In this document: in pieces, positions 1 to 64,000 of the stretch
Numbering within the stretch: the first letter of the stretch is position 1
Layout: each line of letters begins with the position of its first letter
IMG/VR virus record: IMGVR_UViG_3300029922_000013
Span: 62,001-126,000 of that record
Source: a virus
Reading direction: 5' to 3' (one strand)
DNA length: 64,000 bases
Program-made: the position numbers and the translations under genes
Notes under the pieces: model-generated
Seen by the model: the letters and a program-made list of their open reading frames with translations, nothing else
Told to the model about the DNA's origin: nothing
The model's database searches: none

Positions 1-547
1 GCTCAAAGCATTCGATAACAGCATCGGCAAGCTCTTTATCCCCATTGGCAGAGATAGTAGCTACTTTGCGGATAAGTTCTTTGTTTTCTTCTGTGATCTT
101 GATTGCTCGGCTTTCAATGTAAGGAATTAGAATTTCTTTAACTACTTTGTGAATTCTACGGATAGCTTTTTGTGGAGAATACTTGGGATTTTGTTCACAA
201 AAATCAAACATATGCTTGATGATATTGTAAGATAGAATGGTAGCCGTAGTAGTACCATCGCCTACCGTATTAGCGGTTCTAACAGCTGCATCTCTAGCAG
301 ATTCGATTATCAGATGCTCATAAGAGTCTTCTGAACCCAAATTCTTAAAGATAGTCACCCCATCTTTAGTCAACCTATTTGGGATGTTAGGAAGACTTTC
401 TTCAATCAATGTCACACGACCACCTGGGCCGAGAGAACTTCCAACTATGTCCGATACTTTCTTCATTGTCCTTAAAACGATCTTTTTAAGCTGTTCTTGG
501 TCAGATAAATAAGATTTTGGAGCTGTTTTAGCTTTTCTGATAGACAT
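1..547 (-). CDS. groEL: GroEL-like chaperonin (5' part; runs off window)
   Basis: N-terminal 182 residues of a group I chaperonin, the ATP-driven folding cage. Seen: the GroEL-type stretch SSLGPGGRV near residue 35, TKDGVTIF near 56, and the ATP-site motif VGDGTTTAT near 90, followed by GroEL-like helices. The ATG at 547-545 is the first start in frame; the 3' end lies outside the window. It is 31 bp downstream of the 199-residue gene on the same strand and probably shares its transcript, which begins at a TGATATAA box. Known of the family: some large phages encode their own GroEL to fold capsid or other virion proteins. The sequence is clearly divergent from bacterial GroEL, so this is a phage copy and not host DNA. 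A possible co-chaperonin lies at 3887-4207. Confidence 0.88.
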   Translation of the reverse strand, partial: MSIRKAKTAPKSYLSDQEQLKKIVLRTMKKVSDIVGSSLGPGGRVTLIEESLPNIPNRLTKDGVTIFKNLGSEDSYEHLIIESARDAAVRTANTVGDGTTTATILSYNIIKHMFDFCEQNPKYSPQKAIRRIHKVVKEILIPYIESRAIKITEENKELIRKVATISANGDKELADAVIECFE

Positions 548-578
548 CGGTGGTTGTTCCCTCGGCTTTTAGTGTTTA

Positions 579-1178
579 TTAAGCGGTAGCTTCAGCAGGT
601 GCGGCTTCTGGAGTAGCATCAGCGGACGCCGATTGAGCGTCTTCGGCTGGCGCTGCAGCAGCTTCTGGGGCTTTAGGAGTAATAATATTGTAGGCTTCTA
701 GAACATTGATAGAAGCTCCTTGATCGCCTACAGGAATGTTGTCACCCGTTTTAGCACCATCAAGTTTATTCCGAACTTCTTCGTGTTGCAAAGAAGAAAG
801 CAAGAACTGCATACGTGGATTAACAATCTTACCACTTGCATCAGCTTCGTTGATAATCACGAATGATTCCTTCGAAATAGTGTCGGTAGCAGCTAGAAGC
901 CCGCTTTCTACCATTTGCGTCACCTTGCTAGAAAGTTCTTTTACATTGTTTTCGGTCATGAAACTAGCGATGGCTTCATCAGTAATGGTTTCGCCTTGAT
1001 TGGAGGCTTTAACAACAGCGTCAAGCTTATTATTGAGAAGCTTTAGTGCCTCTTTAAAGTTACCAAGATCGCGGGCCATTGGCTCCATAGGTTGAAGAGC
1101 CTGAATAATCTGGTGTACTACTTTCTCTAGATCTTCAAGTCGTTCGGTTGCATTCTTTTTGTTTTCAGTATCTGACAT
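579..1178 (-). CDS. Hypothetical protein, acidic with Ala/Pro-rich tail
   Basis: 199 residues; no family recognised. Residues 1-60 are predicted helical with heptad-like spacing (LEDLEKVVHQIIQAL), the middle is mixed, and the last 35 residues are a low-complexity Ala/Pro/Glu tail that is probably disordered. The start ATG at 1178 has a good ribosome site (AAGGAG, 8 nt upstream). A TGATATAA late-type box lies 35 bp before the start, and groEL follows 31 bp downstream, so the two are probably co-transcribed and expressed late. A virion-associated or chaperonin-related role is only a guess from this context. Confidence 0.7.
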   Translation of the reverse strand: MSDTENKKNATERLEDLEKVVHQIIQALQPMEPMARDLGNFKEALKLLNNKLDAVVKASNQGETITDEAIASFMTENNVKELSSKVTQMVESGLLAATDTISKESFVIINEADASGKIVNPRMQFLLSSLQHEEVRNKLDGAKTGDNIPVGDQGASINVLEAYNIITPKAPEAAAAPAEDAQSASADATPEAAPAEATA

Positions 1179-1212
1179 GTTTATTTCTCCTTGTTTTAAG
1201 TATCTACTCTTC

Positions 1213-1220
1213 TTATATCA
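1213..1220 (-). promoter_or_regulatory. Late-type promoter box TGATATAA
   Basis: On the minus strand the sequence reads TTATGATATAAGAAG about 35 bp before the ATG at 1178. It matches the box seen ahead of the structural genes and has no convincing -35 hexamer. It would drive the 199-residue gene and groEL. Confidence 0.5.
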
Positions 1221-1235
1221 TAAGTTGCTTTTTGT

Positions 1236-1264
1236 TTGACTTTTTACAAATATATATATAGTGT
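1236..1264 (+). promoter_or_regulatory. Sigma70-like promoter of the helicase gene
   Basis: TTGACT, 17 bp, TAGTGT. The -10 overlaps the GTG at 1261, so the RNA should start near 1271, just ahead of ATG 1273. This promoter decides the start choice of the next gene. Confidence 0.6.
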
Positions 1265-1272
1265 CTATAGTT

Positions 1273-2775
1273 ATGAAAGTCAAGATATTATCGCCCACTA
1301 AAGCGTATATAATGCAAGCTTCCAATGAAGAAATGGAATCTCTAGCAGATCAGCTTACTTATATCGATCTGGCTGTTAAGTATGAGCTAAAAAGACTATC
1401 TCAAAACTTATGGTATAGGAATTCTAACCCCATAAAGTGGCAACTTCAGTGTGATTCACTAAAAGTGAAACTTAAACAAACTCTTATTTTTGATGAAAAT
1501 GGTATAAAATATATACGGCCTGGTAGCTTGCCCTATTTGACGGGTCTATCCGTAGACGTAGATAATCAAGTAATATATCCCACCCCCAAAAAGATCCCAT
1601 GGCAAAAACCTCTGCCATTTACTTTATACGACTTTCAAGGGCTTTCTGTTGAAAAATTAATCGATGGAAAACATGACAACGTAGAATTATGCACAGGTGC
1701 AGGAAAATCTGCAATAATTTTAAGTGTTTGCAGAGAAACTGGTTTTAGATGTGCTATAGTTGCGCCTTCTAAGGGGATTTTTAATGAACTAGTGGAAAAA
1801 TTCGAGTATCATCTAGGTAAAGGGAATGTGGGTAAGTTCGGAGATGGAAAGAAAAAGATAGGAAAAAGAATAACCATTTGTATAGGCGATAGTCTGTGCA
1901 ACCTAAAACGAGGCACAGAAGAGTGGGACTTCTTCTCTAAGTTGGACATGATTGTTTGCGATGAGTCACACACTCTTCCAGCAGAAACTCTAGAGCAAGT
2001 CTGTCATGGTGTGTTTTCTGAGGTTCCTTATAGATTATTCCTATCCGGTACCCAGACTCGAAATGATGGTGGCGTCAAATTATTACAAAGTATAGTTGGC
2101 GAAACTGTTCATAGTTTGACCACGCAAGAAGCTGTCGGAGCTGGTTTTATTTGTCCTCATGATTACAGAATTGTATCCATACAGTCTTCTGACCCAAGTT
2201 TTACAGATACCGACCCTCTGGAAACAAAAAGAATACATTTTTTACGCAATCATAATATAGCGGCTTTTATAGCTAAGTTTTCAACTATTATGGCTGAAAA
2301 AGGGAATCAGACCCTTATTTTAGTAGAAGAACTGAATCAGATAGCTATGCTTAAGAAGTTATTGACAATACCTTTCGGATATGCGCACTCTGAAACAAAA
2401 AAAGAACGACTTCTGGAATTAGGACTAGAAAAGGTGAATGTTGCAGAACAAATTGAACGCTTCAATCGTAACGAATTTAAAGTGTTCGCAGGGACTTCTT
2501 GTCTACATGTTGGGGTGAATATATATCCCATGCGGAATACCTTTAATTGGATAGGGGGATCGTCTGAAATTAAGACCAAGCAAGGTCCTGTTGGGCGTTC
2601 CATTCGTTTAGCTTCAGCCAATCCGTACGCTTCTAAATGTGACAAAAAAGACATCTGCACTATATGGGATTTCAATGTTATAAACAACGATACCTTAGAG
2701 CGCCATTTGCGGAAAAGAATCGAATGCTATGCAGATTCTGGACCAGGCTTGATTAAGTTTGTTAAGTTAAAGTAA
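1273..2775 (+). CDS. Superfamily 2 helicase, UvsW-like
   Basis: ATP-dependent DNA or RNA helicase, likely acting in recombination or fork restart as T4 UvsW does. Seen (numbering from ATG 1273): motif I CTGAGKS near residue 140, motif II DESH near 230, motif III SGTQ near 260, and a C-terminal motif VI-like GPVGRSIRLA near 438. About 500 residues, close to UvsW (about 500). The N-terminal 100 residues before the helicase core resemble the extra DNA-binding domain found in UvsW but are not clearly assignable. An upstream GTG at 1261 would add four residues, but it lies inside the -10 box. No Shine-Dalgarno is visible, so a leaderless transcript is likely. It precedes the sigma gene by 20 bp. 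Confidence 0.85.
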   Translation: MKVKILSPTKAYIMQASNEEMESLADQLTYIDLAVKYELKRLSQNLWYRNSNPIKWQLQCDSLKVKLKQTLIFDENGIKYIRPGSLPYLTGLSVDVDNQVIYPTPKKIPWQKPLPFTLYDFQGLSVEKLIDGKHDNVELCTGAGKSAIILSVCRETGFRCAIVAPSKGIFNELVEKFEYHLGKGNVGKFGDGKKKIGKRITICIGDSLCNLKRGTEEWDFFSKLDMIVCDESHTLPAETLEQVCHGVFSEVPYRLFLSGTQTRNDGGVKLLQSIVGETVHSLTTQEAVGAGFICPHDYRIVSIQSSDPSFTDTDPLETKRIHFLRNHNIAAFIAKFSTIMAEKGNQTLILVEELNQIAMLKKLLTIPFGYAHSETKKERLLELGLEKVNVAEQIERFNRNEFKVFAGTSCLHVGVNIYPMRNTFNWIGGSSEIKTKQGPVGRSIRLASANPYASKCDKKDICTIWDFNVINNDTLERHLRKRIECYADSGPGLIKFVKLK

Positions 2776-2780
2776 AATTA

Positions 2781-2789
2781 TGATATATA
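2781..2789 (+). promoter_or_regulatory. Late-type box TGATATATA before the sigma gene
   Basis: Plus-strand TGATATATAGGGG directly ahead of ATG 2796, the same box as at the structural operons. If it is a -10 element, transcription would start almost at the ATG. The GGGG next to it could also serve as a weak ribosome site for read-through RNA. Confidence 0.4.
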
Positions 2790-2795
2790 GGGGTT

Positions 2796-3842
2796 ATGAG
2801 CAAAGGCCCCGCAAAGAAAAAACAATTTGAATCCTTCGACAACAGCTTTTATTGGCTTGCTACTTGTATAGCTGGGATACTTGCTGAAAATAAACTAGAC
2901 AACACTACTCAAAAAGAACAAGTTGAAGAACTAGTATTGGCAGAGAAGCTCTTTAAAGAAGAAATACTAAAATACAAGTATTCTTCTCAAGTATATAAAC
3001 GGTTTATTCAAAAAATCAGAGTTGAAGACCATAACATATTATATTCTAAGCCTTATTTTAGAGAATCTTCTACTACCTTTTCCCAAAAAATTACTCCATG
3101 TCTAAAAAAAGAGGATATCGAAGGTCTCAAAAAGTTCGATATCAATTTTCAGCTCATAAAGTTCATTAAAACCAATTGGCGCGGTCCTCTGGGGGCTAAG
3201 GCTGAAAAGCTTTACCAACGAGTCTACAGGGCCAGGGAAGTTCTTATGGAGAACAATCTGCCCCTAGCTATCAATTGCGCTAAACTGTTTTACAGGAAAG
3301 TTCCCAAATCTAGTTTGACTCTATCGGACATGATTTCTTCGGCAGCCATGGGGTTGAGTTCTGCTGTAGATAAATACACTGGTAAATATACCGAAGTATT
3401 CAGGAGCGTCATTCTTGGTAGGGCTACAGGCAATCTAATCAGAGATTATTCAGCAACTGCCCTTCATTTTTATCCATCAGATCGAAGAGTCATGTATAAA
3501 GCGAATTCTATTCGTGGTAGACAAGGTATAACTGATATCTATGAGCTGACCGCTGCCGTTAATGAAAGTTTCCTAAATGACTCAAAAGAGGGTAAAAATG
3601 TTCCTAAAGGCCAAGTTCAGGTATCAGACTTGCAAGCCCTCATGAATGCCGCCTCTATAGTCTCAGTTGAAGCTACTATCTCTGAAGAGGGATTCGGAGC
3701 TTACGACTATACTCCAGACGAGAAGTCTAATGCCGAAGAATCCATGATTCATCTAGAAACTAATGAAAAGATTAGGAAATTGATTCTAGAGCTACCTCCA
3801 ATCCATAGAAAAGTGTTACGTTTAAAAGGCGTAAATTTTTAG
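2796..3842 (+). CDS. RNA polymerase sigma factor, lacking region 4.2
   Basis: 348 residues. Seen: a sigma70 region 2-like segment at about residues 150-235 (NLPLAINCAKLFYRK, LTLSDMISSAAMGL, AVDKYTGKYTEVFRSVI, LGRATGNLIRDYS), which in the family binds the beta' coiled coil and melts the -10. The C-terminus has the region 4.1 signature LPPIHRKVLRLKG and then stops, so the helix-turn-helix that reads the -35 is absent. The stop is followed at once by a promoter, so this is not an obvious frameshift. T4 gp55, which also lacks region 4, directs transcription from -10-only late promoters (TATAAATA). That makes a late sigma the best inference, matching the TGATATAAA boxes in this window. The N-terminal 140 residues are of unknown fold. 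Confidence 0.7.
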   Translation: MSKGPAKKKQFESFDNSFYWLATCIAGILAENKLDNTTQKEQVEELVLAEKLFKEEILKYKYSSQVYKRFIQKIRVEDHNILYSKPYFRESSTTFSQKITPCLKKEDIEGLKKFDINFQLIKFIKTNWRGPLGAKAEKLYQRVYRAREVLMENNLPLAINCAKLFYRKVPKSSLTLSDMISSAAMGLSSAVDKYTGKYTEVFRSVILGRATGNLIRDYSATALHFYPSDRRVMYKANSIRGRQGITDIYELTAAVNESFLNDSKEGKNVPKGQVQVSDLQALMNAASIVSVEATISEEGFGAYDYTPDEKSNAEESMIHLETNEKIRKLILELPPIHRKVLRLKGVNF

Positions 3843-3870
3843 TTGACTTTTGGATAGTATCTGGTAGTAT
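3843..3870 (+). promoter_or_regulatory. Sigma70-like promoter
   Basis: TTGACT, 16 bp, TAGTAT, immediately after the sigma stop codon. The leader carries AGGAG 6 bases before ATG 3887. It likely drives the operon 3887-7975. Confidence 0.65.
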
Positions 3871-3886
3871 ATAGGCAGGAGATATT

Positions 3887-4207
3887 ATGCAACAACCCAA
3901 TTCTTTTAATGGCAAATTGATTCTAGAAGCTTATAAGCACACTGATGTTAAGGCCGAAGTCCGCTCTGGATGGGCTATGCCAGGACAGCGTAATGCTTTA
4001 AAAGGACTTAAAGTACTGATTCAGGCCACACTTTCGGACGGAACCGTTGTACCCTATGGTTCAACAGCTTTTCTCAAAGAAGAATCTCTTCACGTTGCTC
4101 CCTGGGCAAAGAATAAGCTCAAGAGTGACACGTTGCCAGGCGAATTTATTATCGTAACCATGAACGAGGTAGAATACATCACTCCTCCTGAAGGTAACGT
4201 TGCTTGA
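3887..4207 (+). CDS. Possible GroES/gp31-like co-chaperonin
   Basis: 106 residues, the size of GroES (about 97) and T4 gp31 (111). Seen: a predicted all-beta protein with a flexible glycine-containing stretch at residues 25-37, then a barrel-like pattern (KVLIQATLSDGTVVPYGST). It ends in GEFIIVTMNEVEYI, which resembles the GroES end (EVLIMSESDILAI). Identity is too low to be certain. Context supports it, because the same phage carries groEL at the window's left edge. If right, it caps the phage or host GroEL ring. Start ATG 3887 has AGGAG upstream. First gene of a long overlapping operon. Confidence 0.42.
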   Translation: MQQPNSFNGKLILEAYKHTDVKAEVRSGWAMPGQRNALKGLKVLIQATLSDGTVVPYGSTAFLKEESLHVAPWAKNKLKSDTLPGEFIIVTMNEVEYITPPEGNVA

Positions 4208-4374
4208 GAATAGGAAGACTAGAATTTGGCCTTATCAAGGGTACGCATGACTGGAGCTTTCACAGAGCTATATGTCAATGTGCAATCCTAAGCACAGGAC
4301 CGTTTTACTTCACTTGGCTAGATAAAAATTGCAAGTGCTTAGCATGTAAGAAATACGATTGTGAGTGCAAATGA
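4204..4374 (+). CDS. Small Cys-rich protein (56 aa)
   Basis: A 56-residue reading frame starting at TTG 4204, which overlaps the previous stop as TTGA. Its own stop overlaps the next start as ATGA. Seen: cysteines arranged CQC near residue 24 and CKCLACKKYDCEC at the C-terminus, suggesting a small metal-binding domain. The tight double overlap in a translationally coupled operon is the main evidence that it is real. No function can be assigned. Confidence 0.55.
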   Translation: MRIGRLEFGLIKGTHDWSFHRAICQCAILSTGPFYFTWLDKNCKCLACKKYDCECK

Positions 4375-5363
4375 TTAAGGTGCTATATGTGGGTGATCCA
4401 CATTTCAAATCATCTCAAAAAGATGAGATGGAACAGCTCATGATTTTTGTTCGTGACAGCGCTTTCGAACACAACGTAGACCAGATCGTAATTCTAGGCG
4501 ATTTAAACGATACATTTGGAGTTCTCAGGACAGACAATCAAGTTTTCTGGGAAAAATGGTTGACTGAACTAAGTGCAGGAAGACCAAAACTTTACGTATT
4601 AGTGGGCAATCACGACAAAAAGAATCAAGGTAATGATGATGATGATGAGAATTCATTGTCAGTGTTCAATTTGATAGATAACCACAATCTGGACATTGTT
4701 GAATCACCAATAATAGACGGCCCATTTGCTTTTGTCCCATACATTCACGATAAAAAGCGATTCGTAGAAGAGTGTAATGCACTCAAGGTTTATGGAGCAA
4801 AAACTTTAATTTGTCACAATGAGTTTGATGGTGGCCAGTATGATAACGGATTCTATATTCCAAATGGGGTGAAACCAGAGGAACTTAATTACGATCTAGT
4901 TATTTCGGGTCATATTCACACTCGATCTACTATCGGCAAAGTAAGACACCCAGGGTCACCCAGATGGATGACTGCCTCGGATGCTAACAAAGAAAAAGGG
5001 CTCTGGCTCGTAACTCATGACTCTAATACGGGCGCCATCTTGCACGAAGAGTTTTTGGACACTTCCCATGTTTGCACTCCCATCTATGCCTACGAGTATA
5101 AAGAAGGAGACAACTATCCAGAGATTCCGGAAGGTTCGAAAGCCTCAGTTCAGCTGATCGGCTCCTCGGAGTGGATTAGTAAAGAAAAGGCAAAACTTAA
5201 AGGTAAAGCTTCCATTAGCTGTAAGATTACTGATAAGACAAAACCTAAGAACCGCAAAACCGGAAATAGTTTAGAATACTTTGTAAATCAAGTGTTTGAG
5301 CCTATTAGCGGACTTAAAAAAGAGAAAATGGTTGATCTGATGAGGGAATTGGGAGTACTATGA
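4371..5363 (+). CDS. SbcD/Mre11-like nuclease (T4 gp47-like)
   Basis: Nuclease subunit of the SbcCD/Mre11-Rad50 (gp46-gp47) complex, which resects DNA ends for recombination. Seen: the calcineurin-type metallophosphoesterase motifs in order, GDPHF near residue 8, GDLNDTF near 44, GNHDKK near 82, CHNEFDG near 148, GHIHTRS near 178. Length 330 residues matches gp47 (339). Start: an upstream GTG at 4365 is in frame, but ATG 4371 forms the usual ATGA overlap and is preferred. Its ATPase partner is at 8165-10345, behind seven other genes rather than adjacent. The C-terminal 80 residues probably bind SbcC. Confidence 0.9.
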   Translation: MIKVLYVGDPHFKSSQKDEMEQLMIFVRDSAFEHNVDQIVILGDLNDTFGVLRTDNQVFWEKWLTELSAGRPKLYVLVGNHDKKNQGNDDDDENSLSVFNLIDNHNLDIVESPIIDGPFAFVPYIHDKKRFVEECNALKVYGAKTLICHNEFDGGQYDNGFYIPNGVKPEELNYDLVISGHIHTRSTIGKVRHPGSPRWMTASDANKEKGLWLVTHDSNTGAILHEEFLDTSHVCTPIYAYEYKEGDNYPEIPEGSKASVQLIGSSEWISKEKAKLKGKASISCKITDKTKPKNRKTGNSLEYFVNQVFEPISGLKKEKMVDLMRELGVL

Positions 5364-5722
5364 CTGATAACACAACCAATGAAACTTTGAGAGAAATGGC
5401 TCGTCTTACTGCATTGTCAGGACGTATCTCTGATGTTCAATCAAAAAATCTTCAATATTTTCCATTGGTTTTCTTTGAATCTGTTAAACAGGTCAAAATT
5501 GATTACGATCTAGCCCCAACCAAATCTATGGGTGACGAGCCTACCCAAAGCAATTCCATAGTTTCCTATTTCATTGAGCTAGACGAATCTCAAAACTCAG
5601 ATCTGGACAAACGCTTTCTTGCTTTGGAGAAATCTGTTAAAACTCTATTTTGGACAGATCTGGTAGTAGAAATATATTTTAACGATCAAATCAAATATAA
5701 GAGTAAAAAACATGGGCTATGA
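5360..5722 (+). CDS. Hypothetical protein (120 aa)
   Basis: 120 residues, start ATG 5360 overlapping the gp47-like stop as ATGA. Mixed alpha/beta composition, soluble, with no recognised motif. Embedded between the recombination nuclease and a helix-turn-helix protein and translationally coupled to both (11-bp overlap downstream). Confidence 0.7.
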   Translation: MTDNTTNETLREMARLTALSGRISDVQSKNLQYFPLVFFESVKQVKIDYDLAPTKSMGDEPTQSNSIVSYFIELDESQNSDLDKRFLALEKSVKTLFWTDLVVEIYFNDQIKYKSKKHGL

Positions 5723-6437
5723 CAACAGTCTGACTATATTAGATAACGGTAAAGTCACAGATATCACCCCTAAAGAACTTCAGGTTATTAACAAGTTTAA
5801 AGAAGAAGGTATGCCAGGATTGGCCTCTCTAGATCCCATCGCTATGACAAAATCTTTAGATTTATACATGTCCGGTAAAACTTACCATGAGATAGCAACA
5901 ACTCTCAGGATTAAAAAAGATCTTGTTCTTTATCTAGGACAAAAGTTTAACTGGTATGCTACGAAAGTTGAGCACCTTGAAATTTTAGATGCTTCATTAA
6001 AAGAGCGCATTCTACATGCTAGCTTGGTAAACCAAGATTTTCTTCTACAAATTCAACAGTTTTTTCATAAAAAGATTGGTCGAAAAATGACCAAATTTAT
6101 AGCTAACAACGATGACGAAGCTGCCAATTCTGTGGATAAAAAAGATATCGAAATGTTCTTTAAAGCCGTGGATTTGTTGGATAAAATTTCATCCGAAAGA
6201 GTTCCCACTAATAACAGTAGGCCTACTGTAGGGCTTAATCTAGGAGATGGGGTTACAGTTAAAAAGGTCGGCGAAAATGAAGTTACCATTACTCCTAGGA
6301 ATAGAACGGTAGGAGAAATGCTTAATGAACTAGCCAATCTAAAACGTGAAGAAGAAAATAAAGCTAAAAATACAACTTATGATATAAACACAGTGAAAGA
6401 TGAAACTAAAAACGAAGGGGAAAGTAATGAGTCTTAA
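5712..6437 (+). CDS. Helix-turn-helix protein, unknown role
   Basis: 241 residues. Seen: a likely helix-turn-helix at about residues 47-75 (YMSGKTYHEIATTLRIKKD), a helical middle, and a charged C-terminal tail. The domain order (HTH, helices, disordered tail) resembles some small terminase subunits and other phage DNA-binding proteins, but no specific family can be claimed. Starts at ATG 5712 inside the end of the preceding gene and overlaps the next gene's start at 6427. Confidence 0.6.
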   Translation: MGYDNSLTILDNGKVTDITPKELQVINKFKEEGMPGLASLDPIAMTKSLDLYMSGKTYHEIATTLRIKKDLVLYLGQKFNWYATKVEHLEILDASLKERILHASLVNQDFLLQIQQFFHKKIGRKMTKFIANNDDEAANSVDKKDIEMFFKAVDLLDKISSERVPTNNSRPTVGLNLGDGVTVKKVGENEVTITPRNRTVGEMLNELANLKREEENKAKNTTYDINTVKDETKNEGESNES

Positions 6438-7290
6438 TTTTAAAAGAGCTTTGGTTGGGTTGAGTGTGTTGGTTGCTATTGTTTTGTATCCGCTTGCATC
6501 AGTGGGTAAATCTACTGATAAGGGCGGTCTCGAATTCAATGAAGATAATTTGGTCACTATTCGAGGAGAAGTCAGCGAAGAAAGTGTGGCACAGGCTATT
6601 AATACGCTCAGAAGCCTAGATGCTCAAACTAGTCGTTTCGGTAAGAACAAGCCAATCTATTTGTTTCTGGATACTCCTGGTGGCGATATTCAGGCAGGAC
6701 TTGAGTTGATCGAAGCCGCAGAAGGTCTAAAACGTCCAGTTCACACCGTTACCTTGTTTGCCGCTAGCATGGGTTTCCAAATCGCCCAAAATATGGGTAA
6801 TAGATACATTCTTAAAAATGGCGTCCTCATGAGCCATAGAGCAGCTGGGGGATTCCAAGGATCTTTCGGTGGTAAGAATCCGAGTCAGCTAGATAGCCGT
6901 TACAGTTTTTGGCTCAAGCGCATTGAAGAACTAGATCAGCAAACTGTAAAACGTACCAACGGAAAGCAAACTCTGGAAAGTTATCGTAAACAATATGCTG
7001 ACGAAATGTGGCTTACAGGAACTCAATCAGTTGAACAAGGTTATGCAGACCAAGTTGTTTCTGTTAGATGCAGCGATACACTGAGCGGCAGCGATGGCCA
7101 CGATGTAAATTTTATGGGGTTCAGGGTCCATTATGAAACTAGCAAATGTCCTATCATTACTTCGCTCCAAAATATAGCCATCGGATCTCTTGATGGTAAA
7201 AATATTTTCACTGCTCCAACTCCAGCAGTAGTGGAAGAAGTGAAGCAAAAGTTTATTGATCAATTTACTCATGAAAAGACTTTGCGTTAA
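6427..7290 (+). CDS. Exported ClpP-like serine protease
   Basis: 287 residues. Seen: an N-terminal signal peptide (Lys/Arg at residues 6-7, hydrophobic 8-21, small residues near 24-27), then a ClpP/crotonase fold with TPGGD near 84, the nucleophile in FAASMGF (Ser114), His in MSHRAAGG (His137), and a late Asp in the GYADQV region near 206. Family knowledge: ClpP-type peptidases cut peptides using a Ser-His-Asp triad, normally in the cytoplasm. Export would place this one in the periplasm or outside. Start ATG 6427 is chosen because AAGGGG lies 6-7 nt upstream; a longer frame from 6400 would bury the signal peptide. It lies in a DNA-metabolism operon, coupled to its neighbours on both sides. 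It could instead be a SppA-like peptidase. Confidence 0.8.
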   Translation: MSLNFKRALVGLSVLVAIVLYPLASVGKSTDKGGLEFNEDNLVTIRGEVSEESVAQAINTLRSLDAQTSRFGKNKPIYLFLDTPGGDIQAGLELIEAAEGLKRPVHTVTLFAASMGFQIAQNMGNRYILKNGVLMSHRAAGGFQGSFGGKNPSQLDSRYSFWLKRIEELDQQTVKRTNGKQTLESYRKQYADEMWLTGTQSVEQGYADQVVSVRCSDTLSGSDGHDVNFMGFRVHYETSKCPIITSLQNIAIGSLDGKNIFTAPTPAVVEEVKQKFIDQFTHEKTLR

Positions 7291-7535
7291 TGCCTCTCAT
7301 CTTTTATCTGTGTGGGTGTGGCAAGTCCAAGTCTAAATTCTTTAGAATAGCTAAAGAAGCACCCACCAGTTTTCAATGTGATTGTGGAGCAGACTTTAAG
7401 AAGCAACTTTCTGCACCTTCGAATGCAAGTAAGATCACGGTTGATAATGGGGTCCAAGGAAGGGCCGTAGAGGTAGATCTAAACATTATCCAGAGTAATT
7501 TAGACAACAGTATGAAAGATTTTAGTGAAGAATAG
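7290..7535 (+). CDS. Small zinc-ribbon-like protein
   Basis: 81 residues, start overlapping the protease stop as TAATG. Seen: CGCGKS near residue 8 and CDCGADF near 30, a likely four-cysteine zinc knuckle at the N-terminus resembling FmdB-type ribbons, followed by an acidic tail. No function can be given. Confidence 0.6.
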   Translation: MPLIFYLCGCGKSKSKFFRIAKEAPTSFQCDCGADFKKQLSAPSNASKITVDNGVQGRAVEVDLNIIQSNLDNSMKDFSEE

Positions 7536-7546
7536 GAGTATTTATT

Positions 7547-7780
7547 ATGAAAAAACCATTTAAAGCTGGGGATAAAGTTCAAGCAGTGGATCTGGAAAAA
7601 TACTTGAAACATAAAATTAAGGAACCGGATTTGAATCACGCACAAGTTTATGAAGTATTGGATTGCTTTTATGATCAAGATTTTAAAAGGTTTGTTCTAA
7701 ACTTGGCCGGCAAAATACTTCGTGGATCTGACGGTTCAAAATTAATGGACGATGCTAATTATTATATAAAAGTTCAGTAA
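7547..7780 (+). CDS. Hypothetical protein (77 aa)
   Basis: 77 residues, beta-rich. The opening KPFKAGDKVQAVDLEKYLKHK and later VYEVLDCFYDQDFKRF suggest a small SH3-like or KOW-like barrel as in many phage accessory proteins, but this is only a pattern. Ribosome site AGGAG 8 nt before ATG 7547. Confidence 0.6.
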   Translation: MKKPFKAGDKVQAVDLEKYLKHKIKEPDLNHAQVYEVLDCFYDQDFKRFVLNLAGKILRGSDGSKLMDDANYYIKVQ

Positions 7781-7792
7781 ATAGGAGTATAT

Positions 7793-7975
7793 ATGGCAAA
7801 GAAAGCTACGAAGGCCACAGAAGAACAAACGACTAACGAATCCCGTGACAGAGAGATTGATGAAGCGCTTGCTCTAGTAAAACAGCATGAAGAAGTTATT
7901 GAAAATTTTAGGACTAGTTTTAAGAATCTGGAGCATTCCATAGCTCTTCTTAAAGAACGTAATCGTTTGCGATAG
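7793..7975 (+). CDS. Small coiled-coil protein (60 aa)
   Basis: 60 residues; Lys/Thr-rich first 15 residues, then a single long charged helix with heptad spacing. AGGAG lies 6 nt before ATG 7793. Last gene before the structured gap at 7976-8164, so probably the end of the operon. Confidence 0.55.
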   Translation: MAKKATKATEEQTTNESRDREIDEALALVKQHEEVIENFRTSFKNLEHSIALLKERNRLR

Positions 7976-7979
7976 TTTT

Positions 7980-8126
7980 GTACGGTGACGAACCTAAGAG
8001 TCAGTTAATTAGTCGAGCCAGGGTCCAACCGGGTGTAGACAAAACAAAGCCGTACATTAAACGTAGGTTAAGCCACGGGTGAGGGCAATTAAAGGCGAAC
8101 TGTTAGTCCAGCCGCCTACGTTTTTT
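7980..8126 (+). ncRNA. Structured intergenic RNA element with terminator
   Basis: Two consecutive helix-closed domains fill the gap. Domain 1 is closed by GTACGG (7980-7985) with CCGTAC (8050-8055) and contains a TGAC/GTCA hairpin. Domain 2 is closed by ACGTAGG (8061-8067) with CCTACGT (8115-8121) and ends in six T's, which is a rho-independent terminator layout; inside it GGC..ACT pairs with AGT..GCC (8094-8113). A TTGACT promoter starts two bases after the T-run. No reading frame fits. Could be a small RNA, a riboswitch-like leader remnant, or only an elaborate terminator. No known RNA family was recognised. Confidence 0.5.
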
Positions 8127-8127
8127 C

Positions 8128-8156
8128 TTGACTTACCATAAAAATTAGCTTAAACT
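8128..8156 (+). promoter_or_regulatory. Sigma70-like promoter of the SbcC gene
   Basis: TTGACT, 17 bp, TAAACT. Expected start near 8163, so the ATG at 8165 would be at the very 5' end of the mRNA. Confidence 0.55.
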
Positions 8157-8164
8157 TCCTGTGA

Positions 8165-10345
8165 ATGCTAAAATTAAAAAAGCTCATAATTTGCAATATC
8201 GGTCGTTTTGTAGAAGAACAAACTATAGATTTCGATAGTTTGGGCAACATTGTTCAAGTTGATGCCGAAAACAGACTCACTGGTGGAAGTAGTGGAAGCG
8301 GAAAGTCCACCATATTCAATGCCTTGGACTGGCTATTAGGTTTTTCTAGTCTATCTTTAGGAGTCCTACAATCTCGTTTAACCAAAGATGCGGCCTTTGC
8401 TGAAGGTCACTTCGAGTGGGATGATAAGAAAGTCATCATAAAACGTGCCAAAAAGCTTTCTATAACTATAGATGGTATTGAAACTACGGGTTCAAGTAAA
8501 TTAACCGAAGAGTTGCTAGACCAAATCCTTGGTGTTCCCAGGGATCTGTTTCGTCCCCTCCTTCATAAAAAACAAGGGGAACATGGATTCTTTCTTCAGT
8601 TTACGCCTTCGCAAATGAACAATTTTCTTACAGATTCCTTGGGTCTATCTACTGTTCGTTCTAAAATTGATATAATTGATGAAAAAACTAAGGATTTAGC
8701 ATCCATTAAGATTGACAAATCGAGTTCTTTGGAAGCTGCTAAAGCTGCCCTAAAAGCCACCCAGGAAGCCCTGCAGTCGCTAGGAGCTGAACCAACTACC
8801 GATGCATCCGAAATCTTGTTGGAAGGCTGGAAGGGTCAATACGATGCCTCCAAAGCGATTTTGGTTGAGGTTCAATCCAGGCACAGACAAGAAAAAGACG
8901 CATTAGAGCAAAAAAAGCCTAAACTAATTTCCTTTACTTTGGACAGAGCCCACCTAAGCGCTTTGGAAGCCGAAAACAAAACTATTAACGACAAGATCAT
9001 TGGGATAATGAATGTCGAGAAAGATAGGCAATCTACCGTTAATAGAGAAATATCAAACTATAAAATTGAAATCAATACCCGTCAAAACGCTCTTAAGTTA
9101 GAAAATAGCAAAGAAAATTCAACCATTAAAAGTGAAATCGCGAAGCTTACCAACCAAGTCCAGTTGGGTAAAGCTTCTAAAGAAGAGGCTATAAAGATCG
9201 CTGGTCGCATTAAAACGCTGAGAAGCGGGGTCTGTCATACTTGCGAACAGTCTTGGGTGACTGATAATGCCAAAAATGAAGAGCAAATACTTCTTCAAGA
9301 AATTTCTAAACATAGAACTAATATTGAGCTTTCTAGTCAAGCTGAAACACAGATTAGTACACTGAAATGTACATTAGATGTTACAAATGAGCGTTATAAT
9401 GCACAACTCGCCCTTTTGGAGCAAGAGTCCAACAATCAGTTGGTAGTTTTGGCAGAAAAAAGTAGATCCCAAACTTCATTAGAAATTCACTCATTGAATA
9501 CCGAGATTAGCCGTATTTCTAAATTGCACGCCGAAGAAAGAGCCAAGGAAGATCTACATACAACCAATCAAAATCTTGAAAATCGCAAAGCCATGGAGAA
9601 TTTCTTTGTAGAGCAAAAAGCTCTTGCCGCTAAACACGAGGCGGAATTAAGCGAAATCAACAAGACAATTAACGAGAATCGTTCTCAATATGAAAGTGTT
9701 AGAGGATCTCTAATAGCTCACAAAGAAGCTTTGATGCGTTATGGAAGTTCTTCGAATGCTTCTAGGACCCAGGAATGGGAACTGAACCAAAAAGTAGATC
9801 AAATGAACCAAGAATTGGTGCAAACGAATGAGAGATTGGAGCTGATGGAAGAGGCCAAAAGGTGTTTAAAATCATATCTTTCTTGCTCTTTTGATGATGC
9901 TTTAGAGAGCATATCTGATTCCGCAACTCGAATCCTGCGCTCAATACCTACCATGGCCAATTCAACGATTAGGCTGGAAGGAACCAGGGAAACCGATAAG
10001 GGGGCTATAAAAGAACAGGTCACAGCAGAGATCGATAATGATGGTGAGATTTCCGTTCCAATCAAGAGTCTTTCTGGAGGAGAACGCTCAGCTGTGGATC
10101 TTGCTGTTGATTTTGCCGTTTGCGAGATGCTTCAGGAACGCAACAATGTTGGAATTGACACAATGATTCTAGATGAGCCCTTTAATGGGTTTGATTCTGT
10201 TGGTATTGAGCATGCCCTGGAAATGCTTAAGACTTTTGCTGTCAACAAGAGAGTTCTCATCGTGGAACATGACAGCGTGGCCAAGGAATTCATTAACGAC
10301 CGCATTACTGTTATTCGTGAAAACGAAACAAGTTTCATAAAATAA
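8165..10345 (+). CDS. SbcC/Rad50-like ATPase (T4 gp46-like)
   Basis: ATPase subunit of the gp46-gp47/SbcCD end-processing complex. Seen: Walker A GSSGSGKST at residues 41-49, two long coiled-coil arms with a zinc hook CHTC near residue 356, the ABC signature LSGGERSAVDLA near 638, Walker B MILDEPFNGFD near 673, and the H-loop VLIVEHD near 700. 726 residues, longer than gp46 (560) and shorter than E. coli SbcC (1048), mostly through arm length. It pairs with the nuclease at 4371-5363. No ribosome site is visible before ATG 8165; a leaderless mRNA is inferred from the promoter spacing. Confidence 0.93.
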   Translation: MLKLKKLIICNIGRFVEEQTIDFDSLGNIVQVDAENRLTGGSSGSGKSTIFNALDWLLGFSSLSLGVLQSRLTKDAAFAEGHFEWDDKKVIIKRAKKLSITIDGIETTGSSKLTEELLDQILGVPRDLFRPLLHKKQGEHGFFLQFTPSQMNNFLTDSLGLSTVRSKIDIIDEKTKDLASIKIDKSSSLEAAKAALKATQEALQSLGAEPTTDASEILLEGWKGQYDASKAILVEVQSRHRQEKDALEQKKPKLISFTLDRAHLSALEAENKTINDKIIGIMNVEKDRQSTVNREISNYKIEINTRQNALKLENSKENSTIKSEIAKLTNQVQLGKASKEEAIKIAGRIKTLRSGVCHTCEQSWVTDNAKNEEQILLQEISKHRTNIELSSQAETQISTLKCTLDVTNERYNAQLALLEQESNNQLVVLAEKSRSQTSLEIHSLNTEISRISKLHAEERAKEDLHTTNQNLENRKAMENFFVEQKALAAKHEAELSEINKTINENRSQYESVRGSLIAHKEALMRYGSSSNASRTQEWELNQKVDQMNQELVQTNERLELMEEAKRCLKSYLSCSFDDALESISDSATRILRSIPTMANSTIRLEGTRETDKGAIKEQVTAEIDNDGEISVPIKSLSGGERSAVDLAVDFAVCEMLQERNNVGIDTMILDEPFNGFDSVGIEHALEMLKTFAVNKRVLIVEHDSVAKEFINDRITVIRENETSFIK

Positions 10346-10348
10346 AGG

Positions 10349-10377
10349 TTGACTTTTTGAAACATGAATAGTACTCT
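10349..10377 (+). promoter_or_regulatory. Sigma70-like promoter
   Basis: TTGACT, 17 bp, TACTCT; the leader carries AGAGG before ATG 10396. It likely drives the operon from 10396 up to the polymerase gene. Confidence 0.6.
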
Positions 10378-10395
10378 TCTTATAGAGGCTAATAA

Positions 10396-10650
10396 ATGAC
10401 AACTTACTTGATTACCAAAAGTGATTTATTCAAAATTGTAAGTGATGCGAAAGTAAAAATGTCCAATATAAGTCTTCCTCTCTATCTTTCTGATCAAGAA
10501 GTAGAGCAAAGAGAACTGGCCAGTGTGGCCATTTTAGAGTCCGTAGTTATGTTTTTAAATAGTAAGGGTTTTTTAAACCAGCAACTTGGGCTGGATGTGA
10601 CTGATCCGGGATGTATGCACGATAACGAATTGCCTTTAGAACAGGAGTAA
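10396..10650 (+). CDS. Hypothetical protein (84 aa)
   Basis: 84 residues, acidic, mostly helical, no recognised domain. First gene after a promoter, 3 bp ahead of the next gene, whose ribosome site (AGGAG) lies in its stop region. Confidence 0.6.
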   Translation: MTTYLITKSDLFKIVSDAKVKMSNISLPLYLSDQEVEQRELASVAILESVVMFLNSKGFLNQQLGLDVTDPGCMHDNELPLEQE

Positions 10651-10653
10651 AAT

Positions 10654-10956
10654 ATGGGACGACCGAAAAAAGAGCCACTGACTGAAATGCAAAAGATCGC
10701 TAAAAAAATTGGGAGTGATGCTGAGGAAGTTCTAAAAGAGCTAGAAGCTATGGATACTGCAGACTTAAACAAGCGAATTGCACAAGCTAATTCTGCCATA
10801 AGCGACACAAAAGCCGAACTAAACGAAAATCAGGCGTACATCGAAGCTAAAGAAAATGTGAAGCTCCTTTCGAGCGGATTTAGGGAAGTAAAGGCTAGAC
10901 AGAATGCAATTATTGCTGTAGCTGTACAACTCCGCAAGGACCGAGGAGAAGCTTGA
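10654..10956 (+). CDS. Helical coiled-coil protein (100 aa)
   Basis: 100 residues, opening with a basic MGRPKKEPL stretch and then almost entirely helical with heptad spacing. Reminiscent of small phage DNA-associated proteins but unassigned. Its end overlaps the RuvC-like start (TTGA junction), with GAGGAG serving the next gene. Confidence 0.6.
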   Translation: MGRPKKEPLTEMQKIAKKIGSDAEEVLKELEAMDTADLNKRIAQANSAISDTKAELNENQAYIEAKENVKLLSSGFREVKARQNAIIAVAVQLRKDRGEA

Positions 10957-11573
10957 AATCTGAACGGATACTAGCACTTGATATTAGCACCAAAACAGGT
11001 TACTGTGTGGCTATGTCTTCGGATGAAGGTATTCACCTAGAATCCCATGGTCAGATACCAAAAGTAGAGTGTCCGGACGAAAGATATCCAGATTCATATG
11101 TAAGTTGGGCTTATACGTGTTATGAAGCTATTGAAAAGTTGTTTAATGAATACGCACCTGATGTTTTGATAGTTGAAGAGACTACTAGAAGTAAGAACTC
11201 GTTTAGTCAAAAGATCCTGGAATTCTGCCATTTTTTGGTGGCTAAACTTATCAAAGAAACCGGTATTAAGTGCGTGTATTTCCAGACTGGAGACTGGCGT
11301 AAAGAAGTTGGCAGTTACATGAATGAAGAGGAACGTCAGCACAACAAGGAAGTCAAAGGTTACAAGAAGAAGAATAAAACAGCCGTAGCCTATGATATAA
11401 ATGGTAAAAGAGTTGGAATGATTGGTAAAAAACATGTAACTATTAGATTAATCAATCAAGTATTCGGTAAGTTTTTTAAGGAACCGATGCGTAAGAAAAA
11501 CGAAGATGAATGTGACGCCATGGCTTTAGCACTTTGTTACCACAAGAAACGTGAAAGAGGTTTATATGTCTAA
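10953..11573 (+). CDS. RuvC-like Holliday junction nuclease
   Basis: 206 residues with an RNase H fold. Seen: LALDISTKTGY (Asp10) at the first strand, LIVEETTRSKN (acidic pair near residue 72), and the C-terminal DECDAMALAL (near 192), the acidic set that binds two metal ions in RuvC. Expected role: resolving branched DNA before packaging and during recombination. It has a lysine-rich insertion at about residues 125-150. Start is TTG 10953, overlapping the previous stop, with a strong GAGGAG site; no in-frame ATG lies nearby. Confidence 0.82.
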   Translation: MKSERILALDISTKTGYCVAMSSDEGIHLESHGQIPKVECPDERYPDSYVSWAYTCYEAIEKLFNEYAPDVLIVEETTRSKNSFSQKILEFCHFLVAKLIKETGIKCVYFQTGDWRKEVGSYMNEEERQHNKEVKGYKKKNKTAVAYDINGKRVGMIGKKHVTIRLINQVFGKFFKEPMRKKNEDECDAMALALCYHKKRERGLYV

Positions 11574-12495
11574 AAAATTCTGGGATGATGATAGCGGTTT
11601 TTCAGATAATCCTGTTCAATATAAAGATGGCAAGTGGCAAGAAGGTGACACCTATACACCAGTTCCTGACAATACTCTTAGGAATTCAAGACCTCAAGCG
11701 CATCAGCAACCTAAGCCTGTAGCGCCACAAGAAGTGAGTCTAGAAGAACTTATTGAACAAGTTTCTCAAGAAGATGATGAAGAAGACTTTGAATCCGTAC
11801 TTTCCGATGCCCGTCTGCGCCTAGAACAAGGCAAGCTCTACGAGATGGTCATGCAGCACGATCTCTTCAGCGGCCTAGAAGTTGATCCAAGAGCTACAAA
11901 AAGTGTTCAGAAACAAATTCGAAAGTTTGCCCAAGAACGCATGGAAATAATGCTTGGAATGCGTCAAGAAAAGGATGCTCAAAATACGATCGTTTCTTCG
12001 CCTTTCAATGATACAGAAGTTACTGTCCTAAAAATGCTTGCAGAAAAGGCTTCTGGTGGTCTAAGCAAATCTGAAGAAGCTAATAGGCCTCACCCTGTTC
12101 AAACAACTCAAGTGGCCAAGAAAACAACTATAAATACCATAGGGTCTAAGCCCAAAGCTCTGGTAAAGCCTGTTCAAAAGAAGGTTGAGCCTCTTCAGCG
12201 GCCTAAAGTTCAAGCTAAGCCTCTGTTGCCACCTGAAATGGAACCAGACTACGAGCCACTCGACAAGCCTATACATGAAATGACTGCGGCAGAACTTGCA
12301 GAGCGGGATAAACAGGCCTTGGAACGTCAAAAGAATAGAAAGTCAGCTATTCCAGCCGACAGAGCGCCGATGCCAGACTACGCTACAATGGAAATGATCG
12401 CGTCTAGCCAAGTGAATAAAGCTGTCGGGAATCCTCAAAAAGGTAATCTGTCAGCCATGATCATGGCCAATCTCAAGGGTGCCGGCAAGATATGA
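11566..12495 (+). CDS. Hypothetical acidic, Pro/Gln-rich protein
   Basis: 309 residues; no family recognised. The first 60 residues are polar and low-complexity (many Pro/Gln), 60-150 are helical and acidic, 190-240 form a Lys/Pro linker, and the C-terminus is amphipathic. Largely disordered, as expected of a scaffold or adaptor protein. ATG 11566 (AGAGG upstream, overlapping the RuvC-like stop) is preferred to the GTG at 11551. Confidence 0.65.
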   Translation: MSKKFWDDDSGFSDNPVQYKDGKWQEGDTYTPVPDNTLRNSRPQAHQQPKPVAPQEVSLEELIEQVSQEDDEEDFESVLSDARLRLEQGKLYEMVMQHDLFSGLEVDPRATKSVQKQIRKFAQERMEIMLGMRQEKDAQNTIVSSPFNDTEVTVLKMLAEKASGGLSKSEEANRPHPVQTTQVAKKTTINTIGSKPKALVKPVQKKVEPLQRPKVQAKPLLPPEMEPDYEPLDKPIHEMTAAELAERDKQALERQKNRKSAIPADRAPMPDYATMEMIASSQVNKAVGNPQKGNLSAMIMANLKGAGKI

Positions 12496-12971
12496 AAAAA
12501 AAGATCGAAAGAACTAAGAAGAATACGAAATGTTTCTTTGAATGGTGTCAAAAAAATCGCTCAAAGTCTACCAATAGTGGTAGAAGTATATACTGTAATT
12601 CTCATCGGCAGAGAGCAACTATAAATACTTTTTTAAGTAGCCTGCATAGAGGTATGAAACGAAGAGTGGAAGGGAAAAATTCTCATAATAGAGGAAATTG
12701 GAAAGGCAAACCACTTCTTCCTAGAGATATTTTTATGACTTGGGCCAAAAATCATCCTGACTTTCTAAGTCTTTATAAAAGATATATTATGAATAAATTT
12801 GACAGAAAATTAGCGCCTTCTATTAATAGAATTGATTCCAACAAAGGTTACACTCTAGATAACATTGAGTGGATGACCAGTTCTCAAAATTCAGGATTAG
12901 CTGGCACAGTTAAAAAAATGAACAACAGAGAAAAGAAAGTAATTTATCAAGTATTGGGAGTAAAACAATGA
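12492..12971 (+). CDS. HNH endonuclease, free-standing
   Basis: 159 residues, strongly basic. Seen: a Cys/His group at the N-terminus (CFFEWC then YCNSH), and the C-terminal HNH-type block PSINRIDSNKGYTLDNIEW followed by SSQN, in which the His position is replaced by Asn. Family: homing-type HNH nucleases that spread between phages by cutting cognate DNA. It overlaps both neighbours by four bases (ATGA), so it is well integrated in the operon rather than freshly inserted. It is more AT-rich than its neighbours, which fits mobility. Confidence 0.72.
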   Translation: MKKKIERTKKNTKCFFEWCQKNRSKSTNSGRSIYCNSHRQRATINTFLSSLHRGMKRRVEGKNSHNRGNWKGKPLLPRDIFMTWAKNHPDFLSLYKRYIMNKFDRKLAPSINRIDSNKGYTLDNIEWMTSSQNSGLAGTVKKMNNREKKVIYQVLGVKQ

Positions 12972-13720
12972 AAAATAGTAAAAAGTTAGAAAAGATTCTT
13001 TTGATTCCAGATTCGCATTTTCCTTATGAAGATAAAAAAGCTTTTGAGCTTATGTTGAAGGTAGCAAAGAGTTTTAAACCTGACCATTCAATCATTCTAG
13101 GAGATTTCATCGATTGCTACTCGGTTAGTTCTCACTCCAAGCATCCTAACCGTGCCCTTAAGCTTAAAGACGAAGTTGAGGCCACCAGAGAAGCTTTGGA
13201 CAGAGTCAAAGCCATTGGTGCTAAAAACAATGTTTTTGTGTCTGGTAATCACGAAGATCGCCTAGAACGTTATTTGATGGATCGTGCTCCGGAACTGTTT
13301 GACTTCATTTCGACGCCCCACATTTTGGAACTGAAAGAAAAGGGGTTCAAGTATATACCTTACAAACAATCCTACAAGCTAGGCAAGTTGAACGTTACTC
13401 ACGATACTGGGGTAGCCGGCAGGTACGCTCACTATAAGTCGATGGATGCTTTCCAGCATAACATCGTTATTGGGCATACTCATCGTCTGGGCTATGCTGT
13501 AGAAGGCAACGCTCAGGGAGAACGGCATGTTACAGCCATGTTTGGCTGGCTCGGCGATGTAGAACAAATTGACTACATGCACCGGGTCAAGGCCATTAAA
13601 GACTGGAGTTTGGGCTTTGGAATTGGATACTTGGAACCCAAGACTGGAACTGTATATTTGGTTCCAATTCCAATTGTCAACTATACTTGTGTTGTAGAAG
13701 GTAAACTTTACAGTCTTTGA
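12968..13720 (+). CDS. Metallophosphoesterase
   Basis: 250 residues with calcineurin-type motifs in order: IPDSHFPY near residue 14, GDFIDCYS near 45, GNHEDR near 90, THDTG near 138, GHTHRLG near 164. A two-metal phosphoesterase; the substrate is unknown. Distinct from the SbcD-like protein at 4371-5363, being shorter and without the capping domain. Start ATG 12968 overlaps the HNH stop. Candidate roles are nucleotide or DNA-end dephosphorylation, inferred only from its DNA-metabolism neighbours. Confidence 0.8.
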   Translation: MKNSKKLEKILLIPDSHFPYEDKKAFELMLKVAKSFKPDHSIILGDFIDCYSVSSHSKHPNRALKLKDEVEATREALDRVKAIGAKNNVFVSGNHEDRLERYLMDRAPELFDFISTPHILELKEKGFKYIPYKQSYKLGKLNVTHDTGVAGRYAHYKSMDAFQHNIVIGHTHRLGYAVEGNAQGERHVTAMFGWLGDVEQIDYMHRVKAIKDWSLGFGIGYLEPKTGTVYLVPIPIVNYTCVVEGKLYSL

Positions 13721-13730
13721 AAGTGATTTA

Positions 13731-14114
13731 ATGGGAAAACAAGAAGAACTCATAAAATTGGATAGGGCTATTAAAGATGCTGAAGTCAGGATTAGAACTT
13801 TTGCTACTAATGTAGACACTTTACAAAAAGAAATAGACTTCCTATTGAATATAGAGAGACAACTAGAAGAAAATATAGCCTATCTTAAAAATATCAAAAT
13901 AGTGGCTTTAGCTATGGAATACAAAAAAGCTAAGGAAGACTTAAAGAAAACTAAGACTAGGATATCTCAAGTTAGTGTAGATAGAACCAATAACGAGAAA
14001 GCTGTTAAAGAAATAGAGTTTCTGTTGCAAAAGAATAAAGAGGCATATGATCAACTTACAAAGAATAGCGAAAACAACGTCCTACAGGGAAAGTTTGGGA
14101 AGCCTCGTGATTAA
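13731..14114 (+). CDS. Coiled-coil protein (127 aa)
   Basis: 127 residues, nearly all predicted coiled coil (long Lys/Glu-rich heptads at residues 5-115). No enzymatic motif. It overlaps the next gene by 8 bp if the GTG start at 14107 is used. Confidence 0.65.
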   Translation: MGKQEELIKLDRAIKDAEVRIRTFATNVDTLQKEIDFLLNIERQLEENIAYLKNIKIVALAMEYKKAKEDLKKTKTRISQVSVDRTNNEKAVKEIEFLLQKNKEAYDQLTKNSENNVLQGKFGKPRD

Positions 14115-14337
14115 GGAAGATTTCAAAAAAAGAATATTAGAAGACCCCGATTTCATTAAATGCTTTAAGTGCAGTAATTCACTCAGCAAGTTCTTGGCTA
14201 GTAGTTCAAAAACGCTTGAGAATTCAACGATTGCTAAACTTCTCATGTTAACTGAAAAAGAAGTTGAAGAAATATATCAAGAAGCTGTTGACAAATTAAA
14301 AGAAGGTGTGGTAGAGTCTGGTTCAGAGGATACGTAA
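14107..14337 (+). CDS. Small helical protein with CFKC motif
   Basis: 76 residues from GTG 14107, which has GGGAAG 4-5 nt upstream and a short overlap with the preceding stop. An ATG at 14047 is in frame but would overlap the previous gene by 68 bp. Seen: CFKC near residue 18 and two amphipathic helices; no function assigned. Confidence 0.55.
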   Translation: MIKEDFKKRILEDPDFIKCFKCSNSLSKFLASSSKTLENSTIAKLLMLTEKEVEEIYQEAVDKLKEGVVESGSEDT

Positions 14338-14338
14338 A

Positions 14339-14512
14339 ATGGAAAACGAAATATGTCTACAATGTTCCGGAACTGAATCAGTAATCAAGCCTAAAGAAGC
14401 TCATCAAAACGGATCTAGCTATATCTTTAATCTAACCTTGGATTGCGATTGCGCAGTAGAAAAAATTGCAGAAATGGATATTCATTCTGCTAAGTTTTTG
14501 AGGATGATCTGA
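14339..14512 (+). CDS. Small Cys protein (57 aa)
   Basis: A 57-residue frame that begins one base after the previous stop and ends one base before the DnaQ-type gene. AGAGGA lies 8 nt upstream. Seen: CLQC near residue 6 and CDC near 40, a possible four-cysteine metal site. It fills an otherwise empty 176-bp gap in a gapless operon, which supports it being real. Confidence 0.6.
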   Translation: MENEICLQCSGTESVIKPKEAHQNGSSYIFNLTLDCDCAVEKIAEMDIHSAKFLRMI

Positions 14513-14513
14513 A

Positions 14514-15149
14514 ATGTCTAATTTCTATCTAGCTTTTGACTCGGAAACTGGTGGTCTAAATCCTAAAAAAGCAGACATGCTGACTCTGTACATGGCTGTC
14601 ATAGATGAAGATTTTAAAGTTCTGGAAGAGTTGGATTTTAAGTTAAAGCCTGATGGGGATCGACTACCTATTGCTGAAGCTGGTGCGCTGAAGGTTAACG
14701 GCATAGATTTACGGAAACATCTGGAAGATCCAGAAATTATTACTTATTCTGAAGCAAAAGAAAAAGTAGTAGTTATGATTAAAAAATATCTTAAAAAGAA
14801 CGGAAGATATAGCAATATCAGACCTTTAGGACAGAACGTTCAATTCGATATAGATTATGTTCAGGAATATGTCCTACCTAAGGACGAATGGGATTCCATG
14901 GTCCATTATGGGAAAGTGGATACTAAGATTTGTGTGGATTTTCTAAAGGATTGTGGTTGGTTCCCCAAGGATATCGGTAATTTAGGATCTATCGTAAGTT
15001 ATCTAAACATACCTATGGGAAAAGCCCACACAGCAAAGGCCGATACATTGGCTTGTGTTGAAGTGTACAAGAAACTGCTAGAACTCATGAAAAGTAAAAA
15101 GGATAACAGTCAATCAGTTGACTTAATCTCCTTGCTGGAGGCTGAATGA
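14514..15149 (+). CDS. DnaQ-type 3'-5' exonuclease (proofreading)
   Basis: 211 residues of the DEDDh exonuclease family. Seen: motif I FDSETGG (Asp9, Glu11), motif II GQNVQFDIDYV near residue 103, and motif III HTAKADTLA (His near 166, Asp near 171). Expected role: editing subunit for the DnaE polymerase encoded 115 bp downstream, equivalent to epsilon of polymerase III. Its length is close to the epsilon catalytic domain plus a short tail. The C-terminus could carry a clamp or alpha contact, but none is evident. Confidence 0.88.
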   Translation: MSNFYLAFDSETGGLNPKKADMLTLYMAVIDEDFKVLEELDFKLKPDGDRLPIAEAGALKVNGIDLRKHLEDPEIITYSEAKEKVVVMIKKYLKKNGRYSNIRPLGQNVQFDIDYVQEYVLPKDEWDSMVHYGKVDTKICVDFLKDCGWFPKDIGNLGSIVSYLNIPMGKAHTAKADTLACVEVYKKLLELMKSKKDNSQSVDLISLLEAE

Positions 15150-15268
15150 GCGATAAGAAGCCCTCAGATATACCTAAGCCTATTTCTGATGGGCAACGTA
15201 AAACTAAGATCAATCGTCGTAAAACTGCTAAAAAGTCTAGGTTGGCCAATAAGAGGAAGGGTAAATGA
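15146..15268 (+). CDS. Small basic protein (40 aa)
   Basis: A 40-residue frame linked by ATGA overlaps to both the exonuclease before it and the polymerase after it. About one third Lys/Arg, so probably a nucleic-acid-binding or disordered peptide. The two perfect four-base overlaps make chance unlikely. Role unknown; its place suggests the replisome. Confidence 0.6.
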   Translation: MSDKKPSDIPKPISDGQRKTKINRRKTAKKSRLANKRKGK

Positions 15269-18200
15269 AAGTCTCTCCACACACTCATGTAGAATCCTTT
15301 TTGACAGCATCTAATCTGGATACCTTCATAGAACGTGCTGTGGCTCTTAAGCGCAGTTATTTCTCATGCACAGACCATGGATATCTATATTCTAGCTTTA
15401 AAGCTTATAAACAAGCCAAAGAAGCCAAACTTAAGCCTATTTTGGGTCTAGAGTTCTATTTTAAGGACCCCATGTGTCCTGCGACCTCTGGAACTAGAGC
15501 TGACCGATGTTCCTATTACTCAGCTACCGTTTATTGCGAAGACCAAGAAGCTTACCAAGCTTTGTGTAAATTGGTATCTAGAACAGACTTTCAAACTATC
15601 GAAGTTAGAGAAGAAAGCCAGAATCTTTTTACCTGGGCCGATCTTGAATTGCTGTCTAAGTACAATACCAACCTAGTCTTAGGCGGTCCTCATTGTATCG
15701 TGGGAAAAGCCTATCTAGCTTCTAGTGCAGAAATAGGTTTAAAAGTTTTCAATGAACTGCGCTCTTTATTCGAGGATCGTTTATACGTTGCCATGATTTG
15801 TGAGCCATGGGACAAAAAATACGCTAGAGTTATAAAAATTAAGTACACTGACGGCACTTCTGACTCTATTATGGGTTCTGATATCGTTAGTACTGACAAA
15901 GCCCGTAAGATCAAAGCCTCAGACCTTATAGAGCGTTCTGGACACTCTGTGATCGTTTCTAAGGTAGTTGGGGGTATGTTTACGAAGGTAGACAAAGATA
16001 TCGACACAGTTAAGCTACACACGGGATATTTGCCTTTGCCCTGCGATGTAACGTTAAAAATCAATAAGTTTTTGAAGCTTTTGGCTGATAGGTATAATGT
16101 ACCAGTTCTAGCTTCTGATTATGCCTATTACGCCCACAAGGAAGACAAAGTAGTCCAGCATGTGGTTTTGGAAGGTAAAGACAAGATTCGTGCCAATCAG
16201 CACATGAGAACCGAAGAAGAAATTTACCACTATCTTTATAATAAACTGAACTTGTCTCAAGAAGAAGCTGCAAAAGTTCTGGCCAATAATGACAAATGGG
16301 CTAGCCTATTTGACAATTTTAAGCTAGAGTATCAATGGCGGTTGGCAGATCCAGGCGGAGACCCGCTCAAGAAAGCTATGGACATCATCAAGCGCAATGG
16401 TCGCATGCGATGGGATGACCCGGTTTACGTGGATAGGCTTCGTACAGAAATTAAAGTCATTGCTAAAAATGGAATTAAAGATCTGACCCCCTATTTTCTA
16501 CCTATTGTGGAGATCTTAGATCATTATACAGAACAAAAGCAGCTTACTAGTGTCGGTCGTGGATCTGCAGGAGGCAGCCTATTTTGCTATTTATTGGGGA
16601 TAACCAATATAGATCCTATTCGTTATAACTTGCCTTTTAGTCGATTTTTCTCCAAGACTCGTATCGAGATGAAAAAACTTCCAGATATTGATACGGATTT
16701 GCCCCAGAAGATCACTTTAATCGGCGAAGATGGAAACTCCGGCTTTCTATATAAAAGATGGGGCAATTGTGCTGGACATATTTCAACTAGACAAACCGTT
16801 AGGTTACGTTCGTCCATCAAAGATGCTGATCGATATTTAAATGGAAAAGTATCTCAGGATATTGAACGGTTGACGGCTGGATTGCCACTGCCACCGCAAC
16901 TAGTTAGCGACAAAAACTTTGTGTTTGGATATGAAAACGAAGAAGAAGGCGGGGAACACATTCCTGGTCTAGTTGACACTAATGAAGATTTGCAGAAATA
17001 TATAAAAGACCGTCCCAAAGATTGGAACATAGTGTCCAAAGCTTTGGGGATAACTCGGGCTTTTGGTAAGCATGCCTGCGCCCAGGTCTTGTCCGACATT
17101 CCCCTAGATCAAATCATCCCTCTTAAAGAAGGGTACATTACACATTATACTCATAAAGAAGCGGAAGCCGCTGGTTTGGTTAAGTACGATTTTTTGACCA
17201 TCTCCCAACTTTTAGATATCCAGGTATGCCTGGAACTAATAAACAAGAAAAACGGAGATGATTTTCAACCCGGTTATTTTACACATAATGGAGTTAAAAC
17301 GTACATTTGGGATCTTCCAGAAGATCTTTTGACCTATAAAAGCATCTGGAGTGGAAACACGGTTTCTCTGTTCCAAATCAATTCCAAAGGAATGTCGGAC
17401 TTGGCTCAAAAGATCAAACCCACCAGATTGGAAGACTTAGCTTCAATTCTAGCACTGGAACGTCCCGGCCCTAAAGACTACATTGATCCAGTTACTGGAT
17501 TGAACATGGTGGAAGAATACGTGTTGCGTCGTAATGGTGAATCGGAGCCAGACATAAAAGAACTGGCTGAGATTCTTCCAGACACCTATGGGACTCTTTG
17601 CTATCAAGAAGATCTTGGGAAAGTTGCGAAACTACTGGCTGGATTTAGCGATGAAGATGCGGAATTGCTTAGAGAGAGCATGGCTAAAAAGAACATGCCT
17701 AAGCTTACAAAAATTAAGCCATCTTTTATAGCCGGAGCAGTTAAGAAGGTTTCTTTAGAAACTGCCGAAAAAATTTGGGAACAAATGGTGACTTTCGGAA
17801 GATATGGATTCTCCATTATCCATAGTTATGAATATGCTATGGTTACCTACGCTTGCATGTTTTTGCGTCATAATTACGAACTTGCCTGGTGGTCTGCCGT
17901 TCTCTCTAACGCTCAAGAAAAAGAAATCACGGGCAAATTTTGGCCGCACGTAAAGAACTTGGTTGCTCCTCCAGACATCAATTTAAGCACCGACACTATG
18001 GTTCCTGACTATGCTAATCATAAAATTAGGGCAAAACTTGGAGTGATTAGAGGCATCGGGGATGCCACTATCGATCCTATAGTAGCTAATCGTCCTTATA
18101 AAGACATACAAGATTTTGTTGATAAGGACGTAGCGGGCAGAACTTTGGCCCATAAACTAGTTCACGTCGGAATTTTAGACTCTTTGTTTAAGCCTAATAT

Positions 18201-18816
18201 GTCTTTAATAGAAAAATTAAAGGCGTACGAAGATGCTGTTGAAGTTAAAAAATTCCAGGATAGTAAAACTAAAGCAGATAAGACGGGGAAGAAAATTAGA
18301 GCTTTACAGCCCAAAGAGGGCACTGTACCAGAAAAGTATATTAACTTAGATCCACTTATCGATGCTGCTTTGAAAAAAGCAACTCTCCCCACAATCCCTA
18401 TAGATTTGCATACTCTGGGGGCTAAACATAGTAAAATTGCAGATAAAAACTCATCTTCACCCAAAGTGTATGATTCGGTTTGGGACAGGTCAATTTTTTT
18501 AGTTGATGGATCAACCATTGAAAAATTGGATCACTTGAAGGGTTATCAAGTTGAAAAAGATGTCTATGTTGCCGTCACATGCTATATAATCGAAGCTAAG
18601 GAATTTTCCTATTCCAAAGGTACTAAAAGAGCGTTGAAGCTAATCGTAGATTGTGGTAATTACATCTGTGAAAAAGTCCAGTGGCCCGACTACAATACTG
18701 GAGAATTAAGCTATGAAATTGGAGTCAAAAAGGGCGCTATTTGTACGATATTTATGCGTAAAAAAGCAGGGAAAGATGGCGAAATGAATGTCACCAGATT
18801 AGTTGTAGAAGTTTAG
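15265..18816 (+). CDS. dnaE: DNA polymerase III alpha subunit (DnaE-like)
   Basis: Replicative C-family polymerase, 1183 residues (E. coli DnaE 1160). Seen: a PHP domain at the N-terminus (HTHVES at 6-11, CTDHGY near 36), the palm with VGRGSAGGS near 431, the catalytic pair PDIDTD at 473-478, the third acid in VKYDF (Asp642), and fingers with LFQINSKGM near 708. The C-terminal third (OB/tau region) is weakly conserved. A stretch at about residues 190-260 is longer than usual between PHP and palm. It is the leading-strand synthesis enzyme of this phage, with its own proofreader upstream. The T4-like recombination genes around it would normally accompany a family B polymerase. Confidence 0.95.
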   Translation: MKVSPHTHVESFLTASNLDTFIERAVALKRSYFSCTDHGYLYSSFKAYKQAKEAKLKPILGLEFYFKDPMCPATSGTRADRCSYYSATVYCEDQEAYQALCKLVSRTDFQTIEVREESQNLFTWADLELLSKYNTNLVLGGPHCIVGKAYLASSAEIGLKVFNELRSLFEDRLYVAMICEPWDKKYARVIKIKYTDGTSDSIMGSDIVSTDKARKIKASDLIERSGHSVIVSKVVGGMFTKVDKDIDTVKLHTGYLPLPCDVTLKINKFLKLLADRYNVPVLASDYAYYAHKEDKVVQHVVLEGKDKIRANQHMRTEEEIYHYLYNKLNLSQEEAAKVLANNDKWASLFDNFKLEYQWRLADPGGDPLKKAMDIIKRNGRMRWDDPVYVDRLRTEIKVIAKNGIKDLTPYFLPIVEILDHYTEQKQLTSVGRGSAGGSLFCYLLGITNIDPIRYNLPFSRFFSKTRIEMKKLPDIDTDLPQKITLIGEDGNSGFLYKRWGNCAGHISTRQTVRLRSSIKDADRYLNGKVSQDIERLTAGLPLPPQLVSDKNFVFGYENEEEGGEHIPGLVDTNEDLQKYIKDRPKDWNIVSKALGITRAFGKHACAQVLSDIPLDQIIPLKEGYITHYTHKEAEAAGLVKYDFLTISQLLDIQVCLELINKKNGDDFQPGYFTHNGVKTYIWDLPEDLLTYKSIWSGNTVSLFQINSKGMSDLAQKIKPTRLEDLASILALERPGPKDYIDPVTGLNMVEEYVLRRNGESEPDIKELAEILPDTYGTLCYQEDLGKVAKLLAGFSDEDAELLRESMAKKNMPKLTKIKPSFIAGAVKKVSLETAEKIWEQMVTFGRYGFSIIHSYEYAMVTYACMFLRHNYELAWWSAVLSNAQEKEITGKFWPHVKNLVAPPDINLSTDTMVPDYANHKIRAKLGVIRGIGDATIDPIVANRPYKDIQDFVDKDVAGRTLAHKLVHVGILDSLFKPNMSLIEKLKAYEDAVEVKKFQDSKTKADKTGKKIRALQPKEGTVPEKYINLDPLIDAALKKATLPTIPIDLHTLGAKHSKIADKNSSSPKVYDSVWDRSIFLVDGSTIEKLDHLKGYQVEKDVYVAVTCYIIEAKEFSYSKGTKRALKLIVDCGNYICEKVQWPDYNTGELSYEIGVKKGAICTIFMRKKAGKDGEMNVTRLVVEV

Positions 18817-18824
18817 GATTTATA

Positions 18825-18853
18825 TTGACAAACTCAAAATAGGTGTGTTAAAG
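18825..18853 (+). promoter_or_regulatory. Sigma70-like promoter of the subtilase operon
   Basis: TTGACA, 17 bp, TTAAAG. RNA would start at about 18860, next to ATG 18861. Confidence 0.5.
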
Positions 18854-18860
18854 TGTGAAT

Positions 18861-19568
18861 ATGAGATTTGCAATTTTCTTGTTGTTTCTTCTTATAACAC
18901 CAGCTATAGCTAAGGTTTATAAAGACCCCGTTAAAGTTGCTTTGGTTGATACCGGTCTTGATTTGAATGATCCTCGTCTTAAAGATCACTTGTGTCTTAC
19001 CGGACACAAAGATTTTACTGGAGATGGATTGAGAGATACGAATGGTCACGGAACTCACCTTGCCGGGCTAATACAGCAATATGCTGGCGAAGGTAACTAT
19101 TGTCTGTTAATTTATAAGTATTACTCTAGCAATGCGGACGGCTATACTAATTTAACGAACGAAATTAGAAGCTTCCGTGAAGCCATTAAAAATGGCGCTA
19201 CTTTGATAAATCTTTCAGGAGGTGGCCCAAGTTTTAGTAGGCAAGAATACAATGTCATTCACGACAATCAAAAAGTAACCTTCATTGTGGCTGCTGGAAA
19301 TGAAGGGGAAAACATAGAAACTCAAGAAGGTGGCTTTTATCCTGCCTCATTCTTCTTAAAGAATGAGATAATTGTTGGTAATCTAGATAAAGATGGATAC
19401 AGGGCTCCATCATCTAATTGGGCCTACAACCAAATTTCATGGGAAATAGGTCAGAATGTTTTGTCTGATCTTCCCGACGATACAATGGGGCGCATGTCTG
19501 GAACATCTCAAGCCACTGCAATCCATACAGGTAAGATACTAAAAAGGATTCTACATGGAACAAACTAA
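18861..19568 (+). CDS. Exported subtilisin-like serine protease
   Basis: 235 residues of the S8 family. Seen: a signal peptide (hydrophobic residues 4-15 ending at AIA), then the full triad: Asp30 in VDTGLD, His63 in NGHGTHLAG, Ser216 in SGTSQA, and the oxyanion Asn in AAGNEG near 148. There is no pro-domain between signal and catalytic core, which is unusual because most secreted subtilases need one to fold. Small for the family (usual core about 275). Start ATG 18861 is preferred over GTG 18855 from promoter spacing. Possible roles: cleaving host envelope proteins at lysis or blocking superinfection (inference). Confidence 0.88.
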   Translation: MRFAIFLLFLLITPAIAKVYKDPVKVALVDTGLDLNDPRLKDHLCLTGHKDFTGDGLRDTNGHGTHLAGLIQQYAGEGNYCLLIYKYYSSNADGYTNLTNEIRSFREAIKNGATLINLSGGGPSFSRQEYNVIHDNQKVTFIVAAGNEGENIETQEGGFYPASFFLKNEIIVGNLDKDGYRAPSSNWAYNQISWEIGQNVLSDLPDDTMGRMSGTSQATAIHTGKILKRILHGTN

Positions 19569-19800
19569 CCCATTTCAAAATAAGATCACTAAAACTAAAA
19601 AATTAGGCAAGGAAGCTTTTTTACAGGTAAGTATTAATGAAATATCTAAGCGGATTTTTGTTGACTTCTCATCTGTAGATGGTAAGATTAAAGTACAAAA
19701 GACATTTCAGAATAATTTTGAAGGTAAAAAAGAAGCAAAAGAGTTTGAAAAAAAGTTTAAGTCTATTAATGATCTCAAAAAGTATTTTGGCATAAAATGA
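19555..19800 (+). CDS. Hypothetical protein (81 aa)
   Basis: 81 residues, Lys-rich (about a quarter), alternating beta/helix pattern, no recognised motif. Overlaps the subtilase end by 14 bp and the next gene by 4 bp (ATGA), so it is translated as part of that operon. Confidence 0.6.
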   Translation: MEQTNPFQNKITKTKKLGKEAFLQVSINEISKRIFVDFSSVDGKIKVQKTFQNNFEGKKEAKEFEKKFKSINDLKKYFGIK

Positions 19801-20177
19801 AATATAAAAATATCGTTGTTTATGTAGACGGAGTGGACTATGAGCATGAAATTGGGGAAGCTTCAGATGGCAATAAGATTTTTCCCAGCATAAAAGCCCT
19901 CCAAGAAAACAACCGCTGCTGGGAAGGTTGCGGTGTGGTTAAGTGTGAGCTAGTGTTTAAGGAATGGGTTATCGAGTCCGATTATAGCGAAATGTTTAAA
20001 AATAGTAAACAGTATTCTTTAAAAGATATTCAGGAGAATCCTGAAATAATCAGACTGGAATCAGCCAAAAAAAGACTCACTTATTTAGAAGGATTAGTAG
20101 CTGGGGCAAAAGCAGAAATAAAAGTACGTAAAAAGTTGGTAGATAAAACAAAGGAGAAAAAGAATGTCGTTGAATAA
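19797..20177 (+). CDS. Hypothetical protein (126 aa)
   Basis: 126 residues; beta-rich N-terminal half (NIVVYVDGVDYEHEI) and a helical Lys-rich C-terminal tail. No family recognised. Overlaps the next gene by 14 bp, with AAGGAG placed for that gene's ATG. Confidence 0.6.
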   Translation: MKYKNIVVYVDGVDYEHEIGEASDGNKIFPSIKALQENNRCWEGCGVVKCELVFKEWVIESDYSEMFKNSKQYSLKDIQENPEIIRLESAKKRLTYLEGLVAGAKAEIKVRKKLVDKTKEKKNVVE

Positions 20178-20940
20178 AGTTCTAGAAGAAATTAAGAAAG
20201 TTAAGCCTCTCGTAGATGAGGACATTTCTGTAGGACCCAGAGAAACGTATGCTGGCCGTGAAGGAAGGCAGAGAAATGCTAAGGAAAGACTTAAAGGTCT
20301 TAAGGAACAGTATGTAGATGAATTGCGAACATCTGCAGCTTTCATTCTTGTGTCCGGCACACAAAAGGATAAGTTCTCAGATTTGGCCACACTAGAATTC
20401 AAGTGTTTCAGCGCTGACCCAGAAGGGTTCTATAAGGAACTTGCAAATAGGCTTCCAGAAGAACTTTATAAAAACAAAACGCCAGCAGCCACCCTGTTCG
20501 ATATCATGGGGCGCCATCTGGAAGATAAGGCCAGCGAAATGCAAATTGTTGGATATCCACAACTGATTATGAAGCAGCAATACCAACGTGCTCTTAGCGA
20601 CAAGAAAGACTTCGTGGCTTTAGTAAAACAAGCTATTAATGAGCAGGTAGGCTCTGAAATTGCTGGTATTCATGCTGTAAGGTCTATAGTTGATTTTGCA
20701 ATTAGTTCTGATCATGGGTCTAAGATCACCCCCATTGTCATGGTAACAGATGATGAATCGTTAGCACTAGATTTGTATCAAACACTGGGAAGAATTGGCT
20801 CCAGAGCGTTTTTGGTTGTAGCAGGCAAAGAAGCTAAAACCATTAAATCTAAAGAAGGAGTTTTTGTCGTTAAGGAGGTAACGAAAGAAAACGTAGAAAA
20901 TGCATTGACAAATATAAAATCACTATGTAAGAATAAATGA
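20164..20940 (+). CDS. Hypothetical protein (258 aa)
   Basis: 258 residues. The basic, helical first 60 residues are followed by an alpha/beta region; residues 185-235 (PIVMVTDDESLALDLYQTL, then FLVVAG) look like a Rossmann-like half, but no cofactor motif is clear. It directly precedes the ssDNA-binding protein and may act with it. Good ribosome site AAGGAG, 7 nt before ATG 20164. Confidence 0.65.
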   Translation: MSLNKVLEEIKKVKPLVDEDISVGPRETYAGREGRQRNAKERLKGLKEQYVDELRTSAAFILVSGTQKDKFSDLATLEFKCFSADPEGFYKELANRLPEELYKNKTPAATLFDIMGRHLEDKASEMQIVGYPQLIMKQQYQRALSDKKDFVALVKQAINEQVGSEIAGIHAVRSIVDFAISSDHGSKITPIVMVTDDESLALDLYQTLGRIGSRAFLVVAGKEAKTIKSKEGVFVVKEVTKENVENALTNIKSLCKNK

Positions 20941-20987
20941 TTGATGAAATTGAAAGAATATCTAAAATAAAAAGGGAAAGAAATAAC

Positions 20988-21962
20988 ATGTCTTTAAAAA
21001 TTGGTAAAGCTCGTTTTGGTGGCGGAACTCAACGTAAATATTTTAAGCTTAAGGAAGGCGATCAAGCCTTCCGAATTCTGCCTCCACTCGGTGATTTGGC
21101 AGATTCTGGGCGCTGGTCTGTTTTTTACAACGTCCATTACGGGTATAAGACCACTGATGGTAAGCAAAAGCCATTTGTGAGTCCGGAAGTTAAGAATCGT
21201 AAGAATGGTATGATTGAAGTTGCAGATGCCGCTAAGGAACGTATTGAGACTCTTAAGGCAGAACTTGAAAAGGCTAAGAAGTCAGGAAATAAAGCTGCCG
21301 TTGACTTGCTAAATGTGCTGGTTGGCCCTACTGGCATGTACAACCTAGACAATAATCACTACCTTAATGTTCTGGATTCCCAAGGTAATATTGGGGTTTT
21401 GAAGCTTCGCCATAAGGCAAAGCTCGCTTTGGAAGCTCAGATTAAGAATCTGCACGCTCAAAGTGTAGATCCACTGAGTGTAGAAGACGGCCGTTTCTTT
21501 GTCTTTAATCGCACTGGAATGGGCCGCGATACTACGTTCGCCGTCAGCATTCTCAAAGAAAAGCTAAATGTGCCGGGTGTCGGTTCAGTAGAACGGGATG
21601 TAGTACATAAGCTTGATAACGATACCCTTAATCGCCTAGAGACGGAAGCAGCTCAGCTGGACAAGCTTTTTAAGCGGTTGACTTCCGAAGAAGTCAAGAG
21701 TGTTGTGGACAGCTCTGAACTGAAAACAGGAACGTCCCCTTATTTGGACAAGATCTTCAATAAAAGTAACGTTTCTGAAGACACTACGGATGACACAGAT
21801 ACCCCTGATGTGACAGAAGAAGTTGCTGCGGCTCCTCCTACGCCGACGCCAACAGCAAGGGTTGCCCTGGTTACACCTAAGGCAGCTCCTGTAAAAACTA
21901 CTGCTCAATCTATTACGGAACAGTCAAATGAAGACTTCATGGCGTCTCTAGAGGCGCTTTAA
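20988..21962 (+). CDS. gp32-like single-stranded DNA-binding protein
   Basis: 324 residues. Seen: KYFKLKEGDQAFRILPPLG near the N-terminus, the signature of T4 gp32-type phage SSBs, an OB-fold core, a Pro/Thr/Ala linker at about 260-300, and an acidic hydrophobic tip ending SLEAL, the usual docking tail for replication partners. It coats ssDNA during replication and recombination. ATG 20988 (GGGAAAG upstream, SSB-like opening) is preferred; an upstream ATG 20937 overlapping the previous stop would add 17 residues and remains possible. Confidence 0.82.
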   Translation: MSLKIGKARFGGGTQRKYFKLKEGDQAFRILPPLGDLADSGRWSVFYNVHYGYKTTDGKQKPFVSPEVKNRKNGMIEVADAAKERIETLKAELEKAKKSGNKAAVDLLNVLVGPTGMYNLDNNHYLNVLDSQGNIGVLKLRHKAKLALEAQIKNLHAQSVDPLSVEDGRFFVFNRTGMGRDTTFAVSILKEKLNVPGVGSVERDVVHKLDNDTLNRLETEAAQLDKLFKRLTSEEVKSVVDSSELKTGTSPYLDKIFNKSNVSEDTTDDTDTPDVTEEVAAAPPTPTPTARVALVTPKAAPVKTTAQSITEQSNEDFMASLEAL

Positions 21963-22001
21963 AAAAGTTGACTGCGAGCGCAAACGTAGCGATCCGGTCG
22001 G

Positions 22002-22065
22002 TGTGTGGGTGCTGAAGGTTGTTCACGGGCTTAATGAGGAATGAAATCCTGCCCACACATTTTTC
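22002..22065 (+). ncRNA. Structured intergenic element with alternative stems
   Basis: TGTGTGGG (22002-22009) pairs with CCCACACA (22052-22059), followed by a T-run to 22064: a terminator-like outer helix. An inner hairpin GGGC..AGGA / TCCT..GCCC (22027-22054) uses the same CCC, so the two folds exclude each other. Upstream, 21963-22001 holds AAACGTAG, also present in the 7976-8126 element, and no gene. A promoter starts two bases after the T-run. Could be a terminator/antiterminator switch, a small RNA, or a plain terminator. Confidence 0.45.
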
Positions 22066-22095
22066 TTGACAAAGCAATATAAGGCATGTCATTAT
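22066..22095 (+). promoter_or_regulatory. Sigma70-like promoter
   Basis: TTGACA, 18 bp, CATTAT, followed by TATAGG. Predicted start about 22102, four bases before ATG 22106. Confidence 0.5.
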
Positions 22096-22105
22096 AGGTG
22101 CAAGC

Positions 22106-22642
22106 ATGAATGAAGATAATAGACAAAATCCTAATCAGCACGCTATAACAGTGCCAGCATTTAAAAAATCGCCTCAGCTGCATTTAGATATGACTTTAGT
22201 TAGAGAAGCTGAAACCAGACTAGTAGAAGCTAAAACAGTGAACCCACTAACTTATTCTGATCTTTCTCATACTTTTAATGAAAGCTATCGCATTTTAAAG
22301 ACGCACCTATCTAACGTAGGGTACCAACTGTTACTGGCAGAAAAGGCTCTGGAGGAAGCTAAAGCAGATGTTATCTTGGGCGAGTATATGGAATATCTAA
22401 AAGATAAGCCAAAATCTGCGGGGAGTTCTGAGCTTAGGAATGCTTTTCTTATTAAGAACGCAGAATACAATGCAGCACTAGACAGAATTAATCAACTTAA
22501 AGCTATTCAATCAAATTTTGAAGGTAAGATCAAGGTTCTGGAAAATGTAAATAGATACATGAATCAAAAGATGTATCTAGTTTCGCGTTCAGGTTTAGGT
22601 AATGACAATTTGTATGTAACAAGCGGAAAGAAGGATAAGTAA
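22106..22642 (+). CDS. Hypothetical helical protein (178 aa)
   Basis: 178 residues, mainly helical with long amphipathic stretches (residues 30-60 and 70-145). No domain recognised. Its stop codon is immediately followed by the recombinase ATG, and the A/G-rich 3' end supplies that gene's ribosome site, so both are co-expressed. Confidence 0.65.
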   Translation: MNEDNRQNPNQHAITVPAFKKSPQLHLDMTLVREAETRLVEAKTVNPLTYSDLSHTFNESYRILKTHLSNVGYQLLLAEKALEEAKADVILGEYMEYLKDKPKSAGSSELRNAFLIKNAEYNAALDRINQLKAIQSNFEGKIKVLENVNRYMNQKMYLVSRSGLGNDNLYVTSGKKDK

Positions 22643-23734
22643 ATGAGTACCACAGATAAGCCAACCGACGACAAGAAAGACAAAAAGAAGGATAATCCAT
22701 GGCTCAAGCAGCTTAGAGGTTACGATGATGCTGTAGATTACGACTATGATAGTTTTGCACCTGAAAACTGCTTGTACACTCCAAGCCCCTATTTTAATTG
22801 GATTTTTGCAAATAAAGCCAACGGTGTCCCCAAGAACAGTTCCATCTTGTTCTTTTCTGAGCCTAAAGCTGGTAAATCGCTTTCTATCTATGCCATGATC
22901 AAGGAAATGCAGGCTAGAGATCCAGAAGGTATTTCTATCTATTTTAATACCGAAATGCGCGGTCAGCTGCAACACACAGCCATTCCTGGTATTGACCAAA
23001 CTCGTTCATTTATTTATGATACCAACCAGGCCACCGATATCTTTGACCGTGTTGAAGGAGACATCAAGAGCATGGTACAAGACGGAATGCCTCTTCGAAT
23101 GATCGCCATAGACTCCCTAAACGGTATTATGGGTATTAAACGTGGGGATGCCGACTCTGTTGCTAATCATCTAATGGGTGATCAGGCTCTAACCCTTAAG
23201 AACGGATTGGGTAAGTTGATCCCATTCTGCAAGCAGAACAAGATTCTACTCATTGGAACTGCTCAAATGGCAGCTAATCTAGAAGCAGGGTCTTATGGAC
23301 CTAAAGAAAAGATGTCAGCTTCATGGTTCACCAGGCATGCGTTTGAGTACTACATCTCTTTAAAGCGTGCGGGAGCTGCCGAAGATAAGCAAGATATCGA
23401 AGGCAAGACCTTTGAAGAGGAAGACCACAAGGACGCTCGTGGCAACAAACTGCTGAATGGTCACAAAGTCTTTGCCAAGATGGAGCAGTCTTCTATTGGT
23501 CAAGCTGGTCGTGCTGGAGTGTTTACCTTGTCTTATGACAGTGGCATCGTGAATCAGCACGAGGAGATCTTTTGGCTGGCCAAGAATTTGGGAATCCTAA
23601 AAACTGAAAATAATAGAACCTACTTCTATGGCGATCACAAGTTCAACGGTAAAAAAGAAGCCGCTTTTGCTATCCGAGACAACCAGGAATTGGCTAAAGC
23701 TCTTTTAGAAGAAGTTCGCAAGCTAGATAAATAA
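22643..23734 (+). CDS. RecA/UvsX-like recombinase
   Basis: 363 residues. Seen: Walker A SEPKAGKSL near residue 72 (with Glu-Pro as in T4 UvsX rather than GPESSGKT of RecA), YFNTEM near 100 in the position of the catalytic Glu, Walker B MIAIDSLNGI near 153, and GTAQMAANLEAG near 211 in the L2/DNA-contact position. Strand-exchange recombinase that would also prime recombination-dependent replication together with the SSB and SbcCD-like proteins. Lys/Asp-rich N-terminal 20 residues precede the core. Confidence 0.85.
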   Translation: MSTTDKPTDDKKDKKKDNPWLKQLRGYDDAVDYDYDSFAPENCLYTPSPYFNWIFANKANGVPKNSSILFFSEPKAGKSLSIYAMIKEMQARDPEGISIYFNTEMRGQLQHTAIPGIDQTRSFIYDTNQATDIFDRVEGDIKSMVQDGMPLRMIAIDSLNGIMGIKRGDADSVANHLMGDQALTLKNGLGKLIPFCKQNKILLIGTAQMAANLEAGSYGPKEKMSASWFTRHAFEYYISLKRAGAAEDKQDIEGKTFEEEDHKDARGNKLLNGHKVFAKMEQSSIGQAGRAGVFTLSYDSGIVNQHEEIFWLAKNLGILKTENNRTYFYGDHKFNGKKEAAFAIRDNQELAKALLEEVRKLDK

Positions 23735-23741
23735 AACACAA

Positions 23742-23811
23742 GGCGGGAAGCTTTTCCTAAATGAAGCCCCTCGTTGAGAGGGAAGAAGTGGGTGTAAGGC
23801 CCACCCCGCCA
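23742..23811 (+). ncRNA. tRNA-shaped cloverleaf RNA of unknown function
   Basis: Four perfectly paired stems in tRNA order: GGCGGG/CCCGCC (23742-23747, 23805-23810), GCTT/AAGC (23750-23753, 23764-23767), CCCTC/GAGGG (23768-23772, 23778-23782), and GTGGG/CCCAC (23788-23792, 23800-23804) with a 7-base loop, a 2-base spacer after the first stem and a 5-base variable region. The D-loop lacks GG, the T-loop is TGTAAGG instead of TTCRANN, and position 33 is not T, so it is not a normal tRNA. It sits alone between the recombinase and the next gene. Confidence 0.45.
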
Positions 23812-23828
23812 GCTAAAAAGAGTGCAAA

Positions 23829-24752
23829 ATGATTAAAGTTGATAGACCTACACCAGATAACAAAAGAATAAATCACAAGGATTCCTTTGAAGAATGCTAC
23901 CTCCGTCATCAGTATATACGTAGAGCTAAACATAACCCCACCATAGACGAAATGAAGCCCTATAATCATATTATAGAGAACTTTGCTAAAAATACCTATT
24001 TTGTGTACAAGAGCCTTTTCATGTTGGTTGGACTAGATTTGGACGATGTTACTAACGCCGCCCAGGTTCACTTGGTTAGCTATTTAGGTTTATTTGCTAT
24101 AGAACGTAAACCAGAAAAGTTGGCAAACTTTAAGCGTACTTTTAGAAGTCATAACTCTATAGTTTGTAAAAAAGAAGACATTCTAAATAAGAATAGAGCA
24201 GACTTCACTTGTTTTTTGAAACAACGCCTAGAGGACATGGTTAGAGTGTGTCGTCAAAAAGCAAGGAATATTAAAGGTTTGCATTCCGAAGAATTCATTG
24301 TTTTTTCAGGCACGAAACAACCCCCTAAAGATATTGAAGATTTGTTGGAGAATCATAGCAAGCACGGGTACAAGTCGTTGGGAACTTCTGCTTTCAAATC
24401 TCTTAAAAAGAAGATGAAAAATAAACAAGAAGGTCCTGTTTATCTAGACGACGGCGTTTGGTACGTTTGTGTGCCGATCAGAAAGAAAACACTGTCTTTT
24501 ACAGATTTTACTTGCAATAATGCAGATCCCTATGATAATCTACACAACATGACTCCCGAAGAAATTTTCGAGCGATCGGAATCAAGAAATTTTTGCAAGG
24601 ATAACTATTCGGAATTTAACTCTATTCCTGACAAGGATAAGATTAAAATTGTTAGATCTTTTGTTGAAGAAAATAAAGAAAATAAGTTTCTTAAAGAAGA
24701 AGTCGATACAGCCAAGAGACTTTTGGAGAATCTAAATGTCACCAACATTTGA
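23829..24752 (+). CDS. Hypothetical protein, faintly sigma-like
   Basis: 307 residues, basic. A segment at about residues 45-80 (YKSLFMLVGLDLDDVTNAA then HLVSYLGLF) has the spacing of sigma region 2.1-2.2, and a later FTCFLKQRLEDMVR could be 2.3, but the match is weak and no region 4 is seen. The C-terminal 60 residues are Lys/Glu-rich. It could equally be an unrelated DNA-binding protein. Overlaps the next gene by 17 bp. Confidence 0.55.
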   Translation: MIKVDRPTPDNKRINHKDSFEECYLRHQYIRRAKHNPTIDEMKPYNHIIENFAKNTYFVYKSLFMLVGLDLDDVTNAAQVHLVSYLGLFAIERKPEKLANFKRTFRSHNSIVCKKEDILNKNRADFTCFLKQRLEDMVRVCRQKARNIKGLHSEEFIVFSGTKQPPKDIEDLLENHSKHGYKSLGTSAFKSLKKKMKNKQEGPVYLDDGVWYVCVPIRKKTLSFTDFTCNNADPYDNLHNMTPEEIFERSESRNFCKDNYSEFNSIPDKDKIKIVRSFVEENKENKFLKEEVDTAKRLLENLNVTNI

Positions 24753-25266
24753 TGAAATAGTCAGGGCTTGGATACTTTTCTATGACGATCGTTTGCCCAA
24801 GGAAAGAAAAGATCGAATTAAAGCCTTTATAACTTTGTTGATTAATCTAGAGAAACATAGTTATACAAAAGAAGATTTGAATCTTTCAAAAAAAGAAAGA
24901 ATCGTCAGAGCTTGTGTAAATCCTTTCTACAAAAACGCTAAGCTTAAGCCATGGATGGCGCTTAACATGGATCTTTTGGAAAAAGCCATAGATTTACATT
25001 ATCCTGTAATGGAGATTGAAGAAGCCATACTAACTCCTGAACAGGATGCTAAACTCGATAATATGAAACGAAGAGCTGAGGAAACTAAAGCTCTGAGAAC
25101 TGCAGATAATTCTGAGTCCGAATATAATGACGGGACAATTGATTTAGCACAAAGTTTGCCAAATATGGGCGATGAAATAGAGCTTACACAGGAGATGTTA
25201 GACGCTATGGATGGTCCGGACGTAGTCTACGATGAAGATTTCGAAAAGAAATTAGGACTCAAATAG
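24736..25266 (+). CDS. Hypothetical protein, possible helicase partner
   Basis: 176 residues. Helical, basic first half (to about residue 95) and an acidic second half with many Asp/Glu. No motif recognised. Its stop abuts the DnaB-type helicase ATG, so a helicase loader or accessory role is a reasonable guess from position alone. Confidence 0.6.
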   Translation: MSPTFDEIVRAWILFYDDRLPKERKDRIKAFITLLINLEKHSYTKEDLNLSKKERIVRACVNPFYKNAKLKPWMALNMDLLEKAIDLHYPVMEIEEAILTPEQDAKLDNMKRRAEETKALRTADNSESEYNDGTIDLAQSLPNMGDEIELTQEMLDAMDGPDVVYDEDFEKKLGLK

Positions 25267-26424
25267 ATGAGTCAAGATGTTAATAAGCCCAAAAGTGAAG
25301 CTCTTCAGAAGTTACAAGAAGTTCTGGAACGAGATAAAGAACTCGATCTAAGAAAAAAAGAACTTCAGGAAAAAAAATTGTTAGTCGAAACCTATAGGTA
25401 TACTAACGAACTTGAAAAAATTACTAAAAATGAAGCCGACGTTAATCGGACAGATAAAGTCAATGTCGGTATAATGTCCGATGAAGAAATCGAAGTCATT
25501 AAAAATAAAAATCGTGCTTATTTAGAAAATGCAAAAAATGGTATGGACTTTCTAAATGCATGCTTTCGTAAACCGGTCCCATGTTGGGCCGGTAATGTTA
25601 TTCTGGTGGGTGGCAGAACCGGAGGTGGCAAATCATCAGCATCTGCCAATTTAATTTACACTACGATTAAACAAGTGAATCTGGTGACAGGTAAAAATCG
25701 GAAGGCTCTTATAATAAGTTGTGAAGAAGACACTCTTCAAGTTTTCAATAGACTTACCTGTCTCGTTCATGGTTGGGATTTTAATAACATTGAAGAATTT
25801 ACAGACGAACAAAAGGAAACACTGATTGAATTTTCTGGTAAATGGCCTAAAATGGGTGTCACTGTTATCGGAAAAGACGACCACGGGAGAACTGATAGTT
25901 TGGAAGGTATTCAGTCAATTTTTCAAAATCTACTGTCCTCTGGAGAACAGTATGACATGATCCTGGTGGATTATATTCAGAAGATTGTAAATAGTAAGAA
26001 ACACATGAACATGCAGCAATTTACAGTCATTAAAGAAGTTATGGGTGTTTTCGATTATTATAAAGATTTGTATCCAGCTGTCATTGTCGTAATGTCTCAG
26101 CTATCTTCTGCTAAGGCAGGAGATCCAGAAAATGAGATGGATTTTCAAGATCGGTTAAGAGGTTGCAAAGACATTATTACACCGTGTACCGTGGCTTTAG
26201 AAATGGTTCCCGACTATCAAAAACTTAGCACTAAGTGGATTATTAGAAAAAATCGTTATAAGGGGCATACCGTAGGTACATTCGTAGAAACAGCCTATGA
26301 TAGGGGTATGTTTAAGCCAATAAATGATCAGTGGCGAAAGGATGTTGCCGATGCCGCAGAAAAAGCTAGTCGTTATAACACCATCGGAAAACTTATTGAA
26401 GAGCCTAAGAAAGAAGAAAAGTGA
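25267..26424 (+). CDS. DnaB-type replicative helicase (SF4)
   Basis: 385 residues. Seen: Walker A GGRTGGGKSS at about 115-124, ISCEEDT near 152 (catalytic Glu region), Walker B MILVDYIQKI near 232, MSQLSSA near 278 (motif H3), and a RIRKNRYKG-like basic motif near 337 (here IIRKNRYKG, the arginine-finger region). Hexameric 5'-3' fork helicase. The usual DnaB N-terminal domain (about 150 residues) is replaced by a charged helical stretch of 90 residues, so primase interaction probably differs. Primase lies two genes downstream. Confidence 0.9.
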   Translation: MSQDVNKPKSEALQKLQEVLERDKELDLRKKELQEKKLLVETYRYTNELEKITKNEADVNRTDKVNVGIMSDEEIEVIKNKNRAYLENAKNGMDFLNACFRKPVPCWAGNVILVGGRTGGGKSSASANLIYTTIKQVNLVTGKNRKALIISCEEDTLQVFNRLTCLVHGWDFNNIEEFTDEQKETLIEFSGKWPKMGVTVIGKDDHGRTDSLEGIQSIFQNLLSSGEQYDMILVDYIQKIVNSKKHMNMQQFTVIKEVMGVFDYYKDLYPAVIVVMSQLSSAKAGDPENEMDFQDRLRGCKDIITPCTVALEMVPDYQKLSTKWIIRKNRYKGHTVGTFVETAYDRGMFKPINDQWRKDVADAAEKASRYNTIGKLIEEPKKEEK

Positions 26425-26723
26425 TGGAAATAACTTTTAAAGAAATCGAAATAGTTAAACTTGACTTAAAACCAGGAGATATCTTGTTGGTTAAAGTTAA
26501 AAGCGATGATATAGATGAATCAGTATTAGATCATCTGAAGAAAGGCCTTAAAAGTGCGTTGCCTGGCATAAAGGTGGCTTTATTTGGGATGTCTCTATTA
26601 GATGATATGGATTTTTCCATAGTCAGAGAAGACTCCGTGGAGTGTGGCACTCAAAGTTATTGCACAGATTGTAGTTGTGGTAAGAAAGAGCAAAACGAAG
26701 CAAAGGGAGAAGAAAATGTATAG
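26424..26723 (+). CDS. Hypothetical protein with C-terminal Cys cluster
   Basis: 99 residues from ATG 26424 (TGATG overlap with the helicase stop; a GTG at 26421 would add one residue). Seen: LKPGDILLVKV near residue 12 and a C-terminal CGTQSYCTDCSCG motif at about 73-85, possibly metal-binding. Unknown function. Confidence 0.6.
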   Translation: MEITFKEIEIVKLDLKPGDILLVKVKSDDIDESVLDHLKKGLKSALPGIKVALFGMSLLDDMDFSIVREDSVECGTQSYCTDCSCGKKEQNEAKGEENV

Positions 26724-27129
26724 CAGAGAAACTATCAATGAGCTAAATCAGTTGTCCAAGGATGTGTACGGAGCTTCTAGCAAATGGCGAAAATTGGTCG
26801 AAAGGGGAGAAGTAAGACTTCTTACAGAAGAAGAAGTTCAATACGATTCTGAAGCTAATAATGGGGAGGGTGAAAGAAAAAATATCACGGTACCCGTTAT
26901 TTATCATGGACCTAATGGCGGAAAACTTCGTCAAAGTTATATGCACCGTTATGATGAAAAAACTGTAAAAGAGCATATGCTTAATATTAAAGATCAACGA
27001 GATAAGTTCATGGAAATGATTAAGAAACAGCAAGCAGATGCTCAAGCAGCTGATGTAGCCAAGAAAGTAGAAGAAGCCAACGCGGCTGTAGCAGAGGCTG
27101 TTTCAGCAGTTTCTGGTAGTGCAGTCTGA
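26716..27129 (+). CDS. Hypothetical protein (137 aa)
   Basis: 137 residues from ATG 26716, with GGGAGAAG upstream and an 8-bp overlap; a longer frame from 26644 would overlap the previous gene extensively and has no ribosome site. Mixed N-terminal half and a long Ala/Glu/Lys helix at the C-terminus. No family recognised. Confidence 0.65.
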   Translation: MYSRETINELNQLSKDVYGASSKWRKLVERGEVRLLTEEEVQYDSEANNGEGERKNITVPVIYHGPNGGKLRQSYMHRYDEKTVKEHMLNIKDQRDKFMEMIKKQQADAQAADVAKKVEEANAAVAEAVSAVSGSAV

Positions 27130-27137
27130 TATTTAGC

Positions 27138-27166
27138 TTGACTTATAATTATATTGGGTCTAGGAT
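27138..27166 (+). promoter_or_regulatory. Sigma70-like promoter of the primase operon
   Basis: TTGACT, 17 bp, TAGGAT. Predicted start about 27173, two bases before ATG 27175. Confidence 0.6.
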
Positions 27167-27174
27167 GGTGACAG

Positions 27175-28026
27175 ATGCAAGATCTAAAAAGCCTCCTAGA
27201 CCTAATGTTTTTACCAGAAGATACGGTGGTTGTTAGTAATAATAAATTCGCTACTCATAGTGTTTCAATAGAAACCGTTTTGTCTGGAGAAGTTACCTTA
27301 GTAAGCTCTAATCAAAAGGTTTCTAATCAAATTGTTAAAACATCTGAACTAATTTTTTTAGCTATCAATCCTATCAAAGGATTTCGTTTAGATTCAAATG
27401 CTTACAGACTCCAGAATTTTCTTTTAGAATGCGATACTGGGTCCATAACTTCTCAAGTAGAGTACCTAAAAAATCTAGGTATACCATATTCTGCAATCAT
27501 ATTTAGCGGTTCCAAGTCAGCCCACATTCTAGTGGCTTTAGACACTCCTCTTGATGAAAAAACCTACAGACTTTTATATGTGTGGATACTACGTATCGGC
27601 ACACTTTTTGATCAAAATTGCAAAAATCCTTCAAGATGTATTCGTATACCGGGCGCTACACGCCCAGAAACTGGAAAACAGCAGACTCTTTTAGAACTTA
27701 AAGAAAAGGTGAAACTAGAAGACTTGATGGTGTGGCTAAATCTATATGAGCATCTAAGACCTAAAGAGCGTGAACGAAAAAGCTTGACAAACGGAGCAGA
27801 CCATGACAAACTAAGTCCATGGGTAAAAACTGCACTAAAATATGGTATAAAATTCGATAAAGGAAGAAATCACACGTGGCATAGTATATTTTGCGACTTC
27901 GCTTTAGCTGGTTATCCTAAAGATCAAGCTATCGACTTTCTAAGTGTCTACTTCGTGGAGGAATTCGATTTTAAAGAAAAAGAATGGCTTAGAATAGCAC
28001 AGAGCGCATACGACAAGCATGGATAA
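27175..28026 (+). CDS. Primase of archaeo-eukaryotic (AEP/PrimPol) type
   Basis: 283 residues. Seen: an acidic motif LLECDTGS near residue 83 in the place of the catalytic DxD/DxE, IIFSGSKSAHILVALD near 109 (the SGxxGxH nucleotide-binding motif), and SRCIRIPGATRPETG near 158 (third AEP motif with Arg-Pro-Gly), followed by a C-terminal helical domain at about 215-283 resembling PriCT. Lays primers for the DnaE polymerase. AEP primase rather than the TOPRIM DnaG type usual with DnaB helicases. No ribosome site; likely leaderless. Confidence 0.75.
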   Translation: MQDLKSLLDLMFLPEDTVVVSNNKFATHSVSIETVLSGEVTLVSSNQKVSNQIVKTSELIFLAINPIKGFRLDSNAYRLQNFLLECDTGSITSQVEYLKNLGIPYSAIIFSGSKSAHILVALDTPLDEKTYRLLYVWILRIGTLFDQNCKNPSRCIRIPGATRPETGKQQTLLELKEKVKLEDLMVWLNLYEHLRPKERERKSLTNGADHDKLSPWVKTALKYGIKFDKGRNHTWHSIFCDFALAGYPKDQAIDFLSVYFVEEFDFKEKEWLRIAQSAYDKHG

Positions 28027-28038
28027 AAGGAGGGTATC

Positions 28039-28533
28039 TTGAAAAGAGATGAAGAATTGAAAAGATTAGTCAAGTACGCTCAAGCTATGAACGTACGCGT
28101 ATCTTTTAAGCCCCAGCATAACGTGGATGCCGACGCTGATTGGACAACCGATGGAAAAGAAATAAATATCTATGATTCTTCTAAAAAATCTAAGGTATTT
28201 TTAATTTTGTGTCTAATTCATGAGATTGGTCACCATTGTCAATTTATTCACGGGAACGATAGAAAAGTAGATGCGAAATTAGATGAAGCGTTAGCTTCAG
28301 AAGAAGAGAAAAAATCTTATAGAAAAAGAATTTATGATTGGGAAGTAAAAGGGACTGGTTGGTGGGAATCTATTTACAAAGACGCTGACTTAAAATTTCC
28401 GATCTATAAACTTTATATCGAACGTGATTCCGATCTTTGGATGTACCAAACTTATTATGAAACTGGAAAGTTTCCAACAAAGAAAGACAAAAGAGAGAAA
28501 CGAAAAGAATTAAAAAGGAAATATAGACCATGA
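28039..28533 (+). CDS. Cytoplasmic zinc metallopeptidase-like protein
   Basis: 164 residues. Seen: the zinc motif CLIHEIGHHCQF (HEIGH, near residue 63) after a beta-rich N-terminus; acidic residues further on (YIERDSDLW near 134) could provide the third ligand. No signal peptide. Very basic C-terminal tail. Start is TTG 28039 with an ideal AAGGAGG site 6 nt upstream; no ATG is available there. Target unknown; it could also be a SprT- or ImmA-like domain. Confidence 0.68.
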   Translation: MKRDEELKRLVKYAQAMNVRVSFKPQHNVDADADWTTDGKEINIYDSSKKSKVFLILCLIHEIGHHCQFIHGNDRKVDAKLDEALASEEEKKSYRKRIYDWEVKGTGWWESIYKDADLKFPIYKLYIERDSDLWMYQTYYETGKFPTKKDKREKRKELKRKYRP

Positions 28534-29105
28534 GTCAAGAAAAGAAGTATCTTGAAATTGAAAGTAAGTATTCTGCTGATAACATCAGTAGGCTCGATTT
28601 TAAGTCACTTCTTTCGACATTGAATCCCAAGAACTTTCTCTATGTAGAATCTAAAGACGTGTACTACACCAAGGGTGAGAATGAGTTTCTTAGGCATAGG
28701 AACCGCCCCAATTTTGGGAGCGATGAGCGTTCTGAACTTACCTTTAAAAAGAAACACATAAGCACGAACAACATTGTCAGGACTGAAGTAAATTTGAGAG
28801 TGGACAAAAATAGTGCAGAATTAGTAGAAGCTTTTTGTAAGGGATTGGGATATGAAAAGAACTTCTCGGTGGAGAAATTTTGTGATATTTACTACTTTGA
28901 TGATGGGGACGTAGTGTACTATAGTGTTATAGATGAAGAAGGTAAAACCGCTAGTTTCTTAGAAATTGAATGCGATGAAGACGCTGATCTAACGGAAGAC
29001 CAAGCTAGAGAGGTCATCTCTAAATACGAAAAGCTTCTGGCTCCCATAGGAATTACTCCACAGAAAAGAATGAAGCTGAGTTTATTTGAAAGGTATAGAA
29101 AATGA
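28530..29105 (+). CDS. CYTH-domain phosphatase/cyclase-like protein
   Basis: 191 residues. Seen: the defining ExExK motif EIESK at residues 9-13, then alternating charged strands (FLRHRNR near 50, ELTFKKK near 68, RTEVNLRV near 82, FLEIECD near 146), which form the CYTH tunnel that binds triphosphates with metal. Family members are thiamine-triphosphatase, inorganic triphosphatase, class IV adenylate cyclase and RNA triphosphatase. Which reaction this one catalyses cannot be told. ATGA overlaps on both sides. Confidence 0.8.
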   Translation: MSQEKKYLEIESKYSADNISRLDFKSLLSTLNPKNFLYVESKDVYYTKGENEFLRHRNRPNFGSDERSELTFKKKHISTNNIVRTEVNLRVDKNSAELVEAFCKGLGYEKNFSVEKFCDIYYFDDGDVVYYSVIDEEGKTASFLEIECDEDADLTEDQAREVISKYEKLLAPIGITPQKRMKLSLFERYRK

Positions 29106-29350
29106 CTCCTGAAGAAATTGTAGGTTTAATAGGAAATATAGCCAATCGTCAAGATATTCGCGAGATTCAAGAACGACAGATTGAAGAAATTTACAGTCTC
29201 GTCAAAGAATTTGAAGATATTGCTAAGGAATGGCGAAAAGGCTATCTTGATCTAGAAATAAAACATAAAGTAAAGGTTGCCAATTTAGAGCAAACTATCG
29301 AAGAACTTGAAAAAGATTTTAAGGATCTTAAAATGGATTGGGATGAATAA
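29102..29350 (+). CDS. Coiled-coil protein (82 aa)
   Basis: 82 residues, almost entirely one or two charged helices. Overlaps the CYTH stop (ATGA) and abuts the next gene (TAATG). Function unknown. Confidence 0.6.
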   Translation: MTPEEIVGLIGNIANRQDIREIQERQIEEIYSLVKEFEDIAKEWRKGYLDLEIKHKVKVANLEQTIEELEKDFKDLKMDWDE

Positions 29351-29604
29351 TGGAAGATGAACAAAATAGTATATATAGAATAGCGGCCAAGGTGAAAAAC
29401 TTGGCTAGAGGTGATGACGCTCATCTCACGCCCGTAGGTGAAGCTATGTGTAACTACTATATTATAGTATTAAAAGATTTTTATGATTTCGCGGAAGATC
29501 TGCCAGGATCGTATAAACAAGAGCTAATAGCCTTGATAGAGCATCACTACGATATGCCTGGTAAGTTGATTAGAGCTGTAAAGCCTAAAAAATCAACTAG
29601 CTAA
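29350..29604 (+). CDS. Hypothetical protein (84 aa)
   Basis: 84 residues, helical, no motif recognised. Last plus-strand gene of the early block; its 3' end overlaps a possible minus-strand small ORF by 12 bp and meets the late transcription unit head-on with no visible terminator. Confidence 0.6.
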   Translation: MEDEQNSIYRIAAKVKNLARGDDAHLTPVGEAMCNYYIIVLKDFYDFAEDLPGSYKQELIALIEHHYDMPGKLIRAVKPKKSTS

Positions 29605-29697
29605 AGCGTCAAAGACAAATTTAACTAGCATGTATATTTCCATATAAAATACTCCTAGGAGCATCATAACTCCTAGGAATGCTAATCCGCGATTCAC
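29593..29697 (-). CDS. Possible 34-residue membrane peptide
   Basis: A minus-strand frame starting at GTG 29697, directly after the adhesin stop. One hydrophobic segment (LAFLGVMMLLGVF) and a second weaker one. Size and hydrophobicity would suit a holin-like or lysis-related peptide at the end of the late unit, but there is no clear ribosome site, so this is tentative. Confidence 0.3.
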   Translation of the reverse strand: MNRGLAFLGVMMLLGVFYMEIYMLVKFVFDALAS

Positions 29698-29698
29698 A

Positions 29699-32600
29699 TT
29701 AGTTACCGATTCTGTAGATGCTTATGGTTGCGGCTACTGGAGCAATAGTAACTGAGCTATTTTGGAAAAGAGAAACTGTATCCCCAGCATTTAGTTTTAA
29801 AATCGTACCGCCTTGAGCGTATCTATTCACTGCTTGCGTAGTTTCGGCTCTAGAACCACCCAAGAGATTGGTAGTCGGTGTAGCTCCACCAGCATTAACT
29901 GAAGCGTATCCCTCATAATTTCCATTCACAGCAAAAGCAGTCGCACTAGAAATCAAAGTACCGTCTGCATGATAAGTGCCACTTTGTGGACAAGTCCAAA
30001 CGCCAGTGCTCGTATTATACGAATTGGTGGTATCCTCGATCTTGTTCGTAAGGATAATTATTCCCGCACTCACGGAAGAACTCGTCGTGTTATACTTCAT
30101 GGCTACTGTATTGGACCCTGAAGAAGAACTTGAAGACGATCCTCCACCAGAAATGAGTTCAAACGTTACATAGTTATTCGTAGATGTATTATCTAGAGTA
30201 ATCGTGTTGCCGGTGCCGTTAGTAACTGTAAGCCACAATAAATCTCCGGCCTGAGCGTAGAAGGTCGTAGACCCATTAGGGAAAGCTCCAACTGCTGACG
30301 TAGTTTGAGCAGAGAATTCCCCAAGTGTAGATGTCGTAGAAACAGACCCAGACTGATTGGCGGTGAGCTTTATTTGCTGAGACACGGTCATAGTCCCAGT
30401 GTTTTGAGTTGTGACAATACCGGTGACCTTCCAATAACCCGTGATCGGAACCGTATATTTACCAGTACTAGTCGAATATCCTGCGTTCGTATCGTAAACA
30501 GAAGCAGAAAATATAACATTGGTTGTTGCAGTTGTGGCAATGGAAGTATTCGAAGTTGTGGCTTTTGCAGCTATAGCCCCACTTCCGGAACCTCCCCCAC
30601 TGCTTCCGCCAGTACCTGCACCGTAGAATTCTTCCACGATGATGATACCTGCAGCTCCAGTACCCCCAACATATCCAGATCCAGCACCACCACTACCGTT
30701 AGTGCCACCTGAACCAATGGCCATCGTATATGTGGGCAATGGATTTGACACAATAGCGACAGTCATACCACCGCCACCACCACCTGCTCCCGCCGCGAAG
30801 CCAGCCACGTTAGCGAGTGCACCGCTACCACCACCGCCGCTATTAGCGGTGGCATTTAAGCCGTGCCCAGTAACTGCACTAGAATTTAGTCCACCGCCAG
30901 CATAAAGTGGTGAACTACCACCTATACCTCCAGATAAAACGGGTACTGAACCTGATGTTATCACTTGTTTAGCGCCGCCAACTTGACCACTGAGATTTAA
31001 ATAACCACCGGTTCCTGCACCGCCAGCTCCGCCATCGTTTGTTCCAGCAGCACTTCCGCCCGTAGCTGATAACGAAACAGTTCCGCCAGAAAACGTACTG
31101 GTACCGCCTCCAGAACCGCCCACCGTTGATGTTGTGCCTGATCCGCCACCGCCACCACCACCGCCGACCACAGTAACCCTCAGGTAAGAAGGCGAAGGAT
31201 TGGATGGGGCCGTATAGGTAGTCCCAGACGTAAGAACTTGAACTGTTGGAGCTTGTGAGGCAGATGCGGCAGCACTAGTTCCAGGACCAACGTAGAAATC
31301 GTCAAGATACAGAGCGAATCCGCCAGCGGGACCAGCTGTTGGATTATAAACTGCTATCTGAAAACTACCCATATTTGCTGGAGTTTGGAATGATCCCGTA
31401 CAATAGCCTACACCAGAAATTTGAGTGAAATTGAATACTCCTACGGGAATGATCCAAGCATTATTTTGGAGATCGTAAATGGCTACCCCAAAAGTATTGC
31501 TAGAAGTTCCGGAAAAATTTGTGCCAGTGGAGGTCACGGCACTGTATGCAAAACTAAACTGCAAAGTTTTGGATTGATCACAAATGTTTATAGCGACAGC
31601 CGGAGAAATGTACATATCCCCAGCATTGGTAGCTCCCGAGGCAGAAAAAGACATGGAATATTGACCAGAAAGCTGGCCAGAACTTACAACTGCAGGGGCG
31701 TGAGTGTTGGCATTCGCACCAGATCCACCATTAGAAGCAGAAAAGGCAGCATTCCCCGTTCCCACAGAAGTGGGTAGATTTGTAGAACTAAGAGAGGAAT
31801 GGGCCAAAGTCCATCCACTGACGTTGTCGTCTTCGAAAGTATTTCCGATAGCCAAATAGTTTCTACCCAAAACTGGTAAGTTCAACAACTGCCAGTTCCC
31901 AGCTTGATAATCGGCTTCAAAACTTACTGAGGAAGAAGTGAACGAAGAAGTTAGAGCGATCCAAACATCTTTGTTATAGGTGACACAATTTCCGATAACG
32001 TACGGGAAACTTGCAGCCCAAGGATTTAATCCCCCGCTACTTCCTGAACCACCAGTCAGCAACCAGGCCCCATTTCCGCTATCAGCAGCAGTATCATACG
32101 TAAAGATGAAGGTACTGCCCACTGGCATTGTTACGTTTGCCCCGGTTCCAGTTAAAATGTTGGTCGGACCAGTAGGAGAATGGTTATTTACGATGGTAGC
32201 AAGATTAGAACTTTGATTTGAAATAGTGATCGTTTGTCCATTGGTACCGGTAGGAATGCCGCTAAAAGTTGTTCCAGATGCAACAGTAGTCAAACGAACA
32301 AAGTTGTAGTTCTGGTCCCCAGAAGTTAGGGTCTGATTGGTTCCGCTATAGGAAGTAGCATCAGTAAAGGCATTGATAATAGTGGAAGCAAGAGCTACCC
32401 AAACGCCATTAGTGGTCGTGTTACTTTCCAGTTTTACTATGATAGATGCGCTAGGTTTTACGGTAAAAAGAGTGGTACCGCCATTATTGTTGATAGTCAA
32501 AATTCCAGTTGAAGTATTGTAGAATTCAAACTTTGCCCCACCTGGATTGCCGGAAGGGGCAGTTGGAAGAGAAAAGGTTGTAGCGTCTGGCAACTGAAAT

Positions 32601-32725
32601 ATTTGGGTTGTTGATCCCGTTAGAATCTCAATCTGCGGAGAAAAGTTAGTAAGGGTTGTGGTACCTGCTGCTGCGGTAATAGTTGTAATTCTCTCGATCA
32701 GACCGCCATATTGAAAAGTTGCCAT
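29699..32725 (-). CDS. Tail adhesin with Gly-rich and C1q/TNF-like domains
   Basis: 1008 residues, probably a receptor-binding virion protein. Seen in order: a small beta N-terminal domain; FTDATSYSGTNQTL and carbohydrate-module-like beta regions (about 230-480, with FEDDNVSGWTL typical of a jelly-roll); a glycine-rich block at about 500-700 (runs of Gly with THYTAP-like lead-in TYTAPSNPSPSYLRVTVVGG) resembling polyglycine adhesins; and two C1q/TNF-like beta domains at about 720-870 and 880-1008 (YSTSTGKYTVPITGYWKV; YNTSTGVWTCPQSGTYHA). C1q-like heads trimerise and bind ligands. Ribosome site AGGAG before ATG 32725; TGATATATA box just upstream. Confidence 0.78.
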   Translation of the reverse strand: MATFQYGGLIERITTITAAAGTTTLTNFSPQIEILTGSTTQIFQLPDATTFSLPTAPSGNPGGAKFEFYNTSTGILTINNNGGTTLFTVKPSASIIVKLESNTTTNGVWVALASTIINAFTDATSYSGTNQTLTSGDQNYNFVRLTTVASGTTFSGIPTGTNGQTITISNQSSNLATIVNNHSPTGPTNILTGTGANVTMPVGSTFIFTYDTAADSGNGAWLLTGGSGSSGGLNPWAASFPYVIGNCVTYNKDVWIALTSSFTSSSVSFEADYQAGNWQLLNLPVLGRNYLAIGNTFEDDNVSGWTLAHSSLSSTNLPTSVGTGNAAFSASNGGSGANANTHAPAVVSSGQLSGQYSMSFSASGATNAGDMYISPAVAINICDQSKTLQFSFAYSAVTSTGTNFSGTSSNTFGVAIYDLQNNAWIIPVGVFNFTQISGVGYCTGSFQTPANMGSFQIAVYNPTAGPAGGFALYLDDFYVGPGTSAAASASQAPTVQVLTSGTTYTAPSNPSPSYLRVTVVGGGGGGGGSGTTSTVGGSGGGTSTFSGGTVSLSATGGSAAGTNDGGAGGAGTGGYLNLSGQVGGAKQVITSGSVPVLSGGIGGSSPLYAGGGLNSSAVTGHGLNATANSGGGGSGALANVAGFAAGAGGGGGGMTVAIVSNPLPTYTMAIGSGGTNGSGGAGSGYVGGTGAAGIIIVEEFYGAGTGGSSGGGSGSGAIAAKATTSNTSIATTATTNVIFSASVYDTNAGYSTSTGKYTVPITGYWKVTGIVTTQNTGTMTVSQQIKLTANQSGSVSTTSTLGEFSAQTTSAVGAFPNGSTTFYAQAGDLLWLTVTNGTGNTITLDNTSTNNYVTFELISGGGSSSSSSSGSNTVAMKYNTTSSSVSAGIIILTNKIEDTTNSYNTSTGVWTCPQSGTYHADGTLISSATAFAVNGNYEGYASVNAGGATPTTNLLGGSRAETTQAVNRYAQGGTILKLNAGDTVSLFQNSSVTIAPVAATISIYRIGN

Positions 32726-32739
32726 TTTATTCTCCTAAA

Positions 32740-32760
32740 CCTTTATATATCATAAAGATT
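32740..32760 (-). promoter_or_regulatory. Late-type promoter box with adjacent AATCTTTA
   Basis: Minus strand AATCTTTATGATATATAAAGG, 15-35 bp before ATG 32725 of the adhesin gene. No -35. The rest of the gap to 32814 holds nothing else recognisable. Confidence 0.5.
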
Positions 32761-32814
32761 GCCGGTTTATCTTTTAACGCTAAATTGCTTACTTTACTAA
32801 ATAAATTCACATAC

Positions 32815-33912
32815 TTATGGTTGATAACTTGCCAACTGCCACGAAAGTTTGTAATTGGAGGTGTCTAGTGGCATATTCCAGTCAACTGTAAAAAAGGAAG
32901 AGCTTTTGTTCCTAATCAAAATAGGTTGAAATTGTGGGTTGCTATCTGTACTATTTGTGAATTCTGCCAAAACCACATAATCTCCTGTGGCTAGAGGGGT
33001 AGGCAGAGAAATGGTAAGCGTTGTCGCTCCACTTCCTATAGGATACTCCCCTATTTGAGATATAGCTGCGCTTACCACATAATCTATCGCGTAATCTCCG
33101 GTATTTGTAGGATAGTTCCAGGTAGCCGTAAAGCTACTAGTAAGATGTCCAGAGGTCTTAGCGGTTATGGTAATAGGCTGGTATTCCACTCCGCTGAAAG
33201 GATCTAAAAGATTCGTGAATTGGGCCAATACTACAAAACTATTACTGATTTGGTCCACCGATAGTGGCACTGTCACGGAAGTAGCACCTAGGCCAACTGG
33301 GAAAGTACCGGCTACCCTAGCTGGGGTAACTGAAGTCCCGCTTGAGCTACCACCACCGACCAATTGTGTTATGTTACTTTGAGTTAGACCTGAGACCGTT
33401 CCAGCATTGTTGAATACGGTTATGTATGCAAATGGAAGAGTATTTGCCGTTGGGAGAGGTAGTTCAGAAGTTTCATTAACTGCAGCTGCGAGAGAGCCAG
33501 CCGAAAAAGAAGGCCCGACAGATATTCCCACGTTAGAGGAAGTATCCAACCACAGTAAAACCTGCTGATATTGGCCACTAGTAACTGACAGGGCTACGCT
33601 AGCACCAGTAGAAGTGGTAACATTTCCAGTAGGTGAAGTTGGTATTGTTGCAGTTGCTGACGATAAAAAAGGTACCGTATTATTAATGTAAGAGATGCTT
33701 CTCTGGATATTTGAATCTGGATTAGAAGGTAGACTCGTGGCTATAAGAACTTCGTGACCCAGGTTTATAAAGGGGACCACATTTAGAGGTGGCTCTAATT
33801 GAAAATTAATAGAAGTAAGAACTTCTTGAAGAGTCAAACCTGCAGTCGCGGCTATTTCTGAGAGAAGACCTCTTAATACTATTTGGCGACTATCGATTGG
33901 TTTAAATGCCAT
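32815..33912 (-). CDS. Tail fibre-like protein with repeated C-terminal domains
   Basis: 365 residues, beta-rich. Seen: an N-terminal 45-residue helical segment, a middle domain, then two related domains at about 205-285 (FVVLAQFTNLLDP, ATWNYPTNTGDY) and 290-365 (YVVLAEFTNSTDS, PQFQPI, DWNMPLDTSNY). The last domain is clearly related to the C-terminus of the 1276-residue neighbour (PQFQPIDV, KWNMPTDTANY). Terminal position and repetition suggest receptor binding. It is 11 bp downstream of that gene and co-transcribed, with AGGG before ATG 33912. Confidence 0.7.
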   Translation of the reverse strand: MAFKPIDSRQIVLRGLLSEIAATAGLTLQEVLTSINFQLEPPLNVVPFINLGHEVLIATSLPSNPDSNIQRSISYINNTVPFLSSATATIPTSPTGNVTTSTGASVALSVTSGQYQQVLLWLDTSSNVGISVGPSFSAGSLAAAVNETSELPLPTANTLPFAYITVFNNAGTVSGLTQSNITQLVGGGSSSGTSVTPARVAGTFPVGLGATSVTVPLSVDQISNSFVVLAQFTNLLDPFSGVEYQPITITAKTSGHLTSSFTATWNYPTNTGDYAIDYVVSAAISQIGEYPIGSGATTLTISLPTPLATGDYVVLAEFTNSTDSNPQFQPILIRNKSSSFFTVDWNMPLDTSNYKLSWQLASYQP

Positions 33913-33923
33913 ATATTACCCTA

Positions 33924-36900
33924 TTAATTATTCAGTATTGCTGTCCAAGACAAGACATAATTTGCCGTATCCGTTGGCATATTCCATTTCAAAGTAAATC
34001 CAGTAGTAGCCTGAGCTGTTACGTCGATAGGTTGGAATTGCGGATTCGTATCCGTGGTATTTAAGAAATTGGCAGTCACAGAATAGGCGGTACTAGCGTA
34101 TGCCGTACTGAGCGTGATAGCCTTACTGGTTGCACCACTCGTCAAAGTCGTTTTACCACTAAATATCCCTAACATCGTTAGAACTTGAGCAGCAGTTAGA
34201 TCTGCAGCATTAGCCGTACTACCAGTATTGTTACCTTTGATAGTATCAGCCGGCATTTGAGCCAAGTTAGTATTGGTAATGACGTTGGTTCCAGATACAC
34301 TTGCAGCAGTCCCAGACGTATTCGCCGCGTTATTCGGAATGTCCCCCGAAGCTAAAGCTCCCCATGCTGGAGCGGCAGATACCGATCCCGTTCCAGTTTG
34401 AGTTAGGAATTGTTTTGTGGCCGTGGTATTACCTGCAAGTCTGGCTGGTGCTGGAGTTGCATTTTCATATATAATATCACCCAATGTGGTCATTGGGTTA
34501 GTGAACGGAGTAGACCAAGTCATGGCCGTTGAACCGCCAGCCTGGGATGTTAGGACTTGGCCAGCACTACCAACGGTTGTTGGGAGATTGAAATTGTATG
34601 CGGAAGTTGCACCACCGTTTTGTACGGTGATGGATGCTCCACCTACTCCTGTAACAGCGAAACTAAGTTGACCTGTTTGGACAGCATTGATACCTAAAGT
34701 AGGAGTTGCTGTAAACGAAGGATCTGAACTAGTTCCTTGACCAGCAAGAAGTGTTCCAGCAGCAGCCGCAGCCAGTTGAGTAATGGCAGAGGTTCCAGCA
34801 CCAATCAGGACACCGTGATTTGTCAGTGTCGTTTGGCCAGTACCGCCATGATTCACAGCGATGGTGGTAGCATTCCACGTACCAGTTGTGATAGTTCCAA
34901 CGGACACCAGAGCCGAAGCCGTAGTTAGCCCACTAAGAGTGGTAAGGGTGGAATTAGTAGTCGCTACTAGTGAAGTTACCCCAGTATTCGAGATGGTCAC
35001 GTCTCCAGTTACAGCAGTTGCTGTAGCAACATTTGATCCATTACCGAGCAAGATATCCGCACTTGGAAGAGATGCTAATTTGGAGAAAGCAATTGCTGCA
35101 GAGCCAGATACCTGAGTATTTGTAATTCCACCAGCCTTGACTTCTAGCTGATCACTGCCATTGATATCTATAGTAGAATTATCAACATTAACTGAAATTT
35201 TTGTACCACTTCCACCTGAAATAGCGCCGGTAGTGGAGAATGCAGTGGAAGCGATTTGTGTTTCAGTAATTCCCGCATTTTTAACGGAGAAAACTCCACT
35301 TACTAATTGAAGTGTTATTCCATCTGCCGAGTATGCTCCTGCTGAAGAAAACTGGACCCAAGTGATAGCAGTCGTGCCAAGTGTCCCGCCTGGTTGGGAA
35401 GTGCAGACAAAACCTAAATCGGCATTGACAGTACCTTCTTGTACAAATACAGCAGCCGCTGGGACTTCAGCCCAAGTATTCATATCTGAAGAACGTGCCC
35501 ACGCTCCAGAAGCGGAAACGTATATCCCGTTATTTGCTGCTGTGGACTGATTTTTAACTAAAACACGAGAAGAGCTTGTGGTGAACCCATCAATTGTTTG
35601 CTCACCGGACAGGGTAATGTTAGCCGTAGTAGCTACCAAAACTGCATTTTTCCAAGAAGTAGCGTTGATAAAATTGTCAACATAGCTTTTGTTGACCAAA
35701 TCATTTGGATTAACAGGAGTGCTACTATTTGTAGGTGTAAATCCGCCAAGATTGATAGCGCCAGACATCGTTCCACCAGCAAGAGGTAGATATATAGCCG
35801 ACAAGCTTGGAATGTCTGCGGAAACGAGAGACCTAAAGGTAGGCTGAGCTGCCGATCCAGTAGATGGCCCCGCAAACACAGTATTGGCAGTTTGAGTACT
35901 AAGGGTAAAAGTTAAAGTTCCGGAACTAGTTACCGGACTTCCAGAAATAGAATAAATGGGTGTTGAACTTCCGTCCGAGAGGGCGACAGAAGTAACGGTA
36001 CCACTAGTGGCAGGACTTGCCCAAGATGGGATTCCGCCAGACACTGTAAGTATTTGTCCTGTGGAACCAATGCCCAACTTGGACAACACGTTGGTCGCGC
36101 TAGCGTACAAAGTGTCACCAGTTGTGTACGAACTTAGTCCGGTACCACCATGTGTTGGTCCTATTGCAGTTCCATTCCACACACCGGTCGTAATGGTTCC
36201 GATAGACGCAAGACTAGAAGCTGTGGTAAGAGCAGACAGACTAGTGAGAGTTCCGTTAGAAGTAGCCACTAAACTGGTAGCTAATGACCCAGCAGTAGTC
36301 GTTACGTCACCAGTTAATGTTGGGAATTGACCTGCTTGCAAAGTTCCAGATGCTTGTGTTGTAAGAGAAACTGTGCCAGAAAGTTGAGAAGTTGGCAGAC
36401 TCAAAGAAGAAAGGGTGGTTAGCGTGGAATTGGAGGTAGCTGTGATATTAGCAGCATTCCCAGAAATATTTCCAGATACTTGCGATCCAGGCAAAGAAAG
36501 GCTTGAAAGAGTAGTAAGGGTACTGTTACTAGTAGCAGTGATATTGGCAGCTGTACCCGTTGTATTTTGATTTAACGTAGGAATATCAGCTACAACAATA
36601 GTTCTAAATGTAGGTGCTCCTGATGATCCATTAGGTGCAGCCAAAAACGTATTTGCGGCTTGATTTTGAAAACTAGAAAGAGTTAGGTTACCAGTGCTAG
36701 TAATCGGAGTATTTGTAACATTAAACAATCCAGTAGAATCAACTAACCCAACTGAAGTGACCCCAGTACTTGGAATCGAATAGTAACCTAACGTTCCCGA
36801 ACCGTTCGTACCATAATATTTCGTATTACCTGGGGTTGCGGAATCGTTAACTAAAGTTACCGTTCCACCAGTATTTACTAAAGAATCTGAGAAGACTAAT

Positions 36901-37754
36901 GCCGAACCGCCTGCTTGCCAGGTAGGAAGGGCTCCGGGACCGTTTGAAGTGAGAACATATCCGCTAGTACCTAAACCTGAAACCTGCTGTAGGGCGCCTG
37001 TAGAAGTCAACCCACCTGCTAGTACCGCGTAAGGTGTAAAAGAAGTGTTTCCAGTACCGCCTTCAGAAACTGAAGCTGGATTTGGACCAGCGCCACTTGG
37101 GACGTTCCCAACACCCATCATTTGGCCATCGATCCAAATTTGAGTAGTGCTCATCACTATACCAATTTTTAGATCGGATTCGTTAGTACCAGTTGGGGCA
37201 GTCGTACTAAAAGCTCCTGCGGAAGTCAGCCAAACTGGCTTGCCGATATCGCCTGTGGCAAAATCAGTATCACTGGAGCCTAGAGTGTAAGAACCGAATG
37301 AGTAAACCGTTATGCCTTGTCCAGCGGATACGCTGGTGGTAGAGAAAGCTATACCAATCGCCCAAAACTCGTCTGCCGTAACAGTATTGTAATCGGCTTT
37401 GTAAACTTCATCTGTTGATTCTGAGAGAGAGTTCATTCCCCATCGAACAATGTAAGAAGTATCTGCCGTGAAAGATTCACCAGCAATAAAAGTATTTGAT
37501 ATTGCAGAAGAAGTGGCCACTGAAGACCAACTTAAGTTCCCAGAGCCATCGTTTTTAAGAAATGTCCCGGCTGTTCCCTGGGCATTTGGCCAGAACACAG
37601 CATAGCTGGTAGTAGTGGCGGAAGCAAATTGGGTAAGATTTCCAGAAGTAGCTCCGTCAACTTGTAATCCCAACACACTTAGGGTGTTGAGAGATAGATC
37701 TACAGTTCTAGGGGCACCGTTTTGGAGTTGTAGAAATTTCGAATAAACACTCAT
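33924..37754 (-). CDS. Long tail fibre protein (1276 aa)
   Basis: 1276 residues, Ser/Thr/Gly-rich beta-repeat protein. Seen: N-terminal SKFLQLQNGAPRTVDLS shared with the 770-residue neighbour (likely a common attachment point); a domain at about 105-220 (GKPVWLTSAGAFSTTAP) that the neighbour carries at its C-terminus; many repeats of the types GTGQTT, LTTLSSLSLP, TGTWNATTI and SADIPSLSA; a domain near 690-800 (TSWKNAVLVATTANITL, LVKNQSTAANNGIYV) common in phage fibres; and the lectin-like C-terminus shared with the 365-residue protein. It is likely a trimeric fibre shaft plus tip. Confidence 0.8.
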   Translation of the reverse strand: MSVYSKFLQLQNGAPRTVDLSLNTLSVLGLQVDGATSGNLTQFASATTTSYAVFWPNAQGTAGTFLKNDGSGNLSWSSVATSSAISNTFIAGESFTADTSYIVRWGMNSLSESTDEVYKADYNTVTADEFWAIGIAFSTTSVSAGQGITVYSFGSYTLGSSDTDFATGDIGKPVWLTSAGAFSTTAPTGTNESDLKIGIVMSTTQIWIDGQMMGVGNVPSGAGPNPASVSEGGTGNTSFTPYAVLAGGLTSTGALQQVSGLGTSGYVLTSNGPGALPTWQAGGSALVFSDSLVNTGGTVTLVNDSATPGNTKYYGTNGSGTLGYYSIPSTGVTSVGLVDSTGLFNVTNTPITSTGNLTLSSFQNQAANTFLAAPNGSSGAPTFRTIVVADIPTLNQNTTGTAANITATSNSTLTTLSSLSLPGSQVSGNISGNAANITATSNSTLTTLSSLSLPTSQLSGTVSLTTQASGTLQAGQFPTLTGDVTTTAGSLATSLVATSNGTLTSLSALTTASSLASIGTITTGVWNGTAIGPTHGGTGLSSYTTGDTLYASATNVLSKLGIGSTGQILTVSGGIPSWASPATSGTVTSVALSDGSSTPIYSISGSPVTSSGTLTFTLSTQTANTVFAGPSTGSAAQPTFRSLVSADIPSLSAIYLPLAGGTMSGAINLGGFTPTNSSTPVNPNDLVNKSYVDNFINATSWKNAVLVATTANITLSGEQTIDGFTTSSSRVLVKNQSTAANNGIYVSASGAWARSSDMNTWAEVPAAAVFVQEGTVNADLGFVCTSQPGGTLGTTAITWVQFSSAGAYSADGITLQLVSGVFSVKNAGITETQIASTAFSTTGAISGGSGTKISVNVDNSTIDINGSDQLEVKAGGITNTQVSGSAAIAFSKLASLPSADILLGNGSNVATATAVTGDVTISNTGVTSLVATTNSTLTTLSGLTTASALVSVGTITTGTWNATTIAVNHGGTGQTTLTNHGVLIGAGTSAITQLAAAAAGTLLAGQGTSSDPSFTATPTLGINAVQTGQLSFAVTGVGGASITVQNGGATSAYNFNLPTTVGSAGQVLTSQAGGSTAMTWSTPFTNPMTTLGDIIYENATPAPARLAGNTTATKQFLTQTGTGSVSAAPAWGALASGDIPNNAANTSGTAASVSGTNVITNTNLAQMPADTIKGNNTGSTANAADLTAAQVLTMLGIFSGKTTLTSGATSKAITLSTAYASTAYSVTANFLNTTDTNPQFQPIDVTAQATTGFTLKWNMPTDTANYVLSWTAILNN
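35803..36021 (-). repeat. Fibre module repeat, copy 1
   Basis: Encodes TSVALSDGSSTPIYSIS through FRSLVSADIPSLSA. A close homologue lies at about 39085-39312 in the next fibre gene, similar at DNA as well as protein level, so the two genes may recombine with each other. Confidence 0.6.
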
Positions 37755-37815
37755 GTTATCTTCCTCTTAACTGCATTAATCTTTTTTGAGAAATTCGTCA
37801 TCTATCAACCCTAGT

Positions 37816-37857
37816 TAAAGATTGCCGTTTTCGAGGCGTTCAAAGGGTTTATATCAT
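37816..37857 (-). promoter_or_regulatory. Late-type promoter box and AATCTTTA leader element
   Basis: Minus strand TTATGATATAAACCC (box 37857-37848) followed 27 bases later by GGCAATCTTTA (37823-37816), then AGGAAG and ATG 37754. It starts right after the terminator of the upstream fibre gene. Confidence 0.55.
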
Positions 37858-37860
37858 AAT

Positions 37861-37893
37861 AAAAAGGGTTGACCACCAATGGCAGTCAACCCC
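37861..37893 (-). terminator. Rho-independent terminator
   Basis: On the minus strand GGGTTGAC, an 11-base loop and GTCAACCC, followed by TTTTTATTA. It ends the transcript of the 770-residue fibre gene 30 bp after its stop and is followed at once by the next promoter. Confidence 0.85.
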
Positions 37894-37922
37894 TTAATAT
37901 CATTAATTAATTGGGGTAAATG

Positions 37923-40235
37923 TTAATTTATTCCCATAGTTTGAACTTGGACCATGATGTTATTGGCATCTTTAACCATACCAACCTTAACAACAGCCGA
38001 AAGAGTTGCTGTAGGAGCGGTAGTGGTACAAGCGCCAGATGCACCCAGATAGAGTGGAAGTCCTGGGGTGAATCCATGCGAAGGTACATTGATATAACCT
38101 TCTTCGGTCACAGTGACTGCTCCACCAGCAGAAACTGCACCTGCTGGGTAAGCTAGACCGATAACGTAGAAGTTATCGTTAGTGGTGGTATCGTTATCAG
38201 CTTTCCACATATGGCCAGCAGTGCCGCCGCCATCAGTTGTACGTTCATATCTCAAGGCATACAAAGTACTTGCCGACAAAGCCTGATCTGAAATTTCAGA
38301 AGTGGCATTTTTAGGAGAAGACAACACTTCGATAGTGCTTCCAGCTCCATTTTGATCGGTAGTAATTCCGTCCGTGACAGCGCCGAGTTTAGCAGCAGTT
38401 ACGGCAGCATTGTTGATCTTAGAAGTAGTAACAGCATTTGCAGCAATCGTAGTTGCAAAACTACCAGTACCGGAACCAGTTACATCACCAGTCAAGGTGA
38501 TCGTTTGGTCGCCAGTGTTGGTTCCGCTTGAACTTCCGGAGAAGTTAGAAGCAGAAATTGCACCAGAGAAGTTCGCAGCAGCAGCCGTAATGGTTCCAGT
38601 GAGAGTAGGGCTTGCACTGAAAACAACGTTTCCAGTACCAGTCGTACCGGTAACCGTGTTACCTTGGATGGCTGCGATAGTAGCAGCTTCAGATTGCGAC
38701 TGAGTAGCAGCAGAAGTCGTAACGTCACCAGTTAACTGATTGATAGCGTTAACAGTAACAGCGCCAGTTGCACCGTTTACGGAAACAACGCCGTCAGCAA
38801 GAGGGGAACGCTGCCAAATAGTGCCATTGTAGATGACGAAATCGCCAACATAGTAGCTTTGTGAACCGCTACCAAGATTTTGGGTACCAGCGACAGATAC
38901 GCGATAAACCCAACCAGCAGTTCCGGTGCCGTCAGCAAGAGTTGGAGTGTTGGTAGAAGCATCCCATGCTCCTTTGTACTCCATGACGCTAGAAGGCAAT
39001 TGGCTAAGAGGAACTTTACCGGAACCATCCAAAGAAGCTACGCCGTTAGCAGAACCAACTTCGGTTTGGGTTACGTAAGTAGCAGACAAATCTGGGATAT
39101 CTGCAGAAACCAAAGATCTGAATCCTGGTTGAGCAGCAGATCCGCTAGATGGACCAGCAAATACTTTATTTGCAGACTGAGTGTTAAGAGTAAAGGTCAG
39201 ATTACCAGTGCTGGTAACAGGACTGTTAGAGATGGTGTAGATTGGTGTACTAGAACCATCAGCTAAACCGACAGAAGTTACGGTACCGCTCGTTGCAGGG
39301 GCTACCCACGATGCGGTCGACCCATTGGAAGTAAGAACGTACCCAGAAGTACCTATAGCAAGGTTGCCGTAAGTATTGGTACCGGTTCCTAAGATCAATC
39401 CACCAGTTGCAGTAGCTGGGGCAAGTGCGTTAAATGCAGCTGCAGCTGAAGTCTGGCCAGTACCGCCGTTTGCTATTGCAATCGTAGTACCATTCCAAGT
39501 ACCGCTGGTGATTGTCCCAACGGAAGTTAAGCTGGAAGAGAGTACGTTAGATGCCAAAGTAGAGCCAGTGAGAGTTCCAGCAGGAGCAACTACGGCATTA
39601 CCGCTAGCAGCAGTGATCAATCCCTTAGCATTTACAGTAAAGGTGGGAATGGATGTTGAAGAACCGAAACTGCCCACATTTAGGTTGACAGTCGCCAAAG
39701 TAAAGGCAGCGGCTCCCGGACCACTCGCTGTGCCATCTCCGGTCAAGCTAGTGATAGCACTCGTGGAAAGGTTGGCGAGGGCGTTATCGATACCAGCCAA
39801 TGCGCCCATGACTGTTGGAGCAGTAGGGGTGAAAAAGTTATAAGTAGCCGTATCTCCAATGAGAGAAGACCCTGCATCAACCCCACTAGTAAGAGTGGTT
39901 GTTCCTGCAGTTGGGGTTTGTGACCCACTACCGCTAGTCAGGGTGGCCATGTTGTTGGAGTGTGCTAGGTTCCAAGCAGCGATTTGAGCTGCAATCGTAG
40001 TCGAACCATTGAACACTAGGGCAATTGAGTTGCCGGCTGCTCCAGGGTTATTTGCCGTAATCGTTACGGAAGTAGACGTTCCAGGAATCGTCCCAGTAAA
40101 GGAGCTATAGGCTCCTGTTTGTGAGAGAAGTGTTGTTCCAACTTCGAGAGCTTGGACCTGGAGAGTATTTGCTGACAAGTCAATAGTTCGTGCTACGCCA
40201 TTGACTAATTCTAAAAACTTACTGTAAGTAGACAT
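37923..40235 (-). CDS. Tail fibre protein (770 aa)
   Basis: 770 residues, paralogous in parts to the 1276-residue fibre. Seen: the shared N-terminus SKFLELVNGVARTIDLS, a module GNSIALVFNGSTTIAAQI near 70, repeats (GTGQTSAAAAFNALAP, SADIPDLSATYV), a phage-fibre domain with GDFVIYNGTIWQRSPLADGV near 465 and SVNGATGAVTV, and a C-terminal beta domain GLPLYLGASGACTTTAP. It has its own late-type promoter and terminator, so its level may be set separately from the other fibres. GAGG lies 9 nt before ATG 40235. Confidence 0.8.
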   Translation of the reverse strand: MSTYSKFLELVNGVARTIDLSANTLQVQALEVGTTLLSQTGAYSSFTGTIPGTSTSVTITANNPGAAGNSIALVFNGSTTIAAQIAAWNLAHSNNMATLTSGSGSQTPTAGTTTLTSGVDAGSSLIGDTATYNFFTPTAPTVMGALAGIDNALANLSTSAITSLTGDGTASGPGAAAFTLATVNLNVGSFGSSTSIPTFTVNAKGLITAASGNAVVAPAGTLTGSTLASNVLSSSLTSVGTITSGTWNGTTIAIANGGTGQTSAAAAFNALAPATATGGLILGTGTNTYGNLAIGTSGYVLTSNGSTASWVAPATSGTVTSVGLADGSSTPIYTISNSPVTSTGNLTFTLNTQSANKVFAGPSSGSAAQPGFRSLVSADIPDLSATYVTQTEVGSANGVASLDGSGKVPLSQLPSSVMEYKGAWDASTNTPTLADGTGTAGWVYRVSVAGTQNLGSGSQSYYVGDFVIYNGTIWQRSPLADGVVSVNGATGAVTVNAINQLTGDVTTSAATQSQSEAATIAAIQGNTVTGTTGTGNVVFSASPTLTGTITAAAANFSGAISASNFSGSSSGTNTGDQTITLTGDVTGSGTGSFATTIAANAVTTSKINNAAVTAAKLGAVTDGITTDQNGAGSTIEVLSSPKNATSEISDQALSASTLYALRYERTTDGGGTAGHMWKADNDTTTNDNFYVIGLAYPAGAVSAGGAVTVTEEGYINVPSHGFTPGLPLYLGASGACTTTAPTATLSAVVKVGMVKDANNIMVQVQTMGIN
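39085..39312 (-). repeat. Fibre module repeat, copy 2
   Basis: Homologue of 35803-36021; encodes TSVGLADGSSTPIYTIS through FRSLVSADIPDLSA. Same orientation. Confidence 0.6.
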
Positions 40236-40270
40236 GTTGTGTTACCTCTTTTTTTAATTATGTGTTGCTT

Positions 40271-40297
40271 TAAAGATTATCCCTTGTTTTATAAACC
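40271..40297 (-). promoter_or_regulatory. Late-type promoter box with AATCTTTA
   Basis: Minus strand GGTTTATAAAACAAGGG then ATAATCTTTA (40278-40271), 36 bp before ATG 40235. TTATAAAAC replaces TGATATAAA; the downstream part matches the 43.6-kb copy closely. Confidence 0.45.
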
Positions 40298-40322
40298 AAT
40301 ACAATTTATTGATATTAAAGGA

Positions 40323-40769
40323 CTATAATTCACCGAAGACTTGCGAGAGTATCTGAAGGTCTTGATTTGATGGATTAACTATGTTTGGGACAATTGTCCC
40401 ACAAAACACTATAAAATCGCCCATCCCAAAACCTGTGACACCATCATCTGGACGAACATTCTGGAGTGATCCAGATATGCTCATGTAAATAGGATCTCCT
40501 AGACTAAAACTATATCCGGTCAAATTTTCTAACCGACCACCCGAAATGACTGGTCCGGTAGCATTCGCGGCAATCCGGACTTGCGCGTAACCAACAAAAC
40601 TGGCCACAGAAACGTCGCTACTCACATTGGTGGGATAAACAAAGCTACCAGTTATGCTTAATGGGGTTCCTTGCGGAATAGCTGTAGGATTACCATTAGT
40701 ATAGTTAGTCACAAGTGCTATACTTGATCCATTCGCTTGGCTACCAACAAAATTTGGATTATAGCTCAT
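40323..40769 (-). CDS. Small beta-domain virion protein (148 aa)
   Basis: 148 residues, one beta domain. LGDPIYMSISGSLQNVRPD and GDFIVFCGTIVPN resemble the domains GLPLYLGASGAC and GKPVWLTSAGAF of the two fibre proteins, so it is probably a stand-alone copy of that module, perhaps a fibre tip or decoration protein. GAGGGGA lies before ATG 40769; 18 bp downstream of the 908-residue gene. Confidence 0.6.
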   Translation of the reverse strand: MSYNPNFVGSQANGSSIALVTNYTNGNPTAIPQGTPLSITGSFVYPTNVSSDVSVASFVGYAQVRIAANATGPVISGGRLENLTGYSFSLGDPIYMSISGSLQNVRPDDGVTGFGMGDFIVFCGTIVPNIVNPSNQDLQILSQVFGEL

Positions 40770-40787
40770 ATTATAAGATTCCCCTCA

Positions 40788-43514
40788 TTAGAAGAGGTAC
40801 CAACCAGTTCCAGTGCTAATTATTGAGAATGATTCGTATTGAACCATAGTGGATACGGTGCTCAGACCGTCAATCAAGTCTCCGCCGTTACCCTGAATAA
40901 CCATCGCATTGGCTGAAGAATCGATTTTTTTCATATAAAAAATCCTCCCTGTGTTGCCGCTCGCTGTAGGTAACGTAAATGTCAGAGTTCCAGTTGTCGC
41001 ATCTGCTGCTAAGAAACAGTCCGTGGTTAAAACAGAGTATGAACTGGTCTTAACAGAAACTGGCACGGGACCGCCAGCTGCATTAAAGCCAGGCGCACCC
41101 GTAGGACCGGCGACTCCTGGAGGACCTTGAGGACCGGGAGTGCCTCCGCCACCAGCTCCACCGCCACCACCACTTAATCTAAGTTCAAGCTCATCGCCCA
41201 CCACAAGACCGTAATGGATCTGAATTTCGTTACTTGGAGCATCTAATGTGCCGACTTCGGTATAGGCGCCGCTCTCTAAGTCTAGGAACTGGCCATTTAA
41301 GAAAACTTGTAGAGTTCCTTTTCCTACCGTGTAATACTGGACTGCATTGGATTCTCTAGTATTGTTCGGAAGGAAAATATTCGTGCCAGGGGTAACTGGA
41401 CCAGTTATAGATGTTGGGGGAGTAGCTCCTGAAGCAACGATCTCTACTACTTCGTCATAAGTAGGATTATCTAGCGATTCTATAATGCTTGATATTTCTT
41501 GATCTAACTTTTTAATAGCTAGAGTTAGATTATCACCATCTTGAATGATGAAGTTTCCAACACCAGTTCCGGATGTGGAAACAAAAATTGCAAACGGAGG
41601 GCCAATATTAAAATCGGCTGGAGAAAACGTAGTACCAGCAGAGTTGTTGGTAATAGTAACTGCGTTAGCAATGTTAGTTGCAGTGAAATCTTTGAAAAAA
41701 GTTCCATTTAAAGCTGTGACCAACGCGGCAGCGGTTTGAGTAGATGTTTGCCCAGTAGCTACATCCCACTCAATTCCAGTGGCGTTGGCAACTGGCATTG
41801 GATTTATGCCGGTTCCATCTTTGTTAACCCAAACGTAATACTCTCTGCCGCCAGCAGAATAAATTAAGAAATACTGATCAGATGTCAATGTACTAGCATC
41901 GCCAGTTGTAACGTCGGTAACTTGTTTTGAGACCGTAGGACCGTTACCTTCATATATATTGTAGGCAGATACGTAAAAAGGAGTAGTGGAAGACTCAATT
42001 TGGCTACCAACGTAGGTCAAGACATTTTGGAGCTGTGGACCAGAAATTTCTTCGGAATCACCTTGTTGAAGATCAGTTCCTAGCCATTTAACATAAACTC
42101 TAGGAATTGCTCCGCCATCATCTTCTCGAACAAATAGCCAGAAGGTGCTTGGGCTGATTGGTACCGCACCGCGACCTGCAAGTTGAATATCTCTCAAGCC
42201 ACCCGTAACGCCTGGCAAAGTATATGAGCCGTAGGCGTACAAAGAGGGAGCACCTGAAGAGCTTGTACTAGATCCTGTAAATACTTGAGTTAAAGTTACT
42301 TGAGAAGAAGAGTTAATGGTTTGAATCTGGTAATATCCAGCATGAGTGCTAGAAGCCAGACGAATCCAATCACCAAATCCATTTGCTGTGACGCTATAAA
42401 GTCCAGAAGTCCAAGCAACATTTCCAACCGAAGTTACGACAGCGCTTGAGTTGGTCCAAATCAGATTTGGCGCAACGGGAACATCTCTGGTAAGTTCTAT
42501 GTAGGCTACTTCATTATCACTTAAAGTGACAGTAGTACCAGAAGGATTGGTTGCGATTTGATAACTTAAATTTGCACCAATTATCTTCAGATTTATTGGA
42601 CTAGACCAGTTTATGAGGCCGGCTGTAGTAGCGCTATGAGTGATGGCACCAGTTCCAGTCATTACAGTTGCTGTAGCATCTTCTCTAAGAAGAGGAACCG
42701 ACCCAACGTTACTGGATGTGAATGAGTACCAATAAGGGCCACCATTAAGGCCCAGCAATTGGGTCATTACGGCGTCCATCCAATCCTTGAGATCTGTTAT
42801 GCCTTTATCGCCACCAAAAAATGGATTGCTGGAATTGGAAGTAGTGGTAGTGTTATTTTCGGTCTGACCTTCAGGCCATGGAAACGTGTGGAATGGGTTT
42901 GGACTTGCTCCACCAGTTCCTAAGCGTAATAGAAGTGGTCTTGAATCAGTAATAGAAACGACGTTATTGCTAGAATCTGTTTGGATTATAGCCAAAGGCA
43001 AAACATTTGTTGCCCAAAGGGTGGCCGTGATCACGAACTTGTAGTTCATGGTTATGGCCGCTGGAGCTATACCCTCGTCTTCTTCGTCACTGGTGGGGTC
43101 CCAAAAATAACGCTGAGTATCGGTCGTAGCATCTTGAAAACGGTAATAGTCTATCCCAACATAGTTGTTGGCATTAGGGACAAAAGACCCAATCACGTTG
43201 GCGACTGTGGCAGCATTCAGGGTGACATTAGGAGTACCAGTTGGGACTAGAAAGAAAGTACCTGATTGAGAAGCGGTGGTATGTAGTAGTGAGCTATTGG
43301 CAACGATGACCTGCAAATTAGAGGCGGCGCCCGTAATAGGGGCAGCAGACATGTTTATAGCGAAACCATTGATAATATAGGGGGTATCTGGTCCAGATAT
43401 GAGAGCCTCTGCGACTAGATCAAAGTCTGCAGACGCAGCGCTTTCGATCGCACGCATGTCCGAGACTTCTTCTCGCATTTGAGAAAGCTGATTAACTCTC
43501 CTAATAATAGCCAT
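40788..43514 (-). CDS. Tail fibre/baseplate-proximal protein with collagen-like repeat
   Basis: 908 residues. Seen: helical N-terminus (residues 1-40), several beta domains, a helix-rich segment near 650, a short collagen-like stretch GPQGPPGVAGPTGAPG near 805, and a C-terminal domain of the type found in many phage fibres (TLTFTLPTASGNTGRIFY, then DLIDGLSTVS and ISTGTGWYLF). The collagen-like segment forces trimers. The helical N-terminus suggests attachment to the baseplate. Transcribed from the TGATATAAAAC box at 43.6 kb. Confidence 0.75.
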   Translation of the reverse strand: MAIIRRVNQLSQMREEVSDMRAIESAASADFDLVAEALISGPDTPYIINGFAINMSAAPITGAASNLQVIVANSSLLHTTASQSGTFFLVPTGTPNVTLNAATVANVIGSFVPNANNYVGIDYYRFQDATTDTQRYFWDPTSDEEDEGIAPAAITMNYKFVITATLWATNVLPLAIIQTDSSNNVVSITDSRPLLLRLGTGGASPNPFHTFPWPEGQTENNTTTTSNSSNPFFGGDKGITDLKDWMDAVMTQLLGLNGGPYWYSFTSSNVGSVPLLREDATATVMTGTGAITHSATTAGLINWSSPINLKIIGANLSYQIATNPSGTTVTLSDNEVAYIELTRDVPVAPNLIWTNSSAVVTSVGNVAWTSGLYSVTANGFGDWIRLASSTHAGYYQIQTINSSSQVTLTQVFTGSSTSSSGAPSLYAYGSYTLPGVTGGLRDIQLAGRGAVPISPSTFWLFVREDDGGAIPRVYVKWLGTDLQQGDSEEISGPQLQNVLTYVGSQIESSTTPFYVSAYNIYEGNGPTVSKQVTDVTTGDASTLTSDQYFLIYSAGGREYYVWVNKDGTGINPMPVANATGIEWDVATGQTSTQTAAALVTALNGTFFKDFTATNIANAVTITNNSAGTTFSPADFNIGPPFAIFVSTSGTGVGNFIIQDGDNLTLAIKKLDQEISSIIESLDNPTYDEVVEIVASGATPPTSITGPVTPGTNIFLPNNTRESNAVQYYTVGKGTLQVFLNGQFLDLESGAYTEVGTLDAPSNEIQIHYGLVVGDELELRLSGGGGGAGGGGTPGPQGPPGVAGPTGAPGFNAAGGPVPVSVKTSSYSVLTTDCFLAADATTGTLTFTLPTASGNTGRIFYMKKIDSSANAMVIQGNGGDLIDGLSTVSTMVQYESFSIISTGTGWYLF

Positions 43515-43579
43515 TATTTCACCAACTTATGTAAGTTTATTAGAAAAGACATACTAGCCCTCTAGGATACACTCTAAGG

Positions 43580-43605
43580 TAAAGATTCCTATTTGTTTTA
43601 TATCA
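43580..43605 (-). promoter_or_regulatory. Late-type promoter box with AATCTTTA
   Basis: Minus strand GTGATATAAAACAAATAGG then AATCTTTACC (43587-43580), 66 bp before ATG 43514. It lies back to back with the plus-strand promoter at 43607. Confidence 0.5.
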
Positions 43606-43606
43606 C

Positions 43607-43635
43607 TTGACTTCCAATCTTTACCTATGATAGAG
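43607..43635 (+). promoter_or_regulatory. Sigma70-like promoter
   Basis: TTGACT with ATAGAG at 17 bp (or GATAGA at 16 bp). Predicted start within two bases of ATG 43643, again leaderless. Confidence 0.45.
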
Positions 43636-43642
43636 TCAAGAC

Positions 43643-44035
43643 ATGAGGTATTCCACAGTGGGGAAATCCAAGGACCGTACTGGTGAAATTAGTAGGGAAC
43701 AGAGATTTGTTAAGGAAAATCAAGCACTTAAGCGTGAAAATAGTCGCCTTCGTAAACTATTAGCTCGCATAGATCTAGATCGTTATGATCAAGTACGTGA
43801 AATCATAGAAGAACATTATTCCGAAAGGAAAAATGAGGGACAAGAGATTCTTGATAAAATGAAAGAAGAGTGGCGTTGCCACCAGTGTAGAACCGGTTTG
43901 TTGGAGATTTTTCTATTTAATAAAATAAATGAAACCTATTATTATCGTAAATGTAATGGTTGCACAAATCGTACCAAAAGCAAGAAATACACTCCGAGTG
44001 TTCGTGGGATCATAAAGAAAGAAGAAAGTAAATAA
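43643..44035 (+). CDS. Coiled-coil plus zinc-ribbon protein
   Basis: 130 residues. Helical first 80 residues, then a four-cysteine zinc ribbon: CHQC near 77 and CNGC near 107, separated by a beta hairpin (LEIFLFNKINETYYYRKC). Likely nucleic-acid or protein binding. Located in a plus-strand island within the late block and served by an early-type promoter, so it may be a regulator; this is inference only. Confidence 0.65.
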   Translation: MRYSTVGKSKDRTGEISREQRFVKENQALKRENSRLRKLLARIDLDRYDQVREIIEEHYSERKNEGQEILDKMKEEWRCHQCRTGLLEIFLFNKINETYYYRKCNGCTNRTKSKKYTPSVRGIIKKEESK

Positions 44036-44253
44036 TGGAATTTGTAGAAGGCCAAGTTGTTATTTGTGGAACAGGACAATGTGGAACTATAGCCCAAAAA
44101 TCGGGCAAAGAGATCTGGATATTATTGAGAAACGGAGACCTTTTTGTAGGTCAGGACTACCAAATCAGGGTTCCTCAATCCCAAGAAGATCTAGATTCCT
44201 GCCCTTTAAACGTAGATCGTGTTGAGACCAAAAGAGAAACTAGGGAGCGTTAA
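44035..44253 (+). CDS. Small beta-barrel-like protein (72 aa)
   Basis: 72 residues, start overlapping the previous stop (TAATG). N-terminal half is an SH3-like pattern (FVEGQVVICGTGQCGTI, IWILLRNGDLFVG); charged tail. Its TAA shares the palindrome TTAA with the stop of the convergent gene at 44250. Confidence 0.55.
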   Translation: MEFVEGQVVICGTGQCGTIAQKSGKEIWILLRNGDLFVGQDYQIRVPQSQEDLDSCPLNVDRVETKRETRER

Positions 44254-45002
44254 GTCACCCACCACTTCGAATACGGATTTTGGTCCAATCCTTTAGGATT
44301 GTAGTAGATCGCAGCCACATCGTTCATCTTATTGGGGTAATCCTTAGCCAGTCTGCGAAGCCATATCAAAGAAGCTAACAAACACATAAAGCTAGTTTTC
44401 TTAGTGTTGTTTTGCAAATGCCATGCTAAACGTCTAGAATCGGTATCTCCAGTAGGAGTTCCTATGCAAGAAATGGCAATAGAACCTGCAGCTACAAAGT
44501 AAACTGGAAAAGACAGGATTCTAATCAACCAGTGAAAAGGATTTAGCAATGATGGGAAAGCTGCAGATACCATAGCAGCCACCAACTGCGGCTGTCTAAC
44601 AAGAAAACTTTGCAAAGTCTTCGTTCCAGGATTCACATTATTCAAAAAACCTAGGTATTTTATGCAAGCCCAAAATAGTGTTCTGGGGATATCGGTATTT
44701 TTTAATTCAATGCAACCATTAAGTACCGCTAAAATATTATCTGGACCGTCTTGACCGTCATTTTGACCTACAGGAACACGATTGAGCAAACCTTCAGGCC
44801 CAATACACCTATCTATCATATGTTCAAAGCTAAGTTCGTCTGATACAGTAAGTTGACCATTTTTCTTAAGAATAATATACATCTCAGAGGTATACATTGT
44901 ACCATTATCTGACCCACTTTGATTTGATGCCCAAGATCCGGGCTGGGGCGAATTTAGTCCATTACCGTCAATATAGCTCTTAAAATCATCTATAATATCC
45001 AT
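44250..45002 (-). CDS. Hypothetical protein (250 aa)
   Basis: 250 residues; no family recognised. Residues 1-60 are polar, 90-165 helical with moderately hydrophobic stretches (FHWLIRILSFPVYFVAAGS) that could be a membrane or buried helix, and the C-terminus ends in IYYNPKGLDQNPYSKWWV, typical of a packed beta end. It lies between the fibre and baseplate genes on the late strand, so it is probably a virion or assembly protein. Only an AATCTTTA element precedes the ATG at 45002; no ribosome site is visible. Confidence 0.65.
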   Translation of the reverse strand: MDIIDDFKSYIDGNGLNSPQPGSWASNQSGSDNGTMYTSEMYIILKKNGQLTVSDELSFEHMIDRCIGPEGLLNRVPVGQNDGQDGPDNILAVLNGCIELKNTDIPRTLFWACIKYLGFLNNVNPGTKTLQSFLVRQPQLVAAMVSAAFPSLLNPFHWLIRILSFPVYFVAAGSIAISCIGTPTGDTDSRRLAWHLQNNTKKTSFMCLLASLIWLRRLAKDYPNKMNDVAAIYYNPKGLDQNPYSKWWVT

Positions 45003-45007
45003 ATCTG

Positions 45008-45015
45008 TAAAGATT
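45008..45015 (-). promoter_or_regulatory. AATCTTTA element
   Basis: Copy of the late leader element, 6 bp before ATG 45002. On the plus strand the same bases form a small AAAG/CTTT hairpin followed by T's. Confidence 0.35.
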
Positions 45016-45026
45016 GCGCTTTTTTG

Positions 45027-45055
45027 TTGACTTTTTGCTAGAAGCTTGGTAGTCT
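45027..45055 (+). promoter_or_regulatory. Sigma70-like promoter of the lytic gene
   Basis: TTGACT, 17 bp, TAGTCT, then TATAGGAGG: the leader contains an ideal ribosome site before ATG 45074. Confidence 0.65.
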
Positions 45056-45073
45056 GGTTATAGGAGGATACAT

Positions 45074-45541
45074 ATGACCTATTTATCCATTATGGCAGCG
45101 GCAGCAAAGGCAGCTCATGTATCAACAACACTACTTTATGCAATTTGTGCACACGAATCCAAAGATTTTTCATTAGATTTCGCAGAATACGACAATGGTA
45201 GCCCATCGTATGGGGTGTGCCAAGTTAAAGAAGACACAGCTAGATTTTTAGGTTTTAAAGGAAAATCTATGGAACTTAGAAATCCTATGATTGGAGCAAA
45301 GTACGCCGCTCTATATTTAAAATATCAACTAGATCGTTATAGCGGAAATGTATATAAAGCAGTTGCGGCCTATAACGCAGGTTCGTTTATTGAAAGCAAG
45401 AAACGTCCTGGTTTTGCTGCGAATCATAAATACATCAATCTCGTAAAACAAAAGCTTGACAAACGTCTGCAACACGTACTAGATAGTAACAACACGAATT
45501 ATTTTATTGACAAAATGGAGTTAAGCTATGAAAGTCGTTAA
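45074..45541 (+). CDS. Lytic transglycosylase (SLT/goose-lysozyme type), likely endolysin
   Basis: 155 residues. Seen: the catalytic Glu in AICAHESKDF (Glu28), SYGVCQVKEDTARFLG near 50 (the GxxQ substrate motif), and AYNAG near 99, the three marks of the SLT family that cleaves the murein glycan strand. No signal peptide or membrane anchor, so it needs a holin for release or works as part of the virion. It has its own early-type promoter and a strong AGGAGG site in the middle of the late block. Overlaps the next gene by 14 bp. Confidence 0.85.
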   Translation: MTYLSIMAAAAKAAHVSTTLLYAICAHESKDFSLDFAEYDNGSPSYGVCQVKEDTARFLGFKGKSMELRNPMIGAKYAALYLKYQLDRYSGNVYKAVAAYNAGSFIESKKRPGFAANHKYINLVKQKLDKRLQHVLDSNNTNYFIDKMELSYESR

Positions 45542-45902
45542 ATTAACTAAAAAAATGCTTGCTATGTATCCGGACGATCTGCTAGTTAAACTAGGAGCAG
45601 TTAATAATAGCAAAACAGTCGTGTATCCGTGTCATGTTTATTTTTCTGAGAAGGACTATGAAACTTTGAAAAATTCTTTAAAGAAAAAAATAAAAAAGGA
45701 AATGGTTTGGGCTACTGAAAAACATATCAAGACCGTTGTAGAATTTGAGCTACTTAATGTTGGTCCAAACGAAGGGTTGAAAAAAGCTATCAAACCTGGA
45801 TTTGCTATTATAGATGTGGAATCTATTAGAAATGAAAATATGGACAAAGAATTGACTAAATCTCTAGAATATTATAAAAGAGAAAATAGTGAAATTCAAT
45901 AA
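45528..45902 (+). CDS. Hypothetical protein (124 aa)
   Basis: 124 residues, Lys-rich, alternating strands and helices, unassigned. Coupled to the lytic transglycosylase. Its stop codon abuts the stop of the convergent gene at 45903 without any spacer or terminator. Confidence 0.6.
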   Translation: MKVVKLTKKMLAMYPDDLLVKLGAVNNSKTVVYPCHVYFSEKDYETLKNSLKKKIKKEMVWATEKHIKTVVEFELLNVGPNEGLKKAIKPGFAIIDVESIRNENMDKELTKSLEYYKRENSEIQ

Positions 45903-46328
45903 TTAAGAACGGTCTAGTGCAAAATACGGAACGATGCCCTTAAATGAAAAGTTAAGGCGATAAGTCCCCTTTGTAGGAACGGTATGATCTTCAGAAGTAA
46001 CCTTGCACTGTGGAATAAATACGATATCTTCTGCCGTGCTACGATCGGTGACTCTTAAACTGACGTAAGGTGCAGCTGACACATCAGTAAAAAGGGGGCG
46101 TAGAGTTTTACCTTGAAGGCCACCACTCATCTTTAAACGAAAGCCGCGAATATTTCCGCTAACTGAGATTTTACCACCGGCAATTTCTTGAGGATACGGA
46201 CTATCGATACCCCAAATCTCTTCCTCCCCATACGATATGGTAAAAGAAACGTCGGCTACTTCTTTATATAAAGCATTATTCCAATAAATGGTGATTAATG
46301 CCCCTGTTATCGTTACTGGCGCTGCCAT
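45903..46328 (-). CDS. Putative tail-tube-fold protein
   Basis: 141 residues, all-beta. The pattern (ISYGEEEIWGIDSPYPQEI, ISVSGNIRGFRLKMSGG, ending in YRLNFSFKGI) resembles tail tube proteins of contractile and siphophage tails, including early EIAGG-type strands and the final beta hairpin. T4 gp19 has 163 residues. It could instead be a tube initiator or baseplate-tube adaptor, because it is placed after the J-like genes, and no sheath gene is next to it. AAAGGGA lies before ATG 46328. Confidence 0.5.
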   Translation of the reverse strand: MAAPVTITGALITIYWNNALYKEVADVSFTISYGEEEIWGIDSPYPQEIAGGKISVSGNIRGFRLKMSGGLQGKTLRPLFTDVSAAPYVSLRVTDRSTAEDIVFIPQCKVTSEDHTVPTKGTYRLNFSFKGIVPYFALDRS

Positions 46329-46339
46329 ATTAAATCCCT

Positions 46340-48283
46340 TTACGTACTAAATTGTGGCCAAATCAAATTGTTCCCGGCTACAGGATCTGCGCCGTACAGA
46401 TAGGCTATTTCCGAATACTGTGTCCCAGCTTTTCCCGTGCCAATATCATTGGGGTACAAAATGGTAAACACAATCGAGATACCAGCTGCGGTTATTTGGC
46501 GTATCAAATCTTGTGCATAAACTCTGCCATCAGCTACATTGGTGAGGAAGAACTCGTAATCCGTCCCATTTAGAGCCAGACTAACGGGTGCTTTTTTAGA
46601 CACTAGTCTTATTTCTTGTCCTGCGGGGTGATCAAATTGCAAGTTATTTACCGGACTTAAAAGTATAGTTGTACTTGAAGGAACTACTATATAGCTAGCG
46701 ATTTCTTGAGTAGGTCCGCCGTAATCAAATACCACGTAACCAGGGCTATTGGGGAATCCCACGCTATTTTCTACTTGGATGAGATCTCCAGTGGAAGCAT
46801 TGAAATCTTGCTCAATCGTAGAATGTTCAGCACCAACCGTGAAAGATTGAGTTGTGTCGTAAACATAAGGACCAGGCTGGTTGGGCTCCAGTGAAATATT
46901 GGACCCTAAAGGACCGCTAGCCGTTATGCCAGCTATGCCGGTGTAAGAAACTGTGAGCGTATTTGACAAGGCGTTATTTTGGATATAAACAGTGTCAACA
47001 CCATTTACAACGTTCGTCAATCCAACTAGACCGGTGTTCGTGGCGTTTATAGCTGCTGCCATATTGGCGACCGTTTGTGGTATCGTCGCCCCAATAACAA
47101 AGTTCGTTCCAGCAACTAATGTTATAAGCGATGTTACGGCAAATTGATCACCTGAATTAGGTTGAGAGTTGAAACCATACGTTCCACTGGGTGGATCGTG
47201 TAGGTGAGCTGATCCAGCTCTTCCCCGTCTAATAACTGTCGTGGTAGCCGGCAAGAATATGTGAATTACGTTGGTAGTAGTTTGATATAGAGCCGCGTAA
47301 TACCCGTTACTTTGGATAGTTCTCTTGATTGGACTAAAGAATAGGACTGCCGTATTACTTCCTTGAGTCACAATTCCCGTGGTTCCCAAAGGATTGTAGA
47401 CTTCAAAGTAAGAACTGCCGATCACTCCACCTTGAGAATCTGTCACCGTATAAGTGCCCACATTAGAAGAAGAAGAGAATCCTCCTCCATAAATGTTGAC
47501 ATAATCGTTTGGTATTAATTTGCCTAAGTTTGGATTTGCTCCGCCAGACCAAGTAAATCTAATTTTACCAGCGGATTGTACGCTAAGGGTCCATTGGGTT
47601 GAGGCATTTCCACCGGCTGCTGCTGGGGAGGGGAAGATCAGTACGTTTTGGGCGCTACCACCCAATACGGTAACAGAGGATCTGGGTCCTATGGTATTAC
47701 TTACAAGTTCTACATAATTACCAGAACCATCATTTTTTATTGTGGCCAGCCCAGTTAGATTTTGGCTAGTCAAATAAGCAACGATAGCATCGGCAACCTC
47801 GATAGCTTTGGCGCTATTTATATTTGTGAAGCTTGCGGCCTGAAAAGGAATAGTAACCGTTTTACCACCATCAAAATTCACAATTAACGTATCGCCATCC
47901 TGGAGATTGTATGGCTCAATCATCGTACAAGAATCGGTTGCCTTACAGAATTCATCTCCAAAAATGATGTCGAGAAGATTATTTATAAGATCCCTAACTT
48001 GCTTACGATTCTTGACTTGAAGACCAATTTCTCTGAACACATCGTCACCCAAACCAAGGCTGGGCGGGCGAGTTATTCCGTATTGGGCCAACAAAAGATC
48101 GAGATATTGAGCGGAAGCGGTAGTAATGAAAAGGTTTTGATTTACGGCGTAAACTGAATTGACCAAATAACTGGTAGAACTTGCAATAGAATTTAAGACA
48201 GCATCAGTATTTTTCCCATGGATGGCAGGATTTAGATAACTGCGAAGTCTTTCATATTCGGACTGTTGTGTTGCTATTGCCAT
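46340..48283 (-). CDS. Baseplate protein with J-like N-terminus
   Basis: 647 residues. The N-terminus (FITTASAQYLDLLLAQYGITRP near residue 52) matches the opening of baseplate J family proteins (here compare the 1907-residue neighbour). Then come beta modules such as DGDTLIVNFDGGKTVTI near 128, repeated in the J protein. The C-terminal part is beta-rich. Likely a wedge or peripheral baseplate component acting next to the J protein, from which it is separated by 10 bp. AAAGGGAT precedes ATG 48283. Confidence 0.65.
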   Translation of the reverse strand: MAIATQQSEYERLRSYLNPAIHGKNTDAVLNSIASSTSYLVNSVYAVNQNLFITTASAQYLDLLLAQYGITRPPSLGLGDDVFREIGLQVKNRKQVRDLINNLLDIIFGDEFCKATDSCTMIEPYNLQDGDTLIVNFDGGKTVTIPFQAASFTNINSAKAIEVADAIVAYLTSQNLTGLATIKNDGSGNYVELVSNTIGPRSSVTVLGGSAQNVLIFPSPAAAGGNASTQWTLSVQSAGKIRFTWSGGANPNLGKLIPNDYVNIYGGGFSSSSNVGTYTVTDSQGGVIGSSYFEVYNPLGTTGIVTQGSNTAVLFFSPIKRTIQSNGYYAALYQTTTNVIHIFLPATTTVIRRGRAGSAHLHDPPSGTYGFNSQPNSGDQFAVTSLITLVAGTNFVIGATIPQTVANMAAAINATNTGLVGLTNVVNGVDTVYIQNNALSNTLTVSYTGIAGITASGPLGSNISLEPNQPGPYVYDTTQSFTVGAEHSTIEQDFNASTGDLIQVENSVGFPNSPGYVVFDYGGPTQEIASYIVVPSSTTILLSPVNNLQFDHPAGQEIRLVSKKAPVSLALNGTDYEFFLTNVADGRVYAQDLIRQITAAGISIVFTILYPNDIGTGKAGTQYSEIAYLYGADPVAGNNLIWPQFST

Positions 48284-48293
48284 ATATATCCCT

Positions 48294-51200
48294 TTACGTA
48301 ATCAAAGAGACTGAAATATTCTGGCTTGGGTCCAAAATAAAAGTTTGTTCACTAGGCTGTACTACGATCAAATCGTTGTTCTCATTATAAAGTGGACTAG
48401 AAATTGCAACACTTATAACCCCAGGTATCGTAGTGCATACAGCTATTATATTTGATATCGCTATGGATTGCCCAACGGGATTTGAGCTTATCAAAGCAGC
48501 CACGTTATTTCTAACTTGTTGTGAAATGGATGAGAATGGAGCCCCAGTTTGAAGTCTCACTTCCAAAGCCAGATTAACTACCAGCGCTAAAGGCTCTCTC
48601 ACAAACACATCAGTTCCGGCAGCGACTACTCCGGGAAATGTCAAAGGATCTGTAGGATCTCCATATAAAATTCTATTGGCTTCCTGAATGAGTCCAGTAT
48701 TATACTTATATCCATCCAATCCCTGGCTAACCGTAGTCGGGAAGTTTAGCTTGTCTAGAGAGGTTACTACTACTCCGGCAGCCTGATTTATCTTTTCGTA
48801 TTGAGCAACTGTATCAAAAAGAATCTCGTTTAAAGCAGGTGATCCAGGTTGTGGCGCTACTAGATAGGTATGCTTGTAACCAGAGTAGGGAACGCCTTCT
48901 TCGATATAGAAGGACGATAACAAGCCAGTAAGATTTACCGTGCTGGCAGCTGTTAGGACACCTTTGACAATGATGTTATTTTCATCGATTAGTTGGGTGA
49001 CCGGATAAGTCCCAGCATTGGAAGTGCCTATGGAACTTGTAAAAGCAGTAAAAGTAATGGTTGCATCTCCGGTACCGCTAGTTTTTGTCAAAGTACCCGT
49101 ATTCGTTGGAGTTCCAGTACCCGCAGTCACCAACGTATTGGCGCCCGCGATGGTATTAGTTACCACAAAAGTCTGACTATTGTTTGTGTAAGTAGCCCCT
49201 TCAGTAGCACTCGCCGTGGTCACCGTGAAAGTGTATTGTTGACCATCAAAAGCCGTGCCAGATATGACCAAATCGTCCCCTACTACAGTATCTTCATATT
49301 CATAAAAAGTAAGAGATCCGGAACTCAATACGACTTCTTCTTCTAAAGCGTCGGCATTTTGAATCCAGAAACTATCATTGAACGTTCTTATAACTCTGTA
49401 AGATCCCTGATTAGGTCCTGAGAACGGGCCAGCTACTACTACCGTATCACCTTCCATAACACCAGTAGAAGCCTGAAAAGTAACCCCAGCAGTTACCATT
49501 TCAGCTCCCGTAGCCACGGCATTAGGGTTGGTTACCTGTAATATATTGGAACTAACCCCAGTTACAATAAAAGTACCGCTGTTAGGAGCTGATGATGGCA
49601 TATCTATCGTAACCAATTCGCCGATCGATAAGCCGCTAAAAACAGTACTGCCCAGTAAAATAGTGTATTTAGAATCATTAGTTCCAGGAACCAAGGCTAC
49701 ATTAAAAATGTCTCCATTTGTACTATTAAAATTGACTGGAACTGTCAAAAACTGAGGACTACTAGTAGAACCTACATAGCTAAAACAAACTAAATTCCCC
49801 TGATTTTCTACCCTGAATGTAAGTCCTGTCAATCCACTAATCACACGGGGCTGTCCAAAGTATCTCTGAGTTGAGTTTATTCCAGACAAAGAAATTTGAC
49901 TAAATCCAGCAGATGGCGTATTAGGTAGAATTGTTACATCAGTATTGTTGCCAAACAAAGTGTCTTTTTGTTGTGTGTACGTAGCTTGTAACCTAAACCA
50001 TTGGTCGCTTAGCACATAACCAGAAGGAATGATGGATGCCGATATCGCTGCGTAAGTATTATCTATATTTAAAGCGCCGTTGATAACAGGGAAAGTATAT
50101 CCATTTGCAGCACCTCCAACAACATCTACGTATCCACCAGAACCGAAGGTATCAGAGGATATTTCTAGTTCGGAATCTCTATTGGCTGTATTGATAAGGC
50201 TCGTCGTTGTTATTCCGCTTACGGGAAGAACATTCACAAATTGATATACTTGATCTATGGTAGTAGGCGAGAACATGATAGTTTCGCCATTATTGAAAGC
50301 GTATCCCACATCTGTCGGCAAAGAAAGCGGATTCTTCAATACAAACTGAGGTGAGCCGGTATTCACAAACGTTAGTGTAGTTTGAGTATTGTTACCAGTA
50401 GCAGCTGGAGAAATAGTAACAGCAGGCCCATTAACACTCACTACTGTTGTGCCGCCTGAAATGCCAGCACCGGATACTGCGGCACCAGGCCTAATTCCAT
50501 TGGTTGGAGATATGTCAGTTAAAATGTTGCTACCAGTAGAAGTGGTTCCATCGACAACAGTAGTATTATTGATTAAATTGCTATACAAAAGCCAATTCAT
50601 GCCATCGAGGAGCTGAGCACTTGCGTTAGCCGTGATGATACCTGCTCCCGGTGTTCCTCCAGAACCATCGTCAACAACAGTAGCCGTAATATATGTGGGC
50701 AAATTAGTGGTTACATATGCTGCAACTGCTGTAGCCGTAGTGGCGGGTGGGACAGTAATCGTAATATTTACAGTATTTGTTATAGTGACAGAATTGGTAA
50801 TAGAACTTGCGGCACCATTGAAAATATAGCTGACTATAATTTCTTGACCCGTTGTGCCCCATGGAACGGACCTATACAAGATAGAGCTTTGTTGGGTAGT
50901 GCTACTCAAAGTTTTCTTGGCTTGCATCAAAACTCTGTAGTTATTGAAAACAAAATTTGGACCAAAGGAAGTGGCGAAGTTACCGGTTGGTGCGTAATCC
51001 TTATCGTAAGCATTGAAATTGTGGGAATTAACCGCATAAGAGGTGTTGGTTAAAGCTCTTCTGTAGAGAGGTACCTGGAACGTATTGTTGACTGGGTTAT
51101 TGTCAATAATAGCTACCAACGAGTCATTGTTCCCAAATGACAGCGGGTTGGACAAGAAATACCGATCATTAGTTCTGAGTCTTCTTACGTCTGGATCGTA

Positions 51201-54017
51201 AGTAATAGAAATCGATGTTCCGGCTATGACCGTTTCTTGAACCACTTCATTATCGGGCTGCTCATCATCTATGCCACCGTATGGGTTAAGAAAAGTGACT
51301 ATTTCGTCTGGTTCTCTGCCAGCAACGCTGATTTGAGACGTAAATGTTGTAAGGGAAGTATCAGGTGGATAGGCAACGGTATCAGATGTGATCTTGCTAT
51401 GGAAGAAAGCAGGCAAATAAGCACTTGCTGTGTCTTGATGAGCTATGATAGGATAGCTACTAGTGCTAGTTTGAGCTACGGTAAAGCCTAGTTGACCCCC
51501 AACATTATCGAAAGTAACTACGGTAACAGAACCGTCCGTATTAAGAGTGTTAGTTCCAATTAATAGGAACTGCTCTGCATAAACGCTGAAGTTCAAAGAA
51601 TCGGTTTGTAGCTGTAGATATGCCGCAATAGCATCCAAAGTCAGGGTGCCTGCAGGAACATTGAATTTTTGAGGTACATAGGACGTTCTAACTATTACAA
51701 AACCAGCCTTGTACAAAACGTTAGTTTGAGGGACCACAGCTGCTGCTTCGGCAGCAGTAACTAGAACGGTCAGAGTATCATTAGTTAGTGTGGTAGTAGA
51801 GATAGAATGAACTCTACCTTCCAATCTATTGGGGGCGTCCAACTCCAAGGACCAGACGATCAGGTAGTCTCCGGGATTTACATTTGAAAAAGAATTTGCT
51901 ATAGATGAGGTGTAACTAACTGTATGCGCACCCGTATTGGCAGTTACGGACAATAGTCCTCCAGGAGAAGCCCCAGAAGGAATAAATGTTACGGGTTCAT
52001 CTATAGAAAGCCAGATATATCCTTCGGAAGCAAGGGTCACTGAAGAGCCTGCAAAAGAAGAGCTTTCTATGGTACCCTTAGTATTGGTGCTCCCAGCAAC
52101 GAGATTGTCACCGGCAACCAAAGGGGTGGCTAATTGTATTTGTGCAGTATTTCTGTCAAGTGTATAATCTGCTGCTGCGCCGTGAGAAGACAGGGCTTGG
52201 GAACCACCGAACATGCTTTTGGTAACTAAAGTAGAACCGGAACCTATAGTAACTTGGGCTCTATTATTCTTGCCGAGATTGCTCGACAATTCGATTTCTG
52301 TGCCTACTACGGTAGCCGTTACGCCTGTAATTTTGTTATTGAAAACTTCTGCCCACGAAGCCAACGAATTGGATGGGCTCACCGTGGTGTATAAACCAGT
52401 AGCGATAAAATCGGTATCCAAAATAGTGTAGGTGATCGGTGCAGTTCCGTCCACTGAAACAATCAGGGTATCGCCATTGGCGATGGAATTAGACCACAAC
52501 CCTTGTGGCTGAGAAAACACAGAGGCCGTATTCCCATCTTCGCTAAGAAGTGTGCTATTTTTGTAAAGTCTTAGTGTCTCATTCAATGTTGTAGGAAATC
52601 CTAAGAAATTATTCGCGTCTGTGAGGGTAGAGGGATCTGGAGTTGCGATTTGAATTTCTTCATTTGATTCTGCTATCGCTCTTATGACTACATAGGCTCC
52701 ACTTCCAGCAGTAGTAGCTTCGTAATTCAAATTAAAATCAGCATTTATAGAGGCACAAATTTCGTATGCCGTAGCAGCACCAGGAGCCTGGAAGTCACTG
52801 GTCAAAAATGTATGTTGAGTGGTGACTCCACCAACTGTTACCGCTAGAACATATCCCCCTAGAACGGCAAATGGACTTGCATCTGTTGATTGCAAAAAAG
52901 CTTTTGCAACTGGGGCTTGGGTACCGCCTGTAGCCAATTGAAAGTAATCCTCTCCTCCAATAGCGGAATCTATGATGTGCTCGATAGCTACACCTGCCGT
53001 CTTAGCTTCATAAGGAAGACTAGATCCCGTATTAATGAATACCGTAGAAGATCCATCTGCATTTGTAATCAGGGAATCTGATGCAATTGTAGCGGATTCT
53101 TCTGTAGAACTAGCGCCTATAAGCGAATTTTTAATTGCAGTAGCCGTACCGAGTCCAATTGATGATAAAACTAGTTTAATTTGAGTTCTGAGCTGATCGG
53201 CTGTTTCTGGATCTTTTCCGCCGCTAGTCGCAAGTGAATTTGTAACTACGGCGCCGTTAAATGGGGCACTTGAAAAAGTGCTAATAGCAGAAGGAGAGAC
53301 ATTCCCGTTGGCACCTGGAACGAGAGCTGTGATAGGCACGTTATTTACCGTGACTTCACCGTCTAATATTACGCCTTGCTGTGTAACTGAATACTGGGTA
53401 TCTGGCTGCAAACCATTTGAAGGAGCGATAACTACGGTGTTAACTCCAACAATCCGATTACCTCCCTGCGATAAAATAATGGATTCGTTTACATTATGAA
53501 ATTTTTGGGTAGGACTTGAAAGATTAAATTGAAAATAGTTACCAATCGGTACGATGGAGGTGTAAGGAAGTGGGCCTTCTGAGTCATTCGTTCCTCTACC
53601 AACATAAATACTGCCCGTTGCGGGAAAACCTACATTTGACCCTGCATAAACTATGACAGATCCTTGGTTAACAGCAGCTGCGCCAGGGTAAACTGAGGTT
53701 GAAACTTTTAGGAAGGAAGAGTCCGTAACATTTACGAACCCAGTGGCCGGTTGTTCAATGGTGGGAGTTATACCAAACTCAGCTGCTATGGCTTGAAGCG
53801 AATTTCCCGTGGCATAATCAATACTTGCATTCAATATGGTCTGAAAAACGTCACCGCTTGAACGACTAACAGCAAGAGCCACGGTTTCCAATAGTGAAAG
53901 GGAGGCGGACCCAACTGATACGGAAGGGATTCCGGTCTTACTAGCGAATGTTGCCAGCATTGCTCCCAAAATTGCATCGTATGACTGTGGCTGTGGGAGA
54001 GTAGGTGTCGTTGCCAT
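48294..54017 (-). CDS. Giant baseplate J-like protein (1907 aa)
   Basis: Wedge protein linking the baseplate hub to the periphery (P2 gpJ, T4 gp6 class). Seen: J-family N-terminal block (TGNSLQAIAAEFGITPT near 72, GGKDPETADQLRTQIK near 264) and a C-terminal block with FVREPLALVVNLALEVRLQ near 1800 and the final strands. Between them lie some 1300 residues of beta modules of the type GDTLIVSVDGTAPITYTI with INxxF helices, absent from standard J proteins (300-660 residues). These may form a decorated, enlarged baseplate or carry fibre docking sites. GAGG precedes ATG 54017. Confidence 0.85.
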   Translation of the reverse strand: MATTPTLPQPQSYDAILGAMLATFASKTGIPSVSVGSASLSLLETVALAVSRSSGDVFQTILNASIDYATGNSLQAIAAEFGITPTIEQPATGFVNVTDSSFLKVSTSVYPGAAAVNQGSVIVYAGSNVGFPATGSIYVGRGTNDSEGPLPYTSIVPIGNYFQFNLSSPTQKFHNVNESIILSQGGNRIVGVNTVVIAPSNGLQPDTQYSVTQQGVILDGEVTVNNVPITALVPGANGNVSPSAISTFSSAPFNGAVVTNSLATSGGKDPETADQLRTQIKLVLSSIGLGTATAIKNSLIGASSTEESATIASDSLITNADGSSTVFINTGSSLPYEAKTAGVAIEHIIDSAIGGEDYFQLATGGTQAPVAKAFLQSTDASPFAVLGGYVLAVTVGGVTTQHTFLTSDFQAPGAATAYEICASINADFNLNYEATTAGSGAYVVIRAIAESNEEIQIATPDPSTLTDANNFLGFPTTLNETLRLYKNSTLLSEDGNTASVFSQPQGLWSNSIANGDTLIVSVDGTAPITYTILDTDFIATGLYTTVSPSNSLASWAEVFNNKITGVTATVVGTEIELSSNLGKNNRAQVTIGSGSTLVTKSMFGGSQALSSHGAAADYTLDRNTAQIQLATPLVAGDNLVAGSTNTKGTIESSSFAGSSVTLASEGYIWLSIDEPVTFIPSGASPGGLLSVTANTGAHTVSYTSSIANSFSNVNPGDYLIVWSLELDAPNRLEGRVHSISTTTLTNDTLTVLVTAAEAAAVVPQTNVLYKAGFVIVRTSYVPQKFNVPAGTLTLDAIAAYLQLQTDSLNFSVYAEQFLLIGTNTLNTDGSVTVVTFDNVGGQLGFTVAQTSTSSYPIIAHQDTASAYLPAFFHSKITSDTVAYPPDTSLTTFTSQISVAGREPDEIVTFLNPYGGIDDEQPDNEVVQETVIAGTSISITYDPDVRRLRTNDRYFLSNPLSFGNNDSLVAIIDNNPVNNTFQVPLYRRALTNTSYAVNSHNFNAYDKDYAPTGNFATSFGPNFVFNNYRVLMQAKKTLSSTTQQSSILYRSVPWGTTGQEIIVSYIFNGAASSITNSVTITNTVNITITVPPATTATAVAAYVTTNLPTYITATVVDDGSGGTPGAGIITANASAQLLDGMNWLLYSNLINNTTVVDGTTSTGSNILTDISPTNGIRPGAAVSGAGISGGTTVVSVNGPAVTISPAATGNNTQTTLTFVNTGSPQFVLKNPLSLPTDVGYAFNNGETIMFSPTTIDQVYQFVNVLPVSGITTTSLINTANRDSELEISSDTFGSGGYVDVVGGAANGYTFPVINGALNIDNTYAAISASIIPSGYVLSDQWFRLQATYTQQKDTLFGNNTDVTILPNTPSAGFSQISLSGINSTQRYFGQPRVISGLTGLTFRVENQGNLVCFSYVGSTSSPQFLTVPVNFNSTNGDIFNVALVPGTNDSKYTILLGSTVFSGLSIGELVTIDMPSSAPNSGTFIVTGVSSNILQVTNPNAVATGAEMVTAGVTFQASTGVMEGDTVVVAGPFSGPNQGSYRVIRTFNDSFWIQNADALEEEVVLSSGSLTFYEYEDTVVGDDLVISGTAFDGQQYTFTVTTASATEGATYTNNSQTFVVTNTIAGANTLVTAGTGTPTNTGTLTKTSGTGDATITFTAFTSSIGTSNAGTYPVTQLIDENNIIVKGVLTAASTVNLTGLLSSFYIEEGVPYSGYKHTYLVAPQPGSPALNEILFDTVAQYEKINQAAGVVVTSLDKLNFPTTVSQGLDGYKYNTGLIQEANRILYGDPTDPLTFPGVVAAGTDVFVREPLALVVNLALEVRLQTGAPFSSISQQVRNNVAALISSNPVGQSIAISNIIAVCTTIPGVISVAISSPLYNENNDLIVVQPSEQTFILDPSQNISVSLIT

Positions 54018-54035
54018 TTAGATATCCTCTTATTT

Positions 54036-54051
54036 ACCTTTATATATCATT
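54036..54051 (-). promoter_or_regulatory. Late-type promoter box TGATATATA
   Basis: Minus strand AATGATATATAAAGG about 20-35 bp before ATG 54017, nearly identical to the copy at 32.75 kb. It drives the J-like genes. Confidence 0.5.
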
Positions 54052-54054
54052 ACT

Positions 54055-56703
54055 TTAAGCAGCCAACTGGAATGAAACCGGAAGAGTTCCTTGCATATTT
54101 GGCAATGAAACTCCTAACGATATCGTTAGGTTAGGTGGATTAGCTTGAATTTGCAAAGAAGTAACGCTCGCGAACCTCGGATCTTGAGTAACCTGACTAT
54201 TTATTTGCTTAAATAATTCTTGAACATTAAGATCGCTGATGGAAGTTCCTGGTTGCACGCCAAGACCATACTCTGGGTGTATTAGAAAAGAATTCAGAGT
54301 AGTTGTAAATAAAATTCTTAATGCTTGGATAAGATTAGTCAACCCATAACTAATTAAAAAATCACCGTAGCTATTCAATGCCAAATCGCCGTCGTCTGTA
54401 AGTAGCAGATCGGTTCCCGACAATCCTGTCAAAGGGTCGGAAGCGGCAACAGAAGGTGGTAAAATATTCAATTGCCCAGGATAAGTCGGGGGGGCCAAAT
54501 CCGATGGAATGAAAATCTTTTGCTGAGAATTGGTTGTATTAGGAAGATAGGCTTGTACATAAGCCCCATCAGCAGTTACAAAAATACCTAGATTAGGTTC
54601 TCCGTTTAATGTTAACAAATAGCCATTGCCATTGGGTAGAGGGGTAATGTTCGTAATATTTCTAGCAACCTGAATCTGAGTAGAACTTTTTAAAATAACA
54701 GTTTGCCCCAAATATAGGTTTGCGTTACTGGAAACTATTACCTGTCTACCTATAGCATTGCTGAGCAATGTCAACTGAAAGCCATTTTCATCTATATACG
54801 GTTCTTCTAGATTATTCAAAGTCGCAATCTCTAACCATCTAGTCGCATCTCCCAAATAACGGGCCGCTATTTGTTCAATATTTGCATTATAGGGGACTGG
54901 AACTATTACCTTAGATGTTGGAATATTGAAAGTTATATTGGATTGATTAGCTAATCCTGCAATAAACTCTAAAGAATTTTGCAATGCCACATCAGTTACT
55001 TGAGTAGTGGCCGTTAAAAAATTTATCCCCTGAATAGCTTCATAAAGAACATCAAGAATTAAATACTGATTGATTGTCATGGGCTGAATCAATGTAGGTG
55101 GAGGGGTTAGTCCATATGTGCTGTTGTACAGAGCGTTGCCAGCTCCATAGTAGTCGCTCAACTGAACCGTTAATGTCAACAGAACGTTGGCGTTATTTTT
55201 AAGTTGAGTAACAGTCAATGACGTATTAGATAAAATCTGATTTAATTTCTTCTGTTGTGCTGCGTTTAAAGCTAACTCATTAACGGGAACTTGATCGAAT
55301 AAATCAACATTTGAGTTGGGATTATTAGTAACTGAAGTAGCATTGCTAACTTGCTGAGCATTAGCTGCTGTTGGTCCGAGCGCACCACCCGAAACGGCGG
55401 TGGTAGAAAGTCCATTATTTCTGTTTGAGCCTGACTTAATAGCTATTGCAGCGGCAGCACCAGCAGCAGTAGTGACGGCTCCTAGAATCGTTGCAGCATT
55501 TTGAGCAGTGTAGGCTTGGGTAGCAGAAGCAAAATCTTGCTGAATACTAGACGGCAGATCAGAAGCGGTGGCTATTACACCCAGCGCATCTTTTACAAAG
55601 AGAGCTGTTTGTCTTAATACATTGAAAACGCCGTCTACGTCTGATCTAACAGCTCCGATAACCGCTATAGCAGAACTACAAATCAGCCTAGCTTCCATGA
55701 TACTGGCCAGAACTCTTTGTAAGATACCTGGAGTCACGGTGTACGCTTGAGCTGGAGAAGGTTTTTGCGGAACTTCGTTTAGATTTATTCTTCTCCAAGC
55801 CTTGAACTGCATTTGATAAGTAATTTCCATAGGTCTGTTCACGGACTGTTGCCACGTAAACTGCATTGGAGTTACTACGAAGGATTGGTTTTGCTTAGGG
55901 ATATCAAAAACTAAACGCCAACCATAGTTTTTAGGATCTTTCTTTGCTTCTGCATATTGTTCCAAAAATTGCTGGAGATACATGGCTTGATAATAGCCAG
56001 TGCTGCTTCCGCCAAACTGAGATCCCAAATCGGTTGGGCTAATCGTGGATGGTTTACTAACTGGATAGTTATTCGTAAAACTATTCACAGTAGTAACAAC
56101 TTGACTAATCAATCCTGATGCAGCCTGAATCGTTCCACCTAGTACAGATTGCAGAATCCCTGCGCTACCAGGAGCTTTGGATACGCTTTCTCTGTAGGGC
56201 CACACACCCATAGTTCCAGAAGCGCTAATCATCTTAAATTTGATGCCATTATGCTCTTCTACCACTCCTCTTAGGGTGGCGGAAGTGTTTATCGCAAATT
56301 GATCAACAATACTCATCTGTTGTGGAGTTATGGGTAAATTAAATACCCAATTATAGCCTAGTGGCTCGAAAATTAACGTGGGAGTTCCTTGCCCAACTGG
56401 GGTGACTATTTTAACGGTACTATTTGTACTAAAGTTACCCACCAGCCTATTACCTTGGCTAGTATCGATCACCAATAGTCTGTAGGGGTAAAGCTGATTC
56501 CATCTGTTTGGATCTATGTCAACATAAGTATAAAATGGACTATTGACCGGAAATCCACCCGCTGCACTCCAAGGTACTGGGTTAGGACTTTTAACAGTTT
56601 GTAAACCGGAAATGATCTGTGCTCCGTTTTTAGCAGCATTAGATAAGCTGTCTACAACGTCTCCATACCCCAAATTTCCAGTGCCATTGTCAAAAATTCC
56701 CAT
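54055..56703 (-). CDS. Baseplate fusion: XkdP-like, LysM-like and gp25-like domains
   Basis: 882 residues. Seen in order: an N-terminal XkdP-like region (ITPQQMSIVDQFAINT near 120, EITYQMQFKAWRRI near 310), helical linkers and an Ala/Thr-rich region (350-500), a LysM/gp53-like module (NIEQIAARYLGDATRWLEIA near 645), and a C-terminal gp25/W-type wedge domain (GLTNLIQALRILFTTTLNSF then HPEYGLGVQPG near 820). gp25 joins sheath to baseplate; LysM-like gp53 clamps wedges. ATG 56703 has GAGGG 5-6 nt upstream. Longer frames reaching 56832 would run into the divergent plus-strand gene and are rejected. Confidence 0.8.
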   Translation of the reverse strand: MGIFDNGTGNLGYGDVVDSLSNAAKNGAQIISGLQTVKSPNPVPWSAAGGFPVNSPFYTYVDIDPNRWNQLYPYRLLVIDTSQGNRLVGNFSTNSTVKIVTPVGQGTPTLIFEPLGYNWVFNLPITPQQMSIVDQFAINTSATLRGVVEEHNGIKFKMISASGTMGVWPYRESVSKAPGSAGILQSVLGGTIQAASGLISQVVTTVNSFTNNYPVSKPSTISPTDLGSQFGGSSTGYYQAMYLQQFLEQYAEAKKDPKNYGWRLVFDIPKQNQSFVVTPMQFTWQQSVNRPMEITYQMQFKAWRRINLNEVPQKPSPAQAYTVTPGILQRVLASIMEARLICSSAIAVIGAVRSDVDGVFNVLRQTALFVKDALGVIATASDLPSSIQQDFASATQAYTAQNAATILGAVTTAAGAAAAIAIKSGSNRNNGLSTTAVSGGALGPTAANAQQVSNATSVTNNPNSNVDLFDQVPVNELALNAAQQKKLNQILSNTSLTVTQLKNNANVLLTLTVQLSDYYGAGNALYNSTYGLTPPPTLIQPMTINQYLILDVLYEAIQGINFLTATTQVTDVALQNSLEFIAGLANQSNITFNIPTSKVIVPVPYNANIEQIAARYLGDATRWLEIATLNNLEEPYIDENGFQLTLLSNAIGRQVIVSSNANLYLGQTVILKSSTQIQVARNITNITPLPNGNGYLLTLNGEPNLGIFVTADGAYVQAYLPNTTNSQQKIFIPSDLAPPTYPGQLNILPPSVAASDPLTGLSGTDLLLTDDGDLALNSYGDFLISYGLTNLIQALRILFTTTLNSFLIHPEYGLGVQPGTSISDLNVQELFKQINSQVTQDPRFASVTSLQIQANPPNLTISLGVSLPNMQGTLPVSFQLAA

Positions 56704-56718
56704 TAAAACCCTCATAGC

Positions 56719-56756
56719 TAAAGATTGCAGTTTAGGGATTATGATATAAATATAGG
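56719..56756. promoter_or_regulatory. Divergent late-type promoter region
   Basis: Plus strand TGATATAAATATAGG (56742-56756) ends four bases before ATG 56761. On the minus strand an AT-rich TTATATCATAAT stretch and AATCTTTA (56726-56719) precede ATG 56703. One box may serve both directions. TATAAATA is identical to the T4 late promoter core. Confidence 0.45.
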
Positions 56757-56760
56757 TAAT

Positions 56761-57330
56761 ATGACTAATTTTCTTACCGTAGTGTTTGTTTTTATTGGAT
56801 TTTTTTGTGGAGCGCACTTGCTCTCCCATCAAAATCGACCTAAAAAAGCTCCAGAATACGTAGGGGTCGCTCCAGCCGCTAAACCATACTATGATGAGTA
56901 TAAAAGGCTAGCCAAAAATGAGGGCATAACTTTTAAACATGATATAACTATTGGATTTAAAAGGATTAATATGGGAGATGCGATAGGGCTAACCACTTAT
57001 GGAAGAAACTGGAGAGAAATAGACGTAGACAGTGACTATTGGGAAGATGCAACTGACGAGTCCAAAACCATGGTTCTGTACCACGAACTCACACATGCTT
57101 TTTGTGACAGAGGCCACGACTATGGGGACGGCGTGCCGTATCCAGTAAGCGAGGAAGCCAGGAGTGACCAAAAAAAGAAATGCCGGAAGGAAAGCTGCAT
57201 AACTCCTGGATATTATAAAGATGAGTGCCCTTTATCTCTTCTATATCCCGCTATTTTTGACGATTACTGTTTCTTAATTCATCGCGACGATTATTTAAAA
57301 GAAATGTTTCAAAGGTGTATCCCATACTAA
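56761..57330 (+). CDS. Membrane-anchored/exported zinc metallopeptidase-like protein
   Basis: 189 residues from ATG 56761. Seen: an N-terminal hydrophobic segment (residues 4-19), either signal peptide or anchor, and the zinc motif VLYHELTHAF (HELTH, near 103) followed by GHDYGDG; several cysteines follow that could form disulfides outside the cytoplasm (CRKESC, DECP). Likely acts in the periplasm or on the outside. The ATG 12 codons upstream (56725) is rejected because it would hide the hydrophobic N-terminus and overlap the promoter. Host envelope target is inferred, not shown. Confidence 0.72.
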   Translation: MTNFLTVVFVFIGFFCGAHLLSHQNRPKKAPEYVGVAPAAKPYYDEYKRLAKNEGITFKHDITIGFKRINMGDAIGLTTYGRNWREIDVDSDYWEDATDESKTMVLYHELTHAFCDRGHDYGDGVPYPVSEEARSDQKKKCRKESCITPGYYKDECPLSLLYPAIFDDYCFLIHRDDYLKEMFQRCIPY

Positions 57331-57331
57331 A

Positions 57332-57691
57332 ATGCTAACTACAGAACAAATTAAAAATATCACTTACGTTTACAATAAACTCATGGAAACCGAAGACAAA
57401 GGTTGGGATACTGTAGACGATCTATTGGAAATAATGGAGTGGCTAAGCGACGACCAGCTTTATAGAGAATGCGAGGTACTATATTCTTATCACAAAAGTA
57501 AAAATATGGGCTGTCCTCATATGCATAAGCCAAGCACTGCGTGTTTTGTAGAAAATATACTAGAAGCGGTCGAATCAATCCTGGAACTTTATGAAGAAAC
57601 TAACAATCTGCACACCAAAAATAGGTACATACTAGACTATTATGTAGTGCTTTGTCAAAATGGGTATATAGTAGAATCACTGAATCCGTAA
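57332..57691 (+). CDS. Hypothetical protein (119 aa)
   Basis: 119 residues, helical, acidic, with a Cys/His group near residue 57 (MGCPHMHKPSTACF). One base after the metallopeptidase stop, so co-transcribed. No family recognised. Its 3' end overlaps the convergent gene at 57677 by 15 bp. Confidence 0.65.
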   Translation: MLTTEQIKNITYVYNKLMETEDKGWDTVDDLLEIMEWLSDDQLYRECEVLYSYHKSKNMGCPHMHKPSTACFVENILEAVESILELYEETNNLHTKNRYILDYYVVLCQNGYIVESLNP

Positions 57692-57940
57692 CGAAAAAAC
57701 CCTAAAAGTAGACAAGCATTTTATCGCGTCTCTCTTTTGTTTATCAGTCCCATTGCTGATGGCGTACAGAATTTTATTCAATATACTATTGTAGTATTTG
57801 TTGACCTGACTTTCACTAAATGTAAAATTTCCATCCTTATTGTAAAAGTCATTCCCAAGCTGGATGACAAAAGAATTCCTTTCAATCTTAAGTACTTCTT
57901 CTACGGTAAACCCTTTAAATGGACTTTTTTGTTTTATCAT
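57677..57940 (-). CDS. Small baseplate-operon protein (87 aa)
   Basis: 87 residues, helical, unassigned. It starts 3 bp after the stop of the 179-residue gene, continuing the gapless minus-strand baseplate operon; this order favours it over the plus-strand frame opposite. Size and place would suit a small assembly chaperone, which is only a guess. Confidence 0.55.
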   Translation of the reverse strand: MIKQKSPFKGFTVEEVLKIERNSFVIQLGNDFYNKDGNFTFSESQVNKYYNSILNKILYAISNGTDKQKRDAIKCLSTFRVFSLRIQ

Positions 57941-57943
57941 AAA

Positions 57944-58483
57944 TTATTGTGCCGATATAGGTATTGGGATAGGGGTTAGTGCAGGTGGGGCCGCTAAACC
58001 AATACAAAGAAAGGTGAACGCAAGGGTAGCGTCTCTAATCGATGTAGCAAATTGAAGTGTTTTGTCGCTGGCAGTGGGAACGCTCACTAATCCAGCACTG
58101 AGCGCCGCTGTTGCAGCTGGGATTGTGATAATTGTGGCCGCAGCCGTAGGGAGTGTGTTGGAGTCCAAGCTTGCTGATCCTATCCATATAGGGTTCATTA
58201 CGGTGCCGGGAGTTATAATACTAGCGGTTACAGCAGTGGTCCAATTAGTGACAAAAATTGGTATCCAAGAATTGTCCGGTACTGGTAGCATGGCTAGCAT
58301 TAAGGGAATCATTACGGCATTATTAAATGTAAATATACCGGGACTTCCTGTGCTTCCTGCCTGTGTTTGATTCATGAATCCAGCTAAAGCTCCAACAAAA
58401 GCTGCGGCCCCCGATGCTGGATCAGTTGTTGGGCTTAAAGCTAGTAGTTGACTTTTAAAGTCAGCAGCAGTGGATAACGTCAT
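57944..58483 (-). CDS. Hypothetical structural protein (179 aa)
   Basis: 179 residues, Ala/Thr/Pro-rich with hydrophobic helices (residues 55-70, 120-135) but few charges. Overlaps the spike gene stop (ATGA). It lies between spike and wedge genes, so probably a baseplate or tail component; no family recognised. Confidence 0.65.
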   Translation of the reverse strand: MTLSTAADFKSQLLALSPTTDPASGAAAFVGALAGFMNQTQAGSTGSPGIFTFNNAVMIPLMLAMLPVPDNSWIPIFVTNWTTAVTASIITPGTVMNPIWIGSASLDSNTLPTAAATIITIPAATAALSAGLVSVPTASDKTLQFATSIRDATLAFTFLCIGLAAPPALTPIPIPISAQ

Positions 58484-59442
58484 TCAGTAAATACCTTTGT
58501 ACTCAATGTATTAGGAGGCATAGGAACTATAGGAGGAGAGCTGGGTCCTAAAACTGTGGCATGTGTATGTGTATTAAAATAGGCCATAAAAGAAGTACCC
58601 TTAATCACAGACTCTACCGCGTTAGCACCTAAATCTATTAGAGTCCCGTCTATCACAGTATTGCCGCTGGAAGTGATGCTAGTGTTTCCGGTAGTTGTAA
58701 TCGTAGTATTGCCTTGTGCAGTGATATTGATATTGCCTTGTACGGTAAGTGTCCAATCCCCAGCAGAAGTTACATTGACTTCTTGATTGGTATTGTCCAG
58801 CTTAAACATAATTGCATTATTGGTAATTGTGAAGGTCCCGTCTACATCTATGGCCAGGACGGTGGTTCCATGAGAATCGTCTATTACCTTGCCGTCATTA
58901 TCGGTAGCGCTATTCCACGTAAGGGCCGTAGAACCATCGCTATTGACTACTATATTGACACCGTTATATTCACCCTCAAGATGAGGATCGGTATCTTTTA
59001 ATGTAGTATCCCTGTCAGGATGTGGATAGCCACCCAGAATAACAGCTTTGTTAGTAAAACCATCCAAACAAAGGATAAGAACTATAGCGCCGTTCTGATC
59101 TGATGTATTTGCTTCACCATTTTTATTATTGTCTTGGATCTGATAACGCAAATTCTTTTCAAAAAAATCAGCTACAGAACCCAGTCCATCTGATGAAAGA
59201 CAGTTTCTGTAGATAATATTGGTGCAGCTAATATTTTCATTTTGTTCAAAAACTTGTACATCATATTCGGTTGACAAACGAGAGAAATTATTGGGATCAC
59301 CCACTGCGTAAGACTTCAGGACCACACCCATTCTCATTTGTGTATTTTTATAGGATTTATTAAAAGCAGCCGTTTCGGACTCTACATCTAGTCCCAAAAC
59401 TCCAAACGGCAAAACTGTTCCATTTTCAAGATGATTGCTCAT
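58480..59442 (-). CDS. Baseplate spike protein (gpV/gp5-like)
   Basis: 320 residues. Seen: an OB-like domain (AIVLILCLDGFTNKAVILGG near 115, ending in HPDRD), followed by a run of alternating short strands (VNVTSAGDWTLTVQGNINI, then TTITTTGNTSITSSGN) that is the hallmark of the triangular beta-helix spike, and a C-terminal THTHATVLGPSSPP, the His-rich end often capping gpV-type spikes. A trimer that pierces the outer membrane at infection. No lysozyme domain as in T4 gp5. Confidence 0.85.
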   Translation of the reverse strand: MSNHLENGTVLPFGVLGLDVESETAAFNKSYKNTQMRMGVVLKSYAVGDPNNFSRLSTEYDVQVFEQNENISCTNIIYRNCLSSDGLGSVADFFEKNLRYQIQDNNKNGEANTSDQNGAIVLILCLDGFTNKAVILGGYPHPDRDTTLKDTDPHLEGEYNGVNIVVNSDGSTALTWNSATDNDGKVIDDSHGTTVLAIDVDGTFTITNNAIMFKLDNTNQEVNVTSAGDWTLTVQGNINITAQGNTTITTTGNTSITSSGNTVIDGTLIDLGANAVESVIKGTSFMAYFNTHTHATVLGPSSPPIVPMPPNTLSTKVFTE

Positions 59443-59444
59443 TT

Positions 59445-61340
59445 TCAGCTCTCTGGGTCAGTGGGTTGAGGAAAGGGAAAGTTTTTAATTTGGCTAGGAT
59501 CTATATCAATATTATTGCTTCTATCAAGAACATCCTGCGATTCAGATACCCCAGGCAGTATTTGGTCCAAATTGTTGTAGTCATTTTGTCTGTCTAAGTA
59601 GCCACTAGTATTAGTCATTTCAGAGTATTGTGTCACACTGCTAGGACTATCCAAGGCCACTCCTTGGCTTAATTTCAAAGTAGTCTTGAATCTTTTTATA
59701 CCGCTACTTGGGTCTATGTTACAAGAATGAATGATGCTTTCTATATGAAACACAACGCCTTCAAATTGTAAGTTATCCCCAATGCAGATTGGTTGGGACA
59801 CGCCAAGCATTTCTATGGTGCCGTTCAATTTGAGCTGACCACCTATGGTGGCATCCCCCATAATTTTGGCCCACGACGGGCTAAGTGGGCCTGTTTGTAC
59901 ATAAGGATCGAACATGTTGCTTACTATTGACGGTCTTAGACCACTTCTGGTTACATCTTCGGAATCAAATGCGTAATTACCAGCACCCACTTCTTGGGCC
60001 GGTCCCGATCCCTGTTTGTCATTTATGGCAGCTCTGGAATAATACTGATAAAAATTGATTCTAGCCACCTCGTCTCTTCCAATATCGTAACTATAAACCA
60101 AAGCAGAGTCCACTTTCCAGCGTGGGATCGTTAAAAATTGTGTCACAGGTATGGTAACATTTGTTCTAGCTTTAAAATCTTGAGTAGTGAACGGAATTTG
60201 TCTAAAAACTACAGTAGGGTAAATCTTATTATCTGTTCCTAATTTATAGCAAGTAAAAATTTCATTAAGCGGTGCATTAGTATATTGATTGAGAATGGAC
60301 CAAGCTTTTACGGAATTCCAATACTCTGGCATGAAAAATGACAGACCCTGCAGTTGGGTAGGAGTAAAATGAAAGCCAGGACCACTGAAATTAGAGTTGA
60401 ATTTTGGATTCAAGCCTTGGGCCATTGTCTGGTTACTGCTTCCCGAATACCCCTGAACTCCAAAATTGTAGTTGTAGATATCTTTTGCGGCTTTTGCGTT
60501 AGATATTCCCATTAGCTTGCCTACCAAAGCAGGTATTAAAAATTGCGTGTTGGCTGTAGGTAAAAAAGCTTTAAAATCATCACTGTAATTTGTGGTGTTT
60601 ATTCCATTTCCGATAAAACTGGTGATCAGAAGGGCTACTATATCACGTAATTGAAAATAACCTTTACTATTAGCCAACTGAGCCCAATCAGAAGATAGCT
60701 TTCTTATGAAGATACCAAAATTAGACTCTGACCCTGATGCCAGTAGATTTTGATTGAAATAGATGGTATTATTAAATTCTGTAAAACCATAACCATCTAT
60801 TTTATAGATGACTTGTTTAGTGCCCGATTGCTCGTTAATAGAAATATTTTTACTGACTCTTTGTATCTTGTAAAGACCCTTAAAACCATCATCTGGTCCA
60901 TTTATTGGAGAACCATTTCTGGCATTTTGGGCTACTCTGCGGGCATCAGACTCCCAGTTTAGGATGTTTACGAATACAAAGTCACCTGGGGCTACAGCGG
61001 TCAGATAATTGACATCGGTTTCTTTGAATGTAGCTTCCATAGAAGGAGTCAAAGTGCCTTTATTCATACCTGTTGTTACAGCTATGCAATCACTTTCAAT
61101 GACTAAAGGATCGTTTTGTTTAACTTCTAGAGCCGAATTGTTATTATTTCTAAAAGTGTCTCTATTCTCAAATCTAATGAAGGTTAGAACCCAAGTAGGA
61201 CTGCTTTGGTTCACAAATGATTCAGGATCATTAGATGTAGAATCGTTTGAAAAATTAGGATTGATGGCCGAATCAACCACAGCTTGCTGGGAATTAGGCA
61301 GTAAGTCTACGGTGTATGCACTTACTCCATTCATTACCAT
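59445..61340 (-). CDS. Baseplate hub protein (gp27/gpD-like)
   Basis: 631 residues. Position between tape measure and spike, plus a gp27-like composition: beta-barrel segments (FVFVNILNWESDARRVA near 130; IGDNLQFEGVVFHIESIIHS near 545) and a helical middle. No short signature is decisive, so the hub assignment rests on gene order and size (gp27 is 391). Two starts are possible: ATG 61340 (overlaps the previous gene) or ATG 61334 (TAATG junction). Confidence 0.6.
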   Translation of the reverse strand: MVMNGVSAYTVDLLPNSQQAVVDSAINPNFSNDSTSNDPESFVNQSSPTWVLTFIRFENRDTFRNNNNSALEVKQNDPLVIESDCIAVTTGMNKGTLTPSMEATFKETDVNYLTAVAPGDFVFVNILNWESDARRVAQNARNGSPINGPDDGFKGLYKIQRVSKNISINEQSGTKQVIYKIDGYGFTEFNNTIYFNQNLLASGSESNFGIFIRKLSSDWAQLANSKGYFQLRDIVALLITSFIGNGINTTNYSDDFKAFLPTANTQFLIPALVGKLMGISNAKAAKDIYNYNFGVQGYSGSSNQTMAQGLNPKFNSNFSGPGFHFTPTQLQGLSFFMPEYWNSVKAWSILNQYTNAPLNEIFTCYKLGTDNKIYPTVVFRQIPFTTQDFKARTNVTIPVTQFLTIPRWKVDSALVYSYDIGRDEVARINFYQYYSRAAINDKQGSGPAQEVGAGNYAFDSEDVTRSGLRPSIVSNMFDPYVQTGPLSPSWAKIMGDATIGGQLKLNGTIEMLGVSQPICIGDNLQFEGVVFHIESIIHSCNIDPSSGIKRFKTTLKLSQGVALDSPSSVTQYSEMTNTSGYLDRQNDYNNLDQILPGVSESQDVLDRSNNIDIDPSQIKNFPFPQPTDPES

Positions 61341-63691
61341 TTACCACCAGATGGCCCAATCATGGGTGAGCTTTTGCCAGCAGATGAAGAATTGGCTTGA
61401 GGCTGAGATTTGCCCAGTTTAGCTGCCATGGCATTGTAGTCTTCGGCTTTCATTTTTCCTTCTTTAACGGCTGCTGCGGCGGCGCCCAACGTAAGTATAG
61501 ATACAGTAAGTTTGTCTACATCTGTGGCTGTTGGAACTAAATTTTTACCGAAAGATTCGAAATTTTGTATAAATTTTAATTGACCTGCCGCTATGGCAGC
61601 ATTCTCTTGATCCGCCAATTTGGGCGTTTTAGGTTCTTCTGGAGCTAGTGGGCGAGGGAAGAAACCCTTACCTTTTGGAGTAAGAGATGCACCAGCCGCA
61701 TTCATTTCCTGTGCTTTAGTTATTTCTGGAGCAGCGCCTGTACCGGTAGCCGTATACCACAAACCTGTTTGTCTGGCAGCAGATTCTATTTCGGCAGGAA
61801 TATCGGCTCCCAAACGTTTAGCCTCAGACATAGAGTTGTATCCGGCTTTTTCTAACCAGGATCTAACTGCCTTGGCATTCTCTTGTGTATGTCCCGTGAT
61901 ATCTGAACCGGCAGCAGTTGTGGAATCCTTCATTCCCATTATATCTTGTGCCGTGACTTGCTTGCCACCGCGCTTATTGAGCTGATACATGGCTTCCTGA
62001 ACAACTGGATGCTGTTCTGTTAAATCTGCTGGTGATATCTTTTTCAACTGCTCAAATAGCATGGCCCCTTCGTCGCCCATGCCCGCTAGGCGTCTGCCTA
62101 CAGGATTTCTCAACATCGCAGCTCTTTGCATTACGCTAAAAGGACCACCCTGCTGACTACCGAGTTTTTGATAAGCCTCATAAGCAGTCTTTGCGGCTTC
62201 CATACCTGCAGACGTATTTTCTACAAATCCTCTGCCGAATTGCTCGCTAATGCGAGAAACATCTCCTGGGGTTTTAGCACCACTTCTAGATACATATTCA
62301 CTAGTAGTTTGCGTAAAATCTCTTAATAAGTCAACTAAGTCGCTATCATTCAGACCTATCTTAAAAGCTTCTCCGATAATCTTGGCGGAAGCTTCTTTAG
62401 TCTCTTGTGCTCCACCCATAGTCTTACTAATATTGGCCAGCATCTGGGGAGCGTTAGTTAAATTATAATCTTTTTGCAACTGAAGCCCGTAACCCGATTC
62501 TCTGCCAACTCTAGCAGATCCACCAGCTCCCATTATAGCTTGCTGCATTTGAGTAACTTGCTCTTCAGTAAATTGAGTAGTTCCCCCATATGACATATTT
62601 CTTTGCAGGAAACCACTCTTACCCATAAAACCTTGATCAGAAAGGCCTAACCCTCTTTGAGCACCAAGATTTCTTTGATAATTATGAGCATTATACTCTG
62701 CAGCCGCTTTTTTAAGAGGGTCAGCATTCTCTTCGGCTTCTTGCGACCGTTTTACGAACTCGGCTAAATCCTGAGAGGAAAGCTTTTCATAAGATTCCGT
62801 ATCGCCGAGTGTCTTGGCTCTTTGTTTCGAATCGAGCAATTTCATGCCAATACCGCCAGCGGCTACTCCTAGGCCGCCTGCCACCAATCCTGCTGGAATC
62901 CCTACGCCAGTTGCACCTAAAAGTCCCGCAGCTCCCAAGCCGACTGCACCTGCCCCTACCAAAGCATTTCCAGCCCACTGTTGGGCGGTGTCGAAAGTTC
63001 TTTGGCCTTGCCAAGCCTTCCTAGCATTAGCCATTGCTGCCGCTCTTTCAGGCATAAAAGCTAAGTGATAAGGATCAGCGGCGGCTTTTAATTGATCGCC
63101 AACAAGCGCATTGTTGGAACTCCCCATAGCAGAAGCCGCATCTAATGGAAGCCTACTTATTCCAGCCACAGCAGCCCCAACACCAGTGATTATGGCAGCT
63201 ATCGCGGCTCCCATTTTAGGTATATCTGCCGCAGAATTTCTAATTTTTTTATTGGATTCTTCATCCATACTAGCAATTCTTGTTGTAATAGCAGCAGCTT
63301 TAGCCATTGTCTCCGTTATTTGTTCTTGTATCTTCAGCTTTTTTTCATCGTTGCCCAAAGCCTGCTTCGCTTCGTAACTCATCTCCTTTTCTTTTTGGAG
63401 AATCTTGTTTTTTTCATTCAAAAGTTCAGTATACTTGCCCTTAGTTAAATTGAGATCTTTAACCAAATCATCTCTATATTTCTTCTGAGATTGTTCGTAT
63501 TGCTGTTGAGAAGGGGCTCCAGGCATCGTACCTAGCCCATGCTGTTGCATTTTTTGCGATATTTGCCTAAGTTGGGTCATTTGCTGAGGACCAGAATACA
63601 TTTGATTCAGCTGTTCCTGCATTTTTTTGATAGTAGCATTGAACTGCTTATCGTCTAGATCAAGTGATATTTTGAGTTTTTTCTCAGCCAT
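61334..63691 (-). CDS. Tail tape measure protein
   Basis: 785 residues. Seen: N-terminal charged coiled coil (residues 1-140), a hydrophobic region with transmembrane-like Gly/Ala segments (about 160-180 and 235-285, LVGAGAVGLGAAGLLGATG) as in tape measures that enter the host membrane, then helical repeats and a low-complexity C-terminus. Length sets tail length; by the usual 0.15 nm per residue this suggests a tail of roughly 120 nm (inference). First identified gene of the baseplate operon; AAGG before ATG 63691. Confidence 0.72.
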   Translation of the reverse strand: MAEKKLKISLDLDDKQFNATIKKMQEQLNQMYSGPQQMTQLRQISQKMQQHGLGTMPGAPSQQQYEQSQKKYRDDLVKDLNLTKGKYTELLNEKNKILQKEKEMSYEAKQALGNDEKKLKIQEQITETMAKAAAITTRIASMDEESNKKIRNSAADIPKMGAAIAAIITGVGAAVAGISRLPLDAASAMGSSNNALVGDQLKAAADPYHLAFMPERAAAMANARKAWQGQRTFDTAQQWAGNALVGAGAVGLGAAGLLGATGVGIPAGLVAGGLGVAAGGIGMKLLDSKQRAKTLGDTESYEKLSSQDLAEFVKRSQEAEENADPLKKAAAEYNAHNYQRNLGAQRGLGLSDQGFMGKSGFLQRNMSYGGTTQFTEEQVTQMQQAIMGAGGSARVGRESGYGLQLQKDYNLTNAPQMLANISKTMGGAQETKEASAKIIGEAFKIGLNDSDLVDLLRDFTQTTSEYVSRSGAKTPGDVSRISEQFGRGFVENTSAGMEAAKTAYEAYQKLGSQQGGPFSVMQRAAMLRNPVGRRLAGMGDEGAMLFEQLKKISPADLTEQHPVVQEAMYQLNKRGGKQVTAQDIMGMKDSTTAAGSDITGHTQENAKAVRSWLEKAGYNSMSEAKRLGADIPAEIESAARQTGLWYTATGTGAAPEITKAQEMNAAGASLTPKGKGFFPRPLAPEEPKTPKLADQENAAIAAGQLKFIQNFESFGKNLVPTATDVDKLTVSILTLGAAAAAVKEGKMKAEDYNAMAAKLGKSQPQANSSSAGKSSPMIGPSGGKW

Positions 63692-63743
63692 TTCAAGACC
63701 TTACGTTTAGTAAACAATTAATAAAAATAGGAACATCCTAGGT

Positions 63744-63784
63744 TAAAGATTCCGACTTTAACCCTAGATATCCCTATTATATCA
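63744..63784 (-). promoter_or_regulatory. Late-type promoter box and hairpin leader
   Basis: Minus strand TGATATAATAGGG (box 63784-63777), then GGGTTAAAG pairing perfectly with CTTTAACC (63764-63742) around GGAATCTTTA. 53 bp to ATG 63691 of the tape measure gene. The gap 63692-63815 holds nothing else. Confidence 0.5.
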
Positions 63785-63815
63785 TTAAACTAAATAAGTC
63801 TATAAAATCACGTAT

Positions 63816-63989
63816 CTACAAACGAAACCAAATTCTAAGGGGGCCTCCCAGAGCTGCCACAAATCCTATGTAAAGAAAATATAAAGGGGCGAATTCCTGC
63901 TGGAACGCGAGCGCAAAGATAAGATAAAAAAAGCCTAAAAAGCTCAATATATAGTATAATGCTCCGAAATAGGCTCTTAAAAAATTCAT
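63816..63989 (-). CDS. Small membrane protein (57 aa)
   Basis: 57 residues from ATG 63989, with AGAGGG 4 nt upstream. Seen: two hydrophobic segments (about residues 7-29 and 34-50) separated by a short polar turn, with Arg at both ends. A two-helix holin-like topology, but any small phage membrane protein would look similar. It lies upstream of the tape measure promoter, so it belongs to the transcription unit beyond the window. Confidence 0.6.
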   Translation of the reverse strand: MNFLRAYFGALYYILSFLGFFYLIFALAFQQEFAPLYFLYIGFVAALGGPLRIWFRL

Positions 63990-64000
63990 ACACCCTCTTT

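Follow-up and report, generated by a model that had tools for sequence, protein, structure and literature searches.

The bacterial sigma factors SigA and FliA keep region 4.2 and read a -35 element. In bacteriophage T4 the work of the late sigma factor is split between gp55, in which a sigma2 domain is joined by a helix-loop-helix and a tail that binds the clamp, and gp33, which binds the flap (PMC7892883, PMC2988020), and the T4 literature asks why no fused late sigma factor has been found (PMC2988020). The phage sigma factor gp36 of phiEco32 uses a single-element late promoter, tAATGTAtA, with a start 6-8 bp downstream (PMC8948821), so a phage sigma factor that needs only a -10 element is known in principle.

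The sigma factor described here is encoded in a window of 64,000 bases (bases 62001-126000 of a 150,858-base IMG/VR phage record; coordinates below are in window numbering). The best reading is that it works like T4 gp55 or phiEco32 gp36 although the tests run showed no homology to either; what sets it apart is the clean loss of region 4.2 with sigma3 and region 4.1 kept in one chain, together with an N-terminal domain and a new promoter box. It resembles gp55 as a putative late factor built around sigma2 without region 4.2, in the single -10-like element without a -35 element that it would read, and in the position of its gene near genes 47/46; gp55, however, lacks sigma3, region 4.1 and the extra N-terminal domain, and the T4 late box is TATAAATA whereas the box in the sigma-bearing phages is CAATCTT. 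The earlier note on this DNA put the protein at about twice the length of gp55, which is correct (348 versus 185 amino acids), and proposed a profile search against sigma-70 and gp55, which was positive for sigma-70 (TIGR02937, E 5e-8) and negative for gp55: the protein is not in phrog_234, and hhalign with a shallow profile gave a probability of 1%. It is more than a longer gp55, keeping sigma3 and two region 4.1 helices, and no homology to gp55 was detected. The likeness to phiEco32 gp36 lies in the similar form of the box (AATnTnTA), but gp36 is an ECF-type factor of 213-214 amino acids whose TIGR02937 match runs to position 157 of 165, into region 4.2, so that gp36 keeps a helix-turn-helix-like end; compared as a single sequence against the profile of the window sigma factor, gp36 showed no similarity. 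To bacterial SigA and FliA the likeness is one of domain order (sigma2-sigma3-4.1), profile and fold.

Architecture and conservation of the sigma factor

The sigma gene and its neighbours are:
1261-2775, plus strand: UvsW-like DEAD/ResIII helicase, the upstream neighbour of the sigma gene in nearly all relatives
2796-3842, plus strand: sigma-70-family protein without region 4.2, 348 amino acids (TIGR02937, PHROG_351, and SigA/FliA in the PDB by profile and fold)
2844-3173, plus strand: all-helical N-terminal extension, residues 17-126 (AlphaFold model, family alignment)
3195-3458, plus strand: sigma2, residues 134-221, predicted to bind core and read the -10 element (NCBIfam, PDB profiles, model helices)
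3474-3653, plus strand: sigma3-like region, residues 227-286 (unbroken FliA/SigA alignment, helices in the model)
3732-3824, plus strand: region 4.1 without 4.2, expected to contact the beta-flap (model, SigW profile)
3810-3842, plus strand: conserved C-terminus KVLRLKGVNF and stop
3887-4207, plus strand: small protein X, between the sigma gene and the gp47-like gene, a neighbour conserved in most relatives
4365-5363, plus strand: gp47/SbcD-like phosphoesterase, the downstream neighbour

The product of 2796-3842 is matched by TIGR02937 (NCBIfam) at residues 146-344 (E 5.1e-8); NCBIfam sigma matches span residues 137-195, the NCBIfam SigW profile covers residues 296-346, the PHROG_351 match is weak (1.8e-6), and a Pfam search of the 348 residues gave no significant match. 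PDB profile matches are to SigA and FliA, with the sigma2 part at residues 133-197, and the best PDB fold matches of the AlphaFold model, which is of moderate confidence (pLDDT 79, pTM 0.58), are to Thermus SigA; homology to sigma2 of the sigma-70 family is thus found by profile and by fold. The extra N-terminal domain of the earlier note is real, being helical in the model, and carries a motif, NILxxxxYFRE, that is conserved across the family alignment. The model places sigma3-like helices at residues 227-243, 248-264 and 276-286, then a disordered linker (residues 287-311), and then exactly two region 4.1 helices (residues 313-331 and 335-343). The closest fold match, BFVD A0A6J5L5T1, has 29% identity and was compared by fold and identity; it and the Myxococcus phage Mx1 homologue WNM70309.1 are annotated as putative sigma or SigBFG, in records that mention neither the truncation nor a promoter.

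In four genomes the TIGR02937 match breaks off at 128-130 of the 165 profile positions, short of the complete region 4 with its 4.2 helix-turn-helix. Of 55 distinct homologues, with identities of about 38-73%, 52 end at L[KR]G followed by another three or four residues, which confirms the earlier claim that the protein stops after region 4.1. The other three run into a contig end (two cases) or a gap in the sequence (one). The stop codons behind this end vary (TGA, TAA, TAG), and K339, L343 and G345 are invariant in 25 aligned sequences. The homologues of Mx1 and of three other relatives (L010, L011, L015) end at the same place as the window sigma factor, and a search of three frames downstream of the gene in these four and in the window found no 4.2 helix-turn-helix, so a programmed frameshift or readthrough that restores region 4.2, for which a check had been suggested, is rejected and the truncation stands. 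The same end in the homologues and the frames without a helix-turn-helix make the loss of region 4.2 an old, conserved trait; both the truncated architecture and its conservation are computational observations. An apparent interruption of the sigma genes of L029 and L030 was rejected as well, the tblastn alignment having run upstream past the true start. The set of six genomes compared comprises G000 (the window's 150.9-kb genome), G003, G005, G007, G008 and Mx1, with genes called by a simple ORF caller; it yielded a single clear sigma factor per genome, and no other Sigma70_r4 protein matched over the cut-off in these six.

Among approximately 50,700 phage records searched, Mx1 has the only convincing homologue (35% identity), a direct one with the same truncated end and with the same CAATCTT box in its genome. 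More than 60 loci come from IMG/VR and a few further from two MAGs; a single-protein scan of viral contigs found no relatives, which were recovered with alignment queries. Three relatives (L094, L095, L096) lie on contigs from a single Deltaproteobacteria MAG (bog_1112) and another (L093) in a Saprospiraceae MAG; these are either host hints or binning errors. Of 63 loci, 61 keep the gene order helicase-sigma-(X)-gp47. Protein X, present in most relatives, is a candidate for functional coupling. A gene beside gp47 is a trait of the T4 gp55 family, since gp55 adjoins gp47 in T4-type phages such as Moby (compare gp55-gp47 in L087), and the sigma gene shares it; the position may hint at a common origin with gp55, which the sequence does not show.

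Two boxes upstream of genes

Boxes in the window, termed A (TGATATA) and B (CAATCTT(T/A)A), are:
1214-1220, minus strand: box A before 579-1178
2781-2787, plus strand: box A of the sigma gene, 8 nt before its ATG, a spacing that predicts a leaderless start at 2796
6380-6386, plus strand: box A before the ClpP-like gene 6400-7290
32753-32760, minus strand: box B CAATCTTTA before 29699-32725, adjoining box A at 32746-32752
37816-37823, minus strand: box B CAATCTTTA before 33924-37754 (box A at 37850-37856)
40271-40278, minus strand: box B TAATCTTTA before 37923-40235
43580-43587, minus strand: box B GAATCTTTA before 40788-43514 (box A at 43599-43605)
43616-43623, plus strand: box B CAATCTTTA before 43643-44035
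45008-45015, minus strand: box B CAATCTTTA before 44250-45002, near-leaderless, with 7 nt from CAATCTT to the ATG
54043-54049, minus strand: box A before the baseplate J-like gene 48294-54017; no exact box B found
63744-63751, minus strand: box B GAATCTTTA before 61334-63691 (box A at 63778-63784)

The product of 6400-7290 is a ClpP-like protease (PF00574), and that of 29699-32725, with both boxes upstream, has 1008 amino acids and a C1q domain (PF00386).

With at most one mismatch, 30 copies of TGATATAAA were counted in the window where 30.2 are expected, so its global enrichment is rejected and its placement alone is enriched. Among 7-mers upstream of genes in the 150.9-kb genome TGATATA ranks first, with 16 of 34 copies in the small upstream fraction (1.2 expected). 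Its TG is required (7.9-fold enrichment versus at most 4.8 with other dinucleotides), and most often 7-8 nt separate the box from the start codon. The sigma70/sigmaA extended -10 element is TGnTATAAT; a spacing of 8 nt places the TG at -15/-14 and makes the A of the ATG position +1, as for a sigma70-type extended -10 element and a leaderless mRNA. An extended -10 box stands exactly 8 nt before the sigma ATG in many relatives (among them L010, L024, L028, L031, L032, L035, L037, L038, L046). There it often lies within a short inverted repeat, which varies from one relative to another; inverted repeats around box A are weak overall (p 0.02) and suggestive in L010, L027, L031 and L046. Box A precedes 12 of 144 structural and 6 of 92 replication genes in the six genomes (p 0.8). 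The 170-kb genome of Mx1 has one TGATATA and none upstream of genes, although the sigma factor is present, and G008 has few.

Box B is enriched and strand-oriented upstream of genes in all six genomes, including that of GC-rich Mx1; in the 150.9-kb genome 19 of 27 copies of AATCTTTA lie upstream of genes, where about one is expected. Counted across genomes as CAATCTT or AATCTT[TA]A, it precedes 27 of 144 structural genes versus 1 of 92 replication genes (p 1.4e-5, six genomes), the structural labels of some hypothetical genes resting on cluster position. Because sites in Mx1 had prompted this comparison, Mx1 was left out of a second count, which gave 19 of 116 versus 1 of 70. Many structural genes have no exact box B. 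In Mx1 about 7-12 copies of this short box lie upstream of genes, and 7-37 nt separate it from the portal, tail, baseplate and tailspike genes that it precedes. At 32 of 47 leadered sites the seventh base downstream of the box is an A, versus 36% at copies elsewhere (p 8e-6), and this A is expected to be the start site; for near-leaderless genes the distances from CAATCTT to the gene are concentrated at 6 nt, and the two spacings together place AATCTT at -12 to -7. Single-base changes inside AATCT abolish the enrichment, as do most changes of the last T of CAATCTT (CAATCTA keeps 2.2-fold), and the base before AATCTT ranks C>T>G>A. As a positive control, the same procedure applied to the T4 late region returns TATAAATA first.

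A -35 element accompanies 12% of TGATATA boxes (14% in shuffles) and 9% of box B sites (13% shuffled), and TTGACA near either box is not above chance; the two boxes, their placement and the absence of a -35 element are plain results of computation. CAATCTT or AATCTTTA lies beside four of the five late-gene TGATATA boxes in the window, and such A-B pairs are perhaps tandem early and late promoters. The boxes abut at 32746-32760 (CAATCTTTATGATATA), with similar composites in G007 and G003; before other late genes box A lies about 20-35 nt upstream of box B. Another element, TTGACTTT, is enriched upstream of genes in G000, L022, L024 and L037 and is probably the -35 element of early promoters.

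Proposed assignment of the boxes

The favoured reading, with a probability of about 0.6, is that a late sigma factor reads CAATCTT before head and tail genes and that the host starts the sigma gene itself from extended -10 boxes. The sigma factor would bind the host RNA polymerase core via sigma2 (beta' clamp helices), with sigma3 retained and the two region 4.1 helices anchoring it to the beta-flap tip, and would read a single element, [C/T]AATCTT at -13 to -7, before head and tail genes, with transcription beginning at a purine, most often A, at +1; the flap contact and the timing of its action are predicted features of this scheme. With the helix-turn-helix of region 4.2 gone, such promoters would need no -35 element. 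The sigma gene and some others, several of them leaderless, would be started by the host holoenzyme at TGnTATAAT-type boxes; for a box that starts the sigma gene itself the host holoenzyme is the simpler reader, and it is presumably what reads TGATATA. Co-occurrence and late-gene placement point to the pairing of the sigma factor with CAATCTT, which another phage regulator could also read.

It is unlikely that the truncated sigma factor reads TGATATAAA boxes as late promoters, the version of the earlier note. The box is real, oriented, without a -35 element and present before several late genes, so that part of the claim holds; but late-specificity fails (12/144 versus 6/92), the box equals the extended -10 consensus with the TG required, Mx1 has the sigma factor and no upstream TGATATA, G008 has few, and a box that drives the sigma gene itself would leave the start of the cascade to another polymerase. 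CAATCTT is the better partner, and the logic of T4 gp55 survives as an analogy with its TGATATAAA partner box removed. That CAATCTT is instead an RNA or DNA-binding regulatory site, acting in translation or antitermination, would agree with its frequent position within 30 nt of start codons and with some copies lying inside inverted repeats; this is very unlikely, as inverted repeats around box B are not significant (p 0.09) and a -10 element would account for both the leaderless spacing and the preference for A at +7.

Two further alternatives concern the protein. As a middle or general factor, it would leave the reading of CAATCTT, or help with it, to a separate phage protein, which would be a gp33-like coactivator bound to the conserved LKG[IV]x[hydrophobic] tail. 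The invariant tail residues and the conserved small neighbour X speak for such a partner, an arrangement that is nonetheless improbable: neither gp33, gp45 or DnaN nor another region-4 protein was detected in the six genomes. That the sigma factor is a degenerate or non-functional remnant, as its incomplete region 4 might suggest, deserves almost no credence, given the same end and full frame in 52 of 55 distinct homologues and the conserved gene neighbourhood. The pairing of a working late sigma factor with CAATCTT is the reading retained below.

Comparison with the divided late factor of T4

T4 has gp33 and the clamp gp45, whereas a gp33-like coactivator (phrog_254) is absent from the six sigma-bearing genomes, as the earlier note had found for the window, and neither a phage gp45 clamp nor DnaN was detected in any of them. 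The tail of the sigma factor is LKGVNF and differs from a C-terminal clamp-binding motif of the SLDFL type. The window encodes a DNA polymerase that matches phrog_405 and is homologous to the DNA polymerase III alpha subunit of Mx1, so the sliding clamp is probably the host's. Tentatively, and with less assurance than the pairing with CAATCTT, the protein may be a natural single-chain form of the split T4 late sigma factor, without region 4.2 and a phage clamp and reading CAATCTT, in which gp55-like sigma2 and gp33-like flap anchoring would be joined in one polypeptide. The sigma factor offers a naturally occurring case in which to ask what role region 4.1 has once 4.2 is gone, and whether clamp and coactivator can be dispensed with by a late sigma factor that needs only a -10 element. 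For this clade of large phages, which is widespread but hardly studied and whose single isolate, among about 50,000 phage records searched, is Mx1, a promoter class, transcription start sites and leaderless mRNAs are predicted. A GroEL-like chaperonin gene is present in Mx1 and also in the genome that contains the window (G000 60781-62547; window start to 547).
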